A stretch of 64,000 bases of DNA, from positions 1,156,347 to 1,220,346 of the forward strand of contig CP070764.1 of the NCBI GenBank assembly GCA_020349245.1, in the 5' to 3' direction. The stretch is from Chloroflexota bacterium (GTDB lineage: Bacteria > Chloroflexota > Anaerolineae > Anaerolineales > UBA4823). This document shows positions 1 to 64,000 of this stretch, piece by piece; positions within the stretch are counted from its first letter, which is position 1; each line of letters begins with the position of its first letter. A program made the position numbers and the translations under genes. Under the pieces are notes generated by a model. The model was not told the origin of the DNA, did not search any database, and was given only the letters and a program-made list of their open reading frames with translations.

Positions 1-6
1 CCTTGA

Positions 7-1467
7 TCAGTTCAATCCAACCTTCGCATTGTATTCCTTGATCAATGCATCAATTTCATCCACCTGGGATTGGATGCTGGTCCAGTAATCAGCCTGGTAC
101 CATTGAGCCATAATCTCCTCATAGGTTTTCCCCTGCTGTTCAACCCAGGTGAAGTATTTAAGATTATGAACCCTGCGCCGCTGGATATAACTTAACTCGA
201 TCATATGATCCGTGGAAACCCCTTGCAGGTATCTGGCAAAATCTGCAGCCGCATTGATCTCTTTGTATTCTCCAAATTCGGCGTGCATCTCTGCTAAGCG
301 ACTGCCGTAAAGCTCCATTGAATCCGTCAAGACAGTCAACACAATATCATTATCCCCCATCTCGTAGTACTTGGCTAGTTTTATCGCCGAAAGCACATTG
401 GAGATGCCTGAAAAACCCAACAGGTCGAGATTGCCAATGAACGCTTCCGGTATACCCTGTTTCACCAGGAAGGTGCGACCTGCCTGTTCGTTGAACAGAC
501 GAGCCAGATTTACTACCGCGTTATCATCGATTGCGACAACGAAATCAGTATTCTTCACATTGTGCACCCAGGGCACGTGCTTATCACCAATTCCTTCAAT
601 GCGGTGTGCGCCAAACCCATTTTCTAAGAGTGTGGGACATTGCAGGGCTTCACTGGCAACAATTTTGCTGGTGGGAAACAACTGCTTCATGTAATCACCG
701 CTGGCGATCGTTCCGGCAGAGCCTGTGGCGGATGCCATCCCCCGGTAAGAATCTTGTGGGCCCATTACCTGCTGGAGCACTTCTTCCATCGCATGACCGG
801 AAACGTTGTAATGCCAGAGATAGTTGCCAAATTCATCAAACTGGTTGAAGATTACCAAATCTTCCCCGCTGGCGCGTAATTCCCAACATTTATCAAAAAT
901 CTCTTTTACGTTGGATTCACTGCCCGGCGTGGCAATCACCTCTCCGGCGATATTTGCCAGCCAATCAAATCTCTCTTGACTCATCCCCTCAGGCAGGATA
1001 GCGATCGATTGGCAAGAAAGCAAAGCAGAATCGTAGGCTCCTCCCCGACAATAATTTCCCGTGGATGGCCAGACAGCTTTCTGTGTTGTTGGATCAAATT
1101 GGCCCGTAACTAATCTGGGCACCAAACAGCCAAAAGCTGCACCAACTTTATGCGCCCCGGTTGGGAACCACTTGCCTACCAGGGCAATTATCCTTGCCTC
1201 CGTTCCCGTAAAACTGGAGGGGAACTCGAGATAATTCACCCCACCATAGCCTCCCCCGTGGGGAACGGATTCATTCTTCCAAGTAATCCTAAAAAGATTC
1301 TCCGGGGTCAGATCCCACAATCCGATATTTGCCAATGAATTCTTAACTTCCTCGGGGATCAATTCAGGATTTCTCATTTGGGCGAAGGTGGGAATCACAA
1401 TATTTTGTTCGCGAGCACGTTTTACGCTTCGCTCGATCGTTTCCTGATTAATAGATAAGTCAATCAT
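7..1467 (-). CDS. PLP-dependent enzyme, fold type II (TrpB/cysteine synthase-like)
   Basis: A 486-residue protein of the tryptophan-synthase-beta/cysteine-synthase superfamily. The motif PTGAHKVGAA (K107) resembles the TrpB sequence around the PLP lysine, STGNYCRGGA (about 135-144) is the substrate-binding loop, and ATGSAGTIASG (about 244-254) is the phosphate-binding glycine loop. It is longer than cysteine synthase (about 310 residues). It is the last complete gene of the long minus-strand purine/carbamoyl set, so an elimination or ammonia-lyase reaction on an amino acid released there is plausible, similar in role to the diaminopropionate ammonia-lyase of E. coli ygeW-type clusters; that role is inference. 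The substrate cannot be read from the sequence. The stop codon lies at the window edge, so the operon may continue to the left. Confidence 0.8.
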   Translation of the reverse strand: MIDLSINQETIERSVKRAREQNIVIPTFAQMRNPELIPEEVKNSLANIGLWDLTPENLFRITWKNESVPHGGGYGGVNYLEFPSSFTGTEARIIALVGKWFPTGAHKVGAAFGCLVPRLVTGQFDPTTQKAVWPSTGNYCRGGAYDSALLSCQSIAILPEGMSQERFDWLANIAGEVIATPGSESNVKEIFDKCWELRASGEDLVIFNQFDEFGNYLWHYNVSGHAMEEVLQQVMGPQDSYRGMASATGSAGTIASGDYMKQLFPTSKIVASEALQCPTLLENGFGAHRIEGIGDKHVPWVHNVKNTDFVVAIDDNAVVNLARLFNEQAGRTFLVKQGIPEAFIGNLDLLGFSGISNVLSAIKLAKYYEMGDNDIVLTVLTDSMELYGSRLAEMHAEFGEYKEINAAADFARYLQGVSTDHMIELSYIQRRRVHNLKYFTWVEQQGKTYEEIMAQWYQADYWTSIQSQVDEIDALIKEYNAKVGLN

Positions 1468-1506
1468 TTTTTCCTCAACAAAAATTTTAGATTTTTGGAT
1501 ATCTGA

Positions 1507-2457
1507 TTATCTATCCTGGCCATCCTTGTCTTGATCTTCCAAGACAATATACAAAGGACGACCTTTCGCTTCGTCATACAAACGTCCAATATACTCACCC
1601 AGGATTCCGAGGGATATCAGTTGCACACCACCAAGAAAAAGCACTGCGATAAGTGTGGTTGCCTGCCCGACCAGGGGGGTTGCTGTCCCCCACAGGCGGA
1701 TTGCAATCACAACCGGAATAGCGAGAATACTCAATCCTGCAGCGATAAACCCGATATATGTCGCCACCTGAAGCGGAAAATATGAAAAACTGGTCACCGC
1801 GTTGATCGCCAAGCGGAACATTTTTCTGAAGGGATATTTCGTCTCACCAATTTGCCGGGCAGCCCGGTTGTACGGCACCCCCACCTGTCGAAATCCTACC
1901 CAAGAAGACATACCGCGCAGGAAGCGATGTTTCTCCCGCATCTGGTTCAGCACATCCACAACTTGCCGATCCAGCAGGCGGAAATCCCCTGCATCGAGGG
2001 GAATATCCACGTCGGTGATCCTGGATATCATCCGGTAAAACAATGATGCCGTGAAGAGCTTGAACCAACTTTCGCCCTCACGTTCAGCCCGCACAGCAAA
2101 TACCACCTGGTAGCCTTCCTTCCACTTGGCGATTAAATCCAGGATGACTTCAGGCGGGTCCTGGAGATCAGAATCGATGATGACCACCGCATCCCCTGCA
2201 CTGTAATCCAAACCCGCGGTCACCCCGATCTGATGGCCAAAATTGCGGGCGAAGATGACGGGTTTAACCCTGGAATCCTGGCCTGCTAATCGGCGGATGA
2301 GGTCCACTGAATCATCGGTAGAACCATCGTCAACCATGATAATTTCCCAGGATTCACCCGTCGAATCTAATACTTCTCGCAGGCGACGATATAACTCGGG
2401 AATATTTCCAGATTCATTATAGATTGGAGCGATTATGGAATACACTGGATGAGTCAT
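1507..2457 (-). CDS. Family 2 glycosyltransferase, GtrB/DPM1-like
   Basis: A 316-residue polyprenyl-phosphate sugar transferase. The N-terminal GT-A domain has [13 protein letters not shown], the VDDGSTDDS nucleotide-sugar motif and [10 protein letters not shown], which holds the metal-binding acidic residues. Two C-terminal membrane segments (about 230-255 and 265-292) are followed by the typical [14 protein letters not shown] tail. Members move a sugar from a nucleotide donor to undecaprenyl or dolichyl phosphate on the cytoplasmic face of the membrane. It lies between two PLP enzyme genes in an otherwise catabolic operon, 45 bases after the upstream gene and with no clear ribosome binding site. 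No flippase or acceptor glycosyltransferase is nearby, so its place here is unexplained. Confidence 0.85.
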
Positions 2458-2501
2458 GGCAAAATCACTGTGAGAAAGAGAATTTCTCCCTCGAGTATGG
2501 G

Positions 2502-3755
2502 TTATCCTGGCGTATGGAGTGCCGCTTCCACTGCCTTCAAGGATGGCTCAATAACAATCGCAGGTGGCACGGACTTCATGGCAGCCCTCACATCTTTCAA
2601 ACCGCTGCCGGTGTTAAACACCAAAACTGGCTCATCCCTGCTGACCAAGTCCTGCTGGAGGGCTTTCACGAGGCCAGCGTAAGCTGTCGCCCCAGCCGGT
2701 TCGGCAAAAATCCCCACTTGGCCAAGAGTCGCAATCGAGGCCAGGATCTCATCATCGCTGACGGTGAGGTAAGCGCCACCCGTTTGCCTGGCTGCTCGAA
2801 TGGCGCGAACGCCATCCCGCGGTAAATCGACAGATATGCTATCCGCAAGTGTATCCGCTTTTACCGGGATGATTTGCTCCGTACCGGCGAAAAAGGCGTT
2901 GGCTATCGCGGCAGACCGCTCTGCTTGAACACCGAAAATGCGCGGCATTTGAGCAAGCCAGCCGAGGCGCAGCAGATCCTTGAATCCCTTGTGAATCCCC
3001 GAAATAATATTCCCATCGCCAACTGACACAAAAATTGCTAGCGGCGATCGAATTGACTCCTGGCTGAGCAGGAATTCCCAGATCTCGAAAGCGGAGGTCT
3101 TTTTCCCCTCCAGCGTGAAGGGATTATAGCCTGTATTTCTGCAGTACCAGCCAAACTCATCTGCTGCCTGAATGGACAAATCGAAAGCCTGATCATAGTT
3201 GCCATCCACCAATAAGACCTCGGCGCCGAATACCAGCAACTGGGCAACTTTTGCGGGAGGTGCTGTCTTGGGTGCGAAGATCACTGCCTTCTGACCAACC
3301 GCTGCAGCCATCCCGGCTAGAGCCGCGCCGGCATTTCCAGTAGAAGCTGTTACCACAACCGATGCACCGATCTCCCGAGCCCTGGCGACCACCACCGCAC
3401 TCGCTCGATCTTTGTAAGACGCAGTTGGATTGCGACTCTCATCCTTTATCCACAGATAGCGCAATCCCAGCTGCTCGCTCAATCTCTGTGGTGAAAACAT
3501 TGGGGTCAGACCAACAACCTGCAATGGCGTCCCATCTCCATGCACCTGGCCAACTGGGAGCAGGGGAAGATATCGCCAGAGAGATTCAAGGCCAGATTTT
3601 TTTATCTTCTCTGGTGAATGATCTTGTTTCAGAGACGGATAATCATAGATAATATCCAAATTGCCGCCATCTCTGGGGCAGGTGTAGATTACGTCCTCAG
3701 GATTGTATTCAGAATTACACTGTGAACACTGGTAACCAAGAAATTTATTTTTCAC
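2502..3755 (-). CDS. Threonine-synthase-family PLP enzyme
   Basis: A 417-residue fold-type-II PLP protein. [11 protein letters not shown] (K115) is the cofactor-binding site of threonine synthases, [15 protein letters not shown] is the substrate loop, and [10 protein letters not shown] near the C-terminus matches ThrC. The N-terminal zinc-ribbon-like segment has C10, C13 and C26, but the fourth cysteine is missing (CPRD instead of CxxC). It starts with GTG and overlaps the stop of the upstream ABC ATPase gene by four bases (GTGA), so translation is coupled. No homoserine kinase or dehydrogenase gene is present. Given the purine/carbamoyl operon it may instead be a lyase for another phospho- or amino-substituted amino acid; ordinary threonine synthase remains possible. 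Confidence 0.75.
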
Positions 3756-5320
3756 TCCAATGACTCTCCACCAGGTGAACGGATACCGGCCATCATCAAT
3801 CCCAATTCTTCTGGAGATGCCTGGCTCGCAATGACTTCACCCATGATCTCCCCCTCGTAGATAACAATGATACGATCGGATAAGGCCAAAATTTCGTCTA
3901 AATCTTCTGAGATCAATAAAATCGCGGTGCCCTCTTCCCGCTGGTCGATCAAAACTTGATGAACGTATTCTGTGGCACCGATATCAAGACCGCGGGTCGG
4001 CTGGGCAGCAACGACGACTTGCGGATTTCGGGAGAGTTCACGGGCAAGAAGGAGCTTCTGAATATTGCCGCCAGATAGATTCTTGACCGGAGTATCTTTG
4101 GATGGTGTTTTGACATTGAATTGCTCGATCAGTTCAGAGGATTGGCGGGAGATCGCCCTGAAATTTAAAAAGCCTACCCGCGAAAAAGGTCTTTTATTGA
4201 CCTCGCGCAGGATCAGGTTTTCAGCAACCGAGAATTCCTTGATCATGCCGTCTTCCATCCGTTCTTCAGGAATATAGGAAAGACCCTGGTCTATAATCTC
4301 GGCGGGTGGTGCAGCACTGATATCCCTCTGTGCGAGGTGGATAGAACCCTTGGTCACCTGTCGCAATCCATTGATCACCTGAGCCAGCTCCCTCTGCCCA
4401 TTCCCAGAAACACCTGCAACGCCAAGAATCTCCCCGGTGCGCAGCCTGAAGCTGATCCCACGCAATCCTGGAGTGCCCAGATCGTTATCCGCCCATACGT
4501 CCTGCAATGCAAGGCGAATATCCTCCTGCTCCACCTCCTCCTTCTCCGGCTTAGCGCGCAGTTCTCTGCCCACCATCATTCGGGCAAGCTCCCCTTTGGT
4601 AACATTTTCGATGGGTTGTTGACCGACTACTCTTCCATCCCGCAAAACGGTAACCCGGGAGCTGATATCCATGACTTCTTGCAGCTTATGAGAGATAAAG
4701 ATCAGCGCATGCCCATCGTTCACCATCTGCTTGAGTGTCACAAAAAGTTCACTGACTTCCTGGGGGGTAAGTACTGCGGTTGGTTCGTCGAGGATCAATA
4801 ATGCCGCGCCCCGGTAGAGAGCCTTGATAATTTCCACCCGCTGCTGCTGGCCAACGGCCAGCTGCCAGACATAAGCATCTGGATTGACCTGCAAACCGTA
4901 CAGATCAGCCAGCTCCAACACTCTTTCTGAGACCCTGTCCAGATCGGTGAGCATGCCGCGCGAGGATTGCAAACCTAGGGCCACATTCTCTGCGACTGTG
5001 AGAGTCGGTACCAGCATAAAATGCTGGTGGATCATTCCAATCCCGGATTCGATGGCATCGTGTGGCGATTCGATTTTAACTTCTTTGCCATCGATCAAGA
5101 TTTGCCCTTCGTCGGCCTGGTAGAGGCCATACAAGATGCGCATCAGGGTGCTCTTGCCTGCTCCATTCTCACCCAAGAGAGCATGCACTTCACCCGAGTG
5201 GACATCGAAATCAACCTGATCGTTTGCTAAAACGCCGGGAAACCGTTTAACAATCCCCCGCATCTCCATCTTCGAGATTTTGGTCTTTCCAGAGGGCAAA
5301 ATTTCCGTGTTATCAGCCAT
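3752..5320 (-). CDS. Nucleoside-type ABC importer, double ATPase (set 2)
   Basis: A 522-residue cytoplasmic ATPase with two ABC domains, as in RbsA and NupO. The first Walker A is GENGAGKST near residue 55, followed by LAVGQQQRVEI and LILDEPTAVL. The second half keeps a signature-like LSGGNIQKLLLAREL and QPTRGLD but its Walker A is degenerate (GVSGNGQREL), normal for the family. The start at 5320 (MADNTEI) is chosen because a longer reading would begin inside the hairpin at 5351-5381. It powers the permeases encoded at 7752-9814, with the tandem BMP lipoprotein gene directly upstream. Its stop overlaps the next gene, so it belongs to the same transcript. Confidence 0.9.
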   Translation of the reverse strand: MADNTEILPSGKTKISKMEMRGIVKRFPGVLANDQVDFDVHSGEVHALLGENGAGKSTLMRILYGLYQADEGQILIDGKEVKIESPHDAIESGIGMIHQHFMLVPTLTVAENVALGLQSSRGMLTDLDRVSERVLELADLYGLQVNPDAYVWQLAVGQQQRVEIIKALYRGAALLILDEPTAVLTPQEVSELFVTLKQMVNDGHALIFISHKLQEVMDISSRVTVLRDGRVVGQQPIENVTKGELARMMVGRELRAKPEKEEVEQEDIRLALQDVWADNDLGTPGLRGISFRLRTGEILGVAGVSGNGQRELAQVINGLRQVTKGSIHLAQRDISAAPPAEIIDQGLSYIPEERMEDGMIKEFSVAENLILREVNKRPFSRVGFLNFRAISRQSSELIEQFNVKTPSKDTPVKNLSGGNIQKLLLARELSRNPQVVVAAQPTRGLDIGATEYVHQVLIDQREEGTAILLISEDLDEILALSDRIIVIYEGEIMGEVIASQASPEELGLMMAGIRSPGGESLE

Positions 5321-5350
5321 CGATTTATTGCTATGCAGTCCCTTTTGTAC

Positions 5351-5381
5351 AGTTATGCGGGGGCAGAACCCCCGCATAACT
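5351..5381 (-). promoter_or_regulatory. Perfect 13-bp inverted repeat between lipoprotein and ATPase genes
   Basis: The arms AGTTATGCGGGGG and CCCCCGCATAACT are separated by five bases. On the transcript this is a very stable hairpin just after the bmp stop and before the ATPase start. No run of T follows on either strand, so it is not a standard intrinsic terminator. In other importers such hairpins protect the upstream mRNA, or partly stop transcription, so that the binding protein is made in excess; that role is inferred. Confidence 0.75.
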
Positions 5382-5437
5382 GGTGTGTTGATTATTTGTT
5401 GATTTTCGATACTCCAAGATCTTTGAAGATCAGGAGA

Positions 5438-7624
5438 TCATTCGCTCGGTCCATCCATACCCTGCAGCAGCTGCGGGAGATACCAGATTTCGTCGTCAGT
5501 ACCCACGCTGCCGTCTGCAATATATTCCGAACCATCCTGGAGGAAGATCGGTCCTGTCCAGACATTCACTTCACCGGAAGCTAGACCGGCAATGAATTCA
5601 TCCAGCAATGCCTGATTTTCCGCGGGCATACCGGAACCATTCACCCAGCCAGCTGCAGTCTTGGTGTTGTCCGTCAAGTCCTCCCAGTAAGGTGGGTTCC
5701 AATCCCAGGATTGTGTCCAGGTGCCGCTGCCTACTGCCATTGCAGTATCCAGATAAGCGGGTCCCCAATTGAAGTATGGCACGCCCAGGCAGATTTCAGG
5801 GGCACCTTCACAGGCACCTTCATAGTCGTAGGGCACTGACCAAACAGCCGCACCTTGAGCTGCGCGCTGACCAGCAACATCGATGCCTTCAGTCGTATCG
5901 ATACCACTCAAGACTACGTCAACCCCAGAATCAAAGAAGTTATTGGTAACTTCCGTTGGATCGAGGGTGACACCCGGGATATTGAACCAGAAACCGATCC
6001 AGGTTACGGTGAACTCCAGTTCGTCTGGGCTCATCCCGCGGTAGTTTTCGTAGCAGTAGCGTGCACCCAGGTAGGCAGAAGAAGCCAGTCGCCGAGTTTC
6101 AAAGTTGATTAGCGGGCCCAAGTAGCCGATTTTACCAGTCTCAGTCTGTAAAGCCGCTGCACAACCCGCCACAGCCTTCATGTCTTCCATGCGGCCCATG
6201 ATATTGCCAAGATTGGAGGGAGCTTCACCAGTAAGGACATCATCACCGGATACATTGATAAAGACCACGTCGGGGTATTTTGCGGCGACACCCAAGGTGT
6301 CCTCCTCAAATTCATCCGAGGTGGTGAAAACCAGCGTGGCACCATCTGCAACCATGTCATCTACCACACTTTCCAGGGTAGCTTCTGGCTTGTCAGCAGG
6401 ATTGAGCGATTCGAAGACGATCATCCGCGAGCCTTCCATGTTTTCTTCAACATAGAGCCCGCCCTCGTAGTGAGCCTGGCTCCAGCCACGATCGTTTTTC
6501 GGTCCAACTAAGACCATGCCGAAGGTCACCGGTTCCGCTTCAACTTCGGGGGCTGGCGGTGGGGCTTCACCCACTACAATCGAACCATCGATGATGCTCT
6601 GGACAGTCTCATCTGCCAGGGATTTAACCTCAGCTGGTAGATCGAAATCCGGATTGTATTCCATCACCAATCCGCCATTCGCCAGCGTCAGGGCAAAGGC
6701 TTCACCACCCATTACACCGCTTTTTACGTTGCTGATGATCTCATCCAGCACAACCGTCCAGTCATAGACCTGGTTGGCAACCACAATGCTGGGTGCCAGG
6801 CTGCTTTGATTGGACTGCGTCCCAAACCAGGAGACACCGTTCTCTTCAGCTACGCCGATCGCACCGACCACCATCTGGGCAGTACCGGTGAGCTGGTCAG
6901 CCCCAGCCTGGACGTGAGTCTCGGCAGCTGCTGATGCCAATGCGACATCACTGAAAGAGCCAATGTAGTTGACATTAACATCTACATCTGGATTGGTTGC
7001 CATTGCACCAGCGACGAATCCATCAACGTAAAGCTTGGCATCCCCGGTCTCAATCGGACCGACTACCCCAAGAACACCGCTCTCCGAAAGGGAGGCAGCA
7101 ATCACTCCATTCACATAGCCACCTTGTTCTGAACGGGCTTCATATGCATAAACATTATTGATGCCTTGTTCAGTGAAAGTGTCTACAGTGGTTCCCCAGG
7201 CAAAGCTGGTTTCAGGAAAGTCCGGGGCGATCTCCTGCAGCGAGCCGCCATACTGGGAACCATGCGCGATCACCAGGTTGTAGCCCTCGCTGGCGTAATC
7301 ACGCAGGGCAGAGGCGGCATCATCAACAACGAACATGTTATCCGATTTGTCAAATTCGAAATTATCCGCACCCATTTCATTCTGGATGGCTTCCAGGGCA
7401 TCGTACATACTCTGGCTGAAAGCAAGATCGTTGATCGCGCTGGGCATCACCACGGCTACCCGGAAGGGACCTTCCATCTCTGGAGGCGGTGCTACCTCTT
7501 CTACTGGTTCGGTTTCCACCACCTCTTCCGACGGTGCCTCCGTCGGGGTGGCACCTCCCCCACAGGCGCTGACCAGCAAGCCGATCAGCAAGACAAGACT
7601 TAACCATTTCAAACTATTGTTCAT
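5438..7624 (-). CDS. Lipoprotein with two tandem BMP-family substrate-binding domains
   Basis: A 728-residue lipoprotein with a signal peptide and the lipobox LVSA-C21, then a Glu/Pro-rich spacer. BMP domain 1 covers about 54-350 (PSAINDLAFSQSMYDAL, HGSQYGGSLQEIAPDFP, EQGGYVNGVIAASLS). A short Pro/Glu linker (about 352-364) leads to BMP domain 2 at about 366-728 (GWSQAHYEGGLYVEEN, KYPDVVFINVSG, ETRRLASSAYLGARY). Single-domain BMP proteins such as TmpC/PnrA are about 330-380 residues, so this is a fused duplicate with diverged halves. BMP proteins bind purine or other nucleosides outside the membrane and pass them to NupPQ-type permeases. The same operon encodes two permease pairs and two ATPases, which suggests each domain may serve one transporter or both compounds are captured by one anchor. 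The start has a good AAGGAG site 5 bases upstream. Confidence 0.9.
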   Translation of the reverse strand: MNNSLKWLSLVLLIGLLVSACGGGATPTEAPSEEVVETEPVEEVAPPPEMEGPFRVAVVMPSAINDLAFSQSMYDALEAIQNEMGADNFEFDKSDNMFVVDDAASALRDYASEGYNLVIAHGSQYGGSLQEIAPDFPETSFAWGTTVDTFTEQGINNVYAYEARSEQGGYVNGVIAASLSESGVLGVVGPIETGDAKLYVDGFVAGAMATNPDVDVNVNYIGSFSDVALASAAAETHVQAGADQLTGTAQMVVGAIGVAEENGVSWFGTQSNQSSLAPSIVVANQVYDWTVVLDEIISNVKSGVMGGEAFALTLANGGLVMEYNPDFDLPAEVKSLADETVQSIIDGSIVVGEAPPPAPEVEAEPVTFGMVLVGPKNDRGWSQAHYEGGLYVEENMEGSRMIVFESLNPADKPEATLESVVDDMVADGATLVFTTSDEFEEDTLGVAAKYPDVVFINVSGDDVLTGEAPSNLGNIMGRMEDMKAVAGCAAALQTETGKIGYLGPLINFETRRLASSAYLGARYCYENYRGMSPDELEFTVTWIGFWFNIPGVTLDPTEVTNNFFDSGVDVVLSGIDTTEGIDVAGQRAAQGAAVWSVPYDYEGACEGAPEICLGVPYFNWGPAYLDTAMAVGSGTWTQSWDWNPPYWEDLTDNTKTAAGWVNGSGMPAENQALLDEFIAGLASGEVNVWTGPIFLQDGSEYIADGSVGTDDEIWYLPQLLQGMDGPSE

Positions 7625-7707
7625 TTTCTCCTTCCTTCATGAGTATCAAATCTCACGCACACGATTAGCGAGATTACTGGATTGGTTTTTGATATTTGAA
7701 TAGAACC

Positions 7708-7718
7708 ATCACCTCCTT
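7708..7718 (-). promoter_or_regulatory. Full anti-Shine-Dalgarno match in the bmp leader
   Basis: On the minus strand AAGGAGGTGAT is an 11-base complement to the 3' end of 16S rRNA. It sits 84 bases upstream of the bmp start codon, which has its own ribosome binding site. An ATG begins inside it and would open an 11-codon frame ending in TAA, but the spacing to GGAGG (2 bases) is too short for normal initiation. The same 11-mer occurs 95 bases upstream of livK. Its role as a ribosome standby or enhancer site is inferred. Confidence 0.5.
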
Positions 7719-7751
7719 AATGATGCAGATATTGAACAAATTCGATTAAAT

Positions 7752-8684
7752 CTACCCACCGCGTTCATAAGGTTTCGTCAGGGCAGATGGGGGACGTACC
7801 CGCTGTACAGCAACGATTAAAGCGAGAATGGTTAATACATACGGCATCATGACAGCAATATCTGACGGAATCGGGATATTCAATACCTGGACCCACAGCT
7901 GTAAGGCGTTAACCATGCTGAAGATCAGCGATCCTACCAGGACACCCAGAGGACGCCAACCCCCAAAATAAACCAGGGCTACAGCAATAAAACCTAAACC
8001 ACTGGTCAAATTTTGCTGGAAAACGTTGAGCAGAGCGATGGAGAGTGATGCCCCGGCAACTCCGGACATGACACCCCCGAAGATCGCCGTGAAATAGCGG
8101 ACTCCGCTCACACTCACCCCCAGGGTATCTGCAGCTTCTGGATTCTCACCCACCGCGCGGATTTTAAGACCGAGGGTTGTTTTACTCAATACAAACCAAG
8201 AAATGGGCACCATGATATAGGCAAAGTATACGAGTAAGTTCTGTTGGAAGAAGATTTCGCCGATGAAGGGGATATCGCTCAAGTAAGGTATGTAGACCGA
8301 TGGAAATCCACTTACGGTTTCTACAGTGCCTAAGGTTTTCTGGAAAAGCAACTCGCTCATTCCCAGGCCAAATAAGTATACCCCGATTCCACTAATCCCC
8401 TGCTCTGCCTTGAGGGTGACATTGATCACCGCAACTGCCAATCCAAGGATTCCACCAACGAGAATTGCAGCTAATAAACCCAGCCAGAGATTCTCGGTGA
8501 TGAAAGTTGTATAGAACGCGGCGAAGGCTCCCAGTAACATGATACCTTCAACGCCCAGGTTGAGCACGCCGCTCTTCTGTCCGAATGTCTCTCCCAGAGA
8601 GGCATAAAGATACGGGGTTGCCAGGCGGAACCCGGATGCCAGAATACCCACCAGAACAGTGGTTGTGAACAGCTCGCCGATCAA
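7752..8684 (-). CDS. Nucleoside ABC importer permease, NupQ/YufQ-like (set 2)
   Basis: A 310-residue polytopic inner-membrane protein of the BPD_transp_2 family, with about eight hydrophobic segments. GQKSGVLNLGVEGIMLLGAF near residue 35 and GENPEAADTLGVSV near 178 are typical of BMP-linked permeases. It probably starts with TTG at 8684, because that codon overlaps the stop of the preceding permease gene by four bases (TTGA), a coupled arrangement. It pairs with the product of 8681-9814 to form the membrane channel. The cargo is inferred to be a nucleoside or nucleobase from the adjacent BMP lipoprotein and deaminase genes. Confidence 0.88.
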   Translation of the reverse strand: MIGELFTTTVLVGILASGFRLATPYLYASLGETFGQKSGVLNLGVEGIMLLGAFAAFYTTFITENLWLGLLAAILVGGILGLAVAVINVTLKAEQGISGIGVYLFGLGMSELLFQKTLGTVETVSGFPSVYIPYLSDIPFIGEIFFQQNLLVYFAYIMVPISWFVLSKTTLGLKIRAVGENPEAADTLGVSVSGVRYFTAIFGGVMSGVAGASLSIALLNVFQQNLTSGLGFIAVALVYFGGWRPLGVLVGSLIFSMVNALQLWVQVLNIPIPSDIAVMMPYVLTILALIVAVQRVRPPSALTKPYERGG

Positions 8685-9814
8685 GTTGGCACCTTCGGGT
8701 CTGCTGGTGCTGTTGTTTCACTGACCATTTCGGCTTCCCGCCTGCGGGATATTTTTCTCCGCCAGTAATCCGCGCTGACAACAAAAACCACTACCAAGCC
8801 GTTCAGGGCGATGATAAATGAAGAAGGAACCTGCATCACGCGCTGCAGTTTATTAGCCCCGACGATAAGGGCGCCGAACAAAAATGAAGCCGGTATGGCT
8901 CCCAGCGGATGAAGCTGACCGAACAATGCCACAACAATGCCGTTAAAACCAGCACTGCCTGTGAATCCTGTGGCTGAACCATCTGTAAACATCCTGTGGT
9001 GCAGGCCATAAACCTGGATGGCACCCGCGAGACCGCAAAAAGCACCGCTGAGCAGCAATGAAAGGACGATGTTCCTGGGAACATTTATCCCCGCATAACG
9101 CGAGGCGCTCGGGTTCAAACCAACGGCCCGTATGCGGTAACCTATCACCGTTCGCCACAGGAAAATGAAAACCAGGAAGGCGGCGATAATTGCTAATCCG
9201 GTTCCCAGGTGCAATCGGGTGGGTACAAGGCGGGGAAGATCGAAAGCAACGCTAAGCCGCGCAGTTTGGGGAATGCGTGAGGCTGCTTCCAGCTGGACAG
9301 GATCGATCATCGGTCCCCGGAGCAGGTAATTCATCCCCTGAACAGCGATGGCATTCATCATGATCGTGCTCAGGATCTCATTCACATTGAAATACGCCTT
9401 AAGTAAGCCCGGGATCGCACCCCAAAAAGCGCCTGCAAGAAACCCAACCAGAAGTGCAACCGGGATCATCAGGTAGCCTGGCATCTCAGGCAAAGTCAAT
9501 CCAATCAGGGTTGAGGTTACAGCCCCCAGGACCAGCTGCCCTTCACCACCTATGTTGATCACCCCCCCTCTAAAGGCGATACAAATTCCCAGGGCAACCA
9601 GCAACAAGGGCGTGGCTTTCACCAATGTATCTGCCAACGCATTCGTGCTGCCAAAGGCACCTTCAAGGAGGGCGCCATAGGCGACCACCGGGTTGGCATC
9701 AAAAACCATGAGCATCACCGCACCGACACCCAGGGCTGCCAACGTGGCTAAAAATGGCAGCAGGATATCAAAGGCACGCCAGATCTTAGGATACTTGGAG
9801 AAGAAATCTTGCAT
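8681..9814 (-). CDS. Nucleoside ABC importer permease, NupP/YufP-like (set 2)
   Basis: A 377-residue polytopic permease of the BPD_transp_2 family. FRGGVINIGGEGQLVLGAV (about 82-100) is the conserved cytoplasmic loop, and RAVGLNPSASRYAGINV is the coupling region facing the ATPase. It has about nine or ten membrane segments and a short charged C-terminal tail (RRKISRRREAEMV). It is the heterodimer partner of the following gene, with which it overlaps. It starts with ATG 10 bases after the preceding permease gene, which belongs to the other set, so both transporters share one transcript. Confidence 0.88.
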   Translation of the reverse strand: MQDFFSKYPKIWRAFDILLPFLATLAALGVGAVMLMVFDANPVVAYGALLEGAFGSTNALADTLVKATPLLLVALGICIAFRGGVINIGGEGQLVLGAVTSTLIGLTLPEMPGYLMIPVALLVGFLAGAFWGAIPGLLKAYFNVNEILSTIMMNAIAVQGMNYLLRGPMIDPVQLEAASRIPQTARLSVAFDLPRLVPTRLHLGTGLAIIAAFLVFIFLWRTVIGYRIRAVGLNPSASRYAGINVPRNIVLSLLLSGAFCGLAGAIQVYGLHHRMFTDGSATGFTGSAGFNGIVVALFGQLHPLGAIPASFLFGALIVGANKLQRVMQVPSSFIIALNGLVVVFVVSADYWRRKISRRREAEMVSETTAPADPKVPT

Positions 9815-9824
9815 GATCGAATGA

Positions 9825-10799
9825 TTAATCCTCGACGAAAGTTGATCCCAGTGCCTGCGGCGGGCTTATTCTCAGCATTCGCTGCAAGGGCCGTCTCAAG
9901 GATTTCGGTGCAATGGTGATCACCCTCTCGGTAAAATCGCTGCCAACCAGCAGCAGCACCAGGATCATTAATACCCAGGGGATAGCATTAAACGCCACCA
10001 CGGACACCTCTGGAAATGTCCTCTGCAAATATGTCGCCAGGGCTTTCGTTGCACCAAAGAGCAGAGCGCCGAACATACCGCGAATAGGGGACCAACCACC
10101 AAATATGACGATCGCCAGGGCGATCCAGCCCAAACCGCGAGTGATGCCCTCGGACCAGCCAATCTTGATGTTCAATGAATAGGAGGCTCCGGCAATCCCC
10201 ACCAACGCTCCACCCAGGACAGTATACAAATAGCGTTGCAAGTTGATGCCCACACCCCTGGCAAAACCTGCCTCAGGACGGTCTCCAGCGCTGCGCAAGC
10301 GCAAACCCGGCTGGGTGCGGAACAACCAGAACCAGGTTACCAATACCAGGAGATAAGCAAAATAAACCACTGCATCCTGGTTGAAGAAGATTGGACCGAT
10401 GATGGGAATATCTTTCAAGACGGGAATAGGAAAATGGGTGACTACAGGACCAGGAATACGGGTGTAATTTTGTCCCAGAAAAGCACTCAAATCATCCCCT
10501 AACAGGGTGAGAACAAAGCCAATCGCAAACTGGCTTTGTCGCAGCCGTATGCTGCCAAAAGCAACGATGAATGCAAATATCGCACCCACGCCCATTGCAC
10601 CTAAAAAGCCAATCCAGACACTGTCGGTCTCAAGAGCGAAGACAAAACCGGTCATGGCAGCCATCAGCATTGTGCCATCCAGCGATAAGTTTACAATTCC
10701 TGCTCGCTCCGTAAGTATTTCACCACACACGGCAATAATCAGCGGGGTGGAAGCAAGCACAATCGAAGCCAAAGTGAGGATTAATGGGCTGCTATCCAT
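9825..10799 (-). CDS. Nucleoside ABC importer permease, NupQ/YufQ-like (set 1)
   Basis: A 324-residue polytopic permease. ERAGIVNLSLDGTMLMAA is the family loop and SAGDRPEAGFARGVGI the coupling region. The chosen start (MDSSPLIL) overlaps the end of the upstream permease gene by eight bases; a longer reading from a TTG would add a polar segment lying wholly within that gene. It is a diverged paralogue of the 7752-8684 protein and pairs with the 10792-11835 product. Two non-identical NupPQ pairs in one operon argue for two different cargoes, not simple redundancy, but the cargoes are not readable from sequence. Confidence 0.86.
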   Translation of the reverse strand: MDSSPLILTLASIVLASTPLIIAVCGEILTERAGIVNLSLDGTMLMAAMTGFVFALETDSVWIGFLGAMGVGAIFAFIVAFGSIRLRQSQFAIGFVLTLLGDDLSAFLGQNYTRIPGPVVTHFPIPVLKDIPIIGPIFFNQDAVVYFAYLLVLVTWFWLFRTQPGLRLRSAGDRPEAGFARGVGINLQRYLYTVLGGALVGIAGASYSLNIKIGWSEGITRGLGWIALAIVIFGGWSPIRGMFGALLFGATKALATYLQRTFPEVSVVAFNAIPWVLMILVLLLVGSDFTERVITIAPKSLRRPLQRMLRISPPQALGSTFVED

Positions 10800-11835
10800 C
10801 CTGATCCTTTTTGCGGAAAATTCCGAGCTTCGACCAATCTCCAAACAGGAGGACAAACAACACCATCAGCTCGGTTAATATGCCGCCCAAGGAGGAATGC
10901 AGTTGGGTTCGTAACTGGAGGGTGATGCTGCCATTGAGAACCATAGAGAAAAAGAAAGCGATAAACGGCACCAAGATGATGCGGTAATTGGCCAGCATAA
11001 CCACAAGTAAAGCCATGAATCCAATTCCACCAGATATGCTCTGACGCAAGCTGTCAAACCAGCTCAGCGTCCGCACTGCTCCCCCCAATCCCGCCAGGGC
11101 TCCGCAGAACATCATCGCCAGGATCATTTCACGTTCGCTTGATACACCCAGCAAGAAGGCCGATCGCAAGTTCTTTCCAATGGCTTTCAGTTTTAATCCC
11201 CAGAATGTCCCCCGTAAGGCGATAACCACCAGGGCGAAGGCGATTATTGCCAGCACAAGTGAGAGGGGGCTGAATCGCGAATTGGCATATAGTGGAAGCA
11301 ACGCTCCCGGCTGGAAAGGCTCGGTACCCCTGAAAGTACCCCCTTCAGGAGGTTGCCATGGTCCAGAAATAAGGTAATTTGTCAGTATGATGGCAATGCT
11401 GTTCAAAGCCAACCCGCTGAATATTTCATGGACTTTTCCGCGGGTTTTCAGCACAGCGGAGAGTGCGGCCCAAAGTGCACCGGCAGCCATTGCGACCAAA
11501 ATCTCGAGCGTGATCAAAACCCATGAAGGCGCATTCAGACTCAAAGCCACCCAGGAGGCAGCAATTGCACCAAGAATGATCTGCCCTTCAACACCGATAT
11601 TCCACAAGCCCGCTCTGAAGGTGACCAGCAGACCGGTTGCACTGAGCAGCAAGGGGATCCAAAACGCAACGACGCTCAGTGTCTTCGATTGATCTCCAAA
11701 AGCTCCAGCATACATCGCCTGGAAAGCTTCAAGAGGCGCAGCACCGAAAAGAAATAGCAGCAGGGAGGTGACCAGTAAAGCCCCAACAATGGGAACCACC
11801 GGCCATACCCACCGGATCCATCGGCTGCTGTTCAT
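10792..11835 (-). CDS. Nucleoside ABC importer permease, NupP/YufP-like (set 1)
   Basis: A 347-residue inner-membrane permease of the BPD_transp_2 family. FRAGLWNIGVEGQIILGAI near residue 75 and KAIGKNLRSAFLLGVSS near 215 are the family signatures. Its start overlaps the stop of the upstream ATPase gene by four bases (ATGA) and its end overlaps the next permease start, so ATPase and both permeases of set 1 are translationally coupled. It has about nine membrane segments and a lysine-rich C-terminus (FRKKDQDG). No separate binding-protein gene lies beside this set, so the tandem BMP lipoprotein downstream is the likely supplier. Confidence 0.87.
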   Translation of the reverse strand: MNSSRWIRWVWPVVPIVGALLVTSLLLFLFGAAPLEAFQAMYAGAFGDQSKTLSVVAFWIPLLLSATGLLVTFRAGLWNIGVEGQIILGAIAASWVALSLNAPSWVLITLEILVAMAAGALWAALSAVLKTRGKVHEIFSGLALNSIAIILTNYLISGPWQPPEGGTFRGTEPFQPGALLPLYANSRFSPLSLVLAIIAFALVVIALRGTFWGLKLKAIGKNLRSAFLLGVSSEREMILAMMFCGALAGLGGAVRTLSWFDSLRQSISGGIGFMALLVVMLANYRIILVPFIAFFFSMVLNGSITLQLRTQLHSSLGGILTELMVLFVLLFGDWSKLGIFRKKDQDG

Positions 11836-13295
11836 GCCAGCCCTCCGATCAAGTGCCCGATTTCCTCGACACTGGTTTCCTTAGTCTGGAGGACTCGCGA
11901 CATAACCCCGCCTGAAAACACTGCAATCCGGTCACTTCGTTCGAAAATCTCATCGAGATCAGCCGACATGAAGATGATCGCGGTCCCACTCTCACGCCGC
12001 TGGTAAAGCTGCTCCCAGATCCAATTCGAGGAGCGCACATCCAATCCACGCGTTGGGTGCTCGAGTAAGATGAGCTTCAGGTCATCCCGCAGCAAAGCGA
12101 ACAGCAACCTTTGTTGGTTACCTCCTGACAATTCATCCGCGGTAGAATCAGACCGGCCGACAATTTGATATTGTTCGATCTTCGCTTCGGTCTTGGAGGT
12201 AAGCACTTTCCAATCGACAAAGAACTTGTGTTTTGGCTGGGCAAGTTCGATATGCTCTGCGATAGTTAGACCGGCGACCAATCCCTCTTCCAGGCGCCCT
12301 GCTGCAGCATATCCCACTCCGGCTGCTTGCATTCGATGGTATGACCATCCCGTCACATCCTCATTCGCCAACAGCATCTTACCGTGATCTGGATGCAATA
12401 ATCCAGCACAAGCCTGCAGCAACAATTGCTGCCCGCTGCCTTCCAAGCCTGCCAGCCCGAACACTTCCCCCTGGCGAACATTCAGATTGATATTTTCAAC
12501 GGTTAACCTGTATGTTGGGATCCTCAGATCGGTGATTTCAAGCACCGCTTCACCAAGCTTGGCGGCTGGTCGCTCTCCTCTTTCAGGAATTTGACCAAAC
12601 ATCATCCTGACCAGTTTTTCATTGGGACAAGGGATGTCAGTCTCACCGACCAATTTGCCATACTGCAACACCATGGCATCATCACAAAGTTCCTGAACCT
12701 CATCCAGCTTATGAGAGACCAGGATCAGGGTTTTACCTTCTTCCCTGGCCAGCTTGCGCATTGAATCAAACAGGACATCTTTTTGGTCAGCGCTGATGCC
12801 AGTTGTTGGTTCATCCAGGATCAAGACCTGGGCTCCGCCAACCAGGAGGCGTGCCAGTTCAAGTTGCTGCCGTTCTCCCAATGAAAGATTCTCGATGTGG
12901 GATAGAAGATCCAGCTCGAAGCTGAAACGGGAGGTCATCTCCTGCAGCTCCAGGCTGGCTTTTTTATAGTCGAGGACAAGCCGCCGGTCGCGACCAAGCA
13001 GATAATTTTCGTTTACAGTAAAGGGAGGGACATCCAGGGGATCCTGGTACAGCATACCGATTCCTTTACCCATTGCATCTGCAGGAGATGAAAAGTACTG
13101 GGTCTCTCCATCGAAAACGATCTCCCCCGAATCAGGCGGCTGGTAACCGGATAGTATCTTCATCAACGTGCTTTTACCAGCCCCGTTCTCACCTAGGAGT
13201 CCATAAATACGCCCGCCCTCGAGGACGAGGCTTATGCCGTCGTTTGCTTTTACCGGACCAAAATACTTGCGAATGTCTCGCAGTTCGATGTGCAT
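11832..13295 (-). CDS. Nucleoside-type ABC importer, double ATPase (set 1)
   Basis: A 487-residue protein with two ABC domains. The first has GENGAGKST (about 35-43), LSLGERQQLELARLL and LILDEPTTGI. The second has a degenerate Walker A (GLEGSGQQLL), a canonical LSGGNQQRLLFALL signature and HPTRGLD. One catalytic and one degenerate site is usual for RbsA/NupO-type ATPases. No good Shine-Dalgarno sequence precedes the ATG, unlike most genes here. A 120-base gap separates it from the carbamate kinase gene, the widest break in the cluster after the promoter, so a secondary promoter there is possible. Confidence 0.9.
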   Translation of the reverse strand: MHIELRDIRKYFGPVKANDGISLVLEGGRIYGLLGENGAGKSTLMKILSGYQPPDSGEIVFDGETQYFSSPADAMGKGIGMLYQDPLDVPPFTVNENYLLGRDRRLVLDYKKASLELQEMTSRFSFELDLLSHIENLSLGERQQLELARLLVGGAQVLILDEPTTGISADQKDVLFDSMRKLAREEGKTLILVSHKLDEVQELCDDAMVLQYGKLVGETDIPCPNEKLVRMMFGQIPERGERPAAKLGEAVLEITDLRIPTYRLTVENINLNVRQGEVFGLAGLEGSGQQLLLQACAGLLHPDHGKMLLANEDVTGWSYHRMQAAGVGYAAAGRLEEGLVAGLTIAEHIELAQPKHKFFVDWKVLTSKTEAKIEQYQIVGRSDSTADELSGGNQQRLLFALLRDDLKLILLEHPTRGLDVRSSNWIWEQLYQRRESGTAIIFMSADLDEIFERSDRIAVFSGGVMSRVLQTKETSVEEIGHLIGGLA

Positions 13296-13377
13296 ATTGG
13301 ATTTTTATTCGATAATCGGGCCTTACACGCAGTCCTTATTTTACCTGTTTCATCTGAATATTGATACCTATTTTCGT

Positions 13378-13391
13378 ATGACTTATGTCAT
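13378..13391. promoter_or_regulatory. Short inverted repeat in the carbamate kinase to ABC gap
   Basis: ATGAC-TTAT-GTCAT is a perfect 5-bp inverted repeat in the 120-base non-coding gap between the carbamate kinase and ATPase genes. It does not match the TTGTC-N-GACAA boxes at the head of the operon. It could be a weak operator or chance; I see no convincing promoter beside it. Confidence 0.25.
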
Positions 13392-13415
13392 CATCTCCCG
13401 CAATGGATGAGTGCC

Positions 13416-14372
13416 TCAAGGTTCGATCAGTGTTCCAGTCTCGCCCTTTAATGCACGACTGATATTCTCCGGGTTGGTGACAATCGCTTGTTTGCCGCCC
13501 GATTCGAGAAACCAAACAATCGCTTTCATCTTGGGCTCCATAGAACCCTTGGCGAAATGGGTGCCTTCCGCAAGATAATTCTTCACTTCTGCTAGGGACA
13601 TGTGGCTCACCCATTCTTGATTTGGTTTACCGAAATTAATGGCGACTTTTTCTACCGCGGTCGAGATCAACAGCAAATCTGCTTTGAGCAATTGAGCCAA
13701 AAGGCTGCTGGCGAAATCTTTGTCAATCACCGCTGCGGTCCCTTGGAACTGGCGATCCCCGCTATCGATGACCGGGATTCCACCGCCACCAACTGCGATG
13801 ACGATCACCCCGGCATCGATCAGCACTTTGATCGGCTCAAACTCTACAACTTCAACTGGCAGCGGTGAAGCAACTACCCTGCGCCACCCGCGTCCAGCAT
13901 CTTCGACTACATCCCAACCCATTTCTTCAGTCCGGTGCTGGGCTTCGGCCTGGTCCATGAATCCACCGATGGGTTTGGAGGGATTCTTGAAGGCAGGGTC
14001 ATTGTGGTCCACTAAGACCTGGGTGATAACTGTCGCCACGGGTCTTTCCTGGCCGAGTTTGCGAAACTCGTTCTGGAGATTTTGTTGCAAAGCGTATCCA
14101 ATCGCTCCCTGTGAATCTGCACCGCACACATCCAGGGTTAGTTCATGCATGCCCTCAACTTTATGGGCAATCTCCGACCGGCGCAGGATAAATCCAACCT
14201 GTGGTCCATTGCCGTGCCCGATAACGATATCCCAACCATTTACAGCCATCTCGGCGATATGGTGGGCTGTTTCCTTGGCAGCCTCATACTGGTCTTCCAC
14301 CGTTTGATGCTGTTTATCCTTGATTAATGAGTTGCCGCCAATGGCGACAACGGCAATTTTCCTATCGCTCAT
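13416..14372 (-). CDS. arcC: Carbamate kinase
   Basis: A 318-residue enzyme of the amino-acid-kinase fold that makes ATP and carbamate from carbamoyl phosphate and ADP. Conserved parts are AIGGNSLI, VIGHGNGPQVG, the hydroxyl-rich segment SPLPVEVVEFEPI, GGGGIPVID, and VIDKDFASSLLAQLL. The ATG at 14372 is preferred to an adjacent GTG because GAGG lies seven bases upstream. The gene starts four bases after the stop of the transcarbamylase gene. With two carbamoyltransferases directly upstream, the natural reading is substrate-level phosphorylation from carbamoyl phosphate released by phosphorolysis of ureido compounds, as in E. coli YqeA or arginine-deiminase systems; no arginine deiminase is encoded here. 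Confidence 0.95.
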   Translation of the reverse strand: MSDRKIAVVAIGGNSLIKDKQHQTVEDQYEAAKETAHHIAEMAVNGWDIVIGHGNGPQVGFILRRSEIAHKVEGMHELTLDVCGADSQGAIGYALQQNLQNEFRKLGQERPVATVITQVLVDHNDPAFKNPSKPIGGFMDQAEAQHRTEEMGWDVVEDAGRGWRRVVASPLPVEVVEFEPIKVLIDAGVIVIAVGGGGIPVIDSGDRQFQGTAAVIDKDFASSLLAQLLKADLLLISTAVEKVAINFGKPNQEWVSHMSLAEVKNYLAEGTHFAKGSMEPKMKAIVWFLESGGKQAIVTNPENISRALKGETGTLIEP

Positions 14373-14376
14373 CACC

Positions 14377-15357
14377 TCACCTCATTGTTAGCGCCATGAC
14401 GGCTTTTTGAGCATGCAGTCGATTTTCAGCTTCATCAAAAACCACCGAGTTGGGACCGTCCATGACCCCATCCGTGACCTCGATGTTTCGGTCAGCTGGT
14501 AAGGGATGCATATAGATTGCATCCGGTTTTGCCAAGGCCATCTTGCGTTCATCAGTGATCCAGTGTTCGTATTTCTTGATGATCTCTGCGCCTTGAGCGG
14601 TGTCGGTCGTATGCACCATCGCGCCCCAGGATTTGGCATAGATGATATCCGCATCCTTGAACGCCTCTTCCATGTCATCGACCACCTCGAACCCGGCGCC
14701 GTATTTGCGCGCCTGCTCACGCGCCTGGTCCATGATCTCTGGCATGAGCTTGAACTCGGGGGGGTGTGCAAGAATAACATCCAGCCCGAAGCGCGGCATT
14801 TGCAGGACCAGGCTCTGGGGAACCGACATCGGTTTTTGATAGGAAGCCGCATAAGCCCAGGAGACGACCATCTTTTTTCGTCTTAAATCCCTGCCTTTCT
14901 TTTCCACGATGGTCATCAGATCAGCGAGGATTTGAAATGGATGGTAAATCTCGCATTGCATGTTTAAAATCGGAACCCGGGAAGCACTGGCAACAAGGTT
15001 CAAGTACCTGTTGCCGATCCCCCAATCCACGTGACGAATAGCGATGCCATCAAAATACCGCCCAAAAATTTCACCAATTTCCTTCTCTGTGTCGCCGTGA
15101 GAGATCTGGGTTGTCTTTGATTCGATAAAAGCAGCATGACCTCCCAGCTGTGCCATCCCTGCTTCGAAGGAACCTCGCGTGCGGGTACTGGAAAAGAAGA
15201 ATAGCATCGCCAGAACTTTATCACGCAGGTAAGCGTGTGGTTCGCCCAGCGCCCGCTTTTGTTTCAAGTCAAAAGCCACATCCAATACAGTCTCAACTTC
15301 TTCTTTACTGAAATCCAGATCGCCGATCAAATCTCGGCCCCGTAAATCTGTCTGCAT
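14377..15357 (-). CDS. Knotted transcarbamylase of the YgeW/AOTCase group
   Basis: A 326-residue carbamoyltransferase. SSTRTRGSFEAGM (about 56-68) binds carbamoyl phosphate and CEIYHPFQILADL holds the catalytic histidine. The C-terminal half has the marks of the knotted subgroup: the proline-containing loop near KPMSVPQSLVL, DIIYAKSWGAM, DERKMALA and DEAENRLHAQKAVM. Known members act on acetyl- or succinylornithine, or have an unassigned substrate (YgeW). It is shorter than E. coli YgeW (about 396 residues). Position between a second carbamoyltransferase and carbamate kinase favours a catabolic role. The exact amine acceptor cannot be told. A clear AAAGGAG site precedes the ATG. Confidence 0.85.
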   Translation of the reverse strand: MQTDLRGRDLIGDLDFSKEEVETVLDVAFDLKQKRALGEPHAYLRDKVLAMLFFFSSTRTRGSFEAGMAQLGGHAAFIESKTTQISHGDTEKEIGEIFGRYFDGIAIRHVDWGIGNRYLNLVASASRVPILNMQCEIYHPFQILADLMTIVEKKGRDLRRKKMVVSWAYAASYQKPMSVPQSLVLQMPRFGLDVILAHPPEFKLMPEIMDQAREQARKYGAGFEVVDDMEEAFKDADIIYAKSWGAMVHTTDTAQGAEIIKKYEHWITDERKMALAKPDAIYMHPLPADRNIEVTDGVMDGPNSVVFDEAENRLHAQKAVMALTMR

Positions 15358-15368
15358 CTCAAACTCCT

Positions 15369-16319
15369 TTATTCCATCGCCCCAAGGATCAAGGCCAACA
15401 AAGACATGCGCACAACCACCCCGTTATAGGCTTCAATCCAATACCTTGCATGCCGGGTATCATCCACATCCGCGGGAAGTTCGTCCATCCGCGGCAGGGA
15501 GTGGAGAATGATTGCATCCTGCTTGGCTTTGCGCAACAAGTCTTTGGTCACCTTATAATTTGCCGGTGTCAATCCGACATCACCGCTTCGCTCATCGCGG
15601 GATTTGGTGTAATCCGGCTGAACGACTGGTTCCATGTAGATCACATCGACATCTGCGATGGCTTCCTCGACATGCTCAATCTCCTTGAAGTTTAAATTGA
15701 GGGAGGTGAGTTCACCTTTGAAATCATCGGTGAGACTCATCTCTGGAGGAGAGACGTAGAAAGCATCGATGTCGAATTGGGTCATCGCATAGGAAATGCT
15801 GTGCATGGTGCGCATCCGCATATCCCCTATCAAGAGGAACTTCAAACCATCTAGGCGACCTTTTTCGTTTAAAATGGTATACAAGTCAGTGAGCACCTGG
15901 GTAGGATGCTCTCCCCAGCCATCACCGGCATTGATCACCGGAATGCTCGCCCAGCGGGCTGCTTCATGCGGTGCACCTTGCTGGAAATGGCGCATCACCA
16001 GCACATCACCATAGAATTCCAGCATCTTGACCGTGTCTTTAATTGACTCCTGGTAGAAATCACCTGCCCGGGTCATCTTGGCATCAGAAAATCCAAGCAC
16101 ATGCCCTCCAAGCCTGTGCATGGCAGCTTCGTGGGCTAACCGGGTGCGCGTGCTTGGCTGGTAAAAAGCGGTAACCAGGGTTTTATGAGCCAATAAATCT
16201 GCATTCTGGCGATCGCGAGCAAAAGGTGCTAAGCGATCTGCCACCTCAAATATTCGGAAATATTCCTCTCTACCGAATTCTTTGAGGGAAAGAATATCTC
16301 GTCCGTTAAAACTGCGCAT
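15369..16319 (-). CDS. Aspartate-carbamoyltransferase-like enzyme, altered amine site
   Basis: A 316-residue member of the PyrB/ArgF superfamily. The carbamoyl-phosphate site is intact: STRTR, MRH, HPTQVLTDLYT with the catalytic His, and the R of GDMRMRTMHS. The segment that in E. coli PyrB reads MTRVQ, with Arg229 and Gln231 gripping aspartate, here reads MEPVVQ, and HPLPR is HSLPR. So it probably does not use aspartate. No pyrI or other pyrimidine gene is nearby. It is followed after 11 bases by the knotted transcarbamylase and then carbamate kinase. I infer a ureido-compound transcarbamylase working in the catabolic direction; a true ATCase with a variant site is the alternative. A good AAAGGAG site lies seven bases before the ATG. 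Confidence 0.8.
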   Translation of the reverse strand: MRSFNGRDILSLKEFGREEYFRIFEVADRLAPFARDRQNADLLAHKTLVTAFYQPSTRTRLAHEAAMHRLGGHVLGFSDAKMTRAGDFYQESIKDTVKMLEFYGDVLVMRHFQQGAPHEAARWASIPVINAGDGWGEHPTQVLTDLYTILNEKGRLDGLKFLLIGDMRMRTMHSISYAMTQFDIDAFYVSPPEMSLTDDFKGELTSLNLNFKEIEHVEEAIADVDVIYMEPVVQPDYTKSRDERSGDVGLTPANYKVTKDLLRKAKQDAIILHSLPRMDELPADVDDTRHARYWIEAYNGVVVRMSLLALILGAME

Positions 16320-16406
16320 TCTTAGTACTCCTTTAATAATTTTGCCGATTGATCAATTTCGATCAAGCAGCTGGGTTTAGTATCTTGTTAAATGACTTTG
16401 GATTGT

Positions 16407-17144
16407 TTACCCAGAAGCCAATTCACGAACCACATGAAAGCGGAAGTAACCAGGAAGGAAATAGCTGAATGAATAGTCAACAACCCGACCGTCAAGGGCA
16501 AACAGGCGGGAGGTAAATTTCAGGATGGCGTCTCCCCGCTGGATATGGAGGGACCGGGAGATGGTTGAATCTGCAGCAACAGCTGCGATCTCACAATGGG
16601 AATTGATCAGCTTGGGTTGTCCTTTCTTGAGCAATAAGTCTAAAACCGAACCGCGGAAACCGTGCTGAATTTCATCTGCGGACAACACATCAGCAGGAAG
16701 GACATCGATCAGGTATGCAACCGGTCTCTCCTCGGCTAAGATCACCCGGGACACAGAAATGACATTACAACCAGGTTCGAGGCCAAGGGCATTGCATTCT
16801 TCCGTCGTTGCCAGACGATGTTTGAGAATAACTTCCCCGGAGGATACCGGAAGATCAGTTCGTTTTGCCAAGGTATCGATCGATTCAAGCACTTCCAAAC
16901 CGCTTTCTAACACCTGGGTTGGTCGAACCACGAATGTACCAACTCCCTGCTTACGGAGTAGCAATCCCTGAGTCTCAAAGGTTCTCATTGCTTCCCGCAG
17001 CGTTGCCCTGGATACATTCAGCTGCTTGGCAAGTTCTGGTTCGGTTGGCAAACGATCTCCGGGTTCTGTGGCCGAGATTAATCTTGCCAGGTCCTCATGC
17101 AACCTTTGAGATAGCACACTGTGGTTGGGCATTGATTTTGCCAT
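16407..17144 (-). CDS. GntR-family regulator with UTRA effector domain (HutC group)
   Basis: A 245-residue transcription factor. The winged-helix DNA-binding domain covers about 10-75, with PGDRLPTEPELAKQLNVSRA and LREAMRTFETQGLL. The UTRA ligand-binding domain follows at about 95-240 (VSRVILAEERPVAYLIDVLP, SFSYFLPGYFRFHV). It is encoded inside the operon that begins at 20.4 kb, two genes after the promoter, so autoregulation is likely. Two TTGTC-N-GACAA palindromes, a common GntR box shape, flank that promoter and are the best candidate operators. The ligand is likely a purine or an intermediate of its breakdown, by context only. Confidence 0.88.
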   Translation of the reverse strand: MAKSMPNHSVLSQRLHEDLARLISATEPGDRLPTEPELAKQLNVSRATLREAMRTFETQGLLLRKQGVGTFVVRPTQVLESGLEVLESIDTLAKRTDLPVSSGEVILKHRLATTEECNALGLEPGCNVISVSRVILAEERPVAYLIDVLPADVLSADEIQHGFRGSVLDLLLKKGQPKLINSHCEIAAVAADSTISRSLHIQRGDAILKFTSRLFALDGRVVDYSFSYFLPGYFRFHVVRELASG

Positions 17145-17169
17145 AGTTTTCCCTATCGAGAAAATTACA

Positions 17170-18975
17170 TCAATAATTTATTACCGGGATGGATTCAAAA
17201 CGGGTAACGTCTACCAACCCTAAATCTGAGATTCGCAGCTCAGGGATCACCACCAAGGCCAATAAGCTGAGCTGCATATTTGGATTGTTCAGCTGGCAAC
17301 CGCAGGTTCGGAAACCAGCAAGAACAGAAGCTGCCTGCTCAGCCACAGATTCCGCCCGCTCGTCTGACATCAACCCTGCGATCGGCAGGGCAACTTGACC
17401 TATCACCTGCCCCTCCTTGACCACCACCTGTCCGCCACCCAAATCCGCTAAAACTTCGGCAGCTTTCACCATATTAGCTTCATCGGTGCCAACCAAGAGC
17501 ATGTGATGGCTGTCATGAGCAACGGTGGTTCCTACCGCACACGGGACTGTAAAACCGAAACCCTTCACCAGCGCCACCTGGATATCACCGCTTCCTTTAT
17601 GGCGTTCTAGCAAAGCAACCTTGGCAATATCTTGAGAAATATCAGCAACGATTTCACCATCCTGCATGGGGAGTTGAATCTCCAGGTGGCGGGTTGTCGC
17701 CTGATTTTCAATCACCCCGATCACGTTAGCTGCAACCATCCCAGGATAATCTCCTTCTCGGCCAGGGGTGACCAGGCGGAAATCATCCGCGGTCGGTATA
17801 CGTCCTAGATGCACGGAAGATTTGACCCACTCTGGATAATCATATGACGGGAGGTCAATGGTCACCTTTCCATTTTCAGCAATCACCTGACCTTTCGATA
17901 ATACCTTGCTGATCTCCATCTGGGCCAGATCATCAACCAGCAAGATGTCTGCATACCTGCCTGGTGCGATCATCCCGAAATCCCGCGCCACTCCAAAATG
18001 CTCGGCTGTATTTATGGTTGCCATCTGGATCGCAGTCAGGGGAGGAATCCCCTGCTGGATAGCCTGCTTGACAACCCGGTTCATATGGCCCTCTCTGATG
18101 AGAGTCTCAGCGTGAGAATCGTCCGTGCATAACAGGAAATGCCGGGGGTCGAGTCCCATCTCTGTGATCGCCTTTGCTTGGAGATCGACGTCTTTCCAGG
18201 CAGAACCATCCCGCAAGATGACCTTCATCCCCTGCCTCACCCGGGACAAGGCATCTTCCATTCTGGTCCCTTCGTGGTCATCCTCAGGACCTCCTGCAGC
18301 ATAGGCGTGGAAGGTGAGACCCAGGTCTGGAGAAGCATAATGACCACCAATGACTTTCCCTGCTTCCCGGGTAGCTGCCATCTCAGCGTGCATTTTTTCA
18401 TCGTTCATGAAGACACCGGGGAAATTCATCATTTCGCCCAGCCCGATAATCCCCTCCCAGCTCATGGCCTCCACAACGTCCTCAGGCTCAATACTCGCTC
18501 CGGGTGTCTCCAAACCTGGAGCAGAGGGCACGCAAGACGGCACCTGCACCCATACGTGGATCGGTTGAACCGCAGCCTCTTCAACCATCAACCGCACACC
18601 GCGTATCCCGAAAACATTGGCTATCTCGTGGGGGTCGATAAACATCCCTGTCGTTCCGCTTGGGATTACCGCACGCACAAATTCGGTAACGGTTACCATC
18701 CCGGATTCAACGTGCATATGAGCATCCAGGAGACCTGGCACCAGGTACTTCCCTTCTGCCTCAAGTATCTGGGTAGCCTCTCCGACGGTGTGGCTGGCAT
18801 CTGGACCAACGAATGCAATCCGTCCGGATTTTACTGCAATGTCTGTCGCGGGGATGATCTCCCCGGATTGGACACAGACCCAGCGTCCATTCCGGATGAC
18901 CAGATCGGCTGGTACACGTCCCATGGAAACATCTACCAGGGTGCGGGTACGCTGACTGATTGCTTCTTTTAACAT
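17170..18975 (-). CDS. ade: Adenine deaminase
   Basis: A 601-residue amidohydrolase that converts adenine to hypoxanthine and ammonia. LVPGLLDAHMHVESGM places the metal-binding HxH at H86 and H88. PSGTTGMFIDPHEIANVFG, LCTDDSHAETLIREGHMNRVV and GFGFTVPCAVGTTVAHDSHH are diagnostic of the Ade family and separate it from adenosine or guanine deaminases. The length is normal. It lies 26 bases upstream of the GntR regulator gene and 34 bases after the amidohydrolase gene that heads the operon. Together with the importers this makes a purine-salvage or purine-catabolic entry step. Confidence 0.93.
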   Translation of the reverse strand: MLKEAISQRTRTLVDVSMGRVPADLVIRNGRWVCVQSGEIIPATDIAVKSGRIAFVGPDASHTVGEATQILEAEGKYLVPGLLDAHMHVESGMVTVTEFVRAVIPSGTTGMFIDPHEIANVFGIRGVRLMVEEAAVQPIHVWVQVPSCVPSAPGLETPGASIEPEDVVEAMSWEGIIGLGEMMNFPGVFMNDEKMHAEMAATREAGKVIGGHYASPDLGLTFHAYAAGGPEDDHEGTRMEDALSRVRQGMKVILRDGSAWKDVDLQAKAITEMGLDPRHFLLCTDDSHAETLIREGHMNRVVKQAIQQGIPPLTAIQMATINTAEHFGVARDFGMIAPGRYADILLVDDLAQMEISKVLSKGQVIAENGKVTIDLPSYDYPEWVKSSVHLGRIPTADDFRLVTPGREGDYPGMVAANVIGVIENQATTRHLEIQLPMQDGEIVADISQDIAKVALLERHKGSGDIQVALVKGFGFTVPCAVGTTVAHDSHHMLLVGTDEANMVKAAEVLADLGGGQVVVKEGQVIGQVALPIAGLMSDERAESVAEQAASVLAGFRTCGCQLNNPNMQLSLLALVVIPELRISDLGLVDVTRFESIPVINY

Positions 18976-19009
18976 CGGGCACTCAACTTTTTATGCAGGT
19001 CCACTAAGG

Positions 19010-20395
19010 CTAACCCTGCAGCAGTTTAGCTGCTATTCGATTGTGATCTTCAACGAGGCGTGGTAAGTCAAGCGTGGTCAATTGCCCCTCCTTCACGACG
19101 AACTCACCACCCACAACCGTGTAATCCACATGCCGTGGGCTACAAAACACGACCGCTGCCACCGGATCGTGCAGAGCTCCGGCATAATCAAGGTTATTCA
19201 AATTTATCGCACAGAAATCTGCGCACATTCCTGGTTCAAGAGAGCCAATATCTTCCCGGCCAAGAACTGCTGCGCCGCCGCGGGTGGCGAGATCGAGTGC
19301 ATCCCTGGCGGTCATCAAGGCCGGGGTTGACTCACTGGAGAGAGAGGCACCTCCCAGGGATGAACCCAAGCGGGAGATCAGCATCGCTTGTCGGGCTTCA
19401 CCCAGCAGATGTGAGCTGTCATTGCTGGCTGAACCGTCAACGCCAAGGCCAACCCGCACACCGCAAGCCAGCATGTCCATAATGGGCGCAATTCCTGATG
19501 CCAGGCGCATATTCGATGAAGGGCAATGAGCAACTCCGCAGCCTGCCATGCCATACAGGTCAAGCTCAGCATGGTTTACATGCACAGAGTGAGCGTACCA
19601 GACATCGCTCCCGGTCCAGTTGAGTACATCCATGTATTCGACTGGGCGAAAACCGAACTGTTCAATGCAGAATACTTCTTCATCCTGGGTTTCGGCGAGA
19701 TGGGTGTGCAGGCAAACTCCATATTCGCGCGCTAGAGAAGCGCTTTCCCGCATCAGATCAGGGGTAACGCTGAAGGGTGAGCAGGGTGCCAGTACGATCT
19801 GGAGAAATGAACCCCAATTGGGATCGTGGTATTCCTCGATCAACCGTTGGGAATCGTTGAGAATATCCGTTTCATTCTCCACAACATTGTCCGGAGGTAA
19901 TCCACCTTTGCTCTCTCCAAGGCTCATCGAGCCCCGCGAGGCATGGAGCCTCAGGCCGACCTCTCCAGCTGCTTCAATTTCATCGTCCAGACTGGAGCCG
20001 TTGGGAAAGAGATAGAGATGGTCCGAGGCGGTTGTGCAACCGGAAAGAGCCAGCTCAGCTAATGCGGTTTTTGTGGAGATCCGCACCCCTTCCGGTGTGA
20101 TTCTCCCCCAAATCGGGTATAGGGTTTTCAACCAGTTGAAGAGGTTTGCATCCTGTGCAGCAGGGACTGCCCGGGTTAAGGTCTGGTAGAAATGGTGGTG
20201 AGTATTGATCAGGCCGGGAAGCAAGATATGATCCTGCAAATCGAGGATTTCATCGGCGCTGCTCGGTAGCTGACTGGTTTCCCCCACCTGCACAATTCTT
20301 CCATCCTGAATAAAAAGACCACCGCCGCTGATCTCGCGCCGCTGGTCATCCATGGTTACTAAGACGGTGCAGTTCTTGACAAGAAGAGTAGGCAT
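19010..20395 (-). CDS. 8-oxoguanine deaminase-like amidohydrolase (AtzB/SsnA-related)
   Basis: A 461-residue cytosolic metal-dependent deaminase, first gene of the operon. PGLINTHHHFYQTLTR (about 60-75) supplies the metal-binding histidines, HTHLAETQDEEVF and YAHSVHVNHAEL the substrate and metal ligands, and GLGVDGSASND the catalytic Asp. The NTHHHFYQTLTR motif is characteristic of 8-oxoguanine deaminases, which turn 8-oxoguanine into urate; related proteins include SsnA of E. coli purine clusters and hydroxyatrazine hydrolase. Guanine or another aminopurine is a possible alternative substrate. The ATG at 20395 has an AGGAAGA site six bases upstream; a TTG further upstream would lie between the operators and is rejected. 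Confidence 0.85.
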   Translation of the reverse strand: MPTLLVKNCTVLVTMDDQRREISGGGLFIQDGRIVQVGETSQLPSSADEILDLQDHILLPGLINTHHHFYQTLTRAVPAAQDANLFNWLKTLYPIWGRITPEGVRISTKTALAELALSGCTTASDHLYLFPNGSSLDDEIEAAGEVGLRLHASRGSMSLGESKGGLPPDNVVENETDILNDSQRLIEEYHDPNWGSFLQIVLAPCSPFSVTPDLMRESASLAREYGVCLHTHLAETQDEEVFCIEQFGFRPVEYMDVLNWTGSDVWYAHSVHVNHAELDLYGMAGCGVAHCPSSNMRLASGIAPIMDMLACGVRVGLGVDGSASNDSSHLLGEARQAMLISRLGSSLGGASLSSESTPALMTARDALDLATRGGAAVLGREDIGSLEPGMCADFCAINLNNLDYAGALHDPVAAVVFCSPRHVDYTVVGGEFVVKEGQLTTLDLPRLVEDHNRIAAKLLQG

Positions 20396-20438
20396 GAGAG
20401 TCTTCCTGATAGGTATACCCTGTATAGAACGAAACCGA

Positions 20439-20449
20439 TTGTCAGACAA
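20439..20449. promoter_or_regulatory. GntR-type operator box 1
   Basis: Perfect palindrome TTGTC-A-GACAA lying just downstream of the predicted -10 element, at about +5 to +15. Its centre is 44 bases from box 2, close to four helical turns. Binding here would block transcription initiation. The regulator is probably the GntR/UTRA protein encoded at 16407-17144. Confidence 0.75.
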
Positions 20450-20453
20450 ACCT

Positions 20454-20482
20454 AGTTTAACAAACAACCCGGCTCTTGTCAA
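20454..20482 (-). promoter_or_regulatory. Sigma-70-type promoter of the purine operon
   Basis: On the minus strand TTGACA (20477-20482, six of six) is followed by 17 bases and TAAACT (20454-20459, four of six). The promoter is bracketed by the two operator boxes and lies about 60 bases upstream of the amidohydrolase start codon. Confidence 0.7.
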
Positions 20483-20493
20483 TTGTCTGACAA
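20483..20493. promoter_or_regulatory. GntR-type operator box 2
   Basis: Perfect palindrome TTGTC-T-GACAA directly abutting the -35 hexamer on its upstream side. It differs from box 1 only at the central base. A dimer at each box could bend or loop the promoter DNA. Confidence 0.72.
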
Positions 20494-20546
20494 CTAGACC
20501 GGGATTGTGTCACCGCACAATGGTAATTTACCCTGCCGGTTCTCCA

Positions 20547-20579
20547 TTCAAACCACGATCGATCACGATCGAGTTTGAA
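20547..20579. repeat. Inverted repeat in the divergent intergenic region
   Basis: The arms TTCAAAC and GTTTGAA enclose two copies of CGATCG separated by four bases. It lies between the minus-strand purine operon promoter and the plus-strand protease gene. It could be an operator for either side; no T-run follows, so it is not a usual terminator. Confidence 0.4.
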
Positions 20580-20651
20580 TAATTCCCTCGCAATTGATCC
20601 CGATTCTAATTTCCTATTAACGATGCAAACTGAAATAATCCAATATGATTG

Positions 20652-20657
20652 TATAAT
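20652..20657 (+). promoter_or_regulatory. Possible -10 element for the protease gene
   Basis: A perfect TATAAT hexamer 95 bases upstream of the protease start. No convincing -35 hexamer lies 16-18 bases before it, so this is tentative. Confidence 0.3.
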
Positions 20658-20751
20658 TTACACTGCCATTGATATTTGGGTTGTTGGATTACCATTCAAT
20701 GAATTTCAAATGTTCCCCTCCAGGGAAAGAGAAAAGCGCTAAGGAGACCAG

Positions 20752-21885
20752 ATGGAAAGCAAACCGACCCGCGTTTTAATCCTGATGCTTGGCTTATTCC
20801 TGATCACGGCAATCGTTTTCGGGTTAAGCGGTGAACGAGGTGCTGCGGCACCAGGCAGCCTGGAAATAGCAGCGCAAACAGACACGAATCGCCGGAATAT
20901 CTCCTTCCGCATCCCGGAAACGCTTTCAGACCAGGCCAGCACGTTCTGGACAGAAGAGCAGATGCTCTCCGCCCAACCCTACCCCCTGCTAGCGATCAAT
21001 GAACCCCCAAGGATCAGCCTGGAATCTCCGCAACCTGACGGACTACCGGGAGTCATCCCCGGCTTCCCACCCGAGGCAGCCCAGCTGCTTTCCGCAGATT
21101 CGGAAACGCAGCTGGCTTTTTCTGAGGCGGCTGCATTGGGCTACGACTACCCACCGCCCTACGCCCGCTACCAGAATTTTGATTCCTACAAGGTTTATCC
21201 TTATTCCACGGTGGGAGTCTTGTTTTTCAATCGGGGAGGAAAATCTTTCAGCTGCACAGCTGCCTCGATCGGCAACAGCGCCATCTGGACCGCCGGTCAC
21301 TGCATCCACGAGGGGGATGGCCAGCTGGATTCGCAGGGAAACGTCATCGATTGGGGCACCTGGTCGACAGATGTACTGTTCGTCCCTGCCCGCCGCAACA
21401 GCAGCACTCCCTACGGCGTTTGGACAGCTAACGAACTATGGATCACGCCAGAATGGTTCGACGGGGGAGACCTGCGCTACGATATGGCCGGGGTGGTGCT
21501 CAATCAGAACGGCGGCACTATCAGCCAGGTCGTGGGCACGTTAGGCTTTAGCTACAACAGGGGTGGCAGCCTGCACTGGATGAACATCGCCTACCCGGCC
21601 GACCCGCCCTTCAACGGTTTGACCCAGCAAATCTGCGCCGGTTCCTTCGCCTACCGGGACACCTATCCACCCAGCCCATACCCAGTGGCGATGGGCTGCG
21701 ACATGACTGGTGGTTCGAGCGGTGGACCCTGGATTTTAAATTTTGGCGGCTCAACCCCTTCACAAAATTATCTCAACGGGAACAATTCCTACCGCTATCC
21801 CAGCCATCCTGAAGAAATCTACTCGCCCTACTTTGACTCTGATGCCAAGTCATTGTGGGACGATCTTGTAGGAATTATCAATTAA
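20752..21885 (+). CDS. Secreted trypsin-fold (S1) serine protease, copy 1
   Basis: A 377-residue exported protease. An N-terminal hydrophobic segment (about 8-25) is a signal peptide or anchor, and roughly 110 residues of proline-rich propeptide-like sequence follow. The catalytic triad can be placed at His183 (WTAGHC), Asp244 (DLRYDMAGV) and Ser323 (GGSSGGPW). The layout resembles glutamyl-endopeptidase or V8-like S1 proteases more than trypsin. AAGGAGA lies six bases before the ATG. A diverged copy follows directly, so the pair arose by tandem duplication. Likely role: extracellular protein digestion supplying amino acids; the actual cleavage specificity is not evident. Confidence 0.88.
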   Translation: MESKPTRVLILMLGLFLITAIVFGLSGERGAAAPGSLEIAAQTDTNRRNISFRIPETLSDQASTFWTEEQMLSAQPYPLLAINEPPRISLESPQPDGLPGVIPGFPPEAAQLLSADSETQLAFSEAAALGYDYPPPYARYQNFDSYKVYPYSTVGVLFFNRGGKSFSCTAASIGNSAIWTAGHCIHEGDGQLDSQGNVIDWGTWSTDVLFVPARRNSSTPYGVWTANELWITPEWFDGGDLRYDMAGVVLNQNGGTISQVVGTLGFSYNRGGSLHWMNIAYPADPPFNGLTQQICAGSFAYRDTYPPSPYPVAMGCDMTGGSSGGPWILNFGGSTPSQNYLNGNNSYRYPSHPEEIYSPYFDSDAKSLWDDLVGIIN

Positions 21886-21954
21886 ATCGTTTGAATATAT
21901 GTTCATGAAAATGACCTCATACATAATCCGCCATCGAATATCTTGGAGGCAGGC

Positions 21955-23127
21955 ATGAAAGATTTCCAAACACGTTTCACTTCAAATATTTTCGCATCTG
22001 TCCTGCTCGCTCTCCTTTTATTCACGTTGGTCGCTGTGCCAGGCGTGGCGGTTGCTACTGGCAACACTGCCCTTATGCTGCAGCTCATCCGCAGCGAGGA
22101 TACCCCCCCCGGGGTGATCTCCGCCCGCCAGAGCGGCGTGGAATTGACCTCCGCCCAGCAGCCCTGGACCTCAACCAGGATGATGGCTGCCAAGCCCTAT
22201 CCCTTACCAGAATTCAGTGCACCGCTGACAGTCTTAAGCGATGATCCCTTGCCCTCCGCAGATCCGGTCTATATCCCCAGCGCGCCCCCTGACAGCAGTT
22301 CTCCAGCTTTTCCTGCTGATGATCTGGTTGAGGGTTTTTCCCGTACTTCTCTGCTGGGATACGATTATCCAGCTCCGTTCACACGCTTTCAAAACTTCGA
22401 TGATTACACTGTCTTCCCATATTCAACGGTCGGGGTTTTGTTCTTCAGGCAAAATGGCGGTGATTACCGCTGTTCTGCAGCCTCTATCGGCAGCAATGCG
22501 GTCTGGACCGCCGGGCACTGCCTCCACGATGGTTCTGGAAACGCGAGTGGCTGGTCTGAAAACGTAGTCTTCGTCCCAGCATATAAGAACGGCAATGCCC
22601 CATTCGGCTCCTGGTCTTTTTACGACCTGGTCACCCGGGTAGCCTGGTTTTCGGGGGGTGATCTTCGCTTTGATATGGGTGGGGTGATCCTCGAACCCAA
22701 CGCATCCAATCAAACCCTTGAAGAAGTGGTCGGCAACCTTGGCTTCGCCTACAATCTCAGTCCTGAACAGCATTGGTTCAATTTTGGCTACCCATCTGCT
22801 GCTCCCTTCGATGGCTTTACGATGCAGATTTGTGCTGGTTCGTTCGCCAGGAATGATCCAAATTTCAGCTTTCCCGCTCCCATGGCCATGGGCTGCGATA
22901 TGACTGGTGGGGCAAGCGGTGGACCCTGGATAATCAACTTCAGCGGGACTCCTGGCAATTCGAATTATCTTAACGGCAACAACAGCTACCGTTATAAGGA
23001 CGATTTACTGGAAATCTATTCTCCATATCTTGGGGACGTCGCCAAAGATTTACTCGATTTCATCTCGGATAGCACGCCATACCGCACGATATCGATCCAC
23101 CTGCCGATCGTTGCTGCAGATCGATAG
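21955..23127 (+). CDS. Secreted trypsin-fold (S1) serine protease, copy 2
   Basis: A 390-residue paralogue of the preceding protein with the same plan: a signal segment (about 10-32), a proline-rich pro-region, and a protease domain with His188 (WTAGHC), Asp240 (DLRFDMGG) and Ser321 (GGASGGPW). Shared blocks such as YDYPAPFTRFQNFDDY and NYLNGNNSYR show recent common origin. The ATG at 21955 is preferred because GGAGG lies five bases upstream; an earlier TTG overlaps that site. A 57-base gap separates the copies and no terminator is seen between them, so cotranscription is likely. The linkers differ most between the copies, which may reflect distinct activation or surface placement. Confidence 0.87.
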   Translation: MKDFQTRFTSNIFASVLLALLLFTLVAVPGVAVATGNTALMLQLIRSEDTPPGVISARQSGVELTSAQQPWTSTRMMAAKPYPLPEFSAPLTVLSDDPLPSADPVYIPSAPPDSSSPAFPADDLVEGFSRTSLLGYDYPAPFTRFQNFDDYTVFPYSTVGVLFFRQNGGDYRCSAASIGSNAVWTAGHCLHDGSGNASGWSENVVFVPAYKNGNAPFGSWSFYDLVTRVAWFSGGDLRFDMGGVILEPNASNQTLEEVVGNLGFAYNLSPEQHWFNFGYPSAAPFDGFTMQICAGSFARNDPNFSFPAPMAMGCDMTGGASGGPWIINFSGTPGNSNYLNGNNSYRYKDDLLEIYSPYLGDVAKDLLDFISDSTPYRTISIHLPIVAADR

Positions 23128-23274
23128 CACCGGGCCTGTGCTTCCCAGCTATACACGAACAGAGGGCTTGAATTTGGGCTGAGGAACTTTATCGCTAAAA
23201 TCTGCGTCTGACTCTATAGAAGATGTAAAATTGTATTGAGAAATTTTCTCATTCACTCGGAGGTGGATTAAACG

Positions 23275-24036
23275 ATGACCCGAAAGATGATCATGTTCAT
23301 CGTCCTGGGGGTTTTCCTCCTGACCACTGCCTGTGTTCAACAAGGTAATATTCCCCCGATGCAAAATGCAGACCCTGAGGATGGTGATTCAGGAAAGGCT
23401 GAAATAGAACAACTCCACGAAGGTATTGGTCCCCTGGAGATAACGCCTGATCCTTCGAGAACCAGCCTGGAGACTCCCATGATTTCTGGCCAGGAAGGTG
23501 GCAATATCAGCTCCTCTGGAAAACGATCTAGCGCTGGAGAACCAGGCAATAGCCCCGGCCAAATTGGCTCCGTTGGCCCTGAGGGCATGACCCCTGAAGA
23601 AGCTCAGGATCAGCCGCAAACCTGGCTTACCTACCTGGATGAAGGGTTCAATTTTTCTATAAATTATCCGGATAGTTATACCATTCTGCCGGAACCTGAA
23701 CCGTTCGAAAGCATTGATCCCGGTTTGTTGCAGCGGGTTCGATTTCTGGATGCACAACTGGCTGCGGGTAATACAGCTGAATATGAACCGCCCAACTTTA
23801 CCATCGAGGTTTTTGCCCAGGACGACATGACTTTAGAAGAATTTGTCAGCCGCGATGAAAAGCGAGGCGATCGAGAAGCTTATGTACTGGGAAACATGGT
23901 GGGAATTCGAGTGATCCTGATGCAGCTGATCGCTCCGAACCAGTTCTATTATTTTGCTCAGGATGGTTATATTTATAAACTCACGCCCCTCGGTCCATAC
24001 GCAGTGGATATGCTGTCCAGCTTCCAAGTCAAATAA
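23275..24036 (+). CDS. Lipoprotein of unknown function
   Basis: A 253-residue protein with a signal peptide ending in the lipobox LTTA-C. A low-complexity polar region rich in Gly, Ser, Pro and Glu (about 25-115) is followed by a compact C-terminal domain (about 118-253), which begins WLTYLDEGFNFSINYPDSY and ends YIYKLTPLGPYAVDMLSSF. This C-terminal pattern is similar to the PsbP/DUF-type domains found in many bacterial lipoproteins, but I do not recognise a specific family. GGAGG lies nine bases before the ATG. A bidirectional terminator separates it from folD, so it is the end of a plus-strand unit. Confidence 0.75.
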   Translation: MTRKMIMFIVLGVFLLTTACVQQGNIPPMQNADPEDGDSGKAEIEQLHEGIGPLEITPDPSRTSLETPMISGQEGGNISSSGKRSSAGEPGNSPGQIGSVGPEGMTPEEAQDQPQTWLTYLDEGFNFSINYPDSYTILPEPEPFESIDPGLLQRVRFLDAQLAAGNTAEYEPPNFTIEVFAQDDMTLEEFVSRDEKRGDREAYVLGNMVGIRVILMQLIAPNQFYYFAQDGYIYKLTPLGPYAVDMLSSFQVK

Positions 24037-24058
24037 CGAACTGCGGGAAGTAAAAAAT

Positions 24059-24087
24059 ATAGGCTGGTGAATGGTTCACCAGCCTAT
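24059..24087. terminator. Bidirectional intrinsic terminator
   Basis: A 13-bp perfect stem (ATAGGCTGGTGAA / TTCACCAGCCTAT) with a 3-base loop, preceded by A-rich and followed by T-rich sequence (TTCTTTT). It lies between the convergent lipoprotein and folD genes and can stop both. Confidence 0.9.
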
Positions 24088-24108
24088 TTCTTTTCACTTC
24101 AGGAAGGA

Positions 24109-24990
24109 TTATTCACCTTGCTGATGTTTCGCTGCCCGCACAGTGTTTGCCAGCAGCATTGCAATCGTCATTGGTCCGACTCCTCCAGGAACTGGTGTGA
24201 TTGCACCAGCAACTTCCTTGACCTCGTCATAACAAACATCACCGACCAGGCGATAACCTTTTTCTATCGTAGGATCCTCAACCCGGTTGATGCCAACGTC
24301 TATGACAACCGCCCCAGGCTTGACCCAATCTCCCCGCACCATCTCCGCTCTCCCAACTGCTGCAACGAGCACATCTGCCTGCCGCACGGTGCCTGGGAGG
24401 TCTTTCGTGCGTGAATGGCAGATCGTTACAGTGGCGTTGCTCTTGACCAGCAGCAGGGCGACCGGCATGCCAACAATATTCGATCGACCAAGGACAACTG
24501 CCTCTGCTCCTTCCAGCTTGATCCCGGTCGTGCCCAGCAGGTACATGATCCCGGACGGCGTGCAGGGAACAAATAAGGACTCGCGCCCCTTCTGTGCCAA
24601 CCGGCCGATATTTACCGGATGGAAGCCATCGACATCTTTCTCCAGGTTGATCGCCTGCAGCACCCGCTCTTCATCCAGGCCATCGGGCAGCGGGAGCTGG
24701 ACCAGGATGCCATTTACCCGCGGATCGGCATTCAATTCCTTTACAAGACCCTCAACTTCACCCTGACTGGCTGTGGCGGGCAATTTATGTCCAAATGATT
24801 CGATCCCTGCCTGTTCGCAAGCCCGAATTTTCGAGCGCACATATACTTGTGATGCCGGGTCTTCCCCCACCAGGACTGTTGCCAGGCCCGGATTCGGTTT
24901 CCCAGCCGCCACCATTTCGGCGACATCTTCAGCGACTTTTTGGCGTACTTGTGCAGCTGTTGCTTTTCCATCGATTATATTTGCTGTCAT
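24109..24990 (-). CDS. folD: Methylenetetrahydrofolate dehydrogenase/cyclohydrolase
   Basis: A 293-residue bifunctional cytosolic enzyme that oxidises 5,10-methylene-THF to methenyl-THF and hydrolyses it to 10-formyl-THF. [14 protein letters not shown] carries the catalytic Tyr/Lys pair, [12 protein letters not shown] and [13 protein letters not shown] line the folate site, and [17 protein letters not shown] binds NAD(P). [16 protein letters not shown] closes the protein as expected. AAGGAGC precedes the ATG by five bases. It is a single gene between two unrelated lipoprotein genes and serves one-carbon metabolism, including purine synthesis. Confidence 0.96.
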
Positions 24991-25074
24991 TCTTTGCTCC
25001 TTGTCTGTTTTGATTGCTATCGCTTCGTATCTTCAATTCAGGAGTAGCAGCCTCACCGCCAAAAATTCTTCTGA

Positions 25075-25599
25075 TCACTCCACAATGACCGCGTATTCAA
25101 ATTCGCTGGTCAAATCGAACGGTTCTCCATCAGGATCATCACCGTGAACGATTCGGAAGCCGTACATGTAATTGCCACCCAAGGTTTGCCCCAGGTAGGT
25201 CACCCGGACATTAATTTCATCCTGGGGATCCAGAATGACTTGAGTACCTGCGGGTAGCGCGCCGTTCCCTTCCAAGGTTACTTCCTGGTCACCATGAATA
25301 ATGGTCACCTGCTTCACATCCACGTGCAGGATTTGACCTCCCAGCATCACGTGGAGAGACTGAAGTTCAGTCGCTGAACGCCCCTCATACCGAACCTGGT
25401 AGTTGCCGTCTTTCTCGTTGCGCAGCAAAACGACCAGTTCTTGATCGCCACCCAGCATGGCAAATGGTGTTGGGTTGATAACCGAACAGGATGAAAGGAA
25501 AAATATGGTCAAGAGGAAAACAGCCAAGAATCCCCTTCGCCAAGCAAGGGAATTCAACTTATCGAATGATTTTAAATATTTTGAACTGAATACCATCAA
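25075..25599 (-). CDS. Small lipoprotein of unknown function
   Basis: A protein of about 174 residues with a membrane-export segment (about 25-37) ending in the lipobox LSS-C. The mature part is beta-rich with no recognised motif; the middle has QYLR-like hydrophobic strands such as LQSLHVMLGGQILHVDV, and the C-terminus ends in EFEYAVIVE. It opens with TTG followed directly by ATG, and GGAGG lies nine bases before the TTG, so either may be used. It stands alone between folD and a Ser/Thr kinase gene, both on the same strand. The function is unknown. Confidence 0.65.
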   Translation of the reverse strand: MMVFSSKYLKSFDKLNSLAWRRGFLAVFLLTIFFLSSCSVINPTPFAMLGGDQELVVLLRNEKDGNYQVRYEGRSATELQSLHVMLGGQILHVDVKQVTIIHGDQEVTLEGNGALPAGTQVILDPQDEINVRVTYLGQTLGGNYMYGFRIVHGDDPDGEPFDLTSEFEYAVIVE

Positions 25600-25711
25600 G
25601 AGTTTCTGCCTCCGTTTGAATGGGTTTACAATTTCATTACCAGCAGAGCACTGACTATTAAATTATCCATGAAAGTGATAAATTTTACAAGCAGATCCAG
25701 CGTATCCGCTT

Positions 25712-27880
25712 CTAAGGACGCCAGGCAGGATCGAATTCAAAACCTTCTTCACTGGTCAAACGCTGCCTGCCCAACCCGTTGGGGGTCGTCATGATAAAGA
25801 TGTCGTGATTGCTGCCCTCTGGCCAGCTTTCAAATGCGATCCAGGCGCCATCTGGAGAAAAAGCTGCTTCACGCATCGGGATCACCTCCTGGACCACACG
25901 CTGCTCAATCAAGTTGCCTTCTTCTACCCGCATGGCAACCAAACGCGGCACGCCTCCCAAAACTTCGGTCTGGGTGTACATGATCACTTGCCCATCTGGA
26001 GACCAAATGGGGTGGGTATCCTTCAAACTTCCACTGCGCGAGAAGAGAGTTGCCTCACTGCCATCCTCTGCCATGATCCAGATCTGGTAGGGACCACGTC
26101 GAGTGGTGACAAAAGCGATCTGATCTCCACCGGGAGACCAGGCAGGCTGGCTGTCGCGGACAGTGTTCGCAGAAAGAGAACGGGTTGTTTCTGATTCAAA
26201 GCTGTACTCATAAACCTGCGCCCGGTTATAGTCGCGCAAGGAGGTAAAGATTATCCTGCTCCCATTCGGAGACCAGACCGGGTCAAAATCCCCTCCAGGC
26301 ACGGAAGGCAGGGCGATCAAATCACTGCCATCCACATTGATCAGGAATATCCCGGCGCCAGGGTAGATCTCCTGGTTTCCAGCGCAGGGAGATATAAATG
26401 CCAGGCGTTGCCCATCCGGCGACCAGGCAGGCTGGCAGGCACCCTCCGGCATTTCGGTGATTTGCCTTGCAGCGGTGCCATCCGAGTTCATCAACCAGAT
26501 CTGTGGTAAACCCGTCAAGTCGCTTGCATAAGCGATTTGGCTGGATCCACCCCCCAACGGTGTCGGAGAAGGTGTGAATGTCGCAGATGGTCGTGGAATT
26601 TGTGTTGCTTCACCTGCTGCTGAAATCGTACGCGTTATGGTTGGGGAGGGGGTAACTTGGGTTGGGGTGGGAGTCTGATCGCGGGAGGTGACCAGACTTG
26701 TCCGTTCTTGTCCTGGGGTGATAGTCGGGGAAGGCGTATCTGGTGTAGATATTATCGGGATCGCTACCGGGTTACCTGGTATCCAGGCGACAGCCCTGAG
26801 GATCAATTCTGGTTGAAACAGGTACACCCCTCCAATCACCGCGGTAAAAATAATCAAGAAGAATGCCCCGATGACCCAGCAACCAATCTTCCGTTTTTCT
26901 GGTTTCAGAGAACCGATTGACGAATCGATTTGAACGGAACCAGCTGCAGATTGGTTCTCCCCGTTGAATAAAGCTTCAGGTGAATAGAGAGATTGGGAAT
27001 TTACTGCAGAAGCCGCTGCCCCAGGAGCTGCCGGGGTAAGGGTGGCTTCTTTGGTAACCCTTTGGCTGCTGATCACCCGCGAGTTAATCAGCGCTTTTTT
27101 GAATTCCTCTGCGGTTTGATAGCGCTTCTCAGGTTTTAACTCCATGGCTTTTTCGATAACCGCAGCGAGCCGTCTGGACACTTTCGGATTATGCTTTCGA
27201 ATAGACGTCAGATCCACCTGCCCCATGGCGCGTGCAAGGGCATCCTCAGGTAGCTCGCCGGTTATTGCCATGTAGAGAGAGGCACCCAAGGAATAAATAT
27301 CTGAACGGTGATCCGTGCGTGCCGTTCCATATTGTTCTGGGGGGGAATACCCTGGAGTCATCGCCCTCGCCCCGGTACTCGTCACCTGGCTTCCCTGAGT
27401 GAGCTTGGCGAGACCGAAATCTACCAAGATGATGGTTCCAGTAGGGGCGATCTTAATATTGCCAGGTTTAATGTCCCGGTGAACCACCTGCGGTTGGCGA
27501 GAATGGAGATACCCGAGCGCATCGCAGATAGCGGCACCCAGGATTACGGAATCAGCGTCGGAAAGTAACCCCTGGCGGTCAATACGCTCCCGTAAATCTT
27601 CCCCCTCGATGAAATCCATGACCAAGTATTGACCCTGCCCATCAATGACAAAATGGTCGGTTACTCTTGGCAAATTTGGATGGCGAAGGTTGGCGAGGAT
27701 GACTGCCTCGCGACGGAATTGACGCGCATATTCCTCAGAGGTGAATAAATTCTCTTTTACCGCAACTTCCACCCCAAGATTTTCATCCACAGCACGATAA
27801 ATCGAACCCATACCACCCTGGCCAAGGATCTCTTCGATTCGATATCGATTAATCAACCGTGAACCGCGTTCAATCGTCAT
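25712..27880 (-). CDS. Membrane Ser/Thr protein kinase with extracytoplasmic TolB-like propeller
   Basis: A 722-residue receptor-like kinase. The kinase domain (about 10-270) has the glycine loop LGQGGMGSIY, K42 in VAVKE, HRDIKPGN (134-141) and DFG (154-156), so it should be active. A linker leads to one transmembrane helix (about 332-355), then a Ser/Thr/Pro-rich stalk (about 376-440). The outside domain (about 445-722) consists of repeats carrying PAWSPDGQRLAF, PVWSPNGSRIIF, PAWSPGGDQIAF and PIWSPDGQVIMY, typical of PD40/TolB propeller blades. The topology suggests sensing of an outside ligand or envelope state. No phosphatase lies beside it; a PP2C gene is encoded at 51.5 kb. Confidence 0.93.
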   Translation of the reverse strand: MTIERGSRLINRYRIEEILGQGGMGSIYRAVDENLGVEVAVKENLFTSEEYARQFRREAVILANLRHPNLPRVTDHFVIDGQGQYLVMDFIEGEDLRERIDRQGLLSDADSVILGAAICDALGYLHSRQPQVVHRDIKPGNIKIAPTGTIILVDFGLAKLTQGSQVTSTGARAMTPGYSPPEQYGTARTDHRSDIYSLGASLYMAITGELPEDALARAMGQVDLTSIRKHNPKVSRRLAAVIEKAMELKPEKRYQTAEEFKKALINSRVISSQRVTKEATLTPAAPGAAASAVNSQSLYSPEALFNGENQSAAGSVQIDSSIGSLKPEKRKIGCWVIGAFFLIIFTAVIGGVYLFQPELILRAVAWIPGNPVAIPIISTPDTPSPTITPGQERTSLVTSRDQTPTPTQVTPSPTITRTISAAGEATQIPRPSATFTPSPTPLGGGSSQIAYASDLTGLPQIWLMNSDGTAARQITEMPEGACQPAWSPDGQRLAFISPCAGNQEIYPGAGIFLINVDGSDLIALPSVPGGDFDPVWSPNGSRIIFTSLRDYNRAQVYEYSFESETTRSLSANTVRDSQPAWSPGGDQIAFVTTRRGPYQIWIMAEDGSEATLFSRSGSLKDTHPIWSPDGQVIMYTQTEVLGGVPRLVAMRVEEGNLIEQRVVQEVIPMREAAFSPDGAWIAFESWPEGSNHDIFIMTTPNGLGRQRLTSEEGFEFDPAWRP

Positions 27881-27981
27881 CTGATCATTAAATGAATATC
27901 CTTGGAACCGGGCTCACATTTTGAATCTCCCGCTCAAGGATTAATTACGTGCATCATACCGGTGGAACGAACGAAACCTAA

Positions 27982-29901
<1,920 letters not shown>

Positions 29902-29976
29902 CTACAATGAACCTCCGAACTCTTAAAATAAAAATTACAACAGATTTGGATCCCCCTGCTAAAGTTATTTACTTTC

Positions 29977-30972
29977 CTAAATCATCTTTAATTGCCGGGC
30001 TCTCATTATCTCCCGCATCCAGCGTAATGCATCCTGATAATAGACAAAACTTGAAGCCAGCAATGCCGTGGTAATAAATGCGTGGCCCAAAATACCTATC
30101 AAAAGTAGCCATGAAGTCTCTAAAGGCGCGCGCCAGAGGATATCTAATCCCTTGCTGATCAAGAAAACAGCAATAATAAACAGGATGGTGGTGGGTAATG
30201 TCCTGCGGATTAAATTCGCGCTGATTTTAACCGAAGACAGGAAATTTTGGCGGTTGATGAGGATGCCGTGTGGTGAGAAAACGAAAGGCAAGATCATCCA
30301 GAAGATAACAGCTGCGAAGATAATCAACGCGCATTGAGCATACGAAAAACCACTTAAAAGAACCAAGGAGACCAGAAAACTGCCCGGAATTGTAATCAAG
30401 AGCAAGAAGACGATCCACAAGGCGGTCAGGAAAAACATTTGCAGGGATGCCCACGGCCACTGGTTCACGGCTTCTCGCCAGCTAATATCTCCGATGATGG
30501 CTGCCTGGGCGACAACCTGGAAATACAAGGTCCCCAGACAGATGCCGATCAACCCAACCAGGATAAAGGCAAGAAATGCGCTTCCCAGCGTGTTGATCTC
30601 CCAGGAGGTAAGCACTCCAACTGGTGAATTTATCGGTAGCTGAGCTACCAATAAGCTCGTAATCCCGACGGGATACGTTCGCAACAACGCCAGCATATTG
30701 AACTGCTCAGCGAACTCTGACCAAACAGCCTGCAAGGGTTGGATAAATTCTGCCATCCCCGGATCTTGCAGTGAGTACAAGGTGAAGAACCGATCCGCTG
30801 TAGATTGGATCAGGCTGGTCAGCTTCAAACGAGGTCCTGCCCAAAGAACCAGGTCAAGTATGATCGGAAATAGAATCAATATTATATGCCGGGTAATAGC
30901 GTCAAAACCCGATCGGATCGCTCCGATCAGGTTCGGTGCTGGCGGCAGCGTCAGTTGGCTATCCTTATTCAT
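29977..30972 (-). CDS. Polytopic membrane protein of unknown function
   Basis: A 331-residue integral membrane protein with about six hydrophobic stretches, including HIILILFPIILDLVLW (about 30-46), FLAFILVGLIGICLGTLYF, FFLTALWIVFLLLITIPGSF and ILFIIAVFLISKGLDILW. No catalytic or transport motif is recognised. It is encoded 75 bases upstream of gyrB on the same strand and diverges from the livK operon. A general membrane-domain protein (for example a glycerophosphoryl-diester-like membrane module) is possible but not supported by any signature. Function unknown. Confidence 0.65.
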   Translation of the reverse strand: MNKDSQLTLPPAPNLIGAIRSGFDAITRHIILILFPIILDLVLWAGPRLKLTSLIQSTADRFFTLYSLQDPGMAEFIQPLQAVWSEFAEQFNMLALLRTYPVGITSLLVAQLPINSPVGVLTSWEINTLGSAFLAFILVGLIGICLGTLYFQVVAQAAIIGDISWREAVNQWPWASLQMFFLTALWIVFLLLITIPGSFLVSLVLLSGFSYAQCALIIFAAVIFWMILPFVFSPHGILINRQNFLSSVKISANLIRRTLPTTILFIIAVFLISKGLDILWRAPLETSWLLLIGILGHAFITTALLASSFVYYQDALRWMREIMRARQLKMI

Positions 30973-31114
30973 TTATCCATTCCATATTGCTGCCACTATT
31001 TTATCATAGGGGGGGATTCTTATGAAAAGCTCCCAGAACCTGAAATTTAACCAAAAAATCTGGAGTATTTCAATCAAATGAAACTGAATCAGGATTAGAA
31101 AGTAAAAATTGCCC

Positions 31115-31143
31115 TTGACCGATCATTCACAAATCGGTAAAAT
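31115..31143 (+). promoter_or_regulatory. Sigma-70-type promoter of the liv operon
   Basis: TTGACC (31115-31120, five of six) followed by 17 bases and TAAAAT (31138-31143, five of six). It is the best promoter match in this intergenic region and implies a transcript leader of about 205 bases before livK. Confidence 0.7.
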
Positions 31144-31250
31144 CAGGGAATTAACTTACAGCCTTGGTACCCGAACACAGATAAATTACGCACCGCAAAT
31201 TGATCATCCTTCATATCAGATGGTCAGATTATGACAAGGCATTTTATTTT

Positions 31251-31261
31251 AAGGAGGTGAT
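31251..31261 (+). promoter_or_regulatory. Full anti-Shine-Dalgarno match in the livK leader
   Basis: AAGGAGGTGAT, the same 11 bases seen upstream of bmp, located 95 bases before the livK start, which has a separate GGAGGAGGAAAGAGGA site. No start codon follows at usable spacing here. See the matching entry at 7708-7718. Confidence 0.5.
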
Positions 31262-31355
31262 AAAATCCAGCGATATTTGAATTTTTTTAATTCCCTAATA
31301 TTGGAAATCCCGCATTGCGGGAAAAAAACTAATCCTTCTGGAGGAGGAAAGAGGA

Positions 31356-32630
31356 ATGAGTAAGAAAATATTTACATTACTGTCATTGCTGGTTCTCGCC
31401 AGCATGATCCTGGTAGCCTGTGCTCCAGCTGCTACGGAAGCACCCACCGAACCTGGGGAACCCGAAGCACCGTTGGAGGGAGAAACATCCGGTGAATATC
31501 AATGCACCGATTCCCTTGGTTGTGTAGTTATCGGTCCCAACGATCCGGTCCATATTGCCTATGCTTTAGTTCTCTCAACGGCAGATGAAACCCTGGGAGT
31601 AGACACCCGCAATGGAGTAGAGGTCGCCGTTCAAGACAAAGGCCAAATATTGGGTCATGATATCCAGTTGGATGGAGAAGATGATCAATGCTCTGCTGAA
31701 GGTGGCCAGGCAGCGGCTGCGAAGCTGGCTGCAGATCCCTCCATCGTGGCTGTGATTGGCACCTCGTGCTCCAGTGCAGCCCGCGTGGGTGTTCCCCTGC
31801 TTTCTCAAGCCGGTCTCGTGATCGTGTCGCCATCCAATACCGGTGTAGATTTGACCATCGAGGGTGAGAACTGGAATCCCGGTTATGGACGCACTGCCCA
31901 CGCTGACTCGGCACAGGGTCCCCCAGCCGCTCAGTTCGCATTTGATGAACTTGGTGCACGCAAAGCAGCCACCATTCACGATGGTAGTCTTTACGCAGAA
32001 CAGCTTCAGGCTGAATTTGCCAAGGCTTTCGAAGCAATGGGCGGTGAAATCGTCGCTACAGAAGCAGTCGATCCAGAACAGACCGACTTCAAATCTGTGC
32101 TGACCAGCATTGCAGCCAGCTCGCCTGACATCATTTACTATCCGATCTTCATCAAAGCCGGCAGCCTGATCACTCGCCAGGCAAAGGAGACCGCTGGTCT
32201 TGAGAACACTGCCCTTATGGGTGCGGATGGCATGTACTCACCAGATGTCACCGAAGGTGCTGGTGATGCAGTCGAAGGTCTCTATGTTTCCAGCCCTGAT
32301 CTGTCAGCTTTCGCAGAAGCATATGCAACTGATTTCGTACCCAAATACGTAGAAAAGTTTGGCACAGAGCCATTAAGCATCTTCCACGCCCATGGGTACG
32401 ATGCCTTCATGATTATCGCTGCAGCGATTGAAAGAGCAGCCGTGCAACTGGATGACGGTAGTCTGGTCATCCCCCGCCAAGCATTACGGGATGAGTTTTA
32501 CGCGACTGAGAACTACCAAGGTCTGACTGGCAACCTGACATGCACTGAATTCGGTGATTGTGCAGACCCGGTTATTGCTGTATACCAGTACCATGTCGGT
32601 GAATTCCCACCTGAGAGGGTTTGGCCGTAA
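31356..32630 (+). CDS. livK: Branched-chain amino-acid type ABC substrate-binding lipoprotein
   Basis: A 424-residue periplasmic-binding-fold lipoprotein with the lipobox LVA-C22 and an acidic/proline spacer. The mature domain (about 60-420) follows the LivJ/LivK pattern: HIAYALVLSTADETLGVDTRNGVEVAV, VIGTSCSSAARVGVPLLSQAGLVIVSPSNTG, and FHAHGYDAFMIIAAAIERA. It is the receptor of the complete importer encoded downstream. The actual ligand may be a branched-chain or other amino acid, an amide or a short peptide; the downstream ornithine-cyclodeaminase-like and amino-acid-oxidase genes suggest an amino acid. It is separated from livH by a hairpin that may keep its expression above that of the permeases. 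Confidence 0.9.
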   Translation: MSKKIFTLLSLLVLASMILVACAPAATEAPTEPGEPEAPLEGETSGEYQCTDSLGCVVIGPNDPVHIAYALVLSTADETLGVDTRNGVEVAVQDKGQILGHDIQLDGEDDQCSAEGGQAAAAKLAADPSIVAVIGTSCSSAARVGVPLLSQAGLVIVSPSNTGVDLTIEGENWNPGYGRTAHADSAQGPPAAQFAFDELGARKAATIHDGSLYAEQLQAEFAKAFEAMGGEIVATEAVDPEQTDFKSVLTSIAASSPDIIYYPIFIKAGSLITRQAKETAGLENTALMGADGMYSPDVTEGAGDAVEGLYVSSPDLSAFAEAYATDFVPKYVEKFGTEPLSIFHAHGYDAFMIIAAAIERAAVQLDDGSLVIPRQALRDEFYATENYQGLTGNLTCTEFGDCADPVIAVYQYHVGEFPPERVWP

Positions 32631-32662
32631 GCAATAAATAGTTTCAAATTCTAATCCCGATA

Positions 32663-32695
32663 AAAGGAGGGGCGAATAACCCCTGCCCCTCCTTT
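32663..32695 (+). promoter_or_regulatory. Strong hairpin between livK and livH
   Basis: Perfect 11-bp inverted repeat AAAGGAGGGGC / GCCCCTCCTTT with an 11-base loop. The sequence after it (CTTAAC) is only weakly T-rich, so partial termination or mRNA protection is more likely than full termination. The 5' arm also holds a GGAGG sequence that the stem would hide. Confidence 0.75.
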
Positions 32696-32721
32696 CTTAA
32701 CAATCGAATAGGAGTGAGGTC

Positions 32722-33783
32722 ATGCTTCGCAATTGGCGCCAGCGTATCACTATAACAGACATTGTTGTCTGGGCGATCGGGTTGATCCTCGCAGCAGGCG
32801 TGATTTACGGCACGATCGTCACGCTACGTGCACAAATTTATGCCGGTACGACCTGGATCGACCTTGCTATCACGGGTTTGGCTTTGGGAGGCATCTATGC
32901 ATTGATCGCCTTGGGGTATACACTGGTCTACGGTATCCTCAAGATGATCAACTTCGCCCATGGTGAGGTTTTCATGGCCGGTCCTTTTACTGCTGTCTTC
33001 CTTGCAATTTATCTCGATAATACAGGCTTTCTCAATACAAATCCAATCATCAGCATCCTATTAATAACGGTATTATCTGCCATCGTGTCCACCACGATTG
33101 CTATCTTACTTGAGCGCATAGCCTATAAACCCTTACGAGGCGCTCCCCGCTTGGTCCCCTTGATCACTGCCATTGGAGCGTCTTTCTTTTTACAGTACAC
33201 ATTCCGCGGTTTATATGGTTCAGGCATTAAAGCCTACCCAGAGATCGATATCCTGCAGGGAGCTTGGCAAATTGGGAGCATTAATATTGTCAAAACCCAG
33301 GTAGTTGCCATCGTTGGTGCGGTGCTCATGATGCTGGTTATCTGGGCCATCTCTCGCTTTACCCGCGTTGGCAAAGCGATGCGCGCCGTGTCAGAAGATA
33401 AAGAAGTATCTGCTTTGATGGGCATTGATGTCGACCGCACGATCATGAACACTTTCGCCCTGGGAGGTGCAGCAGCAGGCGTTGCAGGAATCCTTTATGT
33501 CTTGTTGTTCCCAGTAGTTAATTTTTTCATGGGTTTTATCCCCGGATTAAAAGCCTTTACTGCGGCTGTCTTGGGAGGTATCGGAAACCCGATCGGTGCC
33601 TTTTTGGGTGCAATGGTTTTAGGCTTGATTGAATCGATCGGCCCCAGCCTGTTCCTGACCGGGCTGGGTATCCCCGCACCCTACCAGCTGAAAGACGCTC
33701 TTGCCTTTGTGATCCTAGTCCTGATCCTGATCTTCCGGCCGACCGGCATCTTGGGTGAGCGCATCTCCCGCACCAAGGTATAA
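32722..33783 (+). CDS. livH: Branched-chain amino-acid type ABC permease
   Basis: A 353-residue polytopic permease of the BPD_transp_2 family. LALGGIYALIALGYTLVYGILKMINFAHGEVFMAG (about 55-89) is the LivH hallmark, and RAVSEDKEVSALMGIDV (about 221-237) is the loop that contacts the ATPase. It has an additional N-terminal membrane helix before the core. AGGAG lies before the ATG. It pairs with the livM product in the inner membrane. Confidence 0.92.
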   Translation: MLRNWRQRITITDIVVWAIGLILAAGVIYGTIVTLRAQIYAGTTWIDLAITGLALGGIYALIALGYTLVYGILKMINFAHGEVFMAGPFTAVFLAIYLDNTGFLNTNPIISILLITVLSAIVSTTIAILLERIAYKPLRGAPRLVPLITAIGASFFLQYTFRGLYGSGIKAYPEIDILQGAWQIGSINIVKTQVVAIVGAVLMMLVIWAISRFTRVGKAMRAVSEDKEVSALMGIDVDRTIMNTFALGGAAAGVAGILYVLLFPVVNFFMGFIPGLKAFTAAVLGGIGNPIGAFLGAMVLGLIESIGPSLFLTGLGIPAPYQLKDALAFVILVLILIFRPTGILGERISRTKV

Positions 33784-33795
33784 AAGGAGATTTCC

Positions 33796-35508
33796 ATGAC
33801 CGAAAATAAAGGTAATATCTGGACAGGAGTTATCTTAGCCGGCTTGGTCGCCGGAGGTGTTTCTGTGCTATTGGGATTGGTGGGCATGGTAGCTGCCTTC
33901 AACGAGCGCTATATCGTCACTGGTGTCATCACCATGGGGCAGTTAATCCTGCTGGTACCTATCCTGGCTGGTGAATATAATGGTCTGCAGCGTGCAGAGA
34001 TAAAAACTCCTGGGAAGACTTTGGCTGCTGGTGCTGTAACTGGCATTTTCGCAGGATTACCACTTACCATCCTTCTGGTGGTTGGTCAGCTGATAGACTT
34101 GCGGCAGATGTTTCCCAATGCCTCACCTGAACTCTACAGTGTGATCTCCTTCGGCATCGCAGCACCGCTTGGGTATATTGTGCCCATCATCTACTCTATC
34201 ATCCTGGGTTTTCTGGCAGGATTATTGTTCTTGCAGCCACGCCGATTGCGCTCAGCTATCCTAAACGCGTTGATGTGGGTGATCTTGATCGGGCTGTTCC
34301 GTGATATGTTTGCTCTGTTTCCTATCTTTGCACAGCCTGGATTTTTTAAAACCGTATTTTCCTGGATTTTTGCCCCCAGTGGTTTATCAGTGGTCGCGGC
34401 TATCATCCTATTCGTTTTGGTCGCTGGAATTTCGTACTGGCGATCTGGTAGACCAGCGCCTACCCGCCAACGAAAGTTTGCAGAGCGACCAACCTATGTA
34501 CGCTGGATAGTGATCGCCCTGGTCACTGCAATTGTGCTGTACCTTCCTCAATTTCTGGGTGTATTCTTCACCGAAGTAATGGATAATGTAGGCATTTACA
34601 TCATAATGGCTCTTGGTTTAAACATCGTGGTTGGCTACGCTGGATTGCTCGATCTAGGCTACGTAGCTTTCTTTGCCATAGGTGCTTACGCGATGGGTGT
34701 ATTTACCTCCCCAGAACTGGGATTTTTCAACATGGGGTTCTGGACAGCTTTACCGTTTGCACTGCTGCTTACCATGATATCCGGTGTGATCTTGGGCCTG
34801 CCAGTATTGCGTATGCGAGGAGATTATCTGGCTATCGTAACCCTTGGTTTTGGAGAAATTGTACGCCTTCTGGCATTATCCGAGTGGTTGCGTCCTTATA
34901 TTGGCGGTACACAGGGTATCCAGCGCATCGCCATACCCATACCAGAAAATATCTTCCCTACAATGAGTCCGCAGATGAAATTCTATTATCTGATCCTGGC
35001 TGGATGCCTGGTAGTTGGTTTTATCGCCTGGCGCTTGAAGGATTCGCGTCTAGGACGCAACTGGATCGCCCTCCGGGAGGATGAAGATGTCGCCCAAGCC
35101 ATGGGTTTAAATACCGTGACCACGAAACTCCTCGCTTTCGCTACCGGCGCTACATTTGCGGGTTTAAGCGGTGCGATATTCGCGTCCAAGCTCAACTCCG
35201 CATATCCCCATAGTTTCGATTTACTTGTCTCGATCTTCGTATTGTGCATCATCATCATTGGTGGTATGGGCAGTATCCCTGGCGCTGTGCTGGGTGCCTT
35301 CTTTTTGATAGGATTGCCAGAGCTCTTACGCGAATTTTCCGAATTCCGCCTGCTTGTTGTTGGCGTGGTGATGGTTGCGATGATGCTTTACAAACCAGAG
35401 GGGCTCTGGCCGGAGGAACGTCGCAAGCTTGAGCTGCACGAAGGCGAAGACACTTCCTTCGAGACTGCAGACGATGAACTCACTCCCGTCGGTAGTACCC
35501 CGGACTAG
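33796..35508 (+). CDS. livM: Branched-chain amino-acid type ABC permease with N-terminal membrane extension
   Basis: A 570-residue permease, much longer than typical LivM (about 320-420). The LivM core covers about 235-550, with GLNIVVGYAGLLDLGYVAFFAIGAYAMG, LRMRGDYLAIVTLGFGEIVRLL and REDEDVAQAMGLNT at the ATPase-coupling loop. The first 225 or so residues add about six extra hydrophobic segments ending in a basic stretch (SGRPAPTRQRKFAERP). Its start follows the livH stop by 12 bases with AAGGAGA. The extension has no family I recognise and may be a membrane scaffold or regulatory module. Confidence 0.9.
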   Translation: MTENKGNIWTGVILAGLVAGGVSVLLGLVGMVAAFNERYIVTGVITMGQLILLVPILAGEYNGLQRAEIKTPGKTLAAGAVTGIFAGLPLTILLVVGQLIDLRQMFPNASPELYSVISFGIAAPLGYIVPIIYSIILGFLAGLLFLQPRRLRSAILNALMWVILIGLFRDMFALFPIFAQPGFFKTVFSWIFAPSGLSVVAAIILFVLVAGISYWRSGRPAPTRQRKFAERPTYVRWIVIALVTAIVLYLPQFLGVFFTEVMDNVGIYIIMALGLNIVVGYAGLLDLGYVAFFAIGAYAMGVFTSPELGFFNMGFWTALPFALLLTMISGVILGLPVLRMRGDYLAIVTLGFGEIVRLLALSEWLRPYIGGTQGIQRIAIPIPENIFPTMSPQMKFYYLILAGCLVVGFIAWRLKDSRLGRNWIALREDEDVAQAMGLNTVTTKLLAFATGATFAGLSGAIFASKLNSAYPHSFDLLVSIFVLCIIIIGGMGSIPGAVLGAFFLIGLPELLREFSEFRLLVVGVVMVAMMLYKPEGLWPEERRKLELHEGEDTSFETADDELTPVGSTPD

Positions 35509-35518
35509 GAGATATATA

Positions 35519-36337
35519 ATGGCCTTACTTGAAGCAAAACAACTGACAAAACGCTTTGGTGGCTTGGAAGCGCTGAGTAAAGTGGACCTGGAACTCAAAG
35601 AAAATGCGATTCAGAGTATTATCGGACCTAACGGCGCAGGAAAAACCACTTTCTTCAATTGCGTGACTGGTTTTTATATGCCCGATGATGGGGATCTTCT
35701 TCTGGAAGGGAACTTAATCAACGGACTCTCCCCGGATCGAGTCACCAGGATGGGGGTTTCCCGCACCTATCAAAACATCCGTCTCTTCCGGAACATGACT
35801 GCCGTGGAAAACATCCTCGTCGGGATGTCTCCACATCTGAAATCAGGATACTTCGGAGGTATTTTTCGTACACCAGCCACAATTCGTGAAGAGGAAGCAG
35901 CGGTGGAGGAAGCCAAGCGCCTGCTACAATATGTTGGCTTGGCCGGTCGCGGCGACCACCTGGCAAAGAATCTCGCTTATGGTGACCAACGCAGGTTAGA
36001 AATCGCCCGCGCACTCGCCAGCCAGCCTAAGATCCTTCTTCTGGACGAACCAACTGCTGGAATGAACCCGCGTGAAACCCAAGACACTACCGATTTAATC
36101 AAGCGTCTGCGGGATGAGCTGGGCATCACAATTCTTCTGATCGAGCACCAGATGCGGGTAGTTATGGGCATCTCCGAGTTGATCACGGTTCTTGACTATG
36201 GGGCCAAGATTGCAGAAGGTCTTCCTGAAGAAATCCAACGCGATCCCAAAGTGATCGAAGCCTATCTGGGACGTGGTGGTGATCAAAGTGCTTCCGCAAC
36301 CTCCAAACCAGCCAATCAGCCAAGTCCAGCTGCCTAA
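35519..36337 (+). CDS. livG: Branched-chain amino-acid type ABC ATPase LivG
   Basis: A 272-residue ATPase. IIGPNGAGKTTFFNCVTGF is Walker A, the Q-loop region is RTYQNIRLFRNMT, LAYGDQRRLEIARALA is the signature (with the LAYGDQR form usual for LivG), and LLLDEPTAGMNP is Walker B. IEHQMRVVMGI holds the switch histidine. A reading starting 90 bases earlier exists inside livM, but the ATG at 35519 has AGGAGA seven bases upstream and matches the family start (MALLEAKQLTKRF). It has a short disordered Ser/Pro-rich tail. Confidence 0.94.
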   Translation: MALLEAKQLTKRFGGLEALSKVDLELKENAIQSIIGPNGAGKTTFFNCVTGFYMPDDGDLLLEGNLINGLSPDRVTRMGVSRTYQNIRLFRNMTAVENILVGMSPHLKSGYFGGIFRTPATIREEEAAVEEAKRLLQYVGLAGRGDHLAKNLAYGDQRRLEIARALASQPKILLLDEPTAGMNPRETQDTTDLIKRLRDELGITILLIEHQMRVVMGISELITVLDYGAKIAEGLPEEIQRDPKVIEAYLGRGGDQSASATSKPANQPSPAA

Positions 36338-36351
36338 AGGAGAAATCGATT

Positions 36352-37065
36352 ATGGCGCTCCTTGAATTAGAAAATGTCCATACTTTTTACGGAAATATCC
36401 ATGCCCTTAAGGGAGTTTCCTTAACAGTTGATAAAGCAGAGATTGTGTCTTTGATCGGTGGCAATGGAGCAGGTAAATCAACTACCTTGAAGACCATCAG
36501 CGGAATCTTGCGTCCTCGCGAAGGTAACATTCGCCTTGCTGGTGAAAACCTGGCTCAATTCATGCCGCATGAAATCGTCAGCAAAGGTGTGGTTCATGTA
36601 CCTGAAGGTCGACGTGTATTTTCCGCCATGTCTGTCGGAGAAAACCTGCAAATGGGTGCTTTTGCCATAACTGGCAACCAGGATTATGAAAAAAACCTGG
36701 AAAGAGTTTATTCATTATTTCCACGGCTAAAAGAGCGTCACAGGCAGCTGGGGGGTACTCTAAGTGGTGGCGAACAGCAGATGCTGGCTATGGGGCGGGC
36801 CTTGATGGCCCAACCAAAGGTCCTCCTGCTAGATGAACCCTCCATGGGTCTGGCTCCTGTACTGGTGGATAGCATCTTTGAGACTATCCAGGAGCTAAAT
36901 AAGGAAGGAACCACAATCCTCCTGGTAGAACAAAACGCCCGCGTGGCATTGCAGATCGCCACGCGCGGGTACGTCATCGAAACAGGTCAGATTGTGCTCA
37001 GTGGTTCAGCTGAAAAACTACGCGCTGACGAGATGGTCCAGAAAGCTTATCTAGGAATAACCTGA
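36352..37065 (+). CDS. livF: Branched-chain amino-acid type ABC ATPase LivF
   Basis: A 237-residue ATPase, standard length for LivF. LIGGNGAGKSTTLKTISG is Walker A, VPEGRRVFSAMSVGENL is the LivF-specific segment, LSGGEQQMLAMGRALM the signature and LLLDEPSMGLAPVLV Walker B. AAGGAGA precedes it after the livG stop. It completes the heterodimeric ATPase. A strong terminator follows at 37084-37126. Confidence 0.94.
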   Translation: MALLELENVHTFYGNIHALKGVSLTVDKAEIVSLIGGNGAGKSTTLKTISGILRPREGNIRLAGENLAQFMPHEIVSKGVVHVPEGRRVFSAMSVGENLQMGAFAITGNQDYEKNLERVYSLFPRLKERHRQLGGTLSGGEQQMLAMGRALMAQPKVLLLDEPSMGLAPVLVDSIFETIQELNKEGTTILLVEQNARVALQIATRGYVIETGQIVLSGSAEKLRADEMVQKAYLGIT

Positions 37066-37083
37066 TTGATGCAAACGAAGATT

Positions 37084-37126
37084 AAAGCGCAGTGAAGGAG
37101 CCATCCTACCACTGCGCTTTTTGTTT
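37084..37126 (+). terminator. Intrinsic terminator after livF
   Basis: An 11-bp perfect stem (AAAGCGCAGTG / CACTGCGCTTT) with a 15-base loop, followed by TTGTTT. It ends the liv transcript before the cyclodeaminase-like gene. Confidence 0.9.
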
Positions 37127-37157
37127 ACTCTGTGTTTGACAGAAAGGAAGCATGCAC

Positions 37158-38147
37158 ATGCTGATACTGGATCGAGATGATGTCAAGCAAGCCCTCCCGA
37201 TGGAGGAGGTTATCATGGCAATGAAAGTGGCTTTCAGCGCCCTATCAACCGGCGAAGCCATTGTCCCAAAGCGCATCCACCTTTCAATCCCGACCCACGA
37301 AGGCTTGAGTCTGTTCATGCCGGCTTACCTGCGGACCGCCAAGTACCAAGCACTGGTTGTAAAAACAGTTTCTGTCTTCTCCAAAAATGCTGACCTTTTT
37401 TTACCTCTGATCCATGCAATGGTACTGGTGCTCGAGGCACACACCGGTCGTCCCCTGGCACTGATCGAGGGAAGCAGCCTGACTGCCATTCGCACGGGTG
37501 CTGCCTCAGGGGCAGCAACGGACCTGCTCGCCCGTCCAAGCAGTAAGACAGCAGCAATTTTTGGCGCTGGTGTTCAGGGCCGTAAACAATTGGAGGCAAT
37601 TTGCACGGTACGGCCTATCACACGCGTATTTGTTTACGACACACAGGAAGCGGCAGCAGAGTTATTCATCCAGGAAATGTCCGGGCTTGGACCAGTCCCT
37701 GGTGACCTGCGCAAGGCTGAAGATCCTCAAGAAGCCTGCTCGGATGCCGATATCATCTGCTGCGCCACGACATCCTCCACACCCGTGTTTGCTGACCAGC
37801 ACTTGAAACCCGGCGTTCATATCAATGCAGTCGGTTCATTCACACCGGAAATGCAGGAGATTCCAAGCGCAACCGTCGAAAGAGCCACTGTGTTTGTCGA
37901 TTTTCGCTCCTCTGCCCTCACAGAAGCTGGAGACATCCTCCAACCAATCCAGGCAGGCCGCATTGGAGCGGATCATATCCACGCCGAGCTGGGAGAGGTG
38001 ATCCTGGGAGACAGACCTGGACGTCTGGGCGATGATCAAATCACTTTCTTCAAATCAGTCGGCGTGGCTGTCCAGGACGCCGCAGCTGCTCAGCTCGCGC
38101 TGCAAAATGCACGAAAAATGGGCCTCGGGCAAAATGTTGATATATGA
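37158..38147 (+). CDS. Ornithine cyclodeaminase/mu-crystallin family protein
   Basis: A 329-residue NAD(P)-dependent enzyme. LIEGSSLTAIRTGAASGAATDLLA is the family substrate region and AAIFGAGVQGRKQLEAICTV the Rossmann nucleotide site; VDFRSSALTEAGDILQPIQ follows. Members include ornithine cyclodeaminase, ketimine reductase and alanine dehydrogenase-like enzymes, so the exact reaction is open. The second ATG is chosen because AAGGAAG lies seven bases upstream, while it is only one base from the first. It follows the liv terminator and precedes a flavin amino-acid oxidase, which suggests a small amino-acid (or imino-acid) breakdown unit fed by the importer. Confidence 0.85.
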   Translation: MLILDRDDVKQALPMEEVIMAMKVAFSALSTGEAIVPKRIHLSIPTHEGLSLFMPAYLRTAKYQALVVKTVSVFSKNADLFLPLIHAMVLVLEAHTGRPLALIEGSSLTAIRTGAASGAATDLLARPSSKTAAIFGAGVQGRKQLEAICTVRPITRVFVYDTQEAAAELFIQEMSGLGPVPGDLRKAEDPQEACSDADIICCATTSSTPVFADQHLKPGVHINAVGSFTPEMQEIPSATVERATVFVDFRSSALTEAGDILQPIQAGRIGADHIHAELGEVILGDRPGRLGDDQITFFKSVGVAVQDAAAAQLALQNARKMGLGQNVDI

Positions 38148-38206
38148 CCTTGGCTTAGTTGTTGCACGGAATAATTATGAAGCAAGGTATTCACCCAGGA
38201 TTTAAC

Positions 38207-39361
38207 ATGGATCTACCAAAAACTGCGGATATTGTCATTATCGGGGGAGGCGTGATGGGAGCCAGCACTGCATACCACCTGGCCGCCCGGGGGATTACGA
38301 ATGTCTTGCTGCTGGAGAAAGAGCAGTTCTTTGGGCAGGGCGCTACTGGACGCTGCGCAGGTGGAGTCCGCTACCAGTTCTCCACAGAAATCAACGTGCA
38401 ATTATCCCTGATCAGCCTGCCGATGTTGGCAAGATTTACGGATGAACTTGGCCAATCAATCGATTATCGACAGTGCGGCTATCTCATTCTGCTGACTGAC
38501 CGGAAAGATGTTGAGCAGTTTAAGGAAAACGTCATGATGCAGCAGCGGCTGGGGGTGAACACCGAATGGCTGGACGGAGATGATATCCGTGAACGGTTGC
38601 CAATGATGAACATACCGGACGTGCTGGCGGGGACGTTCCATGCCAAAGATGGCCTGGTCGATCCAAATAGCGTGGTGATGGGTTATATCAACGGTGCCAA
38701 CCGCCTGGGAGGAGCTTGTTTAACCGGTGTAGAGGTGACTGGTATCCAGGTTACAGGTGGAAAAATTAAGGGAGTGCAGACATCGATCGGAGAGGTAAAA
38801 ACCCCGCTCGTGATCAACTCTGCCGGACCTTGGGCCAGCTTAATCGGCGATATGGCCGGTGTGAATATTCCGATCACTCCCCTGCGCAGGCAAATGCTCA
38901 CCACCACACCGCTACCAGAAATTCCTGCAGATTTCCCCTTCGTGATCGATTTTTCCCGATCGCTCTACTTTCACCGGGAGGGTGATGGACTTTTGACTGG
39001 CATGTCGAATCCAGATGAAAAACCCGGCTTCGATCAAGAGGTTGATCCGGCGTGGGAGATCACCCACCTCGAATCGGCTACCACCCGCATGCCCCTGCTT
39101 GAGCGAGCAGGATTGGTCGCCCACTGGGCAGGTCTTTATGAGAACACCCCAGACGCACATCCAATTTTCGGTTCAACCCATGTCGATGGTTTTTACATTT
39201 GCGCTGGTTTCTCAGGACACGGGTTTATGCATGGGCCAGCAGCGGGGAAAATCATGAGTGAAATAATCATAGATGGTAACGCATCCAGCCTTGATGTTTC
39301 CACCCTCCATTATTCCCGCTTTGAAAAAGGCAGGTTAATCAAAGAATATAACGTGGTCTAG
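38207..39361 (+). CDS. FAD-dependent oxidoreductase, sarcosine-oxidase-beta/DAO family
   Basis: A 384-residue flavoprotein of the DAO superfamily. ADIVIIGGGVMGASTAYHLA at the N-terminus binds FAD, GRCAGGVRYQFSTEINVQLS resembles SoxB and proline-dehydrogenase beta subunits, and FYICAGFSGHGFMHGPAAG is the C-terminal flavin motif. It would oxidise a secondary or alpha amino acid to an imine. The ATG at 38207 is chosen because AGGA lies six bases upstream and the family begins near the FAD motif. It lies 59 bases after the cyclodeaminase-like gene. Partner subunits (a SoxA-like protein or ferredoxin-type gene) are not seen here. Confidence 0.85.
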   Translation: MDLPKTADIVIIGGGVMGASTAYHLAARGITNVLLLEKEQFFGQGATGRCAGGVRYQFSTEINVQLSLISLPMLARFTDELGQSIDYRQCGYLILLTDRKDVEQFKENVMMQQRLGVNTEWLDGDDIRERLPMMNIPDVLAGTFHAKDGLVDPNSVVMGYINGANRLGGACLTGVEVTGIQVTGGKIKGVQTSIGEVKTPLVINSAGPWASLIGDMAGVNIPITPLRRQMLTTTPLPEIPADFPFVIDFSRSLYFHREGDGLLTGMSNPDEKPGFDQEVDPAWEITHLESATTRMPLLERAGLVAHWAGLYENTPDAHPIFGSTHVDGFYICAGFSGHGFMHGPAAGKIMSEIIIDGNASSLDVSTLHYSRFEKGRLIKEYNVV

Positions 39362-39409
39362 GAGACAGGTCTACAATAATCCTCAGTTCTCCTATTAAAA
39401 TAGATTATT

Positions 39410-40552
39410 ATGCCGACAGCGGAAATCATAACCATTGGCACAGAAATTCTTCTCGGTGAAATCGTTGATACGAACACCCGGTACCTATCGTGGAAGCTTC
39501 GCGAGCAAGGCATCGATCTCTTCAAGCAAACCACTGTCGGTGACAACGCCAGGCGAATCGCACAAGCGATCCAAGAAAGCATTTCCATTGCTGATATCAT
39601 CATCACAACTGGTGGGCTGGGACCAACGGTTGATGATCCAACCCGTGAAGCAGTAGGGTTGGCAGTCGGGGTTGAAACAGAGTTCAGGGACGAACTCTGG
39701 GAACAGATCCAGGAACGTTACCAGCGTTTCGGCCGGACACCGACAGAAAATAACAAACGCCAGGCCTATGTTCCCCGGGGCGCAATCGCAGTCGAAAACC
39801 CAGTCGGGACAGCACCAGCATTTATCCTGGAAACCAAAAACTGCGCGATAATCTCCCTGCCGGGTGTGCCGCGAGAGATGGAACACCTGATGGAATCAAC
39901 AATTATCCCTTACCTGCGCCGGCGCCTGGATCTGGGATCGGTGATCAAGTCCAAGATAATCCACACCGCAGGAGTTGGTGAATCACAAATCGATGACCTG
40001 ATTGGCGACCTGGAACTTCTGGAAAACCCCACTGTCGGTCTAGCTGCCCATTCGGGACAGGTGGATGTGCGCATTACCGCCAAAGCAGACTCAGAGGAGA
40101 ATGCCCAAGCAATGATCCAGGAAGTTGAATACAAACTGCGTGAGCGACTAGGTGATTGGATTTTTGGAATTGACCGGGAATCGTTGGAAGTAGCCAGCCT
40201 AAATCACCTCCAAGTAAAGGGGTGGAACCTCGCTGTGGTTGAAGCCGGTTTGGATGGAGAATTGATCCACAGGTTGGCCTCCCTCGAGGGACCCTTTGAG
40301 AGCGGCCAGGTTTTGACGAGCAGACTGAGTGCAGAGTCACTTTACAACTTTGTGAAAAACTATCGACAACTCCACCAGCCTGATGTAGTCTTAGGTATAT
40401 CGATACTTGACCAGGATGTACGCCAGCTGATTAATCTGGTTGTGATCTCTCCAGAGGGTGAAAAACAGGTTTCTCTCCCCTATGGTGGTCCACCGGAAAA
40501 TGCCATCACCTGGGCTGGGAACCAGAGTTTAGACTTAATCCGCAAATTGTAG
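39410..40552 (+). CDS. cinA: CinA-like protein with degenerate C-terminal domain
   Basis: A 380-residue protein. The N-terminal molybdopterin-binding-like domain (about 1-170) is intact, with TIGTEILLGEIVDTNT, TTGGLGPTVDDPTRE and SLPGVPREMEHL; a middle domain follows. CinA usually ends with a nicotinamide-mononucleotide deamidase (PncC) domain marked by AESCTGG. Here the matching place (about residues 259-300) reads VVEAGLDGELIHRLAS and the catalytic serine is missing, so the deamidase is likely inactive. The protein is also shorter than usual (about 410-430). The ADP-ribose/NAD pyrophosphatase-type function of the N-terminal part may remain. No strong ribosome binding site is seen. Confidence 0.8.
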   Translation: MPTAEIITIGTEILLGEIVDTNTRYLSWKLREQGIDLFKQTTVGDNARRIAQAIQESISIADIIITTGGLGPTVDDPTREAVGLAVGVETEFRDELWEQIQERYQRFGRTPTENNKRQAYVPRGAIAVENPVGTAPAFILETKNCAIISLPGVPREMEHLMESTIIPYLRRRLDLGSVIKSKIIHTAGVGESQIDDLIGDLELLENPTVGLAAHSGQVDVRITAKADSEENAQAMIQEVEYKLRERLGDWIFGIDRESLEVASLNHLQVKGWNLAVVEAGLDGELIHRLASLEGPFESGQVLTSRLSAESLYNFVKNYRQLHQPDVVLGISILDQDVRQLINLVVISPEGEKQVSLPYGGPPENAITWAGNQSLDLIRKL

Positions 40553-40620
40553 CTTAAATACTTAAATGTCTGAATTTCCCGGAAGATTTATTCATATAGG
40601 CTAGAGAGAAAGGTATTGAT

Positions 40621-42600
40621 ATGGCAGAAATTGCAGATTACCTCTTGACCAACGCAATAGTCCTAACCATGGATGAGGAATTAAACCAGTATAGACCTGG
40701 AGCAGTCGCAATCACCGGTGATTCGATCCAGGCGGTTGGCCTTGAAAGTGACATGCGTAAATCCTTCCAGGCAAAAGAGACGATTGATTGCGGGGGCAAG
40801 GTTGTTATGCCCGGGCTGATCAATGCCCATACCCATGTCCCCATGACCCTCCTGCGAGGACTCGCAGACGACCTCCGCCTGGACGTTTGGTTGATGGGTT
40901 ACATGATGCCAGTTGAAAGGGAATTCGTCTCCCCCGAATTCGTACGCCTCGGGACACAGATGGCTTGCGTGGAGCTGATCCGCAATGGGGTAACTTGTTT
41001 CGCTGACATGTATTATTTTGAAGAACAAGTCGCCCAAGCGACCTCGGAAACAGGACTGCGCGCGCTTTGCTCCCAAACCGTGCTGAAATTCCCAACCCCG
41101 GATGCCCAATCATATGAAGAATCCCTGGCAGCAGCCCGTGATTTCGTCTCCCGCTGGAAAGGTCATCCGCTGATCGTCCCTTCTGTCGCTCCCCACTCCC
41201 CTTATACTTGCACAGAGGATATCTTGCGCGCAACGGCTGAACTGGCAGTAGAGTTTGACATACCTCTGCACACTCATCTAGCAGAGACAGAAATTGAAGT
41301 AGAAAATTCACGCAATGAGAACGGAATGCCAGTCATTCCGTATGTCAAGAAGAACAATATCTTCGATGCCAAGGTGCTGGCTGCGCATTGTGTTCACGTC
41401 GATGAAGGAGAAATGCATACCCTCCACCACCACGGAGCAGGTGTTGCCCACTGCCCATCATCAAACCTAAAGCTTGCTTCCGGAGCTGCCCCGGTGAGCA
41501 AAATGCTCAAACTAGGTCTGAATGTAGGCATCGGTACGGATGGACCTGCCTCAAATAACGACCTGGATATGTTCGAAGAGATCCGCTTGGCTGCTTTTTT
41601 AGCGAAAGGAATCACCAAGGATCCCACGACCGTCCCGGCGACAACGGCCCTGGCCATGGGCACCCGCCTGGGTGCTAAGGCGATGCACATGGACCATTTG
41701 ATCGGCACACTGGAGCCCGGAAAACGAGCAGACTTGATTATTGTCGATATTGCTACCCTTCACAACTCGCCCCGCTTCCTGCGGGACGAGGTGAATGTGT
41801 ATTCCCAATTAGTCTACTCAGCAAAATCCAGCGACGTGCAATCCGTTATGGTCAACGGACGCTGGTTGATGCGCGATCAGGTGCTGAAGACTATAGATTA
41901 TGCCAACTTGATCCAGGAAGCAGATGAATATGCTCATCGCATTGATTCTTTCCTGATCGAGCGCGAGAAATCGGTCTTGTCCAAATTAGTGGCTATTGGC
42001 GGTGCCATGGAAGGGGAAAGCTTCGAAGTCCAGGTAAAAATTCGCATCCCTGATCCAAAACCAATCTTGTCAGCCATCAATTCGCCAGGATTGGAAATCC
42101 TGTATTCCAGACATTATCACGAATATGATGTCTATTTTATGTTCGATGATCCCTCCCAGGGGATTTTACGTTATCGTGAGGATGAATATATCGATGACAA
42201 TGATGAGATTACCAACATTCGCTACCGACTGACGATGATCGGACCAACTCGCGAGGCCCAATTTGAAAGCGATGTACTCCTATCTCGAAGCCGCTATCTC
42301 GCACCTGCTACACACAGCCTGCGCTTCTACCGCGAGTATTTCAACCCTACGAAAGAGGTGGTGATCGAGAAACATCGGCTGCGCTGGCGGGTACTATTCC
42401 AGGGTACAGAGTTCTATATTAATCTCGACCGGGTCGACGAACCCGAGCTGGGCCATTTCTTGGAAGTGAAGAGCCGCACCTGGAGCCGGCGCGACGCCGA
42501 GCACAAAGCCCTCGTGGCCAGAGATCTCATGGATTTCCTTTGTGATTCATCCCAGGATACGCTCACCCAGGACTATATCGAGATCGTAAGCGAAACCTGA
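40621..42600 (+). CDS. SAH/MTA deaminase-like amidohydrolase fused to a CYTH domain
   Basis: A 659-residue two-domain protein. Residues 1-450 are an amidohydrolase of the MtaD/SsnA group with the metal motif PGLINAHTHVPMTLLRG (H70, H72), HTHLAETEIEVENS, AAHCVHVDEGEM and GTDGPASNNDLDM; such enzymes deaminate S-adenosylhomocysteine, methylthioadenosine or related adenosines. Residues about 465-645 form a CYTH-like domain: FEVQVKIRI in place of the ExExK signature, LRYRED, VVIEKHRLRWRV, and LDRVDEPELGHFLEVKS. CYTH proteins bind or hydrolyse triphosphates such as thiamine triphosphate, polyphosphate or ATP. Some acidic and lysine positions are changed (ExQxK, LTMIGP), so it may be a binding rather than a catalytic domain. 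I know of no standard enzyme with this fusion. The two parts are in one uninterrupted frame. Confidence 0.85.
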   Translation: MAEIADYLLTNAIVLTMDEELNQYRPGAVAITGDSIQAVGLESDMRKSFQAKETIDCGGKVVMPGLINAHTHVPMTLLRGLADDLRLDVWLMGYMMPVEREFVSPEFVRLGTQMACVELIRNGVTCFADMYYFEEQVAQATSETGLRALCSQTVLKFPTPDAQSYEESLAAARDFVSRWKGHPLIVPSVAPHSPYTCTEDILRATAELAVEFDIPLHTHLAETEIEVENSRNENGMPVIPYVKKNNIFDAKVLAAHCVHVDEGEMHTLHHHGAGVAHCPSSNLKLASGAAPVSKMLKLGLNVGIGTDGPASNNDLDMFEEIRLAAFLAKGITKDPTTVPATTALAMGTRLGAKAMHMDHLIGTLEPGKRADLIIVDIATLHNSPRFLRDEVNVYSQLVYSAKSSDVQSVMVNGRWLMRDQVLKTIDYANLIQEADEYAHRIDSFLIEREKSVLSKLVAIGGAMEGESFEVQVKIRIPDPKPILSAINSPGLEILYSRHYHEYDVYFMFDDPSQGILRYREDEYIDDNDEITNIRYRLTMIGPTREAQFESDVLLSRSRYLAPATHSLRFYREYFNPTKEVVIEKHRLRWRVLFQGTEFYINLDRVDEPELGHFLEVKSRTWSRRDAEHKALVARDLMDFLCDSSQDTLTQDYIEIVSET

Positions 42601-42666
42601 GCAAGGACCTATCCTCAATCCAATTTGAAATTTTCATCGCCATTGTGGACAACCTAAAACCTGCGA

Positions 42667-42697
42667 ACGAGGTGGGGTGACATGACACCTACCTCGT
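42667..42697. repeat. Inverted repeat upstream of the inositol-monophosphatase-type gene
   Basis: ACGAGGT and ACCTCGT arms with a 17-base middle that extends the stem with mismatches. It lies in a 173-base non-coding gap. The 11-mer AAAACCTGCGA also occurs twice in this gap (near 42657 and at 42741). A terminator for the preceding gene or an operator is possible; there is no T-run. Confidence 0.35.
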
Positions 42698-42773
42698 GTA
42701 TCCCTGCGTTCAAGGCAAAAATTAGTTTACCGGAAAGGGGAAAACCTGCGAGGTTAGCTGATATACTGAGCCG

Positions 42774-43556
42774 ATGGATTCAACATTGAGATTTGCAGAA
42801 GAACTCGCCTCAGAGACGGGCAAACGACTGCTTGAACTGTTTAACCCCCAGGGAACTCAGACCAACCTGAAAAGTGACCAGAGCGTCGTTACGGAAGCCG
42901 ACCTGGCTGCTGATCGTTTCATCGCAGAATCAATACTGAAAGAATTTCCTGATGATGTCTTGATCAGTGAAGAATTACAGCCCACTATTCATGCTGTTAA
43001 TAAACCAATCTGGGTAGTCGATCCGCTGGATGGTACGACGAACTACAGTCTGGGCTTACCAATCTGGGGTGTCTCCATTGCCCGGACCATTAAAGGTTGG
43101 CCTGAAATTGGGGTGGTTTATTTCCCCATCCTAGCTGAGATGTTCACTGCGCAGCGTGGCACTGGTGCCTATCTGAATGGTGAGCCGCTACATTCTCGAC
43201 TGCCTTTCCCCGGGAATACAACCTCTTTTTTCTCTTGCTGCACACGCACCCACCAGAGATATGACATCCGCATCCGCTACAAGACCCGCATTCTCGGTTC
43301 TGCCTGCTACACCATGTGCGCCGTTGCCCGCGGCATGGCCATACTCGGTTTTGAAACCACACCTAAAATCTGGGATATCGCAGCCAGCTGGTTGATCTTG
43401 ACCGAATCAGGTGCAGCTGTGGAAACATTCGATCGGTCAAAACCTTTTCCACTTCAAGCAGAGATGGATTACAGCGGGTTAAATTTTCCGATTCTGGCTG
43501 GTGCAACTGAAGAAATTATCTCAGATGCTCGCAGAGGGATCACAGCAAAACCATAA
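42774..43556 (+). CDS. Inositol-monophosphatase family phosphatase
   Basis: A 260-residue Mg-dependent phosphatase. ISEE supplies the first metal ligands, WVVDPLDGTTNYSLGLPIWG is the family signature and KIWDIAASWLILTESGA the C-terminal motif. Members hydrolyse inositol-1-phosphate, histidinol phosphate, 3'-phosphoadenosine 5'-phosphate or fructose bisphosphate; sequence alone does not decide. The region between the signature and the C-terminal motif has a cysteine-rich patch (FFSCCTRTH). It sits upstream of an aldo/keto reductase gene on the same strand with a 34-base gap. The ATG lacks a clear Shine-Dalgarno sequence. Confidence 0.88.
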   Translation: MDSTLRFAEELASETGKRLLELFNPQGTQTNLKSDQSVVTEADLAADRFIAESILKEFPDDVLISEELQPTIHAVNKPIWVVDPLDGTTNYSLGLPIWGVSIARTIKGWPEIGVVYFPILAEMFTAQRGTGAYLNGEPLHSRLPFPGNTTSFFSCCTRTHQRYDIRIRYKTRILGSACYTMCAVARGMAILGFETTPKIWDIAASWLILTESGAAVETFDRSKPFPLQAEMDYSGLNFPILAGATEEIISDARRGITAKP

Positions 43557-43590
43557 ATCTTGAGAAAATTGTACTTCGATGGAGGTCAAC

Positions 43591-44586
43591 ATGGAATATC
43601 GCCACCTTGGCAAGTCTGGATTGCAGGTTTCTGCGCTTTCGTTAGGTGCCTGGGTGACATATGGTCACCAGGTTGGAGAAGAGATCGCCTACCAATGCAT
43701 GGAAGCAGCCTTCAATGCGGGGGTGAATTTTTTCGACAATGCTGAAGCATATGCCCATGGGCAAGCAGAAATCGTGATGGGTAATGTGATTAAGAAAGCA
43801 GGGTGGAAGCGATCAGATTTGGTTATTTCAACGAAGATCTTTTGGGGGGGACGAGGTCCAAACCTGCGGGGGCTGTCTCGTAAGCATGTCATTGAGGGGA
43901 CCCTCGCTTCACTTGAGCGATTACAGCTGGATTATGTAGATCTGATCTTTTGTCACCGCCCCGATATTCATACCCCGGTCGAAGAAACCGTGAGAGCGAT
44001 GAATTACTTGCTTGATCAAGGAAAAGCATTTTACTGGGGCACCAGCGAATGGGATTCAGAAAAAATTGTGGAAGCTCATGCTGTTGCCCAGAGGGAACAC
44101 CTTATCCCACCACTGATGGAACAACCCGAATACAACATGTTTTACCGCAAACGTGTAGAGCGTGAATATGCCCATCTCTACCAAGAATTTGGATTGGGAA
44201 CAACCATCTTCAGCCCGCTGGATAGCGGAATACTGACCGGGAAATACAACCAGGGAATCCCGAAAGACAGCCGCTTAGACCTGGATGGTTTTGACTGGTT
44301 GCGGGAAGGATACGATAGCCAGGAAGGCAAGGAAAAAATTTCAAAAGTCGGGCAGTTGATGCCCATCGCTGAGAGTTTGGGTTGTTCGATGGCTCAAATG
44401 GCAATTGCCTGGTGCCTGACGAATCCAAATGTAAGTACGGTGATAACCGGTGCTTCCAAACCGGAGCAGGTCGAGGAAAACCTGGCTGCCTTGGAAATTG
44501 TGCCCAAGCTGACTGATGATGTATTAGCCCAAATCGAAGAAATCCTAAATAACAAACCCGAACCTGCGACAGATTTTCGAGAATGA
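43591..44586 (+). CDS. Aldo/keto reductase, Kv-beta/YghZ-like
   Basis: A 331-residue NADPH-dependent reductase with the (beta/alpha)8 fold. The catalytic tetrad is visible in [11 protein letters not shown] (Asp, Tyr), VISTKIFWG (Lys) and LIFCHRPD (His). [11 protein letters not shown] and [19 protein letters not shown] match the potassium-channel-beta/YghZ subgroup that reduces aldehydes such as methylglyoxal. The ATG at 43591 is chosen because GGAGG lies five bases upstream; an earlier ATG precedes that site. It ends in a bidirectional terminator facing the GyrI-like gene. Confidence 0.92.
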
Positions 44587-44592
44587 AACCAT

Positions 44593-44634
44593 AAAAAAAG
44601 GGAGGTCACTTATCGATCTCCTTTTTATTTTTTT
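44593..44634. terminator. Bidirectional terminator between convergent genes
   Basis: An A-run, then the stem GGAGGTC / GATCTCC (one G-U pair) with a 7-base loop, then TTTTTATTTTTTT. It serves the aldo/keto reductase gene on the plus strand and overlaps the end of the GyrI-like gene on the minus strand. Confidence 0.85.
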
Positions 44635-45239
44635 ACCCGGACAGGTTGCCTGATCACGGTTTTTAATTTTTCTGGTGGAGTCCGCCGTGGATCGCTCAAA
44701 TAAATTTCATGGTGTTTACCATTGAACTCATAACCCTGGCTGTGAATAAACTCGTGCATCTTTGCTATCACTGGTCCTTCATCCGCATAGGCTCCTAAAT
44801 AGAGGATCTGGACCGCCAATCCCTCTTCGTATCGCTCAAAGCGCAAACTGGATAACTCCGTCAGATCCTTCTTTCCTGATAAATCTTCTCTTGCTGCCGT
44901 AACAATTTCCCCGGTTACTGCCTCTGGTTGCATGAGCATCAGGGTCCACAACCACCGATCTTTGTTCGCTAGGGAGAATTCCGCCATGTTTTCCATCCAC
45001 CACAGCCCTTCGCTGGGGGGGACAACAAAATCGAGCCCCTGAGATTTAAGCATAAATTTGATCTTGTATGCCACGCCGTACAGGACTTCCAGACCATTTT
45101 GGAATAACTGGCTATTATTGGGATCACCTTTGCCATCGACCATCAGGAAATTCATTGGCGGAACCTCCACCACAGAATATTCCCTCTTGGAAGGTGCATA
45201 CAGGTGTTTTAACTCTTTCTTAAAGTCTCTTTTCGTCAT
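44625..45239 (-). CDS. GyrI-like small-molecule-binding domain protein
   Basis: A 204-residue cytosolic protein of the GyrI-like/AraC-effector-binding (SOUL-heme-like fold) group. SVVEVPPMNFLMVDGKGDPNN, WTLMLMQPEAVTG and YEFNGKHHEIYLSDPRRTPPEKLKTVIRQP are typical. Such proteins bind or hydrolyse small drug-like compounds. The ATG at 45239 begins MTKRDFKKELKHL, the usual start; a longer reading would run across the padR gene. Its start overlaps the padR reading frame by 20 bases, so the two form an operon in which padR would regulate this gene. Confidence 0.85.
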   Translation of the reverse strand: MTKRDFKKELKHLYAPSKREYSVVEVPPMNFLMVDGKGDPNNSQLFQNGLEVLYGVAYKIKFMLKSQGLDFVVPPSEGLWWMENMAEFSLANKDRWLWTLMLMQPEAVTGEIVTAAREDLSGKKDLTELSSLRFERYEEGLAVQILYLGAYADEGPVIAKMHEFIHSQGYEFNGKHHEIYLSDPRRTPPEKLKTVIRQPVRVKK

Positions 45240-45759
45240 CTTTTGCCTCCAGTTGCCGAATAAATTTTGAAAGCCAATCGATCTCCGCGGTGAGCATTGT
45301 AAAACTGAAATCAAACATGGCTTCAACATGCTCCGGAAAACTCTTCTGAGCTGTTTTAAATCGCTGTGCAAGATGGTCTCGACGATTAGCCTTATGTTGA
45401 TCAAGGGCTGTCATAATCTCGCTGTACGGGACTGCAGGCAAGCTCGAAATCTCCGGTAAGAAAACTGAATGGGCTGATGAAGGAGTTAACAGGGCTTCCA
45501 AGACACCGGAACGAAAAACTTTCTTTCCCTGCTGGTTGAGAGATTACACTTTACGCGCCGGACCTTGACCAGGCGTGTCTTCAATCCGGCTCTCAATCAA
45601 GGATCCTTCTTCAAGCTTGTTGAGAACATAATAAATGGAGGAAAAACCAAGTATTGTCCAGTCACGCATATCCCGTTCTGCTATTACCTGCTCGATTTGA
45701 TAGCCATGCCGGGGTGATTCAGCAAGGAGATTGAGAAATACGAGCTTTGCACCGGTCAT
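45220..45759 (-). pseudogene. PadR-family regulator interrupted by an in-frame stop codon
   Basis: The first 71 codons give a normal PadR winged helix (LAESPRHGYQIEQVI, SSIYYVLNKLEEGSL, PGQGPARKV). The frame then meets TAA at 45544-45546, where PadR proteins normally have Tyr in a KVY motif. The same frame continues after the stop as SLNQQGKKVFRSGVLEALL and a PadR-like C-terminal helical region to 45220. No shift is needed: the codon phase is identical on both sides. So this is either a recent nonsense mutation (TAC or TAT to TAA), a sequencing error, or a stop-codon readthrough. The C-terminal dimerisation part would otherwise be lost. Confidence 0.85.
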
Positions 45760-46144
45760 ATTTATTATCCTAGTATTGTGTCAATTGTTTCCCAGGAGGC
45801 AGGTATTGGACTGCCAAAGTCTATCGCCAAACAATATAACCTACTTTGGCATAAGATCCATAGGCTTGCTCGAAATCACTTCTTCGATAAAGATGGAATT
45901 ACAACCTTACTGATCTCATAAGGTTGTTTCGACCGCAGGAAATAAAAAGCATCACTCTTCAGAATTAGAATTGAATTTCGGATATTGTAATCCACTCAGA
46001 GAGGCAAACCATCTTAAACTAGTCTAGTTGACAGAGTTCTCTGTGATTTTTTCAGGATTTCCTCATTCCAGGCAATCATCCAGTAAACACCTTTTTCCCC
46101 AAAGGCAATCGAATTCCAATGATCTTAAATTATGATTGAAATAA
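45760..46144. other. Non-coding gap between padR and the orphan binding protein gene
   Basis: 385 bases with no convincing gene. It contains a 9-bp inverted repeat at 45901-45927 and a small perfect palindrome ACAGAG-TT-CTCTGT at 46031-46044 followed by a T-run. A 60-codon plus-strand frame at 45731-45913 has no ribosome binding site and overlaps padR, and I do not consider it a gene. Confidence 0.5.
45901..45927. repeat. 9-bp inverted repeat
   Basis: ACAACCTTA and TAAGGTTGT separated by nine bases. It is in the non-coding gap upstream of padR; a weak terminator or operator is possible. Confidence 0.4.
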
Positions 46145-47197
46145 CTAAAAATCCGCATCACTGATATTAGGTGCCAGTTCAAGCTTCAAGCCAGGTTCAA
46201 TGTCTCCGTGCCAGATGGCATCCATAATTTCTCGGCTTGCCTGCTTCCAACCACCTAGGTCTTGAACCGTGAACGGCTTACTTAATTTGGGAAAAAGTCC
46301 ATTCTCACCATCAAGTGTTCGCAGATGGTATTGGTAATATAAGTTCTGGCCTTCCTCGCTCAAGAGAAAATCCAGGAACGCTTGGATTAAAGGTCTTTCG
46401 CGGCGGGATATATTCTTATCAACTGGAACGGCAACATATGCAGTCAGGATTGTGCGGGTAGGAATGACGATTTCAAGCGGTACTCCCCGCTCCACTGCGA
46501 GGCGGGCATCCTGTTCATAAGTGATCAAGGCATCACCTCCTCCCAGTTCAAAGAGGGTTAGTGCAGACCGGGCAGAAGAACCCAGCATGCCCACGTTCTT
46601 CCATATCTGCTTTAATTGTAACTCGGCCTGTTGAGGACTCCCCGATGCCATCATTGTGCTGCCGTACTCGGCCAGAACTCCCCACTCGCCAGCCCCAGAG
46701 ATGCGGGGATCGCTGTGGAGTACTTTAATGCCTGGTTTTCCCAAGTCTGCAAATTCTGCAATGTTATGTGGATTATCTAAACGGGTGACAATTACCATCG
46801 GCGTACACCCTATCTCGACAGGTTGCGTCTCCTCTTTGACCATCCCCCATATTTTCAACCAATCCACGTGGAAGGCATTGCTGAAAAGAGCCACCTCTGC
46901 TGGTGCGCTAAGCACTATCTGGCCAGCGATCGTTGCAGAAGGGCCAAAAATTGCTTCTATTTCGATATCTTCTCCGGTCTCAGCTTCCCATTTTTTCTCA
47001 AAAGTGGGGATGATAGCCTGGGTCATCACTTCTTCTTGGGTGCTGAAAGCATAGACCACGAAGGTGTTTGTCGATTTTTCCGCATAGACCTGCCAGCCAT
47101 AGTAACCCAGGAAGGATATCATCAGTGCGAGTATGATGATGCGATAAACGAGAAGATTGTTAAATCTTTGCATCCCCATTATCCGTAGATTTTTCAT
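46145..47197 (-). CDS. Orphan extracellular solute-binding protein (sulfate/iron-type fold)
   Basis: A 350-residue exported protein. One N-terminal membrane segment (about 18-36) without a lipobox suggests an anchored or signal-cleaved form. The mature part resembles class II binding proteins of the sulfate/molybdate/spermidine group: VYAFSTQEEVMTQAIIPTFEKKW, VLSAPAEVALFSNAFHVDWL, PGIKVLHSDPRISGAGEWG, ELGGGDALITYEQDA. No permease or ATPase gene lies within 10 kb on either side, so its partner is elsewhere or it acts as a sensor. A GAGGGAG site precedes the ATG. Confidence 0.82.
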   Translation of the reverse strand: MKNLRIMGMQRFNNLLVYRIIILALMISFLGYYGWQVYAEKSTNTFVVYAFSTQEEVMTQAIIPTFEKKWEAETGEDIEIEAIFGPSATIAGQIVLSAPAEVALFSNAFHVDWLKIWGMVKEETQPVEIGCTPMVIVTRLDNPHNIAEFADLGKPGIKVLHSDPRISGAGEWGVLAEYGSTMMASGSPQQAELQLKQIWKNVGMLGSSARSALTLFELGGGDALITYEQDARLAVERGVPLEIVIPTRTILTAYVAVPVDKNISRRERPLIQAFLDFLLSEEGQNLYYQYHLRTLDGENGLFPKLSKPFTVQDLGGWKQASREIMDAIWHGDIEPGLKLELAPNISDADF

Positions 47198-47919
47198 CAG
47201 GTTTCTCCCTCAGCAACCAGGATCACCAGTGGGACGGAAATCTCCCGTGCAATTAGAAATATTTGCGATTCTTGAACCCACAGGAAGTGAAAAGCAGATC
47301 GCGTAGAAGCCGGTTTTTCAGAAAGTATTCGCTTCATCAGACCACTCACCTCGCACCCAATACCTGTGGAGAACCGGTTCTAGGGTGATATTTCATTGGT
47401 CCTGTGCATCCTGTGTTTAATATGTGCTGGTTTATTTCTCGCTAATCGCGCGAACTACCAACGAGAACATCTCTCTCAATGAGTACTCTCCCGGAGGGGC
47501 AACCATACCGCAGATTTTCAGGTATTTTCTTAACTTTAACAAATTGGGATGACAAACTTTGTGAAATAGCTGTGACAAAATTGTGATAAATGACGGGTTC
47601 GGAGAAATTTCTCGCCATGGATCTTGCATTTCCCCCTATCGAACCTCAAGCTGCTTCACACACAATTCTTACCCTTCAGATCAGGACATAGTTCGTTCTA
47701 ATTCAAGTTGGTTAGAATAACTATCCTATCTTTTCACACCATGGAGATTAATTACCATCAATCCAATTTCGTATTTATAGACTCCGAACTTGATGGGTAG
47801 TTTTTCACTGGGCATGTTTTTACCACGAGATGACCCCAGATCTCTGGAAATCTCGAACACTGCATTTACCGGGGAAATAGCGGGGCCTATCCAGCAGATT
47901 GTGAAATTTGAGTAGAAAA
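47198..47919. other. 722-base region without a supported gene
   Basis: Upstream of the orphan binding-protein gene and downstream of purB. A 65-codon minus-strand frame at 47432-47629 lacks a ribosome binding site and any family feature. The minus strand carries a G/C-rich patch near 47480-47520 (GGTTGCCCCTCCGGGAGAG) that could fold with neighbouring GAGAG sequence, and an imperfect tandem TCCTGTG repeat near 47400. A small inverted repeat TTCTAA/TTAGAA lies at 47696-47717. No known riboswitch or ncRNA was recognised; it may be a decayed gene or long leader. Confidence 0.45.
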
Positions 47920-49311
47920 TTATGCATCCAAGGCTTTGCGAATCGAATCACCCAATGCAAGCGCATTTTGGGGGGCATTCCCGATATATTGGTCAACATC
48001 CATCAAAATCCGAAGATTATCCGCCTCCACGTAATTGAGGAACATCGGCTCCTTGGCAATCAGCTCAATTAACGGATTCTTTTCCTGATTCTCTATAGAT
48101 CGCCATGCTTGCATTGAAAGTTCTCGCAAACGCTCATGCATCACCTGGCGGTCAGCACCAGCAGCAACCAATGCCATCAGTACACGTTCTATGCTTGAAA
48201 ATGTCCCATACCGGTCGAGATTATAACGTATTGCCTTTTCATCGATAACAAGTCCTTCGACAATGCGCTGAGCGACGACCAGCAGCTCATCGGTGATCAA
48301 GAATGCTTCAGGGAGCATAGAACGGCGATTGGCAGAATCATCCAGCGTCCTTTCCAGTGCGGAGAGAGCAGCGTTGTCCCAAGCCTGACGAGGAAATTGA
48401 GCCAGGGACCGCGCCAGGGAATCAATCTTTTCAGCATTAATCGGATTGCGCTTGAAGGGCATGGCTGATGAACCAACCTGCTTATCACTAAAAGGTTCTG
48501 CAAGCTCCCCAAAGGCAGGAGATTGAAGTATGCGCAGATCAAATGCAAATTTATACAGTGATATGCCCAGTCCGGCCAGGCTGCACAGGATGCGGTAATC
48601 CTGTTTACGGGGGTAAACTTGCGATGTCGCTGGGAAAAAGGGCAGATTTAATTTCGCAGAGAGTTTTAATTCAAATTCATTCAGATTTTCTCTTCCGATC
48701 AATTCAGCAAAAGATGCACCAGTGCCAACAGCGCCCTTGAAACCCTTGCCACGCAAATTCCGATTTACCTGCCGCAAATCTTCCCAATCCATGAGCAGGT
48801 CTTGTGCGTAGAGCGCAAACCGGTAGCCAAGCGTTGTCGGTTCAGCAGGTTGAAGGTGAGTGTATCCCATCAGGGGAAGCTCAGCCCATCGTTCAGCTGC
48901 CTTGGCGAAGATCAGTAGCAACTCGTGCAGCTTCTCAAGGATTAAACTGAGTGCTTGACGGGTGCGAAGTACATCAGCATTATCTTCAATATCGGCGGAG
49001 GTAGCTCCTAAATGTAATATACTGCCACCGACCGCTGCATCCTCGGCAAAACTTTTTAACTCCGCCATCAAATCATGATGGATTTGACTTTCAATCTGGA
49101 GTGCTCGCTGAACATCAACCTGGTCGGCGAATCTCCTTAAATCGGCAACCTGCTCGTGATTAACCAGGCCGTAATCGCCCTGCACTTCAGCCAAAGCGAC
49201 CCAGATTTTACGCCACAGGCGTCGCTTATGTACTTCACTCCATAAATGACGCATATCTTCTGAACCGTAACGCCAGGAATATGGAGAAAGATAATTCTCA
49301 TAATTGTTCAT
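47920..49311 (-). CDS. purB: Adenylosuccinate lyase
   Basis: A 463-residue enzyme of the fumarase/aspartase superfamily for purine synthesis and AMP formation. HLGATSADIEDNAD, GYTHLQPAEPTTLGYRF and the superfamily signature GSSAMPFKRNPINAEK are present. The overall pattern matches adenylosuccinate lyases rather than argininosuccinate or aspartate lyases. The ATG at 49311 has AAAGGA about nine bases upstream; a TTG two codons earlier is less likely. It is a lone minus-strand gene with a possible TATAAT element about 40 bases before the start. Confidence 0.93.
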   Translation of the reverse strand: MNNYENYLSPYSWRYGSEDMRHLWSEVHKRRLWRKIWVALAEVQGDYGLVNHEQVADLRRFADQVDVQRALQIESQIHHDLMAELKSFAEDAAVGGSILHLGATSADIEDNADVLRTRQALSLILEKLHELLLIFAKAAERWAELPLMGYTHLQPAEPTTLGYRFALYAQDLLMDWEDLRQVNRNLRGKGFKGAVGTGASFAELIGRENLNEFELKLSAKLNLPFFPATSQVYPRKQDYRILCSLAGLGISLYKFAFDLRILQSPAFGELAEPFSDKQVGSSAMPFKRNPINAEKIDSLARSLAQFPRQAWDNAALSALERTLDDSANRRSMLPEAFLITDELLVVAQRIVEGLVIDEKAIRYNLDRYGTFSSIERVLMALVAAGADRQVMHERLRELSMQAWRSIENQEKNPLIELIAKEPMFLNYVEADNLRILMDVDQYIGNAPQNALALGDSIRKALDA

Positions 49312-49550
49312 CTGCAAAATTCCTTTCGCTATCGCCAGTAGTATTATACTGATAGCATCAGCAGCGTGAAAGGAAAAGCTTTCTAATGTGCATAATTGTA
49401 ATTTGCCTTAACCATTGTTGCTGGCTATAATCACAAGTATCATTCTTTTTTATCTATCGCAAACCTGACCGTGAACTTAATTTGTTGATCAAGGAATCAA
49501 AATTACGCTCATCGGGACCAGGGATTTACGATTATCAGGCGGGCTGATTT

Positions 49551-51416
49551 ATGAATCAAAACATTAATTCCGATGGTTTATCACTGACCAAAGGTACCCG
49601 GCTCCGTGACCGCTACCTGATACAGGAGGCAATCCGCATATCCCCTGAAAGCGCAGTTTACCAGGCGCGCGATTTACATTTCCCGAATGTAATCAAACTC
49701 GTAATGTTGAAAGAATTTCGCAATTCATCACCAGATCCCTCTGAGAGAACAAAAAATGTAGAGAAATTTGAACGCCGCGCCAACCTGCTCGCCACGCTCT
49801 CTCACCCGGCGATACCCAGCATCCTGGATTATTTTACAGAAGGGAGAAATTCATATCTGATCATCGAATCCATCAAAGGACAAAATCTTGAGGAGATCAT
49901 CAAAGGGACCAGTGGACATCTCCAACAGGAACAGGTTATTCAATGGGCAGTCGGGTTGTGTGAAATTCTGCAGTATTTGCATTTGCATAAACCTGAAGCG
50001 ATCATCTTGCGAAACCTGAATCCTTCAAATATCTTCCTTAACCAGCACAGCAATTTGATGTTAATCGATTTTGGGATTGCGCTTGATTTCCAGATTGAGG
50101 GTCAAATGATGACTCGAACGCCTGATGGATACGTTGCACCCGAAATAACCGGGGGCAAAGAAAGTGCTTGGATGGATATCTATTCCCTTGGTGCTTGCCT
50201 GTATTTTTTCCTCACCAAACAGCACCTTGCTTCCGAAGCCTCGACCTATCTCACCCAACATCCAATCCAGGATCAAAATCCAGATGTTCTTCCAGAACTT
50301 GAACTTATCGTAAATAAAGCGATACAGCACAATCCTGCAGACAGGTATTCGAGCGCGGAAGAAATGAAAGATGACCTGCTTAAAATTATTGGCAGGTCAG
50401 ATTCGAGAAACCTTTCACCACAAACTAACCTTGTCAATCCATTCCCACCTAATACGATCCAACCAATTTGGACTTTCCGCTGTGCCGACGAAATTCGCGG
50501 ATCAGCTCAATCTTCTGGTGGCATCGTTTACTTTGGCTCATATGACAACAATCTCTATGCAGTGAAGACCGAATCCGGGAAACTTCTCTGGAAATATGAG
50601 ACCGATGGTGGGATTGTGAGTCGTCCGGCGATACAGGCTGATTCCGTATTTGTCGGTTCTGAAGACCATCGCCTGCATGTTGTCTCAACCCGCTCTGGTT
50701 CCTTGCTATGGACATACTACACGAAAGGGCCGATACGTTCTTCACCATTTATCGCCCATGGTCATATATTTATCGGTTCAGATGATATGTCTGTGCATGC
50801 TGTAAATATCAATGGCGGACGCGGTATATGGCAGATAGAGACCATCGCTGAAATCCGGTCAACTCCTTTTGTGACACAGGAAGGCGTCTATGCAGGTAAT
50901 GAGTCGGGGGAATTCTATTGCATAGATTTTCGTGGAGGTATCAAATGGCGTTTCAAAGCCAAAAGAGCGATCACCTCATCTGCTACCGTTGCGGATAACC
51001 TGGTAATCTTCTGTTCTCTCGATTCCTACCTCTACGCAGTAGACGAAAAATCAGGGTATTTAGTTTGGCGATTCAAGATGGATAGAGGGTCAATTTCCTC
51101 ACCTTGCGTCCATCAGGGCTTGGTCTATACTGGATCTATCGATGGTAATATATACTGCGTGAATATTAAGAACGCCAAGGAAGTGTGGCGGTTTAAGACC
51201 GAGCACCAAGTCACAGGTTCTCCCATCATTTATGAAGATGGAGTATATTGTGGATCTGTAGATGGACATTTGTACTGCGTTGACAGTCAAACAGGTAAAC
51301 TGCGCTGGAAGTTCCGTACGGAACACGCGATAACTGCGACTCCGGTAGCTTCGGATGGGCTTGTCTTTATTGGGTCAACTGACAAAACTTTCTACGCCCT
51401 GCCTGCCAAACTGTGA
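49551..51416 (+). CDS. Probable Ser/Thr pseudokinase fused to an eight-repeat PQQ-type propeller
   Basis: A 621-residue protein. The kinase-like domain (about 15-280) keeps a possible VAIK lysine (K54 in VMLKEF) and DFG (173-175). The glycine-rich loop is replaced by EAIRISPESAVY, and the HRDxKxxN catalytic loop reads LRNLNPSN (153-160), so both the catalytic Asp and Lys are Asn. Phosphotransfer is therefore unlikely. The C-terminal part (about 306-621) has eight repeats of the PQQ/BamB propeller type, each ending in patterns such as VYFGSYDNNLYAVKTESGKLLW and VYTGSIDGNIYCV. No membrane helix is seen, so it is probably cytosolic. It is followed by a PP2C phosphatase gene 98 bases downstream, suggesting a shared signalling role. 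Confidence 0.85.
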   Translation: MNQNINSDGLSLTKGTRLRDRYLIQEAIRISPESAVYQARDLHFPNVIKLVMLKEFRNSSPDPSERTKNVEKFERRANLLATLSHPAIPSILDYFTEGRNSYLIIESIKGQNLEEIIKGTSGHLQQEQVIQWAVGLCEILQYLHLHKPEAIILRNLNPSNIFLNQHSNLMLIDFGIALDFQIEGQMMTRTPDGYVAPEITGGKESAWMDIYSLGACLYFFLTKQHLASEASTYLTQHPIQDQNPDVLPELELIVNKAIQHNPADRYSSAEEMKDDLLKIIGRSDSRNLSPQTNLVNPFPPNTIQPIWTFRCADEIRGSAQSSGGIVYFGSYDNNLYAVKTESGKLLWKYETDGGIVSRPAIQADSVFVGSEDHRLHVVSTRSGSLLWTYYTKGPIRSSPFIAHGHIFIGSDDMSVHAVNINGGRGIWQIETIAEIRSTPFVTQEGVYAGNESGEFYCIDFRGGIKWRFKAKRAITSSATVADNLVIFCSLDSYLYAVDEKSGYLVWRFKMDRGSISSPCVHQGLVYTGSIDGNIYCVNIKNAKEVWRFKTEHQVTGSPIIYEDGVYCGSVDGHLYCVDSQTGKLRWKFRTEHAITATPVASDGLVFIGSTDKTFYALPAKL

Positions 51417-51514
51417 GTCGCCCCAGGTCGCTTCAGAGTGAAGAATTTAAAGACCAAGCTAAGAAATCTCTACTTGGAACTCGCATTAGAGCACAAGAAT
51501 AAGAAAATTTCCCC

Positions 51515-52363
51515 ATGAAGAATTCCAACCTACCGACTGAACCATACGATCCCCAGACTAACAAAGAAGCTCCAATGGCAGGTGAAGCGAAGAATTATTA
51601 CACTGTCGGGGTTGGCAGTTCGATTGGTATTCAACGCGAGCACAATGAAGATGCTGTTTTTTCAGTGACTACCAACTTGCTAACGAACCAGGTGAATTCT
51701 TCAATTGGTCTGTATATCGTGGCTGATGGCATGGGTGGCCATCTTCACGGGGAGATCGCCAGCGAGTTAGCTGTTCACGCAATTGTAAGCAGTGTGATCC
51801 CTGGGTTGTTGTTATTCAACACGGATGAAAGGGGAGAAAAGCCTGCGGAAAATGGTCGCCAGCTGATGGAAGCAGGTATAGATTCTGCTCACCAGGCCGT
51901 TCTCCATCAAGCGCCTGGTGGGGGGACTACGCTGACGGCAATGCTGATCATTGGAAATCAAATGACGATTGCCCACATTGGTGATAGCCGTGCATACCAT
52001 ATCGATGATACTGGAAATGCTCGTGTCCTCACCACTGATCACTCCCTCGTCAAACGCTTACAAGACTTAGGACAGATTACTTCAGATGAGGCAGCCATTC
52101 ATCCACAGCGCAATGTGCTGTACCGGGCGTTAGGACAGGTTGAATCGATAGATCCTGAATTTATTTCTGCTCCGATACCAGAATCAGGATATTTATTGTT
52201 ATGTTCTGATGGTCTTTGGGGCGTAGTGCCTGACCAAAAAATGGTCGAAATCATTCATTCTTCAGATTCTCCTCAGCAAGCCTGTCAAGCTTTACTGCAA
52301 ACAGCGAACGCCGCTGGTGGTCCGGACAATATCTCCGTGATCATCATTAAAATTTTGCAGTGA
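51515..52363 (+). CDS. PP2C-family protein phosphatase
   Basis: A 282-residue metal-dependent Ser/Thr phosphatase. The metal and phosphate motifs are intact: REHNEDAV, VADGMGGHLHGEIAS, GGGTTLTAM, IAHIGDSRAY, LLCSDGLWGVV and GGPDNISVIIIKI. The N-terminal 30 or so residues are polar and variable. It lies between the pseudokinase-propeller and a small unknown protein gene. It could reverse phosphorylation by the active kinases encoded at 25.7 and 57.3 kb. No clear Shine-Dalgarno site precedes the ATG. Confidence 0.93.
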   Translation: MKNSNLPTEPYDPQTNKEAPMAGEAKNYYTVGVGSSIGIQREHNEDAVFSVTTNLLTNQVNSSIGLYIVADGMGGHLHGEIASELAVHAIVSSVIPGLLLFNTDERGEKPAENGRQLMEAGIDSAHQAVLHQAPGGGTTLTAMLIIGNQMTIAHIGDSRAYHIDDTGNARVLTTDHSLVKRLQDLGQITSDEAAIHPQRNVLYRALGQVESIDPEFISAPIPESGYLLLCSDGLWGVVPDQKMVEIIHSSDSPQQACQALLQTANAAGGPDNISVIIIKILQ

Positions 52364-52415
52364 TACCAAGGGTTTTACCCAAAGAGAAAATATTCATTCC
52401 TTAGGAATATCACAC

Positions 52416-52661
52416 ATGTCAAAATTAGTCATTTTGCATATCCTGAACTCAGAGCCCATTCTGGGAGAGATCGATGAGCTACCCGCTCCAACCGATAATA
52501 TAATTGTTGTGCAAAACCCACGACAAATTGATGGAAAGGATCTCAGCTACCTTCAGCATCAAGTTACAACAGTCATCTGGCCAATCGAAAAGATTAATTT
52601 TATCGAAATCGTGCCGGGTGAAGATGAAGACGAGGATATCATAGGATTTGTGAGGGAGTAA
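52416..52661 (+). CDS. Small acidic protein of unknown function
   Basis: An 81-residue soluble protein, predicted acidic, ending in EDEDEDIIGFVRE. It starts with VILHILNSEPILGEIDELP and has alternating hydrophobic residues suggesting a small beta-rich domain. It is encoded 53 bases after the PP2C gene and three bases before the OmpR-type regulator gene, so it is likely in the same transcript. I recognise no family. It may be a partner or modulator of the regulator; this is inference from position. Confidence 0.7.
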   Translation: MSKLVILHILNSEPILGEIDELPAPTDNIIVVQNPRQIDGKDLSYLQHQVTTVIWPIEKINFIEIVPGEDEDEDIIGFVRE

Positions 52662-52664
52662 TCG

Positions 52665-53396
52665 ATGCAGGAAAGTTTTAAAGATAGACGAATCTTAGTT
52701 GTTGACGATGAAGAGCGGATGGTCCGTTTTATTCGTTTGAACTTAGAACATGATGGTTTTCAAGTTTTTGAAGCTTTTAATGGCAAACAGGCGATCGACA
52801 AAATACGCAGCAACTTGCCCGATCTGGTCTTATTGGATGTGATGATGCCCGATATCGATGGCTTTGAAGTATTGGAGATGATCAGGGAATCGAATACCGT
52901 GCCGGTGATCATGTTGACTGCAAAAGGGGAAGAAGAGGATCGAGTGCATGGTCTGGAACTCGGTGCAGATGACTACATCACAAAACCATTCAGTCCCCGG
53001 GAATTAGTGAGCAGGGTGCGCGCAGTGTTACGCAGAACCGAAATGACTGGTGCCAGCACGCATGGTCTAATCGAAGTGGATGAGCGCTTAAAAATTGATT
53101 TTGATCGCCACGAAGTTTGGGTAGAAGGGGAGCTGGTTAAACTCCGACCCACTGAATATCGCCTGCTTTACCACCTCGTTCAAAATGCAGGTTGGGTTTT
53201 GACTCACGACCAGATACTCACCAAAGTATGGGGATATGAATATCGCGATGAACCTCATTATGTGCGCCTGTATATAAACTACCTGCGTCAAAAAATTGAA
53301 AAAGATCCTGCAAATCCCGGATATATCCTCACCGAACGTGGAGTTGGCTATCGATTTATTGATTTCCGGAGAGATAAAAACCACCTTGATGCCTGA
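52665..53396 (+). CDS. OmpR/PhoB-family response regulator
   Basis: A 243-residue transcription factor. The receiver domain (about 8-122) has the acidic pair in VVDDEER, the phosphoacceptor Asp in [13 protein letters not shown] and the conserved Lys in YITKPFSP. The winged-helix DNA-binding domain follows (about 140-235), with [29 protein letters not shown] and [13 protein letters not shown]. No histidine kinase gene lies nearby. GAGGG lies just before the ATG, overlapping the previous gene's end. Confidence 0.93.
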
Positions 53397-53524
53397 TCGA
53401 CACGAATGAGCGGGTCGAAGAAGATTGGTGCTCTTTTATCGCTTTCAGTACTTGTATCTCCGTGCAGACCTTGCAAGCCAATAAACTCTAGGCTATACTC
53501 ACCTCGAATAGGAATACAAAACCG

Positions 53525-54178
53525 ATGGCAAAGCAGCGCATATTATTGGTAGACGACCACGAAGTAGTCCGCTTGGGTCTAAAAGCCCTCTTAGATCGTC
53601 ATCCCGAATTTGAAGTTGTTGCTGAGGCGAGCACCGCCCGTGAAGCGATTGAAAGAGTAGCAACTTATTCTCCTGATGTCGTTGTAATGGATATCCGCTT
53701 ACCGGGCGGCTCTGGGATCGATGCCTGTGATGAGATCTCCACGAATTATCCGGGCACAAAAGTAATTATGCTGACATCTTATGCCGAAGATGAGATGCTC
53801 TTTTCAGCAATCCGGGCTGGTGCCTCAGGCTATGTATTAAAACAAATCGGTGGTGAAGACCTAGTACGGGCAATTGAAGCTGTTGGAAGAGGGGAAGCCC
53901 TGCTCGACCCTGCCGTTACCCAGCGAATTTTTCAAGAGGTGCGCAAAGCGGCAAAAGAAGAGGAAGCATCAGCATTTTCTGCGCTCACCCAACAGGAACG
54001 GCATGTCCTACTGCTAGTTTCTGAAGGGAAAACAAACCGCGAAATTGCCAAAGCACTCTTTCTTGGTGAGGGTACTGTCCGCAATTACGTCAGCAGCATT
54101 TTATCGAAATTAGGGGTGAGCAACCGGGCTGAAGCTGCAGCTTATGCGGTTGAACATAATCTAAAGGACTATCTTTAG
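53525..54178 (+). CDS. NarL/FixJ-family response regulator
   Basis: A 217-residue regulator. The receiver domain (about 5-120) contains [10 protein letters not shown], phosphoacceptor Asp in [13 protein letters not shown], and the Lys in [11 protein letters not shown]. The LuxR-type helix-turn-helix is at the C-terminus ([44 protein letters not shown]). It lacks an adjacent sensor kinase. A terminator follows within 60 bases, so it closes the plus-strand signalling block that begins near 49.5 kb. Confidence 0.93.
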
Positions 54179-54205
54179 CGATATCCTTCTTTGATGGGAT
54201 TTACT

Positions 54206-54237
54206 AGAAACTGGGATTTCCAAAGATCCCAGTTTCT
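54206..54237. terminator. Bidirectional intrinsic terminator
   Basis: A 12-bp perfect stem (AGAAACTGGGAT / ATCCCAGTTTCT) with an 8-base loop, A/T-rich on both sides. It separates the convergent NarL regulator and DUF971 genes. Confidence 0.88.
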
Positions 54238-54240
54238 TAA

Positions 54241-54588
54241 TTATTCGGAACTTCCCCTGCAAGTGGGACAAGGACACAACTTTCGCAAGTAGTCCCAATT
54301 ATAGATCCCAAAATGGTGACCATCTTCCCAGTCCGGCGTTATCCCATATGTCCCAACTGCTTCGATATTCATCAAACGGTTGGCAGGTCTATCAGCATCT
54401 ATTGCTAGAAACATTTCAGGGGTTGGGTCTCCGCCCATCTTTTCATGACCCCCCCGGCATTCCGCGCAGGGACAAGCTACCCGCAACAAGGTGAACGAGT
54501 ATTCGCTGGTATGTCCATCTTCCCAATTTATCGTAACGACCTTCTTATTGCGATCAGCTGTGATGCCAATTGGTTTCAAAGGATTCAT
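54241..54588 (-). CDS. DUF971-family protein
   Basis: A 115-residue protein of the DUF971 (GBBH-like N-terminal) family. The family pattern is visible in INWEDGHTSEYSFTLLRVACPCAECRG and NIEAVGTYGITPDWEDGHHFGIYNWDYLRKLCPCPTC. Two CPCxxC motifs (about 35-40 and 106-111) could bind zinc or an Fe-S cluster. Family members often sit next to or within Mrp/ApbC-type iron-sulfur carrier proteins; none is encoded here. GGGAGGT lies ten bases before the ATG. It is followed upstream on the same strand by an SH3-like protein gene. Confidence 0.88.
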   Translation of the reverse strand: MNPLKPIGITADRNKKVVTINWEDGHTSEYSFTLLRVACPCAECRGGHEKMGGDPTPEMFLAIDADRPANRLMNIEAVGTYGITPDWEDGHHFGIYNWDYLRKLCPCPTCRGSSE

Positions 54589-54635
54589 AGCCCAGGCTAC
54601 CTCCCAAGGAGTATTTTTCCAAATTCAGCACATTA

Positions 54636-55139
54636 TCAGGGTTTTTGGATAAGCTGGAGAAAATTTGCCACCGCCCAACCGTGACGCGTTTCATCAAAAG
54701 GACCCACCAGGTACCACCAGGTGTAGCTATCCAGCAGCTGTGGTCCATCCTGGATTAAGAATACCTCATCTTCCCCACCCAAAAGCCGAACTTCTCGTTC
54801 CAATCCTGGACCAACCCGCAAACGGAGGCCGTCACCGCCTGTTCCAGTGACTTTCACATAAGCGCCGATGGCGATATCGCCCGGTGGCGGGGGTGGAATA
54901 TTCGTTTCGGAGGGTATTTCCGTTATTCCAGGACTGGCGGTGGGAATGATGGGGGTGCTGGTATTTAATGCGATGATATTGATCGTCGGAGTCGATTCAC
55001 CAGCTACTGACTGTGGCGACCGTGTCCAAGATAGCAGCAACAGGGTAGCGACCAACAGGGCGATTCCAAATCCAATTGCCCCGATAATCAACCAGGGATC
55101 TAAGAAAAGTTTCACGGGATTTCGCGATTCCAATTTCAC
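54636..55139 (-). CDS. Membrane-anchored SH3-like domain protein
   Basis: A 167-residue protein with a short cytoplasmic N-terminus, one membrane helix (about 17-38), a Thr/Pro/Ile-rich linker (about 48-88) and a C-terminal bacterial SH3-like domain (about 90-163) with VKVTGTGGDGLRLRVGPG and TWWYLVGPFDETRHGWAVANFL. Such domains often bind cell-wall peptides or other envelope ligands. It starts with GTG, and lies nine bases downstream of the Ca2+/H+ antiporter gene, so the two are probably cotranscribed. Confidence 0.85.
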   Translation of the reverse strand: MKLESRNPVKLFLDPWLIIGAIGFGIALLVATLLLLSWTRSPQSVAGESTPTINIIALNTSTPIIPTASPGITEIPSETNIPPPPPGDIAIGAYVKVTGTGGDGLRLRVGPGLEREVRLLGGEDEVFLIQDGPQLLDSYTWWYLVGPFDETRHGWAVANFLQLIQKP

Positions 55140-55147
55140 ACCTGTAA

Positions 55148-56227
55148 TTAATCAATTAAGAAGAAGCCCAAGGCTAAGATTAGGTAAATTGTCAGGAGAA
55201 CTGCACCTTCCAACCAGTTCGATTCACCATCTTCGGCAACAAAAGCAGTAATCAACACGCCAGCAATCAGTGCAATGAGCTCCAGCTCATTGAAAATCAG
55301 TTGGAGCGGATTTCCAAAAAGTAAGCTGATAAAAACTAGAACTGGGGCGACGAATAAAGCGATTTGTAAACTGGAGGATACCGCGATCTCAACACTCAAA
55401 TCCATCTGGTTGCGCCTGGCAACCTGAACTGCCACGAGGTGTTCCGCGACATTGCCAATCAGCGGAATGAAGATGATCCCAATAAAGAATTCAGAGATTC
55501 CCAATCCTACCATGACCGGTTCTATGGCTTGGACTAGGAGCTCGCTCGCAATGACAACCCCAACCGTTGCCAGAGTCAGGATGATCACAGCCTTTCTCAC
55601 CGACCAAGCTGGTTTATGAATGATCACTTCTGTGGCCTTGTGGGACAGAGGCGTGCCATCAAACCTAAAGCTGTAGAGCAGTGCCAATAAGTACAGGATG
55701 ATCATGATGACCGCGGTGCCTGCACTGAGTGCTTCCACACGAACCGATTGCGGATTACCGATGTAATTGCTGAAGATAGATGGAATTAAAAGCGCTATTA
55801 CTGCCAGGACTAATAATATTGCGTTTCTACTGGCCTGGCGTTGGTCGAATGATTGAATTCCATGGCGCAAACCCCCAACCACCATTGATAATCCCATCAC
55901 GAGCAACAGGTTTCCCAAGATTGAACCGGTAATAGATGCTTTTACTAATTCCAGCAAACCCTCCCGGATCGCCACGATGGTGATGATCAATTCGGCCGCG
56001 TTACCGAGAGTCGCATTTAACAAACCACCGATGCGTGGATTTGTATGGGCAGCTAGCGCCTCAGTTCCTTCACCAATGTATGCAGCCAGTGGAATCACTG
56101 CCAGCGCTGATAACCCAAAGACCCAAAAAGGACCCCAATGCAGCAGTTCCGCAGCAATTGCCAGCGGGAGAGTAGCTAACAGGATGGCTATTGGACTACT
56201 TTTAATGTAAGCAATGATTTGGTTCAC
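55148..56227 (-). CDS. Calcium/proton antiporter (CAX family)
   Basis: A 359-residue inner-membrane cation exchanger. The two alpha-repeat motifs are GGLLNATLGNAAELIITIVAIREG (about 67-90) and the inverted copy IPLIGNVAEHLVAVQVARRNQMD (about 255-277), each with the Asn/Glu pair that binds the cation. It has about eleven hydrophobic segments. It starts with GTG eight bases after the lipid kinase gene stop. CAX proteins export Ca2+ against protons. Confidence 0.92.
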   Translation of the reverse strand: MNQIIAYIKSSPIAILLATLPLAIAAELLHWGPFWVFGLSALAVIPLAAYIGEGTEALAAHTNPRIGGLLNATLGNAAELIITIVAIREGLLELVKASITGSILGNLLLVMGLSMVVGGLRHGIQSFDQRQASRNAILLVLAVIALLIPSIFSNYIGNPQSVRVEALSAGTAVIMIILYLLALLYSFRFDGTPLSHKATEVIIHKPAWSVRKAVIILTLATVGVVIASELLVQAIEPVMVGLGISEFFIGIIFIPLIGNVAEHLVAVQVARRNQMDLSVEIAVSSSLQIALFVAPVLVFISLLFGNPLQLIFNELELIALIAGVLITAFVAEDGESNWLEGAVLLTIYLILALGFFLID

Positions 56228-56234
56228 TTTTCTT

Positions 56235-57188
56235 CTACATTACCTGGTGATCGATTTGAAATAAAGAATCCGGTGCTTGTTCCGGTACGAGTACCTTCAT
56301 GGCCTTGTGAAGCACCGAAATTTCTACCCGTTCACCTCCAAGCTCAGGTTCACCATCTAATTGGAGATATAGCGGAGTATCCGATTCTAATATAACTTGA
56401 TCGAACCGCAGGGATTTAACTCGCTGAGAATTGATGTGACTCCCAGACCAGAGTGACCAGGCTTGTTGCAAAACGTCTTCAAGGTTATCGCCATCAAACA
56501 ACCATAACTCCATTAAACCATCATTCAAGCTCGCTTCTGGGGAGAGGGTTGCTAGACCGCCTGCGTACAGACGGATATTGCTCACCTCTGCCAACATAAA
56601 GGTGCCTTCCAAGTGTACATCAGCTGTTTCCACCCGAAGGTTTATCCCTTTCCATCGGCTTGCACCCCAAACCGCACTTGCTGCGTAACGTACGAGAGTA
56701 AAATTCTTTTCCCACTGTTTTCTGGGTTCAATACGGTGGACAATAAATGCATCCAACCCGATTCCAGACCATAACAAGAAAAACTTATCGTTGCATTTTC
56801 CTACATCTACCCACTCAACTTTCCCAACGACCAGTCGCCTGGCGCTTTCTTCGAGGGCATCCCACCGGGTCCAACTTAATCCTGGTAAACCCAGCTCTTT
56901 TGCCCAGACATTGGCGGTACCTGCTGGTAAAACACCTAATGCAGTATCAGTACCAACAAGCCCAGGTAAAGCCTTGTTGAGCGACCCGTCACCTCCCACG
57001 ATAATGATCGAATCCAGGTTTTCCCTGACTGCCTGGCGAGCAAGTGTCGCGATGTGACTGCCATCAGTTGCAGTTTCAATTTTCACCTGCCAGCCAGATT
57101 TCTCCAACACATCCGCAGCACGCTCTGTCAGCATCCGGGATGGATAACGGCCAGCCACAGGGTTATACACGAGAAGTGTCCTGGGCAT
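56235..57188 (-). CDS. Diacylglycerol/sphingosine-kinase-family lipid kinase
   Basis: A 317-residue DAGK-catalytic-domain protein. LVYNPVAGRYPSR starts the nucleotide fold, IIVGGDGSLNKALPGL is the GGDG(S/T) motif, LGVLPAGTANVWAKELGL the G-T-N loop, and ARRWK-like basic sequence with SPEASLNDGLMELWLF the C-terminal lipid-side motif. Homologues (DgkB, YegS) phosphorylate diacylglycerol or related lipids with ATP. It is followed by the antiporter and SH3-like genes in one unit, and diverges from the kinase gene at 57341. Confidence 0.9.
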   Translation of the reverse strand: MPRTLLVYNPVAGRYPSRMLTERAADVLEKSGWQVKIETATDGSHIATLARQAVRENLDSIIIVGGDGSLNKALPGLVGTDTALGVLPAGTANVWAKELGLPGLSWTRWDALEESARRLVVGKVEWVDVGKCNDKFFLLWSGIGLDAFIVHRIEPRKQWEKNFTLVRYAASAVWGASRWKGINLRVETADVHLEGTFMLAEVSNIRLYAGGLATLSPEASLNDGLMELWLFDGDNLEDVLQQAWSLWSGSHINSQRVKSLRFDQVILESDTPLYLQLDGEPELGGERVEISVLHKAMKVLVPEQAPDSLFQIDHQVM

Positions 57189-57340
57189 GGATCAGAATTC
57201 CCCGGCCAAAAAAATGTTATGAAAAGCGACCCTGATACAGAGAAAGATATTTTGACTCATCCTGTTGATGTATTGATTCTACTCGATATCCGGATGAGTA
57301 TGAGTGGTACAATTCCGACAATTCACAGGTACGAAGACAG

Positions 57341-58396
57341 ATGACCGAAACAATATTAATTAACAATCGCTACAAAATCGTGAATACCTTGGGTAAGGGT
57401 GGCATGGCAGTCGTTTACCTCGCCCGCGACTTGACCTTGGAACGCAACGTAGCCATCAAGGTCCTGCTCCAAGCGTTCTCAAAAGATCCAGCTTTCCGTG
57501 AACATTTTCATCAAGAAGCAAAGGCCGCCGCCAATCTCTCCCATCCAAATATCGTCACGATTTATGATTTTGGCTTCGATGAAGACCGTTTATTCATCAT
57601 CATGGAATATGTTCCAGGGTCTGATCTAAAACAACTCCAAAAAGATGCGGAGCTTTTTGAAATTGACCGGACCTTGAAGCTAATCAGGCAGGTCTGTGCT
57701 GGTGTTGGATATGCTCATAGAGCTAGCCTCGTACACTGTGATATCAAACCACAAAACCTATTAATCTCCCCGGAAAACCATTTGAAAGTTGTCGATTTTG
57801 GAATTGCGCGGGCATTAGCTTCAATTACCCCAGGAGAAAAAGCAGATATCGTGTGGGGCTCACCTCATTATTTCTCACCTGAACAGGCTGCGGGGATAGC
57901 CCCATCACCTTCTTCAGATGTATATTCGATTGGCATCATCATGTATGAGATGCTCACCGGGCAATTACCTTTCAAAGCTTCAACCTCCACTGAACTAGCC
58001 AGGATGCAGCGAGAGATATTGCCAACTGCACCCCGCCAGCTCAACCCCGATATCCCCCCGGATTTAGAGCAGATCTTGCTGAAAGTGCTTTCAAAGGAGC
58101 CTGCAGCACGCTACCGCACTGCAGATCAGCTGGGTCGTGTCCTGCTGGCTTTGCAGCAGGACACCGAAAAACCGAGCTGGGTACCGCCACGTGTCCCCTC
58201 GAGTCCTGAGAACAGCACTGCAGCCACACAACCTTACGAGCTTCCAGCGTCTCCAGAAGTCGTTAAGGTCCGATCGAATCCGTTCGACCTGGATTGGATC
58301 ACAATCCTATTAGCCTTGCTGGCCCTAATCGCAGTCGGGGGGTTGATCCCTTTTTTCCTGTGGGTATATTTTGTTTATTTTCCCCCCATTCGCTAG
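57341..58396 (+). CDS. Membrane Ser/Thr protein kinase
   Basis: A 351-residue kinase. The catalytic domain (about 10-270) has LGKGGMAVVY, K40 in VAIK, E59, HCDIKPQN (132-139) and DFG (152-154). The HCD in place of HRD makes it a non-RD type, though the catalytic Asp remains. A Ser/Pro-rich linker leads to one transmembrane helix (about 322-348) with almost no outside tail. So, unlike the kinase at 25.7 kb, it has no extracytoplasmic sensor. It may respond through a partner protein. A weak hairpin terminator lies about 100 bases after it. Confidence 0.92.
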   Translation: MTETILINNRYKIVNTLGKGGMAVVYLARDLTLERNVAIKVLLQAFSKDPAFREHFHQEAKAAANLSHPNIVTIYDFGFDEDRLFIIMEYVPGSDLKQLQKDAELFEIDRTLKLIRQVCAGVGYAHRASLVHCDIKPQNLLISPENHLKVVDFGIARALASITPGEKADIVWGSPHYFSPEQAAGIAPSPSSDVYSIGIIMYEMLTGQLPFKASTSTELARMQREILPTAPRQLNPDIPPDLEQILLKVLSKEPAARYRTADQLGRVLLALQQDTEKPSWVPPRVPSSPENSTAATQPYELPASPEVVKVRSNPFDLDWITILLALLALIAVGGLIPFFLWVYFVYFPPIR

Positions 58397-58491
58397 CCAG
58401 CGCTTGAAATATTCCATCCCTTCAAACCCTTGCCATATCACGATCACCCGGGTATCATTCCAAATTAGAAGGGTTGATTACAATGTGAATC

Positions 58492-58518
58492 AAAAAACCG
58501 CGGACTGGCCGCGATTTT
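58492..58518. terminator. Probable bidirectional terminator
   Basis: A stem CGCGG-ACTGG-CCGCG, flanked by AAAA on the left and TTTT on the right with one mismatch between, in the convergent gap between the kinase and rpmB. A second small hairpin GGTTATT-ACGG-AATAACC lies at 58523-58540. Confidence 0.6.
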
Positions 58519-58566
58519 GGATGGTTATTACGGAATAACCCTTGGATCGTTCTGAACTTTAATAGG

Positions 58567-58749
58567 CTAGCTCGATTTCACCAGAGTACGGATGCATTTG
58601 GTGCACAACACCTTGCGTGATTTCTGCCCATCTTCATACACGGTAACCTTTTGAAGATTTGGACGGAAAGTGCGTCGAGTAGCTTTCTTGGACCAAGGAC
58701 GATTACGACCGAAGGTCGTCTTCTTCCCACAATTTTCACACGTAGCCAT
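58567..58749 (-). CDS. rpmB: Ribosomal protein L28, zinc form
   Basis: A 60-residue 50S subunit protein. KKTTFGRNRPWSKKATRRTF is the L28 signature. Two CxxC pairs, C4/C7 (CENC) and C49/C52 (CTKC), mark the zinc-binding C+ form. The ATG at 58749 has AAAGGA about ten bases upstream; a longer in-frame reading adds non-conserved sequence. It diverges from the asp23-like gene, as in Bacillus-type rpmB-yloUV regions. Confidence 0.96.
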   Translation of the reverse strand: MATCENCGKKTTFGRNRPWSKKATRRTFRPNLQKVTVYEDGQKSRKVLCTKCIRTLVKSS

Positions 58750-58862
58750 CTGATCGATCCTTTCTGGACAACTGGATCCTACGAAGCAGCGAATTAGGAG
58801 TGTGGATTGCCCCAGAGTTACGCAAACTTTCGGGTTTATCTGTCCAACTAAAATTATTATGC

Positions 58863-58895
58863 TCAACTCTCACTCGAGCCGAGCAATGTTACCAC
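58863..58895 (-). CDS. Possible 10-residue leader peptide upstream of rpmB
   Basis: GTG with AAAGGAGG eight bases upstream opens a frame of ten codons (VVTLLGSSES) ending in TGA, 114 bases before the rpmB start. The ribosome binding site is the strongest in the area. It may be a regulatory leader of rpmB or chance; I know of no family. Confidence 0.35.
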   Translation of the reverse strand: MVTLLGSSES

Positions 58896-58943
58896 AATTC
58901 GTACCTCCTTTCAAGCTGAGTTGTTAATACACAGAGGATAATT

Positions 58944-59300
58944 ATGACCGGAGAAACTACCCCGATTGGCAGCATTCATGTCTCCCCAAGGGCTGTTGCA
59001 ACAATTGCTTACCAGGCAGCTCTCGAATCTTATGGCGTGGTAGGTTTAGCACCGAAGAATTTAATCAATAATCTCGCCAACGCCCTAGTTAAAGACCCAA
59101 CTCAAGGAGTTGAAGTTCACTATGATGGTGAAAACATCATCATCGATATGTACATCGTGATCGAATATGGTACGAGGATTAAATCAGTTGCCAGCAGTGT
59201 CGCCAATACCGTTCGATACCATGTAGAAAAAGCTCTTGGCATGCCAGTAAACCAGGTAAATATCCACGTTAGTGGATTGCGGATCAGCAACTTTGATTAA
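58944..59300 (+). CDS. Asp23/Gls24 family protein
   Basis: A 118-residue cytosolic protein of the Asp23/YloU group, with VSPRAVATIAYQAALESYGVVGL near the start and an alpha/beta C-terminus (VANTVRYHVEKALGMPVNQVNIHVSGLRI). It is encoded 32 bases upstream of the FakA-like gene, as in Firmicutes where yloU precedes yloV. Members are linked to cell-envelope stress and fatty-acid kinase loci. AGAGGA lies before the ATG. Confidence 0.92.
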   Translation: MTGETTPIGSIHVSPRAVATIAYQAALESYGVVGLAPKNLINNLANALVKDPTQGVEVHYDGENIIIDMYIVIEYGTRIKSVASSVANTVRYHVEKALGMPVNQVNIHVSGLRISNFD

Positions 59301-59332
59301 GGTACCGGAGAGATACCTCCAGATTCGTTGAC

Positions 59333-61021
59333 ATGAATTCAGAAACTCGAAAAACCTACATAAGAAGACGTCAAAATCAGTTGCGGAACGCGCCTATTGA
59401 TGGTCAAGTCCTGAAATTCCTGATCGGTGCAGGGTTATCCTGGCTGAGAACCAACCAGGAAATTGTAAATGCACTGAATGTCTATCCTGTACCCGATGGG
59501 GATACCGGGATCAACATGGTATTAACCATGCAGGCGGCATACGATGAAATTGCTAACTCACCAGAGAGCAATTTTGGCAAAATGATCCATGCAGTTGCAC
59601 ATGGGGCATTAATGGGTGCGCGTGGGAACTCGGGTGTGATACTCTCCCAGATCTGGAGAGGCGTTGCCCGCGCCGCGGATAATATTGAAGTCCTGGATGG
59701 CCCGACCCTCGTCGCTGCATTCTGCGAAGCGCGCGATACCGCATACCAGGGTGTCGTGCGACCTGTTGAAGGCACGATCTTGACTGTCGCCAAAGATATT
59801 GCCAAGGCTGCGGAGGAATCACTTGCTGAAACAGAAGATCCGATTTCCATTCTTGAGCGCGTGATCAAGGAAGCTGATGAATCTGTTGAAAGGACGCCTG
59901 ACCTGCTGGATGTATTAAAAAAAGCCGGTGTGGTCGACGCCGGGGGGAAGGGTTTATTCTATATCTTGGAAGGTATGCTGCGTTTCATTAATGGTGAATC
60001 TTTGGATATTCCCTTGGCAAAGGTTCAACCACTTTCGAAAATGGTCTTGGAGGACACTTACGAAACCATCGAACCTGGTCAGGATTTTGAAGTTGTTGTT
60101 GATTTCCGACCTCATGGCTCACTCGATCTAAGAAAATTCTATGATGGCCTGGAACAAATCGGTACCTCGATCCAGGTTGGCGAAGGCGATGGTTTATACC
60201 GCATGCATATACATGTCGAGAAAGACCGCCGCTATGAACCGATCGACTTTACGATGTCACTTGGGACGATTACGAAGGTCGCCATCGAAAATTTGATCGA
60301 GCAGATGGAACAGATCGAACGTGAATCCGGCAAGGGAAAATTAAATCTATCTCCAGTCGAGCCAGGAAACATCGCGGTGATTGCCGTGTCACCGGGGTCC
60401 GGTATTTCGCGGGTATTCGCCAGCTTGGGTGTAGCAGGAATTGTCGAAGGTGGGCAAACCATGAATCCTAGCACAGAAGATATCCTCGATGCGTTTGAAG
60501 ATTTACCCACTGATAAAGTGATTGTTTTACCTAATAACAAGAATATCATTATGGCAGCCAAAAGTGCAGCAGATATAACCGTAAAAAATGTTGCCGTAAT
60601 CCCCTCCCGGACAATTCCACAGGGACTGGCTGCAATGTTTCGACTCAACCCACAAGGAGATTTTGAAGAAATTGTTGCTGAAATGAATGCTGCGATTGAT
60701 GAAATTGAAACCGGCGAGGTCACAACTGCCACTCGCAGCGTTGAGATCGATGGTGTCAGTGTTAAAGAAGGAGAAACAATCGGTTTGCTAAACGGGAAGC
60801 TCGTCACCTCTGCTCGATCACTGAAAGAGGCCTGCTCCAAACTCATTGAAAAAGCTGACCCAGATCAATTTGAATTGCTGACTTTGTTTTATGGAGAAGA
60901 TGTAACTAAACAGGATGCAAACCAGATCGCCGATGCGATCCGCGCAGCTTACCCACACCTGGAGATAGAGCTGCAAGATGGGGGACAACCTCATTATCAA
61001 TTTATAATCTCCTTTGAGTAA
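59333..61021 (+). CDS. Fatty-acid kinase FakA-like (DAK2/YloV) protein
   Basis: A 562-residue protein. The N-terminal DhaL-like ATP-binding domain (about 20-225) has NVYPVPDGDTGINM (D55, D57 region binding Mg-ATP), HGALMGARGNSGVILSQIWRG and VDAGGKGLFYILEG. A middle domain and a C-terminal DegV-like domain (about 330-560) follow. FakA phosphorylates fatty acids bound to FakB (DegV-fold) proteins so that exogenous fatty acids can be incorporated into phospholipids. A DegV protein is encoded 150 bases downstream, which supports this pairing. Confidence 0.93.
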   Translation: MNSETRKTYIRRRQNQLRNAPIDGQVLKFLIGAGLSWLRTNQEIVNALNVYPVPDGDTGINMVLTMQAAYDEIANSPESNFGKMIHAVAHGALMGARGNSGVILSQIWRGVARAADNIEVLDGPTLVAAFCEARDTAYQGVVRPVEGTILTVAKDIAKAAEESLAETEDPISILERVIKEADESVERTPDLLDVLKKAGVVDAGGKGLFYILEGMLRFINGESLDIPLAKVQPLSKMVLEDTYETIEPGQDFEVVVDFRPHGSLDLRKFYDGLEQIGTSIQVGEGDGLYRMHIHVEKDRRYEPIDFTMSLGTITKVAIENLIEQMEQIERESGKGKLNLSPVEPGNIAVIAVSPGSGISRVFASLGVAGIVEGGQTMNPSTEDILDAFEDLPTDKVIVLPNNKNIIMAAKSAADITVKNVAVIPSRTIPQGLAAMFRLNPQGDFEEIVAEMNAAIDEIETGEVTTATRSVEIDGVSVKEGETIGLLNGKLVTSARSLKEACSKLIEKADPDQFELLTLFYGEDVTKQDANQIADAIRAAYPHLEIELQDGGQPHYQFIISFE

Positions 61022-61174
61022 ACAGTATAATTTTCAGGTAAGGAAATGATCCTGGTGGTGCTTTCCCGCAAACCTTTCCAGCTTGGCTTGTCACGATACT
61101 AAGCAATTTATGAAATTCAGAGGGAAAGCAGGAGGAAGCTCCCATCCATTTCCTCCAGCGAAAACGCGATACCG

Positions 61175-62023
61175 ATGAATACTGCTATTGTCACAGACAG
61201 CACCTGCGATCTTCCTCATGACCTGGTGAAGGCCAACATGATACACGTTGTGCCTAATATCCTGATCATGAACGACCAGGTTGTGGAAGACAACGAGAAC
61301 TTTTCTCGTCAAGATTTTTACCGCCTGCTACCTGGAATGAGTTCTTTTCCGACCACCTCAACCGCCTCCATTGGGACATACCAGGAATTATATAAACGAT
61401 TGTTTTCAGAAGGGTGCGATCAGATCCTTTCTATCCATTGCTCGCAAGCACTGAGCGGTATTTTTAATGCAGCGACTACCGCAGCAGCATCTGTTTCAGA
61501 CCAGGTGTTGGTCATTGATAGCAAACAAATCTCCCTGGGTTTAGGCTTCCAGGTCCTTGAGGCAGTCGAAGCGCTAAATGAAGGCTTATCCATGCCTGCG
61601 ATCGTCGAACGGCTGAAATCTATCAATAGCCGCCTAAAACTGGTAGCCATGCTGGACACACTGGAATATGTCAAGCGCAGCGGAAGAGTATCTTGGGCAC
61701 GGGCAAGCATTGGTACTTTGCTGAATCTGAAACCTTTCCTGGAGGTTGTTGAAGGCCAAGTGATCAGTCTGGGTGAAGTGAGAACCCGCAAGCGAGGTAT
61801 TACCCAGCTTCTGGAAATGATGCGAAATCCACATCCGCTAAAAAGATTCGCCATCCTCCATACGGATGCCGAGGAAGATGCGCAGAGGTTATTGACCTTG
61901 TTTTCACCCGATTTACCCACCACCCCGCTGATCGTAAATGTAACTACGATAATCGGGGCTCATGTTGGACCTAATGGTCTTGGATTTGTCGCTCTCTACC
62001 AGAATGAATCCCAGCAGAGATAA
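61175..62023 (+). CDS. DegV-family fatty-acid-binding protein (FakB-like)
   Basis: A 282-residue DegV protein. IVTDSTCDLPHDLV at the N-terminus, SSFPTTSTASIGTYQELY, ILSIHCSQALSGIFNAA and the C-terminal HVGPNGLGFVAL are typical. DegV/FakB proteins hold a fatty acid for phosphorylation by FakA. It is encoded after the FakA-like gene with a 150-base gap and before recG, so it is likely part of the same conserved neighbourhood. Its exact fatty acid cannot be told. Confidence 0.93.
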   Translation: MNTAIVTDSTCDLPHDLVKANMIHVVPNILIMNDQVVEDNENFSRQDFYRLLPGMSSFPTTSTASIGTYQELYKRLFSEGCDQILSIHCSQALSGIFNAATTAAASVSDQVLVIDSKQISLGLGFQVLEAVEALNEGLSMPAIVERLKSINSRLKLVAMLDTLEYVKRSGRVSWARASIGTLLNLKPFLEVVEGQVISLGEVRTRKRGITQLLEMMRNPHPLKRFAILHTDAEEDAQRLLTLFSPDLPTTPLIVNVTTIIGAHVGPNGLGFVALYQNESQQR

Positions 62024-62049
62024 GCAGGCTAAACTGGTAAAATACCACA

Positions 62050-64000
62050 ATGAAGCCATCACTGATAAAACTGCAAAAATTTTTCAAGCTTGAAGCAGAA
62101 AGAGAGTATGACAACCGGGCTGTTCTCGGTGGCCTATCGCGCATGCTGGAACCATGGGAGGCCGAAGCCCGGCAGGAAGGATTGCCAGAAGACCTGATTT
62201 CAGCTGTCCTTTCTCGGTTGCGGGATTACAATCGCCTGAGTCCAGCCTCTAGACAAGAGGCTTTGCAGGGGTTATGGCGGCGCATCCAGAGCGAGACAGG
62301 TACAGCCCCCCTTCCAGTTGGTGAGGAAATTGATGACCAGCCGCCTCCCCAAGTCCCGCAAGAACGCCCTCAAAAGGTAGAGACTGATGCACCGCCTGCT
62401 GAAGAACAAACAGCGAACGTAGATATTGAGATGCAATCTGCGCCGGAGCCGGAACCGAAATCAGCAGCTGAATCTGAACAAATAAAACCCGGGAAAAGCA
62501 CCCTCTCCGCGTTGAATGCTCCTGTTACCGTACTGCCAGGAGTCGGTCCCAAATACGCAAAAACGCTCGAGCGTCTGGGTCTGGAGACTTTGGAAGATAT
62601 GCTCTACTTCTTCCCCCGCAGGTACGATGACTACTCATATTTAAAGCCGATAAACCGCCTTGAATATGGGGAACAGGTCACGGTCATCGGTACCGTTCAA
62701 AATGCAACCACCCGCAAAGTACGTGATGGCAAGGTTACGATCACCGAAGGCGTTATCAGCGACGGAACAGGGAATTTAAGGGCGACATGGTTTAATCAAC
62801 CCTGGATAAGTAAAAAACTCCGCCCCGGCGTTCAGGTAGTCCTTTCAGGAAAGATCGACCAATATCTGGGTCGAATCACGATGAACAGTCCAGAAATTGA
62901 ACAAATTGATCAGCAGAACCTGCATACGAACCGAATTGTCCCTGTTTATCCCTTGACAGCCAATATTACCCAGCGCTGGCTGCGACAATTGATGCATCGC
63001 GTAGTTACCTATTGGGCTCCAAAAATCGAAGATACTCTGCCGGAGAGTCTGCGAAAAACTAACGACCTGGCAGATATCACTCAAGCCATCTTCCAGATCC
63101 ATTTCCCAGATTCAATTGACCAGTTGAAATCTGCTCGTCATCGCCTGGCATTTGAAGAAATTCTTTACCTGCAGTTGGGTATGCTTGCACAGAAGCGTGC
63201 GTGGCAAGAACGAACAGCTCGTGTCTTCACTGTTCCAGACGACTGGCTGCAGAACGAGATCGAAAAATTACCTTTCCAGCTAACCAGCGCACAGCATAAT
63301 GCACTCACAAATGTGCGCTCAGATCTAGCCAGCGGGCACCCGATGAACCGCCTGCTTCAAGGTGATGTCGGCTCGGGAAAAACAGTGATCGCAGCCTTAG
63401 GAATTGGAATCGTGGTGAGAAACACGGCCCAGGCAGCTTTGATGGCCCCCACCAGCATCCTTGCTGAACAACACTACGCCAGCATGAAGCAGATCCTCGC
63501 TGGTGAGCAAGGAATTCTCAGCGAGGCTCAAATTCGTCTAATGATTGGCGCTACACCCGAATCAGAGAAGAACCAAATTCGTGAAGGTCTGGCCAATGGG
63601 GAAATCAAGTTAGTCATCGGGACACACGCGCTTATTGAAGAACCGGTGATTTTTGCCGACCTGCAGTTGACCATCATCGATGAACAGCACCGTTTTGGTG
63701 TAGAGCAGCGAGCTGCGTTAAGGGACAAGGGAGAAAACCCACATTTAATGGTGATGACCGCTACGCCCATCCCGCGATCATTAGCCCTCACGGTTTACGG
63801 AGATTTGGACTTGCTTGTAATGGACGAGATGCCCCCTGGTCGCCAGGCGATAGATACCCACATCCTCCTGCCGCGTGAAAGAGAACGGGCTTATACCCTT
63901 ATCCGCAAAGAAATCTCTCAAGGCTCCCAGGCATTTATTATCTATCCATTGATTGAAAATAACGCTGCAGATGGCGATCAAGACCCATTTGAAACCAGCC
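62050..64000 (+). CDS. recG: ATP-dependent DNA helicase RecG, N-terminal 650 residues (cut by window end)
   Basis: The frame is open from the ATG at 62050 to the window end without a stop. An N-terminal extension of about 145 residues, with a Pro/Glu-rich stretch (about 97-145), precedes the usual RecG start. PGVGPKYAKTLERLG (about 163-177) is the helix-hairpin-helix-like segment of the wedge domain, then an OB fold. GDVGSGKT (about 438-445) is Walker A, DEQH (about 544-547) Walker B, and MTATPIPRSLALTVYGDLD is motif III/IV region. RecG remodels stalled forks and Holliday junctions. The last part of helicase domain 2 lies beyond the window. Confidence 0.95.
   Translation, partial: MKPSLIKLQKFFKLEAEREYDNRAVLGGLSRMLEPWEAEARQEGLPEDLISAVLSRLRDYNRLSPASRQEALQGLWRRIQSETGTAPLPVGEEIDDQPPPQVPQERPQKVETDAPPAEEQTANVDIEMQSAPEPEPKSAAESEQIKPGKSTLSALNAPVTVLPGVGPKYAKTLERLGLETLEDMLYFFPRRYDDYSYLKPINRLEYGEQVTVIGTVQNATTRKVRDGKVTITEGVISDGTGNLRATWFNQPWISKKLRPGVQVVLSGKIDQYLGRITMNSPEIEQIDQQNLHTNRIVPVYPLTANITQRWLRQLMHRVVTYWAPKIEDTLPESLRKTNDLADITQAIFQIHFPDSIDQLKSARHRLAFEEILYLQLGMLAQKRAWQERTARVFTVPDDWLQNEIEKLPFQLTSAQHNALTNVRSDLASGHPMNRLLQGDVGSGKTVIAALGIGIVVRNTAQAALMAPTSILAEQHYASMKQILAGEQGILSEAQIRLMIGATPESEKNQIREGLANGEIKLVIGTHALIEEPVIFADLQLTIIDEQHRFGVEQRAALRDKGENPHLMVMTATPIPRSLALTVYGDLDLLVMDEMPPGRQAIDTHILLPRERERAYTLIRKEISQGSQAFIIYPLIENNAADGDQDPFETS

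Follow-up and report, generated by a model that had tools for sequence, protein, structure and literature searches.

A reading frame that joins an amidohydrolase to a CYTH domain raises the question of what the second domain does for the first, and whether it still cuts the phosphate compounds that it would bind. Such a frame lies in the window studied here, a stretch of 64,000 nucleotides from contig CP070764.1 of a Chloroflexota bacterium (Table 1). A sequence-only reading had described it as a single 659-residue frame with an intact deaminase metal site; the frame is indeed open, H70, H72, H219, E222, H256 and D307 are all present, and the C-terminal motifs quoted in that reading were all found, in CYTH order. 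The same open length is kept in most relatives. As we read it, the gene is that of a predicted deaminase joined to a putative triphosphate-binding barrel, part of whose cutting machinery is gone. Prediction of the full-length structure was poor (pLDDT 62) and gives no usable domain geometry.

Table 1. Features of the fusion gene (window coordinates; residue numbers are those of the fusion protein)
Feature	Position	Strand	Basis
Whole fusion gene, 659 aa plus stop	40621..42600	+	ATG start, no internal stop
Amidohydrolase domain, COG0402-like, MTA/SAH/5'-deoxyadenosine deaminase type, residues 1-445	40621..41955	+	Pfam, NCBIfam and PDB matches
H70-x-H72, metal ligands	40828..40836	+	Aligned to TM0936 H55/H57; invariant in 71 fused orthologues
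Stretch with W90, E99, H192 (presumed nucleoside recognition), Q152 and S164	40888..41196	+	Alignment to TM0936
Stretch with H219, E222, H256, D307, metal and catalytic	41275..41541	+	Aligned to TM0936 H200, E203, H228, D279; invariant in 71
Linker, mostly helical, residues 427-466	41899..42018	+	Predicted secondary structure; overall model poor
CYTH/TTM domain, residues 467-659	42019..42597	+	Model, VIA Z, Pfam CYTH on orthologues
E469-x-Q471-x-K473, altered ExExK	42025..42039	+	Invariant in 72 domains; aligns on ExExK
D503-x-Y505, DxY motif	42127..42135	+	Invariant; matched by inspection; hhalign sets it against N-x-R of the CYTH protein in the same genome
R517-x-R519, tunnel RxR	42169..42177	+	Conservation and alignment
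R556-x-R558; R558 at a conserved Glu of canonical CYTH	42286..42294	+	Conservation and hhalign
K584-x-R586-x-R588, basic strand	42370..42384	+	Invariant; K584 and R586 align on canonical Lys and Arg
N601-x-D603	42421..42429	+	Invariant; D603 aligns on canonical Asp
E615-x-K617, altered ExE: metal-1 Glu kept, metal-2 Glu changed to Lys	42463..42471	+	Invariant; roles from PMC8233210, PMC4641920
K629, C-terminal (plug) helix	42505..42507	+	Invariant

The deaminase domain and its substrate

Pfam Amidohydro_1 covers residues 61-415 at 1.4e-73 (248.5 bits, for a curated cut-off of 25). Against NCBIfam the fusion protein stays below every cut-off shown, with 457.7 bits for PRK09045 (equivalog cut-off 540) and 298.3 bits for the MTA/SAH deaminase model NF012037/PRK15493 (cut-off 779), which leaves it outside an equivalog-level match. 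The best PDB sequence matches of this part are 3lnp and 4f0r; 4dzh and 4dyk are matched as well, the latter being a P. aeruginosa protein. With MTA/SAH deaminases (TM0936, 1p1m and 2plm; 4f0r; 4dyk) it has in common the metal ligands, the catalytic Glu, His and Asp and the nucleoside-recognition positions, and TM0936 is 36% identical to it over 401 residues. W90, E99 and H192, which we take to be the nucleoside-recognition positions from the roles of their TM0936 counterparts, are invariant in the 71 fused proteins, as is S311. Compared with these deaminases, the fusion protein adds the C-terminal CYTH domain and lacks R136 and R148 of TM0936, two arginines that reportedly bind the carboxylate of SAH (Hermann et al. 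2007). At the R136 position (Q152) the 71 proteins have Gln in 65 cases and Glu in six; at the R148 position (164) Ser is found in 50 of them, and Ala (8), Tyr (5) and Phe (3) complete the four commonest residues. The absence of R136 alone does not exclude SAH, since the four aligned PDB matches also lack an arginine there.

The genomes themselves give further indications. SAH hydrolases that prefer SAH carry the motif HxTxE, and those that prefer S-inosylhomocysteine carry HxExK (PMC10978960). The SAH hydrolases of 31 genomes, 19 carriers of the fusion among them, have HxTxE, with one HxTxQ; as those of the 19 carriers are HxTxE, the route of M. jannaschii and T. maritima, in which deaminated SAH goes to an S-inosylhomocysteine hydrolase, is not supported. 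Besides, genes for SAH hydrolase (AdoHcyase) and for PNP/MTAP-family enzymes (PNP_UDP_1) occur in 31/31 genomes, carriers and non-carriers alike, so that no gap in the salvage of SAH or MTA calls for the deaminase, and we rejected this explanation. Two PNP-family copies of the window's own genome carry the motif TDYDVW and are presumably MTAP-like. The replacement of the two TM0936 arginines, the HxTxE motif of the carriers' SAH hydrolases and the presence of salvage genes throughout thus weaken SAH, one of the substrates put forward by the sequence-only reading; MTA, 5'-deoxyadenosine or adenosine appears more likely as the substrate.

The CYTH domain and its tunnel

Searched singly, residues 455-659 of the window protein have no match in Pfam, NCBIfam or PDB sequences, and a search of PDB sequences with the family profile also gave zero matches. 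The sequence-only reading would have given up its CYTH assignment if residues 465-645 matched no CYTH profile: this is what happens with the window sequence alone, but across orthologues the match is significant. Pfam CYTH (PF01928) matches 22 of 38 diverse orthologous domains (best 1.5e-8), several of them above the cut-off of 23.2 bits (35.1, 31.6 and 28.5 bits), which the window's own copy does not reach; the single-sequence search is thus misleading. Profile-profile comparison (hhalign) with canonical Chloroflexota CYTH gave a probability of 79.5% with E 1.8e-6, and, with other settings, 67% with 5.1e-5 or 97% with 4.5e-11. The domain modelled from eleven sequences (pLDDT 83.2) has the eight strands of a TTM barrel, and by Foldseek and VIA-align the CYTH/TTM proteins rank top against it (Z 17-19, 2.2-2.5 Å), e.g. 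2een (Z 18.8, rmsd 2.3 Å over 169 residues), YpCyaB 3n0z (Z 17.1) and SaTTM 7ns9 (Z 17.0). By its profiles and predicted fold the second domain is a CYTH domain at the family level, and the initial assignment holds at that level. As the domain escapes Pfam in many members, these proteins are probably listed in databases as plain amidohydrolases.

Two identities within CYTH were rejected because their diagnostic motifs are absent. CyaB, the class IV adenylyl cyclase, has an HF motif before ExExK, and thiamine triphosphatase has W/Y-x-R-x-R (PMC8233210). The HF motif is absent from the eleven sequences compared (the window protein has M463-E464 there), and the thiamine triphosphatase motif is without its conserved aromatic: position 515 is Arg in 22 of 38 domains, Tyr in six, and Ile or others in the remainder.

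In 38 diverse members E469, Q471, K473, D503, Y505, R517, R519, T538, K584, R586, R588, N601, D603, E615, K617, R619 and K629 are invariant, and the invariant motif residues stand mostly at alternate strand positions. Over all strand positions, inward and outward ones differ only slightly in conservation (0.74 vs 0.66, one-sided p 0.047), so that the case for ligand binding rests on the motif residues. With the TTM enzymes SaTTM (7ns9), AtTTM3 and ygiF, and with PH1819 (2een), the domain has in common the eight-stranded barrel, the C-terminal helix, RxR, the DxY motif (described in PMC8233210), the Lys of ExExK and the metal-1 Glu. In contrast to canonical TTM, it has ExQxK in place of ExExK and ExK in place of the ExE that bears the metal-2 Glu, each in 72/72 domains, and a further conserved Glu has become Arg; three acidic-patch positions are thus altered across the aligned family, to Gln, Lys and Arg. 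In the window protein Ile (I540) replaces the Lys found in the T-x-K strand of canonical CYTH, a change that could weaken the binding of phosphate.

What do these changes mean for the metals? Metal site 1 corresponds to Glu-169 of AtTTM3 or Glu-160 of ygiF, and metal site 2 of ygiF to Glu-4, Glu-6 and Glu-162 (PMC4641920); in SaTTM the first Glu of ExE binds metal 1 and the second binds metal 2, a ligand from the ExExK motif being also on metal 1 (PMC8233210). The counterparts that we map in the fusion are E615 for site 1, and E469, Q471 and K617 for site 2. By this mapping site 1 would largely survive, and site 2 would be dismantled, in all aligned members. Changes to Asp or Ala of several such residues impair TTM catalysis in AtTTM3 and ygiF (PMC4641920), a result that bears on Asp and Ala changes rather than on Glu-to-Gln itself. 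From the dismantling of the second site we infer that triphosphate or polyphosphate may be bound without being cut. The proposal made at the outset, that the changed acidic residues speak for binding, is thus supported, site 2 being lost and site 1 and most of the basic residues being kept.

Spread, origin and surroundings of the fusion

Of 61 near relatives, 57 carry the C-terminal domain, as do 89 of the 150 class genomes sampled and, in two samples of the phylum, 51/251 and 118/399 genomes; the plasmids gave no match to it. Carriers include genomes matching Chloroflexus aurantiacus (G316) and Herpetosiphon aurantiacus 114-95T (G308). Nearly all loci are open frames of at least 650 aa; the short frames of G011, G029, G338 and G007 reach a contig edge, and the matches of G576 are two contig pieces, one of which starts from base 1. 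Leaving aside G551 (186 aa) and one fragment of G189, every contig with enough sequence to judge by shows the two domains fused, and the relatives, the class and the phylum samples yielded no copy of this CYTH subfamily on its own. The two domains being separate genes in all relatives, which would have pointed to an assembly join, is thus the opposite of what we observe. The window's assembly is 92.7% complete with 5.4% contamination, which might raise the suspicion of such a join or of a fusion limited to one genome; however, the same frame recurs in more than 100 other genomes, among relatives, class and phylum samples, which makes an artefact negligible and rules it out for practical purposes. 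A degenerate-pattern scan of GTDB genomes, which missed many known carriers, returned ten loci, all titled Chloroflexota, Chloroflexi or Anaerolineae/Anaerolineales.

A quick maximum-likelihood tree of N-terminal domains groups the fused proteins in a single clade (support 99), to which an unfused deaminase of G087 is sister (support 98). The tree program gave a count of two changes; the surplus change comes from L125, a piece of G338 at a contig edge which had been entered as unfused. That the deaminase parts form one clade suggests a single fusion event.

The gene neighbours in the 21 neighbourhoods sampled do not name a pathway. In the window the fusion gene belongs to a same-strand run of ABC transporter genes, an ornithine-cyclodeaminase-like gene, an FAD oxidoreductase, a CinA-like gene and, after the latter, an inositol-monophosphatase-like gene and an aldo/keto reductase (assigned by reading the sequences; CinA alone was profile-tested). 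The CinA-like gene is near the fusion in 11 of the 21 neighbourhoods, mainly in Anaerolineales; neither it nor the parts of the window's gene order that recur in Anaerolineales are found in Chloroflexus-type genomes, so that the context does not settle the function. The CinA-like protein itself (39410-40552, plus strand) has MoCF and KH domains; its last ~130 residues, without Pfam match, resemble by eye a degenerate C-terminal domain of CinA (NMN deamidase) without the usual catalytic motif. The window also holds a second, unfused amidohydrolase (19028-20380, minus strand; G000:C1:1175374-1176726 in its own genome), ~34% identical to the N-terminal domain of the fusion, and an ORF that by eye is like a GyrI-like small-molecule-binding protein (44625-45404, minus strand).

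Possible roles of the fused barrel

The reading we prefer, with a probability of roughly 0.55, is a two-domain 5'-modified-adenosine deaminase whose non-hydrolysing, phosphate-binding CYTH barrel regulates or anchors the deaminase. The amidohydrolase would deaminate one of the 5'-modified adenosines discussed above, less probably SAH; the tunnel would hold a triphosphate or polyphosphate, probably with one divalent metal, and would leave it uncut, the second metal site being dismantled. The bound ligand might then regulate the deaminase, or anchor it to phosphate polymers; the sequence-only reading had put forward that a triphosphate may tune deamination, or that the two domains may act on linked nucleotide pools.

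The barrel might instead still hydrolyse tripolyphosphate or nucleoside triphosphates, relying on a single metal or on Lys617 to stand in for the second one. Apart from the changes named, the tunnel residues are mostly preserved (RxR, DxY and E615 among them), and of the two metal sites of ygiF it is site 1 that has the higher occupancy (PMC4641920); however, with three acidic-patch positions altered, and Asp or Ala at equivalent residues being detrimental to catalysis in AtTTM3 and ygiF, we consider this unlikely. At the opposite extreme, the barrel could be purely structural, e.g. serving oligomerisation, with no ligand at all. Non-catalytic CYTH-like folds do exist, and the Mediator Med18/Med20 chains, next in our fold ranking, match the model at Z about 11-14; but the charged residues at alternating strand positions and the Lys of the plug helix do not vary over a broad range of Chloroflexota, which is hard to explain without a ligand and renders this quite unlikely.

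Both domains might also share one substrate, the CYTH domain gripping the phosphate chain (triphosphate or polyphosphate) of a compound whose adenine the deaminase acts on. The strict fusion, with no stand-alone copy of the CYTH subfamily found, would fit such an arrangement; the deaminase pocket nevertheless retains W90, E99 and H192 of the MTA/SAH deaminases, and we hold it for very unlikely. Finally, a tunnel basic where those of tripolyphosphatases are acidic might, like Vtc4p, build or thread polyphosphate, and so link purine salvage to it; in Vtc4p metal site 1 is kept and the acidic patch is replaced by basic residues (PMC4641920). The fusion family follows the trend of this polyphosphate polymerase (3g3r) at two of four positions, but E469 is still acidic and the fold match is remote (Z 8.8); this is highly improbable.

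CYTH domains are joined to other domains elsewhere, as in ygiF (CYTH-CHAD) and AtTTM1 (kinase-TTM); here the partner is an amidohydrolase. AtTTM1/2 are without the ExExK and ExE motifs (PMC8233210). The sequence-only reading knew of no described enzyme with both domains, and our literature search, which reached few subscription papers, found no published description of a CYTH-amidohydrolase fusion either. The fusion is a new domain architecture built from known families, and it covers much of Chloroflexota. As it occurs in cultured organisms, it is testable at once; a separate CYTH protein of the window's own genome, with ExExK and ExE-like motifs (L001:1306-1920, minus strand, near C1:409843-410247), offers a useful comparison for assays. 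If the tunnel does bind triphosphate or polyphosphate and thereby changes deamination, the protein would be a phosphate-sensing nucleoside deaminase, and a bacterial case of the TTM fold used without catalysis.

Follow-up and report, generated by a model that had tools for sequence, protein, structure and literature searches.

A gene at positions 49551–51416 (+) of the window, by which we mean the whole 64,000-nucleotide stretch of Chloroflexota DNA analysed here, raises the question of whether a protein built like a serine/threonine kinase is still an enzyme and, if it is not, what it may be kept for. The gene, defined by its open reading frame, Pfam matches and orthologs, starts at an ATG codon and encodes 621 amino acids. 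A kinase-fold domain occupies residues 15–290 (49593–50420, +) in the Pfam Pkinase match and AlphaFold model, the Pfam match itself covering residues 49–272 (E = 9.5e-28). An eight-bladed PQQ/BamB-type propeller follows at residues about 304–620 (50460–51410, +), assigned from Pfam, AlphaFold, Foldseek and W-motif repeats; PQQ_2 and propeller families cover residues about 304–617 (PQQ_2 E = 1.3e-43), and there are eight W-motif repeats (W307, W347, W387, W427, W466, W506, W546 and W586). The AlphaFold2 model, built from 62 aligned sequences, is a bilobal kinase joined to an eight-bladed propeller (mean pLDDT 86.2), and its top solved structure in Foldseek is the designed eight-bladed protein Cake8 (TM-score 0.95 by target length), with BamB a close second. 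No membrane helix is present in the 621-residue protein, where the highest 19-residue hydropathy mean is 1.16, and the protein is predicted to be cytosolic. Fusion of a kinase-like domain to eight PQQ-type repeats lacking a membrane helix had been proposed in an initial annotation made from the DNA letters, and the Pfam, model, repeat and hydropathy results bear it out.

Alignment with orthologs locates the changes in the kinase domain of the window's copy. The glycine-rich loop (residues 28–36; 49632–49658, +) is lost, reading IRISPESAV against the family IGVGGMGSV, and the alpha-C Glu at position 76 (49776–49778, +) is replaced by Arg. The degenerate catalytic loop (residues 153–160; 50007–50030, +) reads LRNLNPSN where the family has FRDMKPSN, so that the HRD Asp has become N155 and the catalytic-loop Lys N157, with Asn160 retained. 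The VAIK-type Lys54 (49710–49712, +) and the DFG motif (residues 173–175; 50067–50075, +) are both present. The absent glycine loop, the change of HRDxKxxN to LRNLNPSN and the retained DFG had all been noted before and are confirmed in this copy; the loss of the alpha-C Glu and the retention of K54 had been overlooked. The activation segment has low confidence in the AlphaFold models of both the pseudokinase and an intact sister ortholog, and disorder there is therefore not peculiar to the pseudokinase.

To place these changes we surveyed orthologs. Protein matches occur in 61 of 61 and 400 of 400 searched genomes, in some of them to other kinases only, and full-length orthologs with about 40–54% identity are present in most genomes searched. 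Because these full-length orthologs are collinear across most searched genomes of the order, the kinase–propeller architecture is not a chance arrangement. A species-genome scan yielded 80 named loci, mostly labelled Anaerolineales, Anaerolineae or Chloroflexi/Chloroflexota, and plasmid and phage searches with the protein returned distant kinases only. With collinear full-length similarity and a PP2C phosphatase gene directly downstream, the window gene belongs to the Anaerolineales kinase–PQQ–PP2C orthologous group. Catalytic features were scored in ortholog matches that start by query residue 40 and reach residue 540, after removal of identical cores; this left out the fragments L052, which has an intact catalytic loop and DFG, and L049, which lacks that region. 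Among the 126 distinct full-length orthologs, 121 carry all seven scored catalytic features, four are degenerate and one is N-truncated (L031, in which the glycine loop alone is missing, that loop lying past the contig end and the N-terminus being unsequenced). The window comes from a genus of uncultured Anaerolineales, and the four degenerate orthologs are precisely those genus members that could be assessed, namely the window's protein and those of genomes G002, G003 and G004 (L165, L096 and L097); the fifth genus genome, G001, holds the last 48 residues of the protein only and is not counted among the four.

Within the genus the same catalytic sites are lost by differing substitutions. The glycine-rich loop is altered in all four sequences, with the GxGG glycines changed in each, the alpha-C Glu position reads R, K, Q or K, and the catalytic-loop Lys is Asn in 4/4. 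Other losses are uneven: the HRD Asp is Asn in two of the four, the catalytic-loop Asn is gone from one, and DFG has become NFG in every member except the window's copy. The VAIK Lys is the sole scored catalytic residue surviving in all four. Sequence comparison thus indicates a genus-level change and not a single-genome mutation. The initial annotation had held that relatives with an intact HRD would mark a mutation of one genome; such relatives do exist outside the genus, and inside it the loss is general. It had also suggested a search for relatives with the same substitutions; the other assessable genus members have lost the same sites by differing substitutions. The DFG that it singled out is not a constant trait of the pseudokinase, given the NFG of the other three members. 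Its statement that the protein is not an enzyme is well supported by the pattern across the genus: the protein is very probably catalytically dead as a Ser/Thr kinase, and the label 'serine/threonine kinase' would probably be wrong for the genus.

The gene lies in a recognizable operon. Its usual order is kinase–propeller, PP2C, DnaJ–VWA, zinc-ribbon–FHA and two response regulators, and PP2C is the next gene on the same strand at 73 of the 80 named loci, with the DnaJ–VWA/zinc-ribbon–FHA cluster downstream at 72. In the window, Pfam matches, alignment and locus comparison identify the conserved operon partner, a PP2C-type Ser/Thr phosphatase with intact metal-binding motifs (51515–52363, +), followed by a junction (52364–52664, +) without the DnaJ–VWA and zinc-ribbon–FHA genes present in most relatives, and then by two orphan response regulators that are conserved downstream neighbours, OmpR-family RRA (52665–53396, +) and NarL-family RRB (53525–54178, +). 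Upstream, purB (adenylosuccinate lyase; 47920–49317, −) is a divergent neighbour in much of the family. The adjoining PP2C and orphan regulators had been recognized in the initial annotation; the missing FHA and VWA genes were beyond a view of one window. RRA and RRB (52665–54178) share 80–98% identity with the corresponding regulators of the relatives that were compared, the kinase and PP2C being far less conserved. Elsewhere in the window, Ser/Thr kinases at 25712–27880 (−), which has a TolB-like C-terminal propeller, and 57341–58396 (+) have intact catalytic motifs, and by eye the translated open reading frames contain two consecutive ABC transporter sets, each with an ATPase and two permeases, together with a BmpA-like binding protein (3752–13295, −), and two tandem, similar genes for trypsin-like secreted serine proteases (20752–23127, +).

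Absence of the DnaJ–VWA and FHA genes was followed through the family. The eight loci without the cluster comprise three genus members, four loci whose contigs stop within about 1 kb, and L156, whose 5 kb of downstream sequence contains no DnaJ–VWA/FHA-type gene. RRA directly follows PP2C in genus genomes G000, G001, G002 and G004 (in G004 after an assembly break). Across the five genus genomes, all of them assemblies incomplete to some degree, no full-length DnaJ–VWA relative was found in any, the best matches being ordinary J domains, and no close FHA relative was found; DnaJ–VWA relatives at E below 1e-80 occur in 35 of the 61 genomes searched. Genera g13, g19 and g22 also lack the DnaJ–VWA and FHA genes and have intact kinase motifs, so that this gene loss neither requires nor explains a dead kinase. 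The PP2C motifs are intact in the genus wherever sequenced. Four genus copies of PP2C (51515–52363 in the window, L088, L089 and L090) have in common a Thr for the usual Arg in the T-R-D-H-S motif. We considered loss of PP2C in G004, where the gene is split 71 kb apart, and rejected it: both breaks coincide with N runs in an assembly of joined contigs, and an intact C-terminal part adjoins RRA, and we therefore treat the split as an assembly effect. More generally, G004 (matching CP070785.1, labelled a chromosome) consists of contigs joined by N runs, and its gene order is untrustworthy (L083, L090 and L095).

An rpoB tree places the genus as sister to g15 (support 98), and a full-length protein tree agrees; a propeller-only tree puts it beside g22. 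We had considered that FHA and VWA were lost before kinase activity, in an ancestor common with g22, a scenario we rejected on the rpoB and full-length placements beside g15. Since a g15 relative has both an intact kinase (L005) and the full operon (L102), more than one sequence of events is compatible with the stem of the genus, and disagreement between the protein and rpoB trees within the genus likewise allows either order for the HRD and DFG losses.

Sequence change in the genus is concentrated in the kinase domain. Among sites that are at least 95% conserved elsewhere in the family, one or more genus members differ at 57 of 103 in the kinase domain and at 1 of 46 in the propeller (Fisher p = 2e-11). 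With L031 left out, all four members keep 46/103 kinase and 45/46 propeller sites, and with L031 included, 46/102 and 44/44; other family members retain a mean of 99%, and a minimum of 79%, of the conserved kinase sites. On a fixed tree using 45 of 52 diverse outgroup sequences, the genus accounts for 2.09 of 12.87 units of branch length in the kinase domain and 0.75 of 16.10 in the propeller, so that its kinase domain evolves about four times faster relative to the propeller than in the rest of the tree. Likewise, genus pairs show 52–72% kinase identity at 78–89% propeller identity, whereas in 113 control pairs of similar propeller identity the kinase identity is at least 81%. The reading frames nevertheless remain open in all four genus genomes, with no stops or frameshifts, and Nei–Gojobori (NG86) dN/dS in the kinase domain, computable for three of the six genus pairs, is 0.074, 0.084 and 0.147; these values are rough because dS approaches or exceeds saturation for most pairs. 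Low dN/dS and open frames indicate that the genus gene has been kept.

Relaxation is uneven along the domain. Mean pair identity falls to 0.25 in the genus against 0.97 in control pairs for the activation segment (residues 179–205; 50085–50165, +), part of which is missing from L097 (the same gene as L004), to 0.37 against 0.84 from alpha-F to alpha-H, and to 0.53 against 0.94 in the catalytic loop. By contrast, alpha-C (0.82 against 0.95) and beta-2/3 (0.86 against 0.96) are better preserved, and the region of alpha-H/I and the propeller joint is unrelaxed (0.76 in both). At this joint the heptapeptide IGRSDSR (residues 280–286; 50388–50408, +) is invariant in the genus and unlike the family consensus. 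In our reading, the sites for catalysis and substrate have been lost, and the core and propeller joint are kept for a non-catalytic use.

The explanation that we favour, whose chances as a whole we judge to be nearly even, is a dead kinase with its propeller kept and its kinase-like domain regulating the PP2C of the operon. The sequences show that in this genus a core Anaerolineales kinase has lost its glycine loop, alpha-C Glu and catalytic-loop Lys, and further catalytic residues differently in each species, and that the reading frame, propeller and adjacent PP2C have been retained under purifying selection. The propeller would go on receiving the signal or partner that it had originally, and PP2C would be bound and regulated (activated, held or localized) by the kinase-like domain by way of its retained N-lobe/alpha-C core and propeller joint. 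A switch of kinase and phosphatase with an FHA protein as its reader may in this way have turned into a means of phosphatase control, directed at sites that other kinases of the cell phosphorylate. Pkinase-model matches number 14 in the genome, and because HRD-type and DFG motifs are intact in 11 besides this one, phosphorylated substrates for PP2C are possible. Taken in parts, the protein is probably kept for some non-catalytic job, a scaffold or sensor role as first annotated fits the data, and the identification of that job with PP2C regulation is offered tentatively, at somewhat less than even likelihood. A broader account, in which a complete phosphothreonine signalling operon has been disarmed by loss of kinase catalysis, FHA reader and DnaJ–VWA protein, keeping PP2C, propeller sensor and response regulators, and in which the former kinase is an allosteric controller of the PP2C that it used to oppose, is less probable than not.

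The chief alternative to reuse is slow decay next to a propeller that still works. The propeller alone, as sensor or binding hub, would do the work, and the kinase domain would be a decaying remnant kept mainly for folding, an account with an appreciable if minority chance of being right. The relaxed kinase domain and the partly lost L097 activation segment count against reuse and fit such decay, as do the fourfold rate difference, the near-complete conservation of the propeller, the activation segment identity of 0.25 and the differences among species in which catalytic residues are lost. A mere remnant is harder to reconcile with dN/dS of 0.07–0.15 in the computable pairs, with four genomes lacking stops or frameshifts, and with the preserved alpha-C and beta-2/3, unrelaxed alpha-H/I joint and fixed IGRSDSR.

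Persisting ATP binding, or weak or altered catalysis, could instead be the selected function. Nucleotide binding can outlast the loss of catalytic motifs, other activities are known from proteins of pseudokinase fold such as SelO and SidJ, and Lys54 is present in 4/4, accompanied in the window's copy by Asn160 and DFG. Beyond Lys54, however, the four share no catalytic residue, the HRD Asp being lost in two, the DFG Asp in three, the Asn in one, and the Lys, alpha-C Glu and GxGG glycines in four, and no single alternative active site is conserved in the genus; we consider this improbable. That the degenerate kinase reflects a sequencing or assembly artefact is scarcely credible: the three named relatives in the genus were assembled from metagenomes and G004 is joined by N runs, but four genomes from separate records have the same lost sites, open frames and the synonymous-rich divergence typical of real genes.

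Compared with known systems, the genus protein stands apart from the order-wide Anaerolineales kinase–PQQ propeller (for example in Anaerolinea thermolimosa IMO-1, L136), with which it shares about 40–54% full-length identity, the same propeller and a downstream PP2C, in that the catalytic residues of the latter are all intact and DnaJ–VWA and zinc-ribbon–FHA genes, absent in the genus, usually follow. The canonical catalytic triad of kinases comprises the VAIK Lys, HRD Asp and DFG Asp. Several bacterial pseudokinase families have been described, and ActPs1 is an actinobacterial one, many members of which have a C-terminal PQQ_2 domain; it is altered at all three canonical catalytic residues, close to Act1 kinases and often without helix G, as set out in one study (PMC12599244). 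Like ActPs1, the genus protein is a pseudokinase with a C-terminal PQQ_2 domain; unlike ActPs1, the window's copy retains the VAIK Lys and DFG Asp, the HRD Asp alone of the triad being lost, and no genus member has lost all three. Whereas ActPs1 lies near actinobacterial Act1, the genus protein is nested among intact Anaerolineales kinases, and its origin therefore looks separate; identity is up to 54% to intact Anaerolineales orthologs and at most 31% among the ten plasmid matches listed, mostly from Streptomyces. The genus protein would accordingly represent a new, apparently independent variant of the pseudokinase–PQQ fusion.

RqkA is an active kinase, and TerY-P-like modules are kinase/PP2C/VWA/FHA signalling operons. 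The usual Anaerolineales operon has the same kinds of parts as those modules, by contrast with the genus, which has a degenerate kinase and no VWA or FHA gene at this place. Kinases with PQQ repeats, AfsK included, occur in Deinococcus and Streptomyces, the repeats being suggested as interaction sites, and AfsK, which is active and membrane-associated, phosphorylates AfsR, according to a further report (PMC1262709). Like the AfsK-type kinases of Streptomyces and RqkA/DR2518 of Deinococcus, the genus protein has a Ser/Thr kinase fold followed by PQQ-type repeats, and its match to the AfsK model (NF053615; E = 5e-56) reaches 190.8 bits against a curated cut-off of 1300 bits, so that it is not an AfsK equivalog. 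Literature searches on pseudokinases in Chloroflexi/Anaerolineae, on FHA–PP2C–kinase systems in Chloroflexi and on bacterial pseudokinases with PQQ repeats found nothing on this gene. The architecture is already known; a genus-level conversion of the order-wide Anaerolineales kinase was not found in the literature searched.

Bacterial pseudokinases are largely unexplored experimentally, according to the study cited above (PMC12599244). In this case a single bacterial order displays the active counterpart, the catalytic loss and the conserved phosphatase partner. The sister genus, with its intact enzyme and full operon, makes a matched pair in which to ask whether a dead kinase becomes the regulator of its own phosphatase, and the locus is a clear instance from nature of a bacterial kinase that has probably ceased to be an enzyme.
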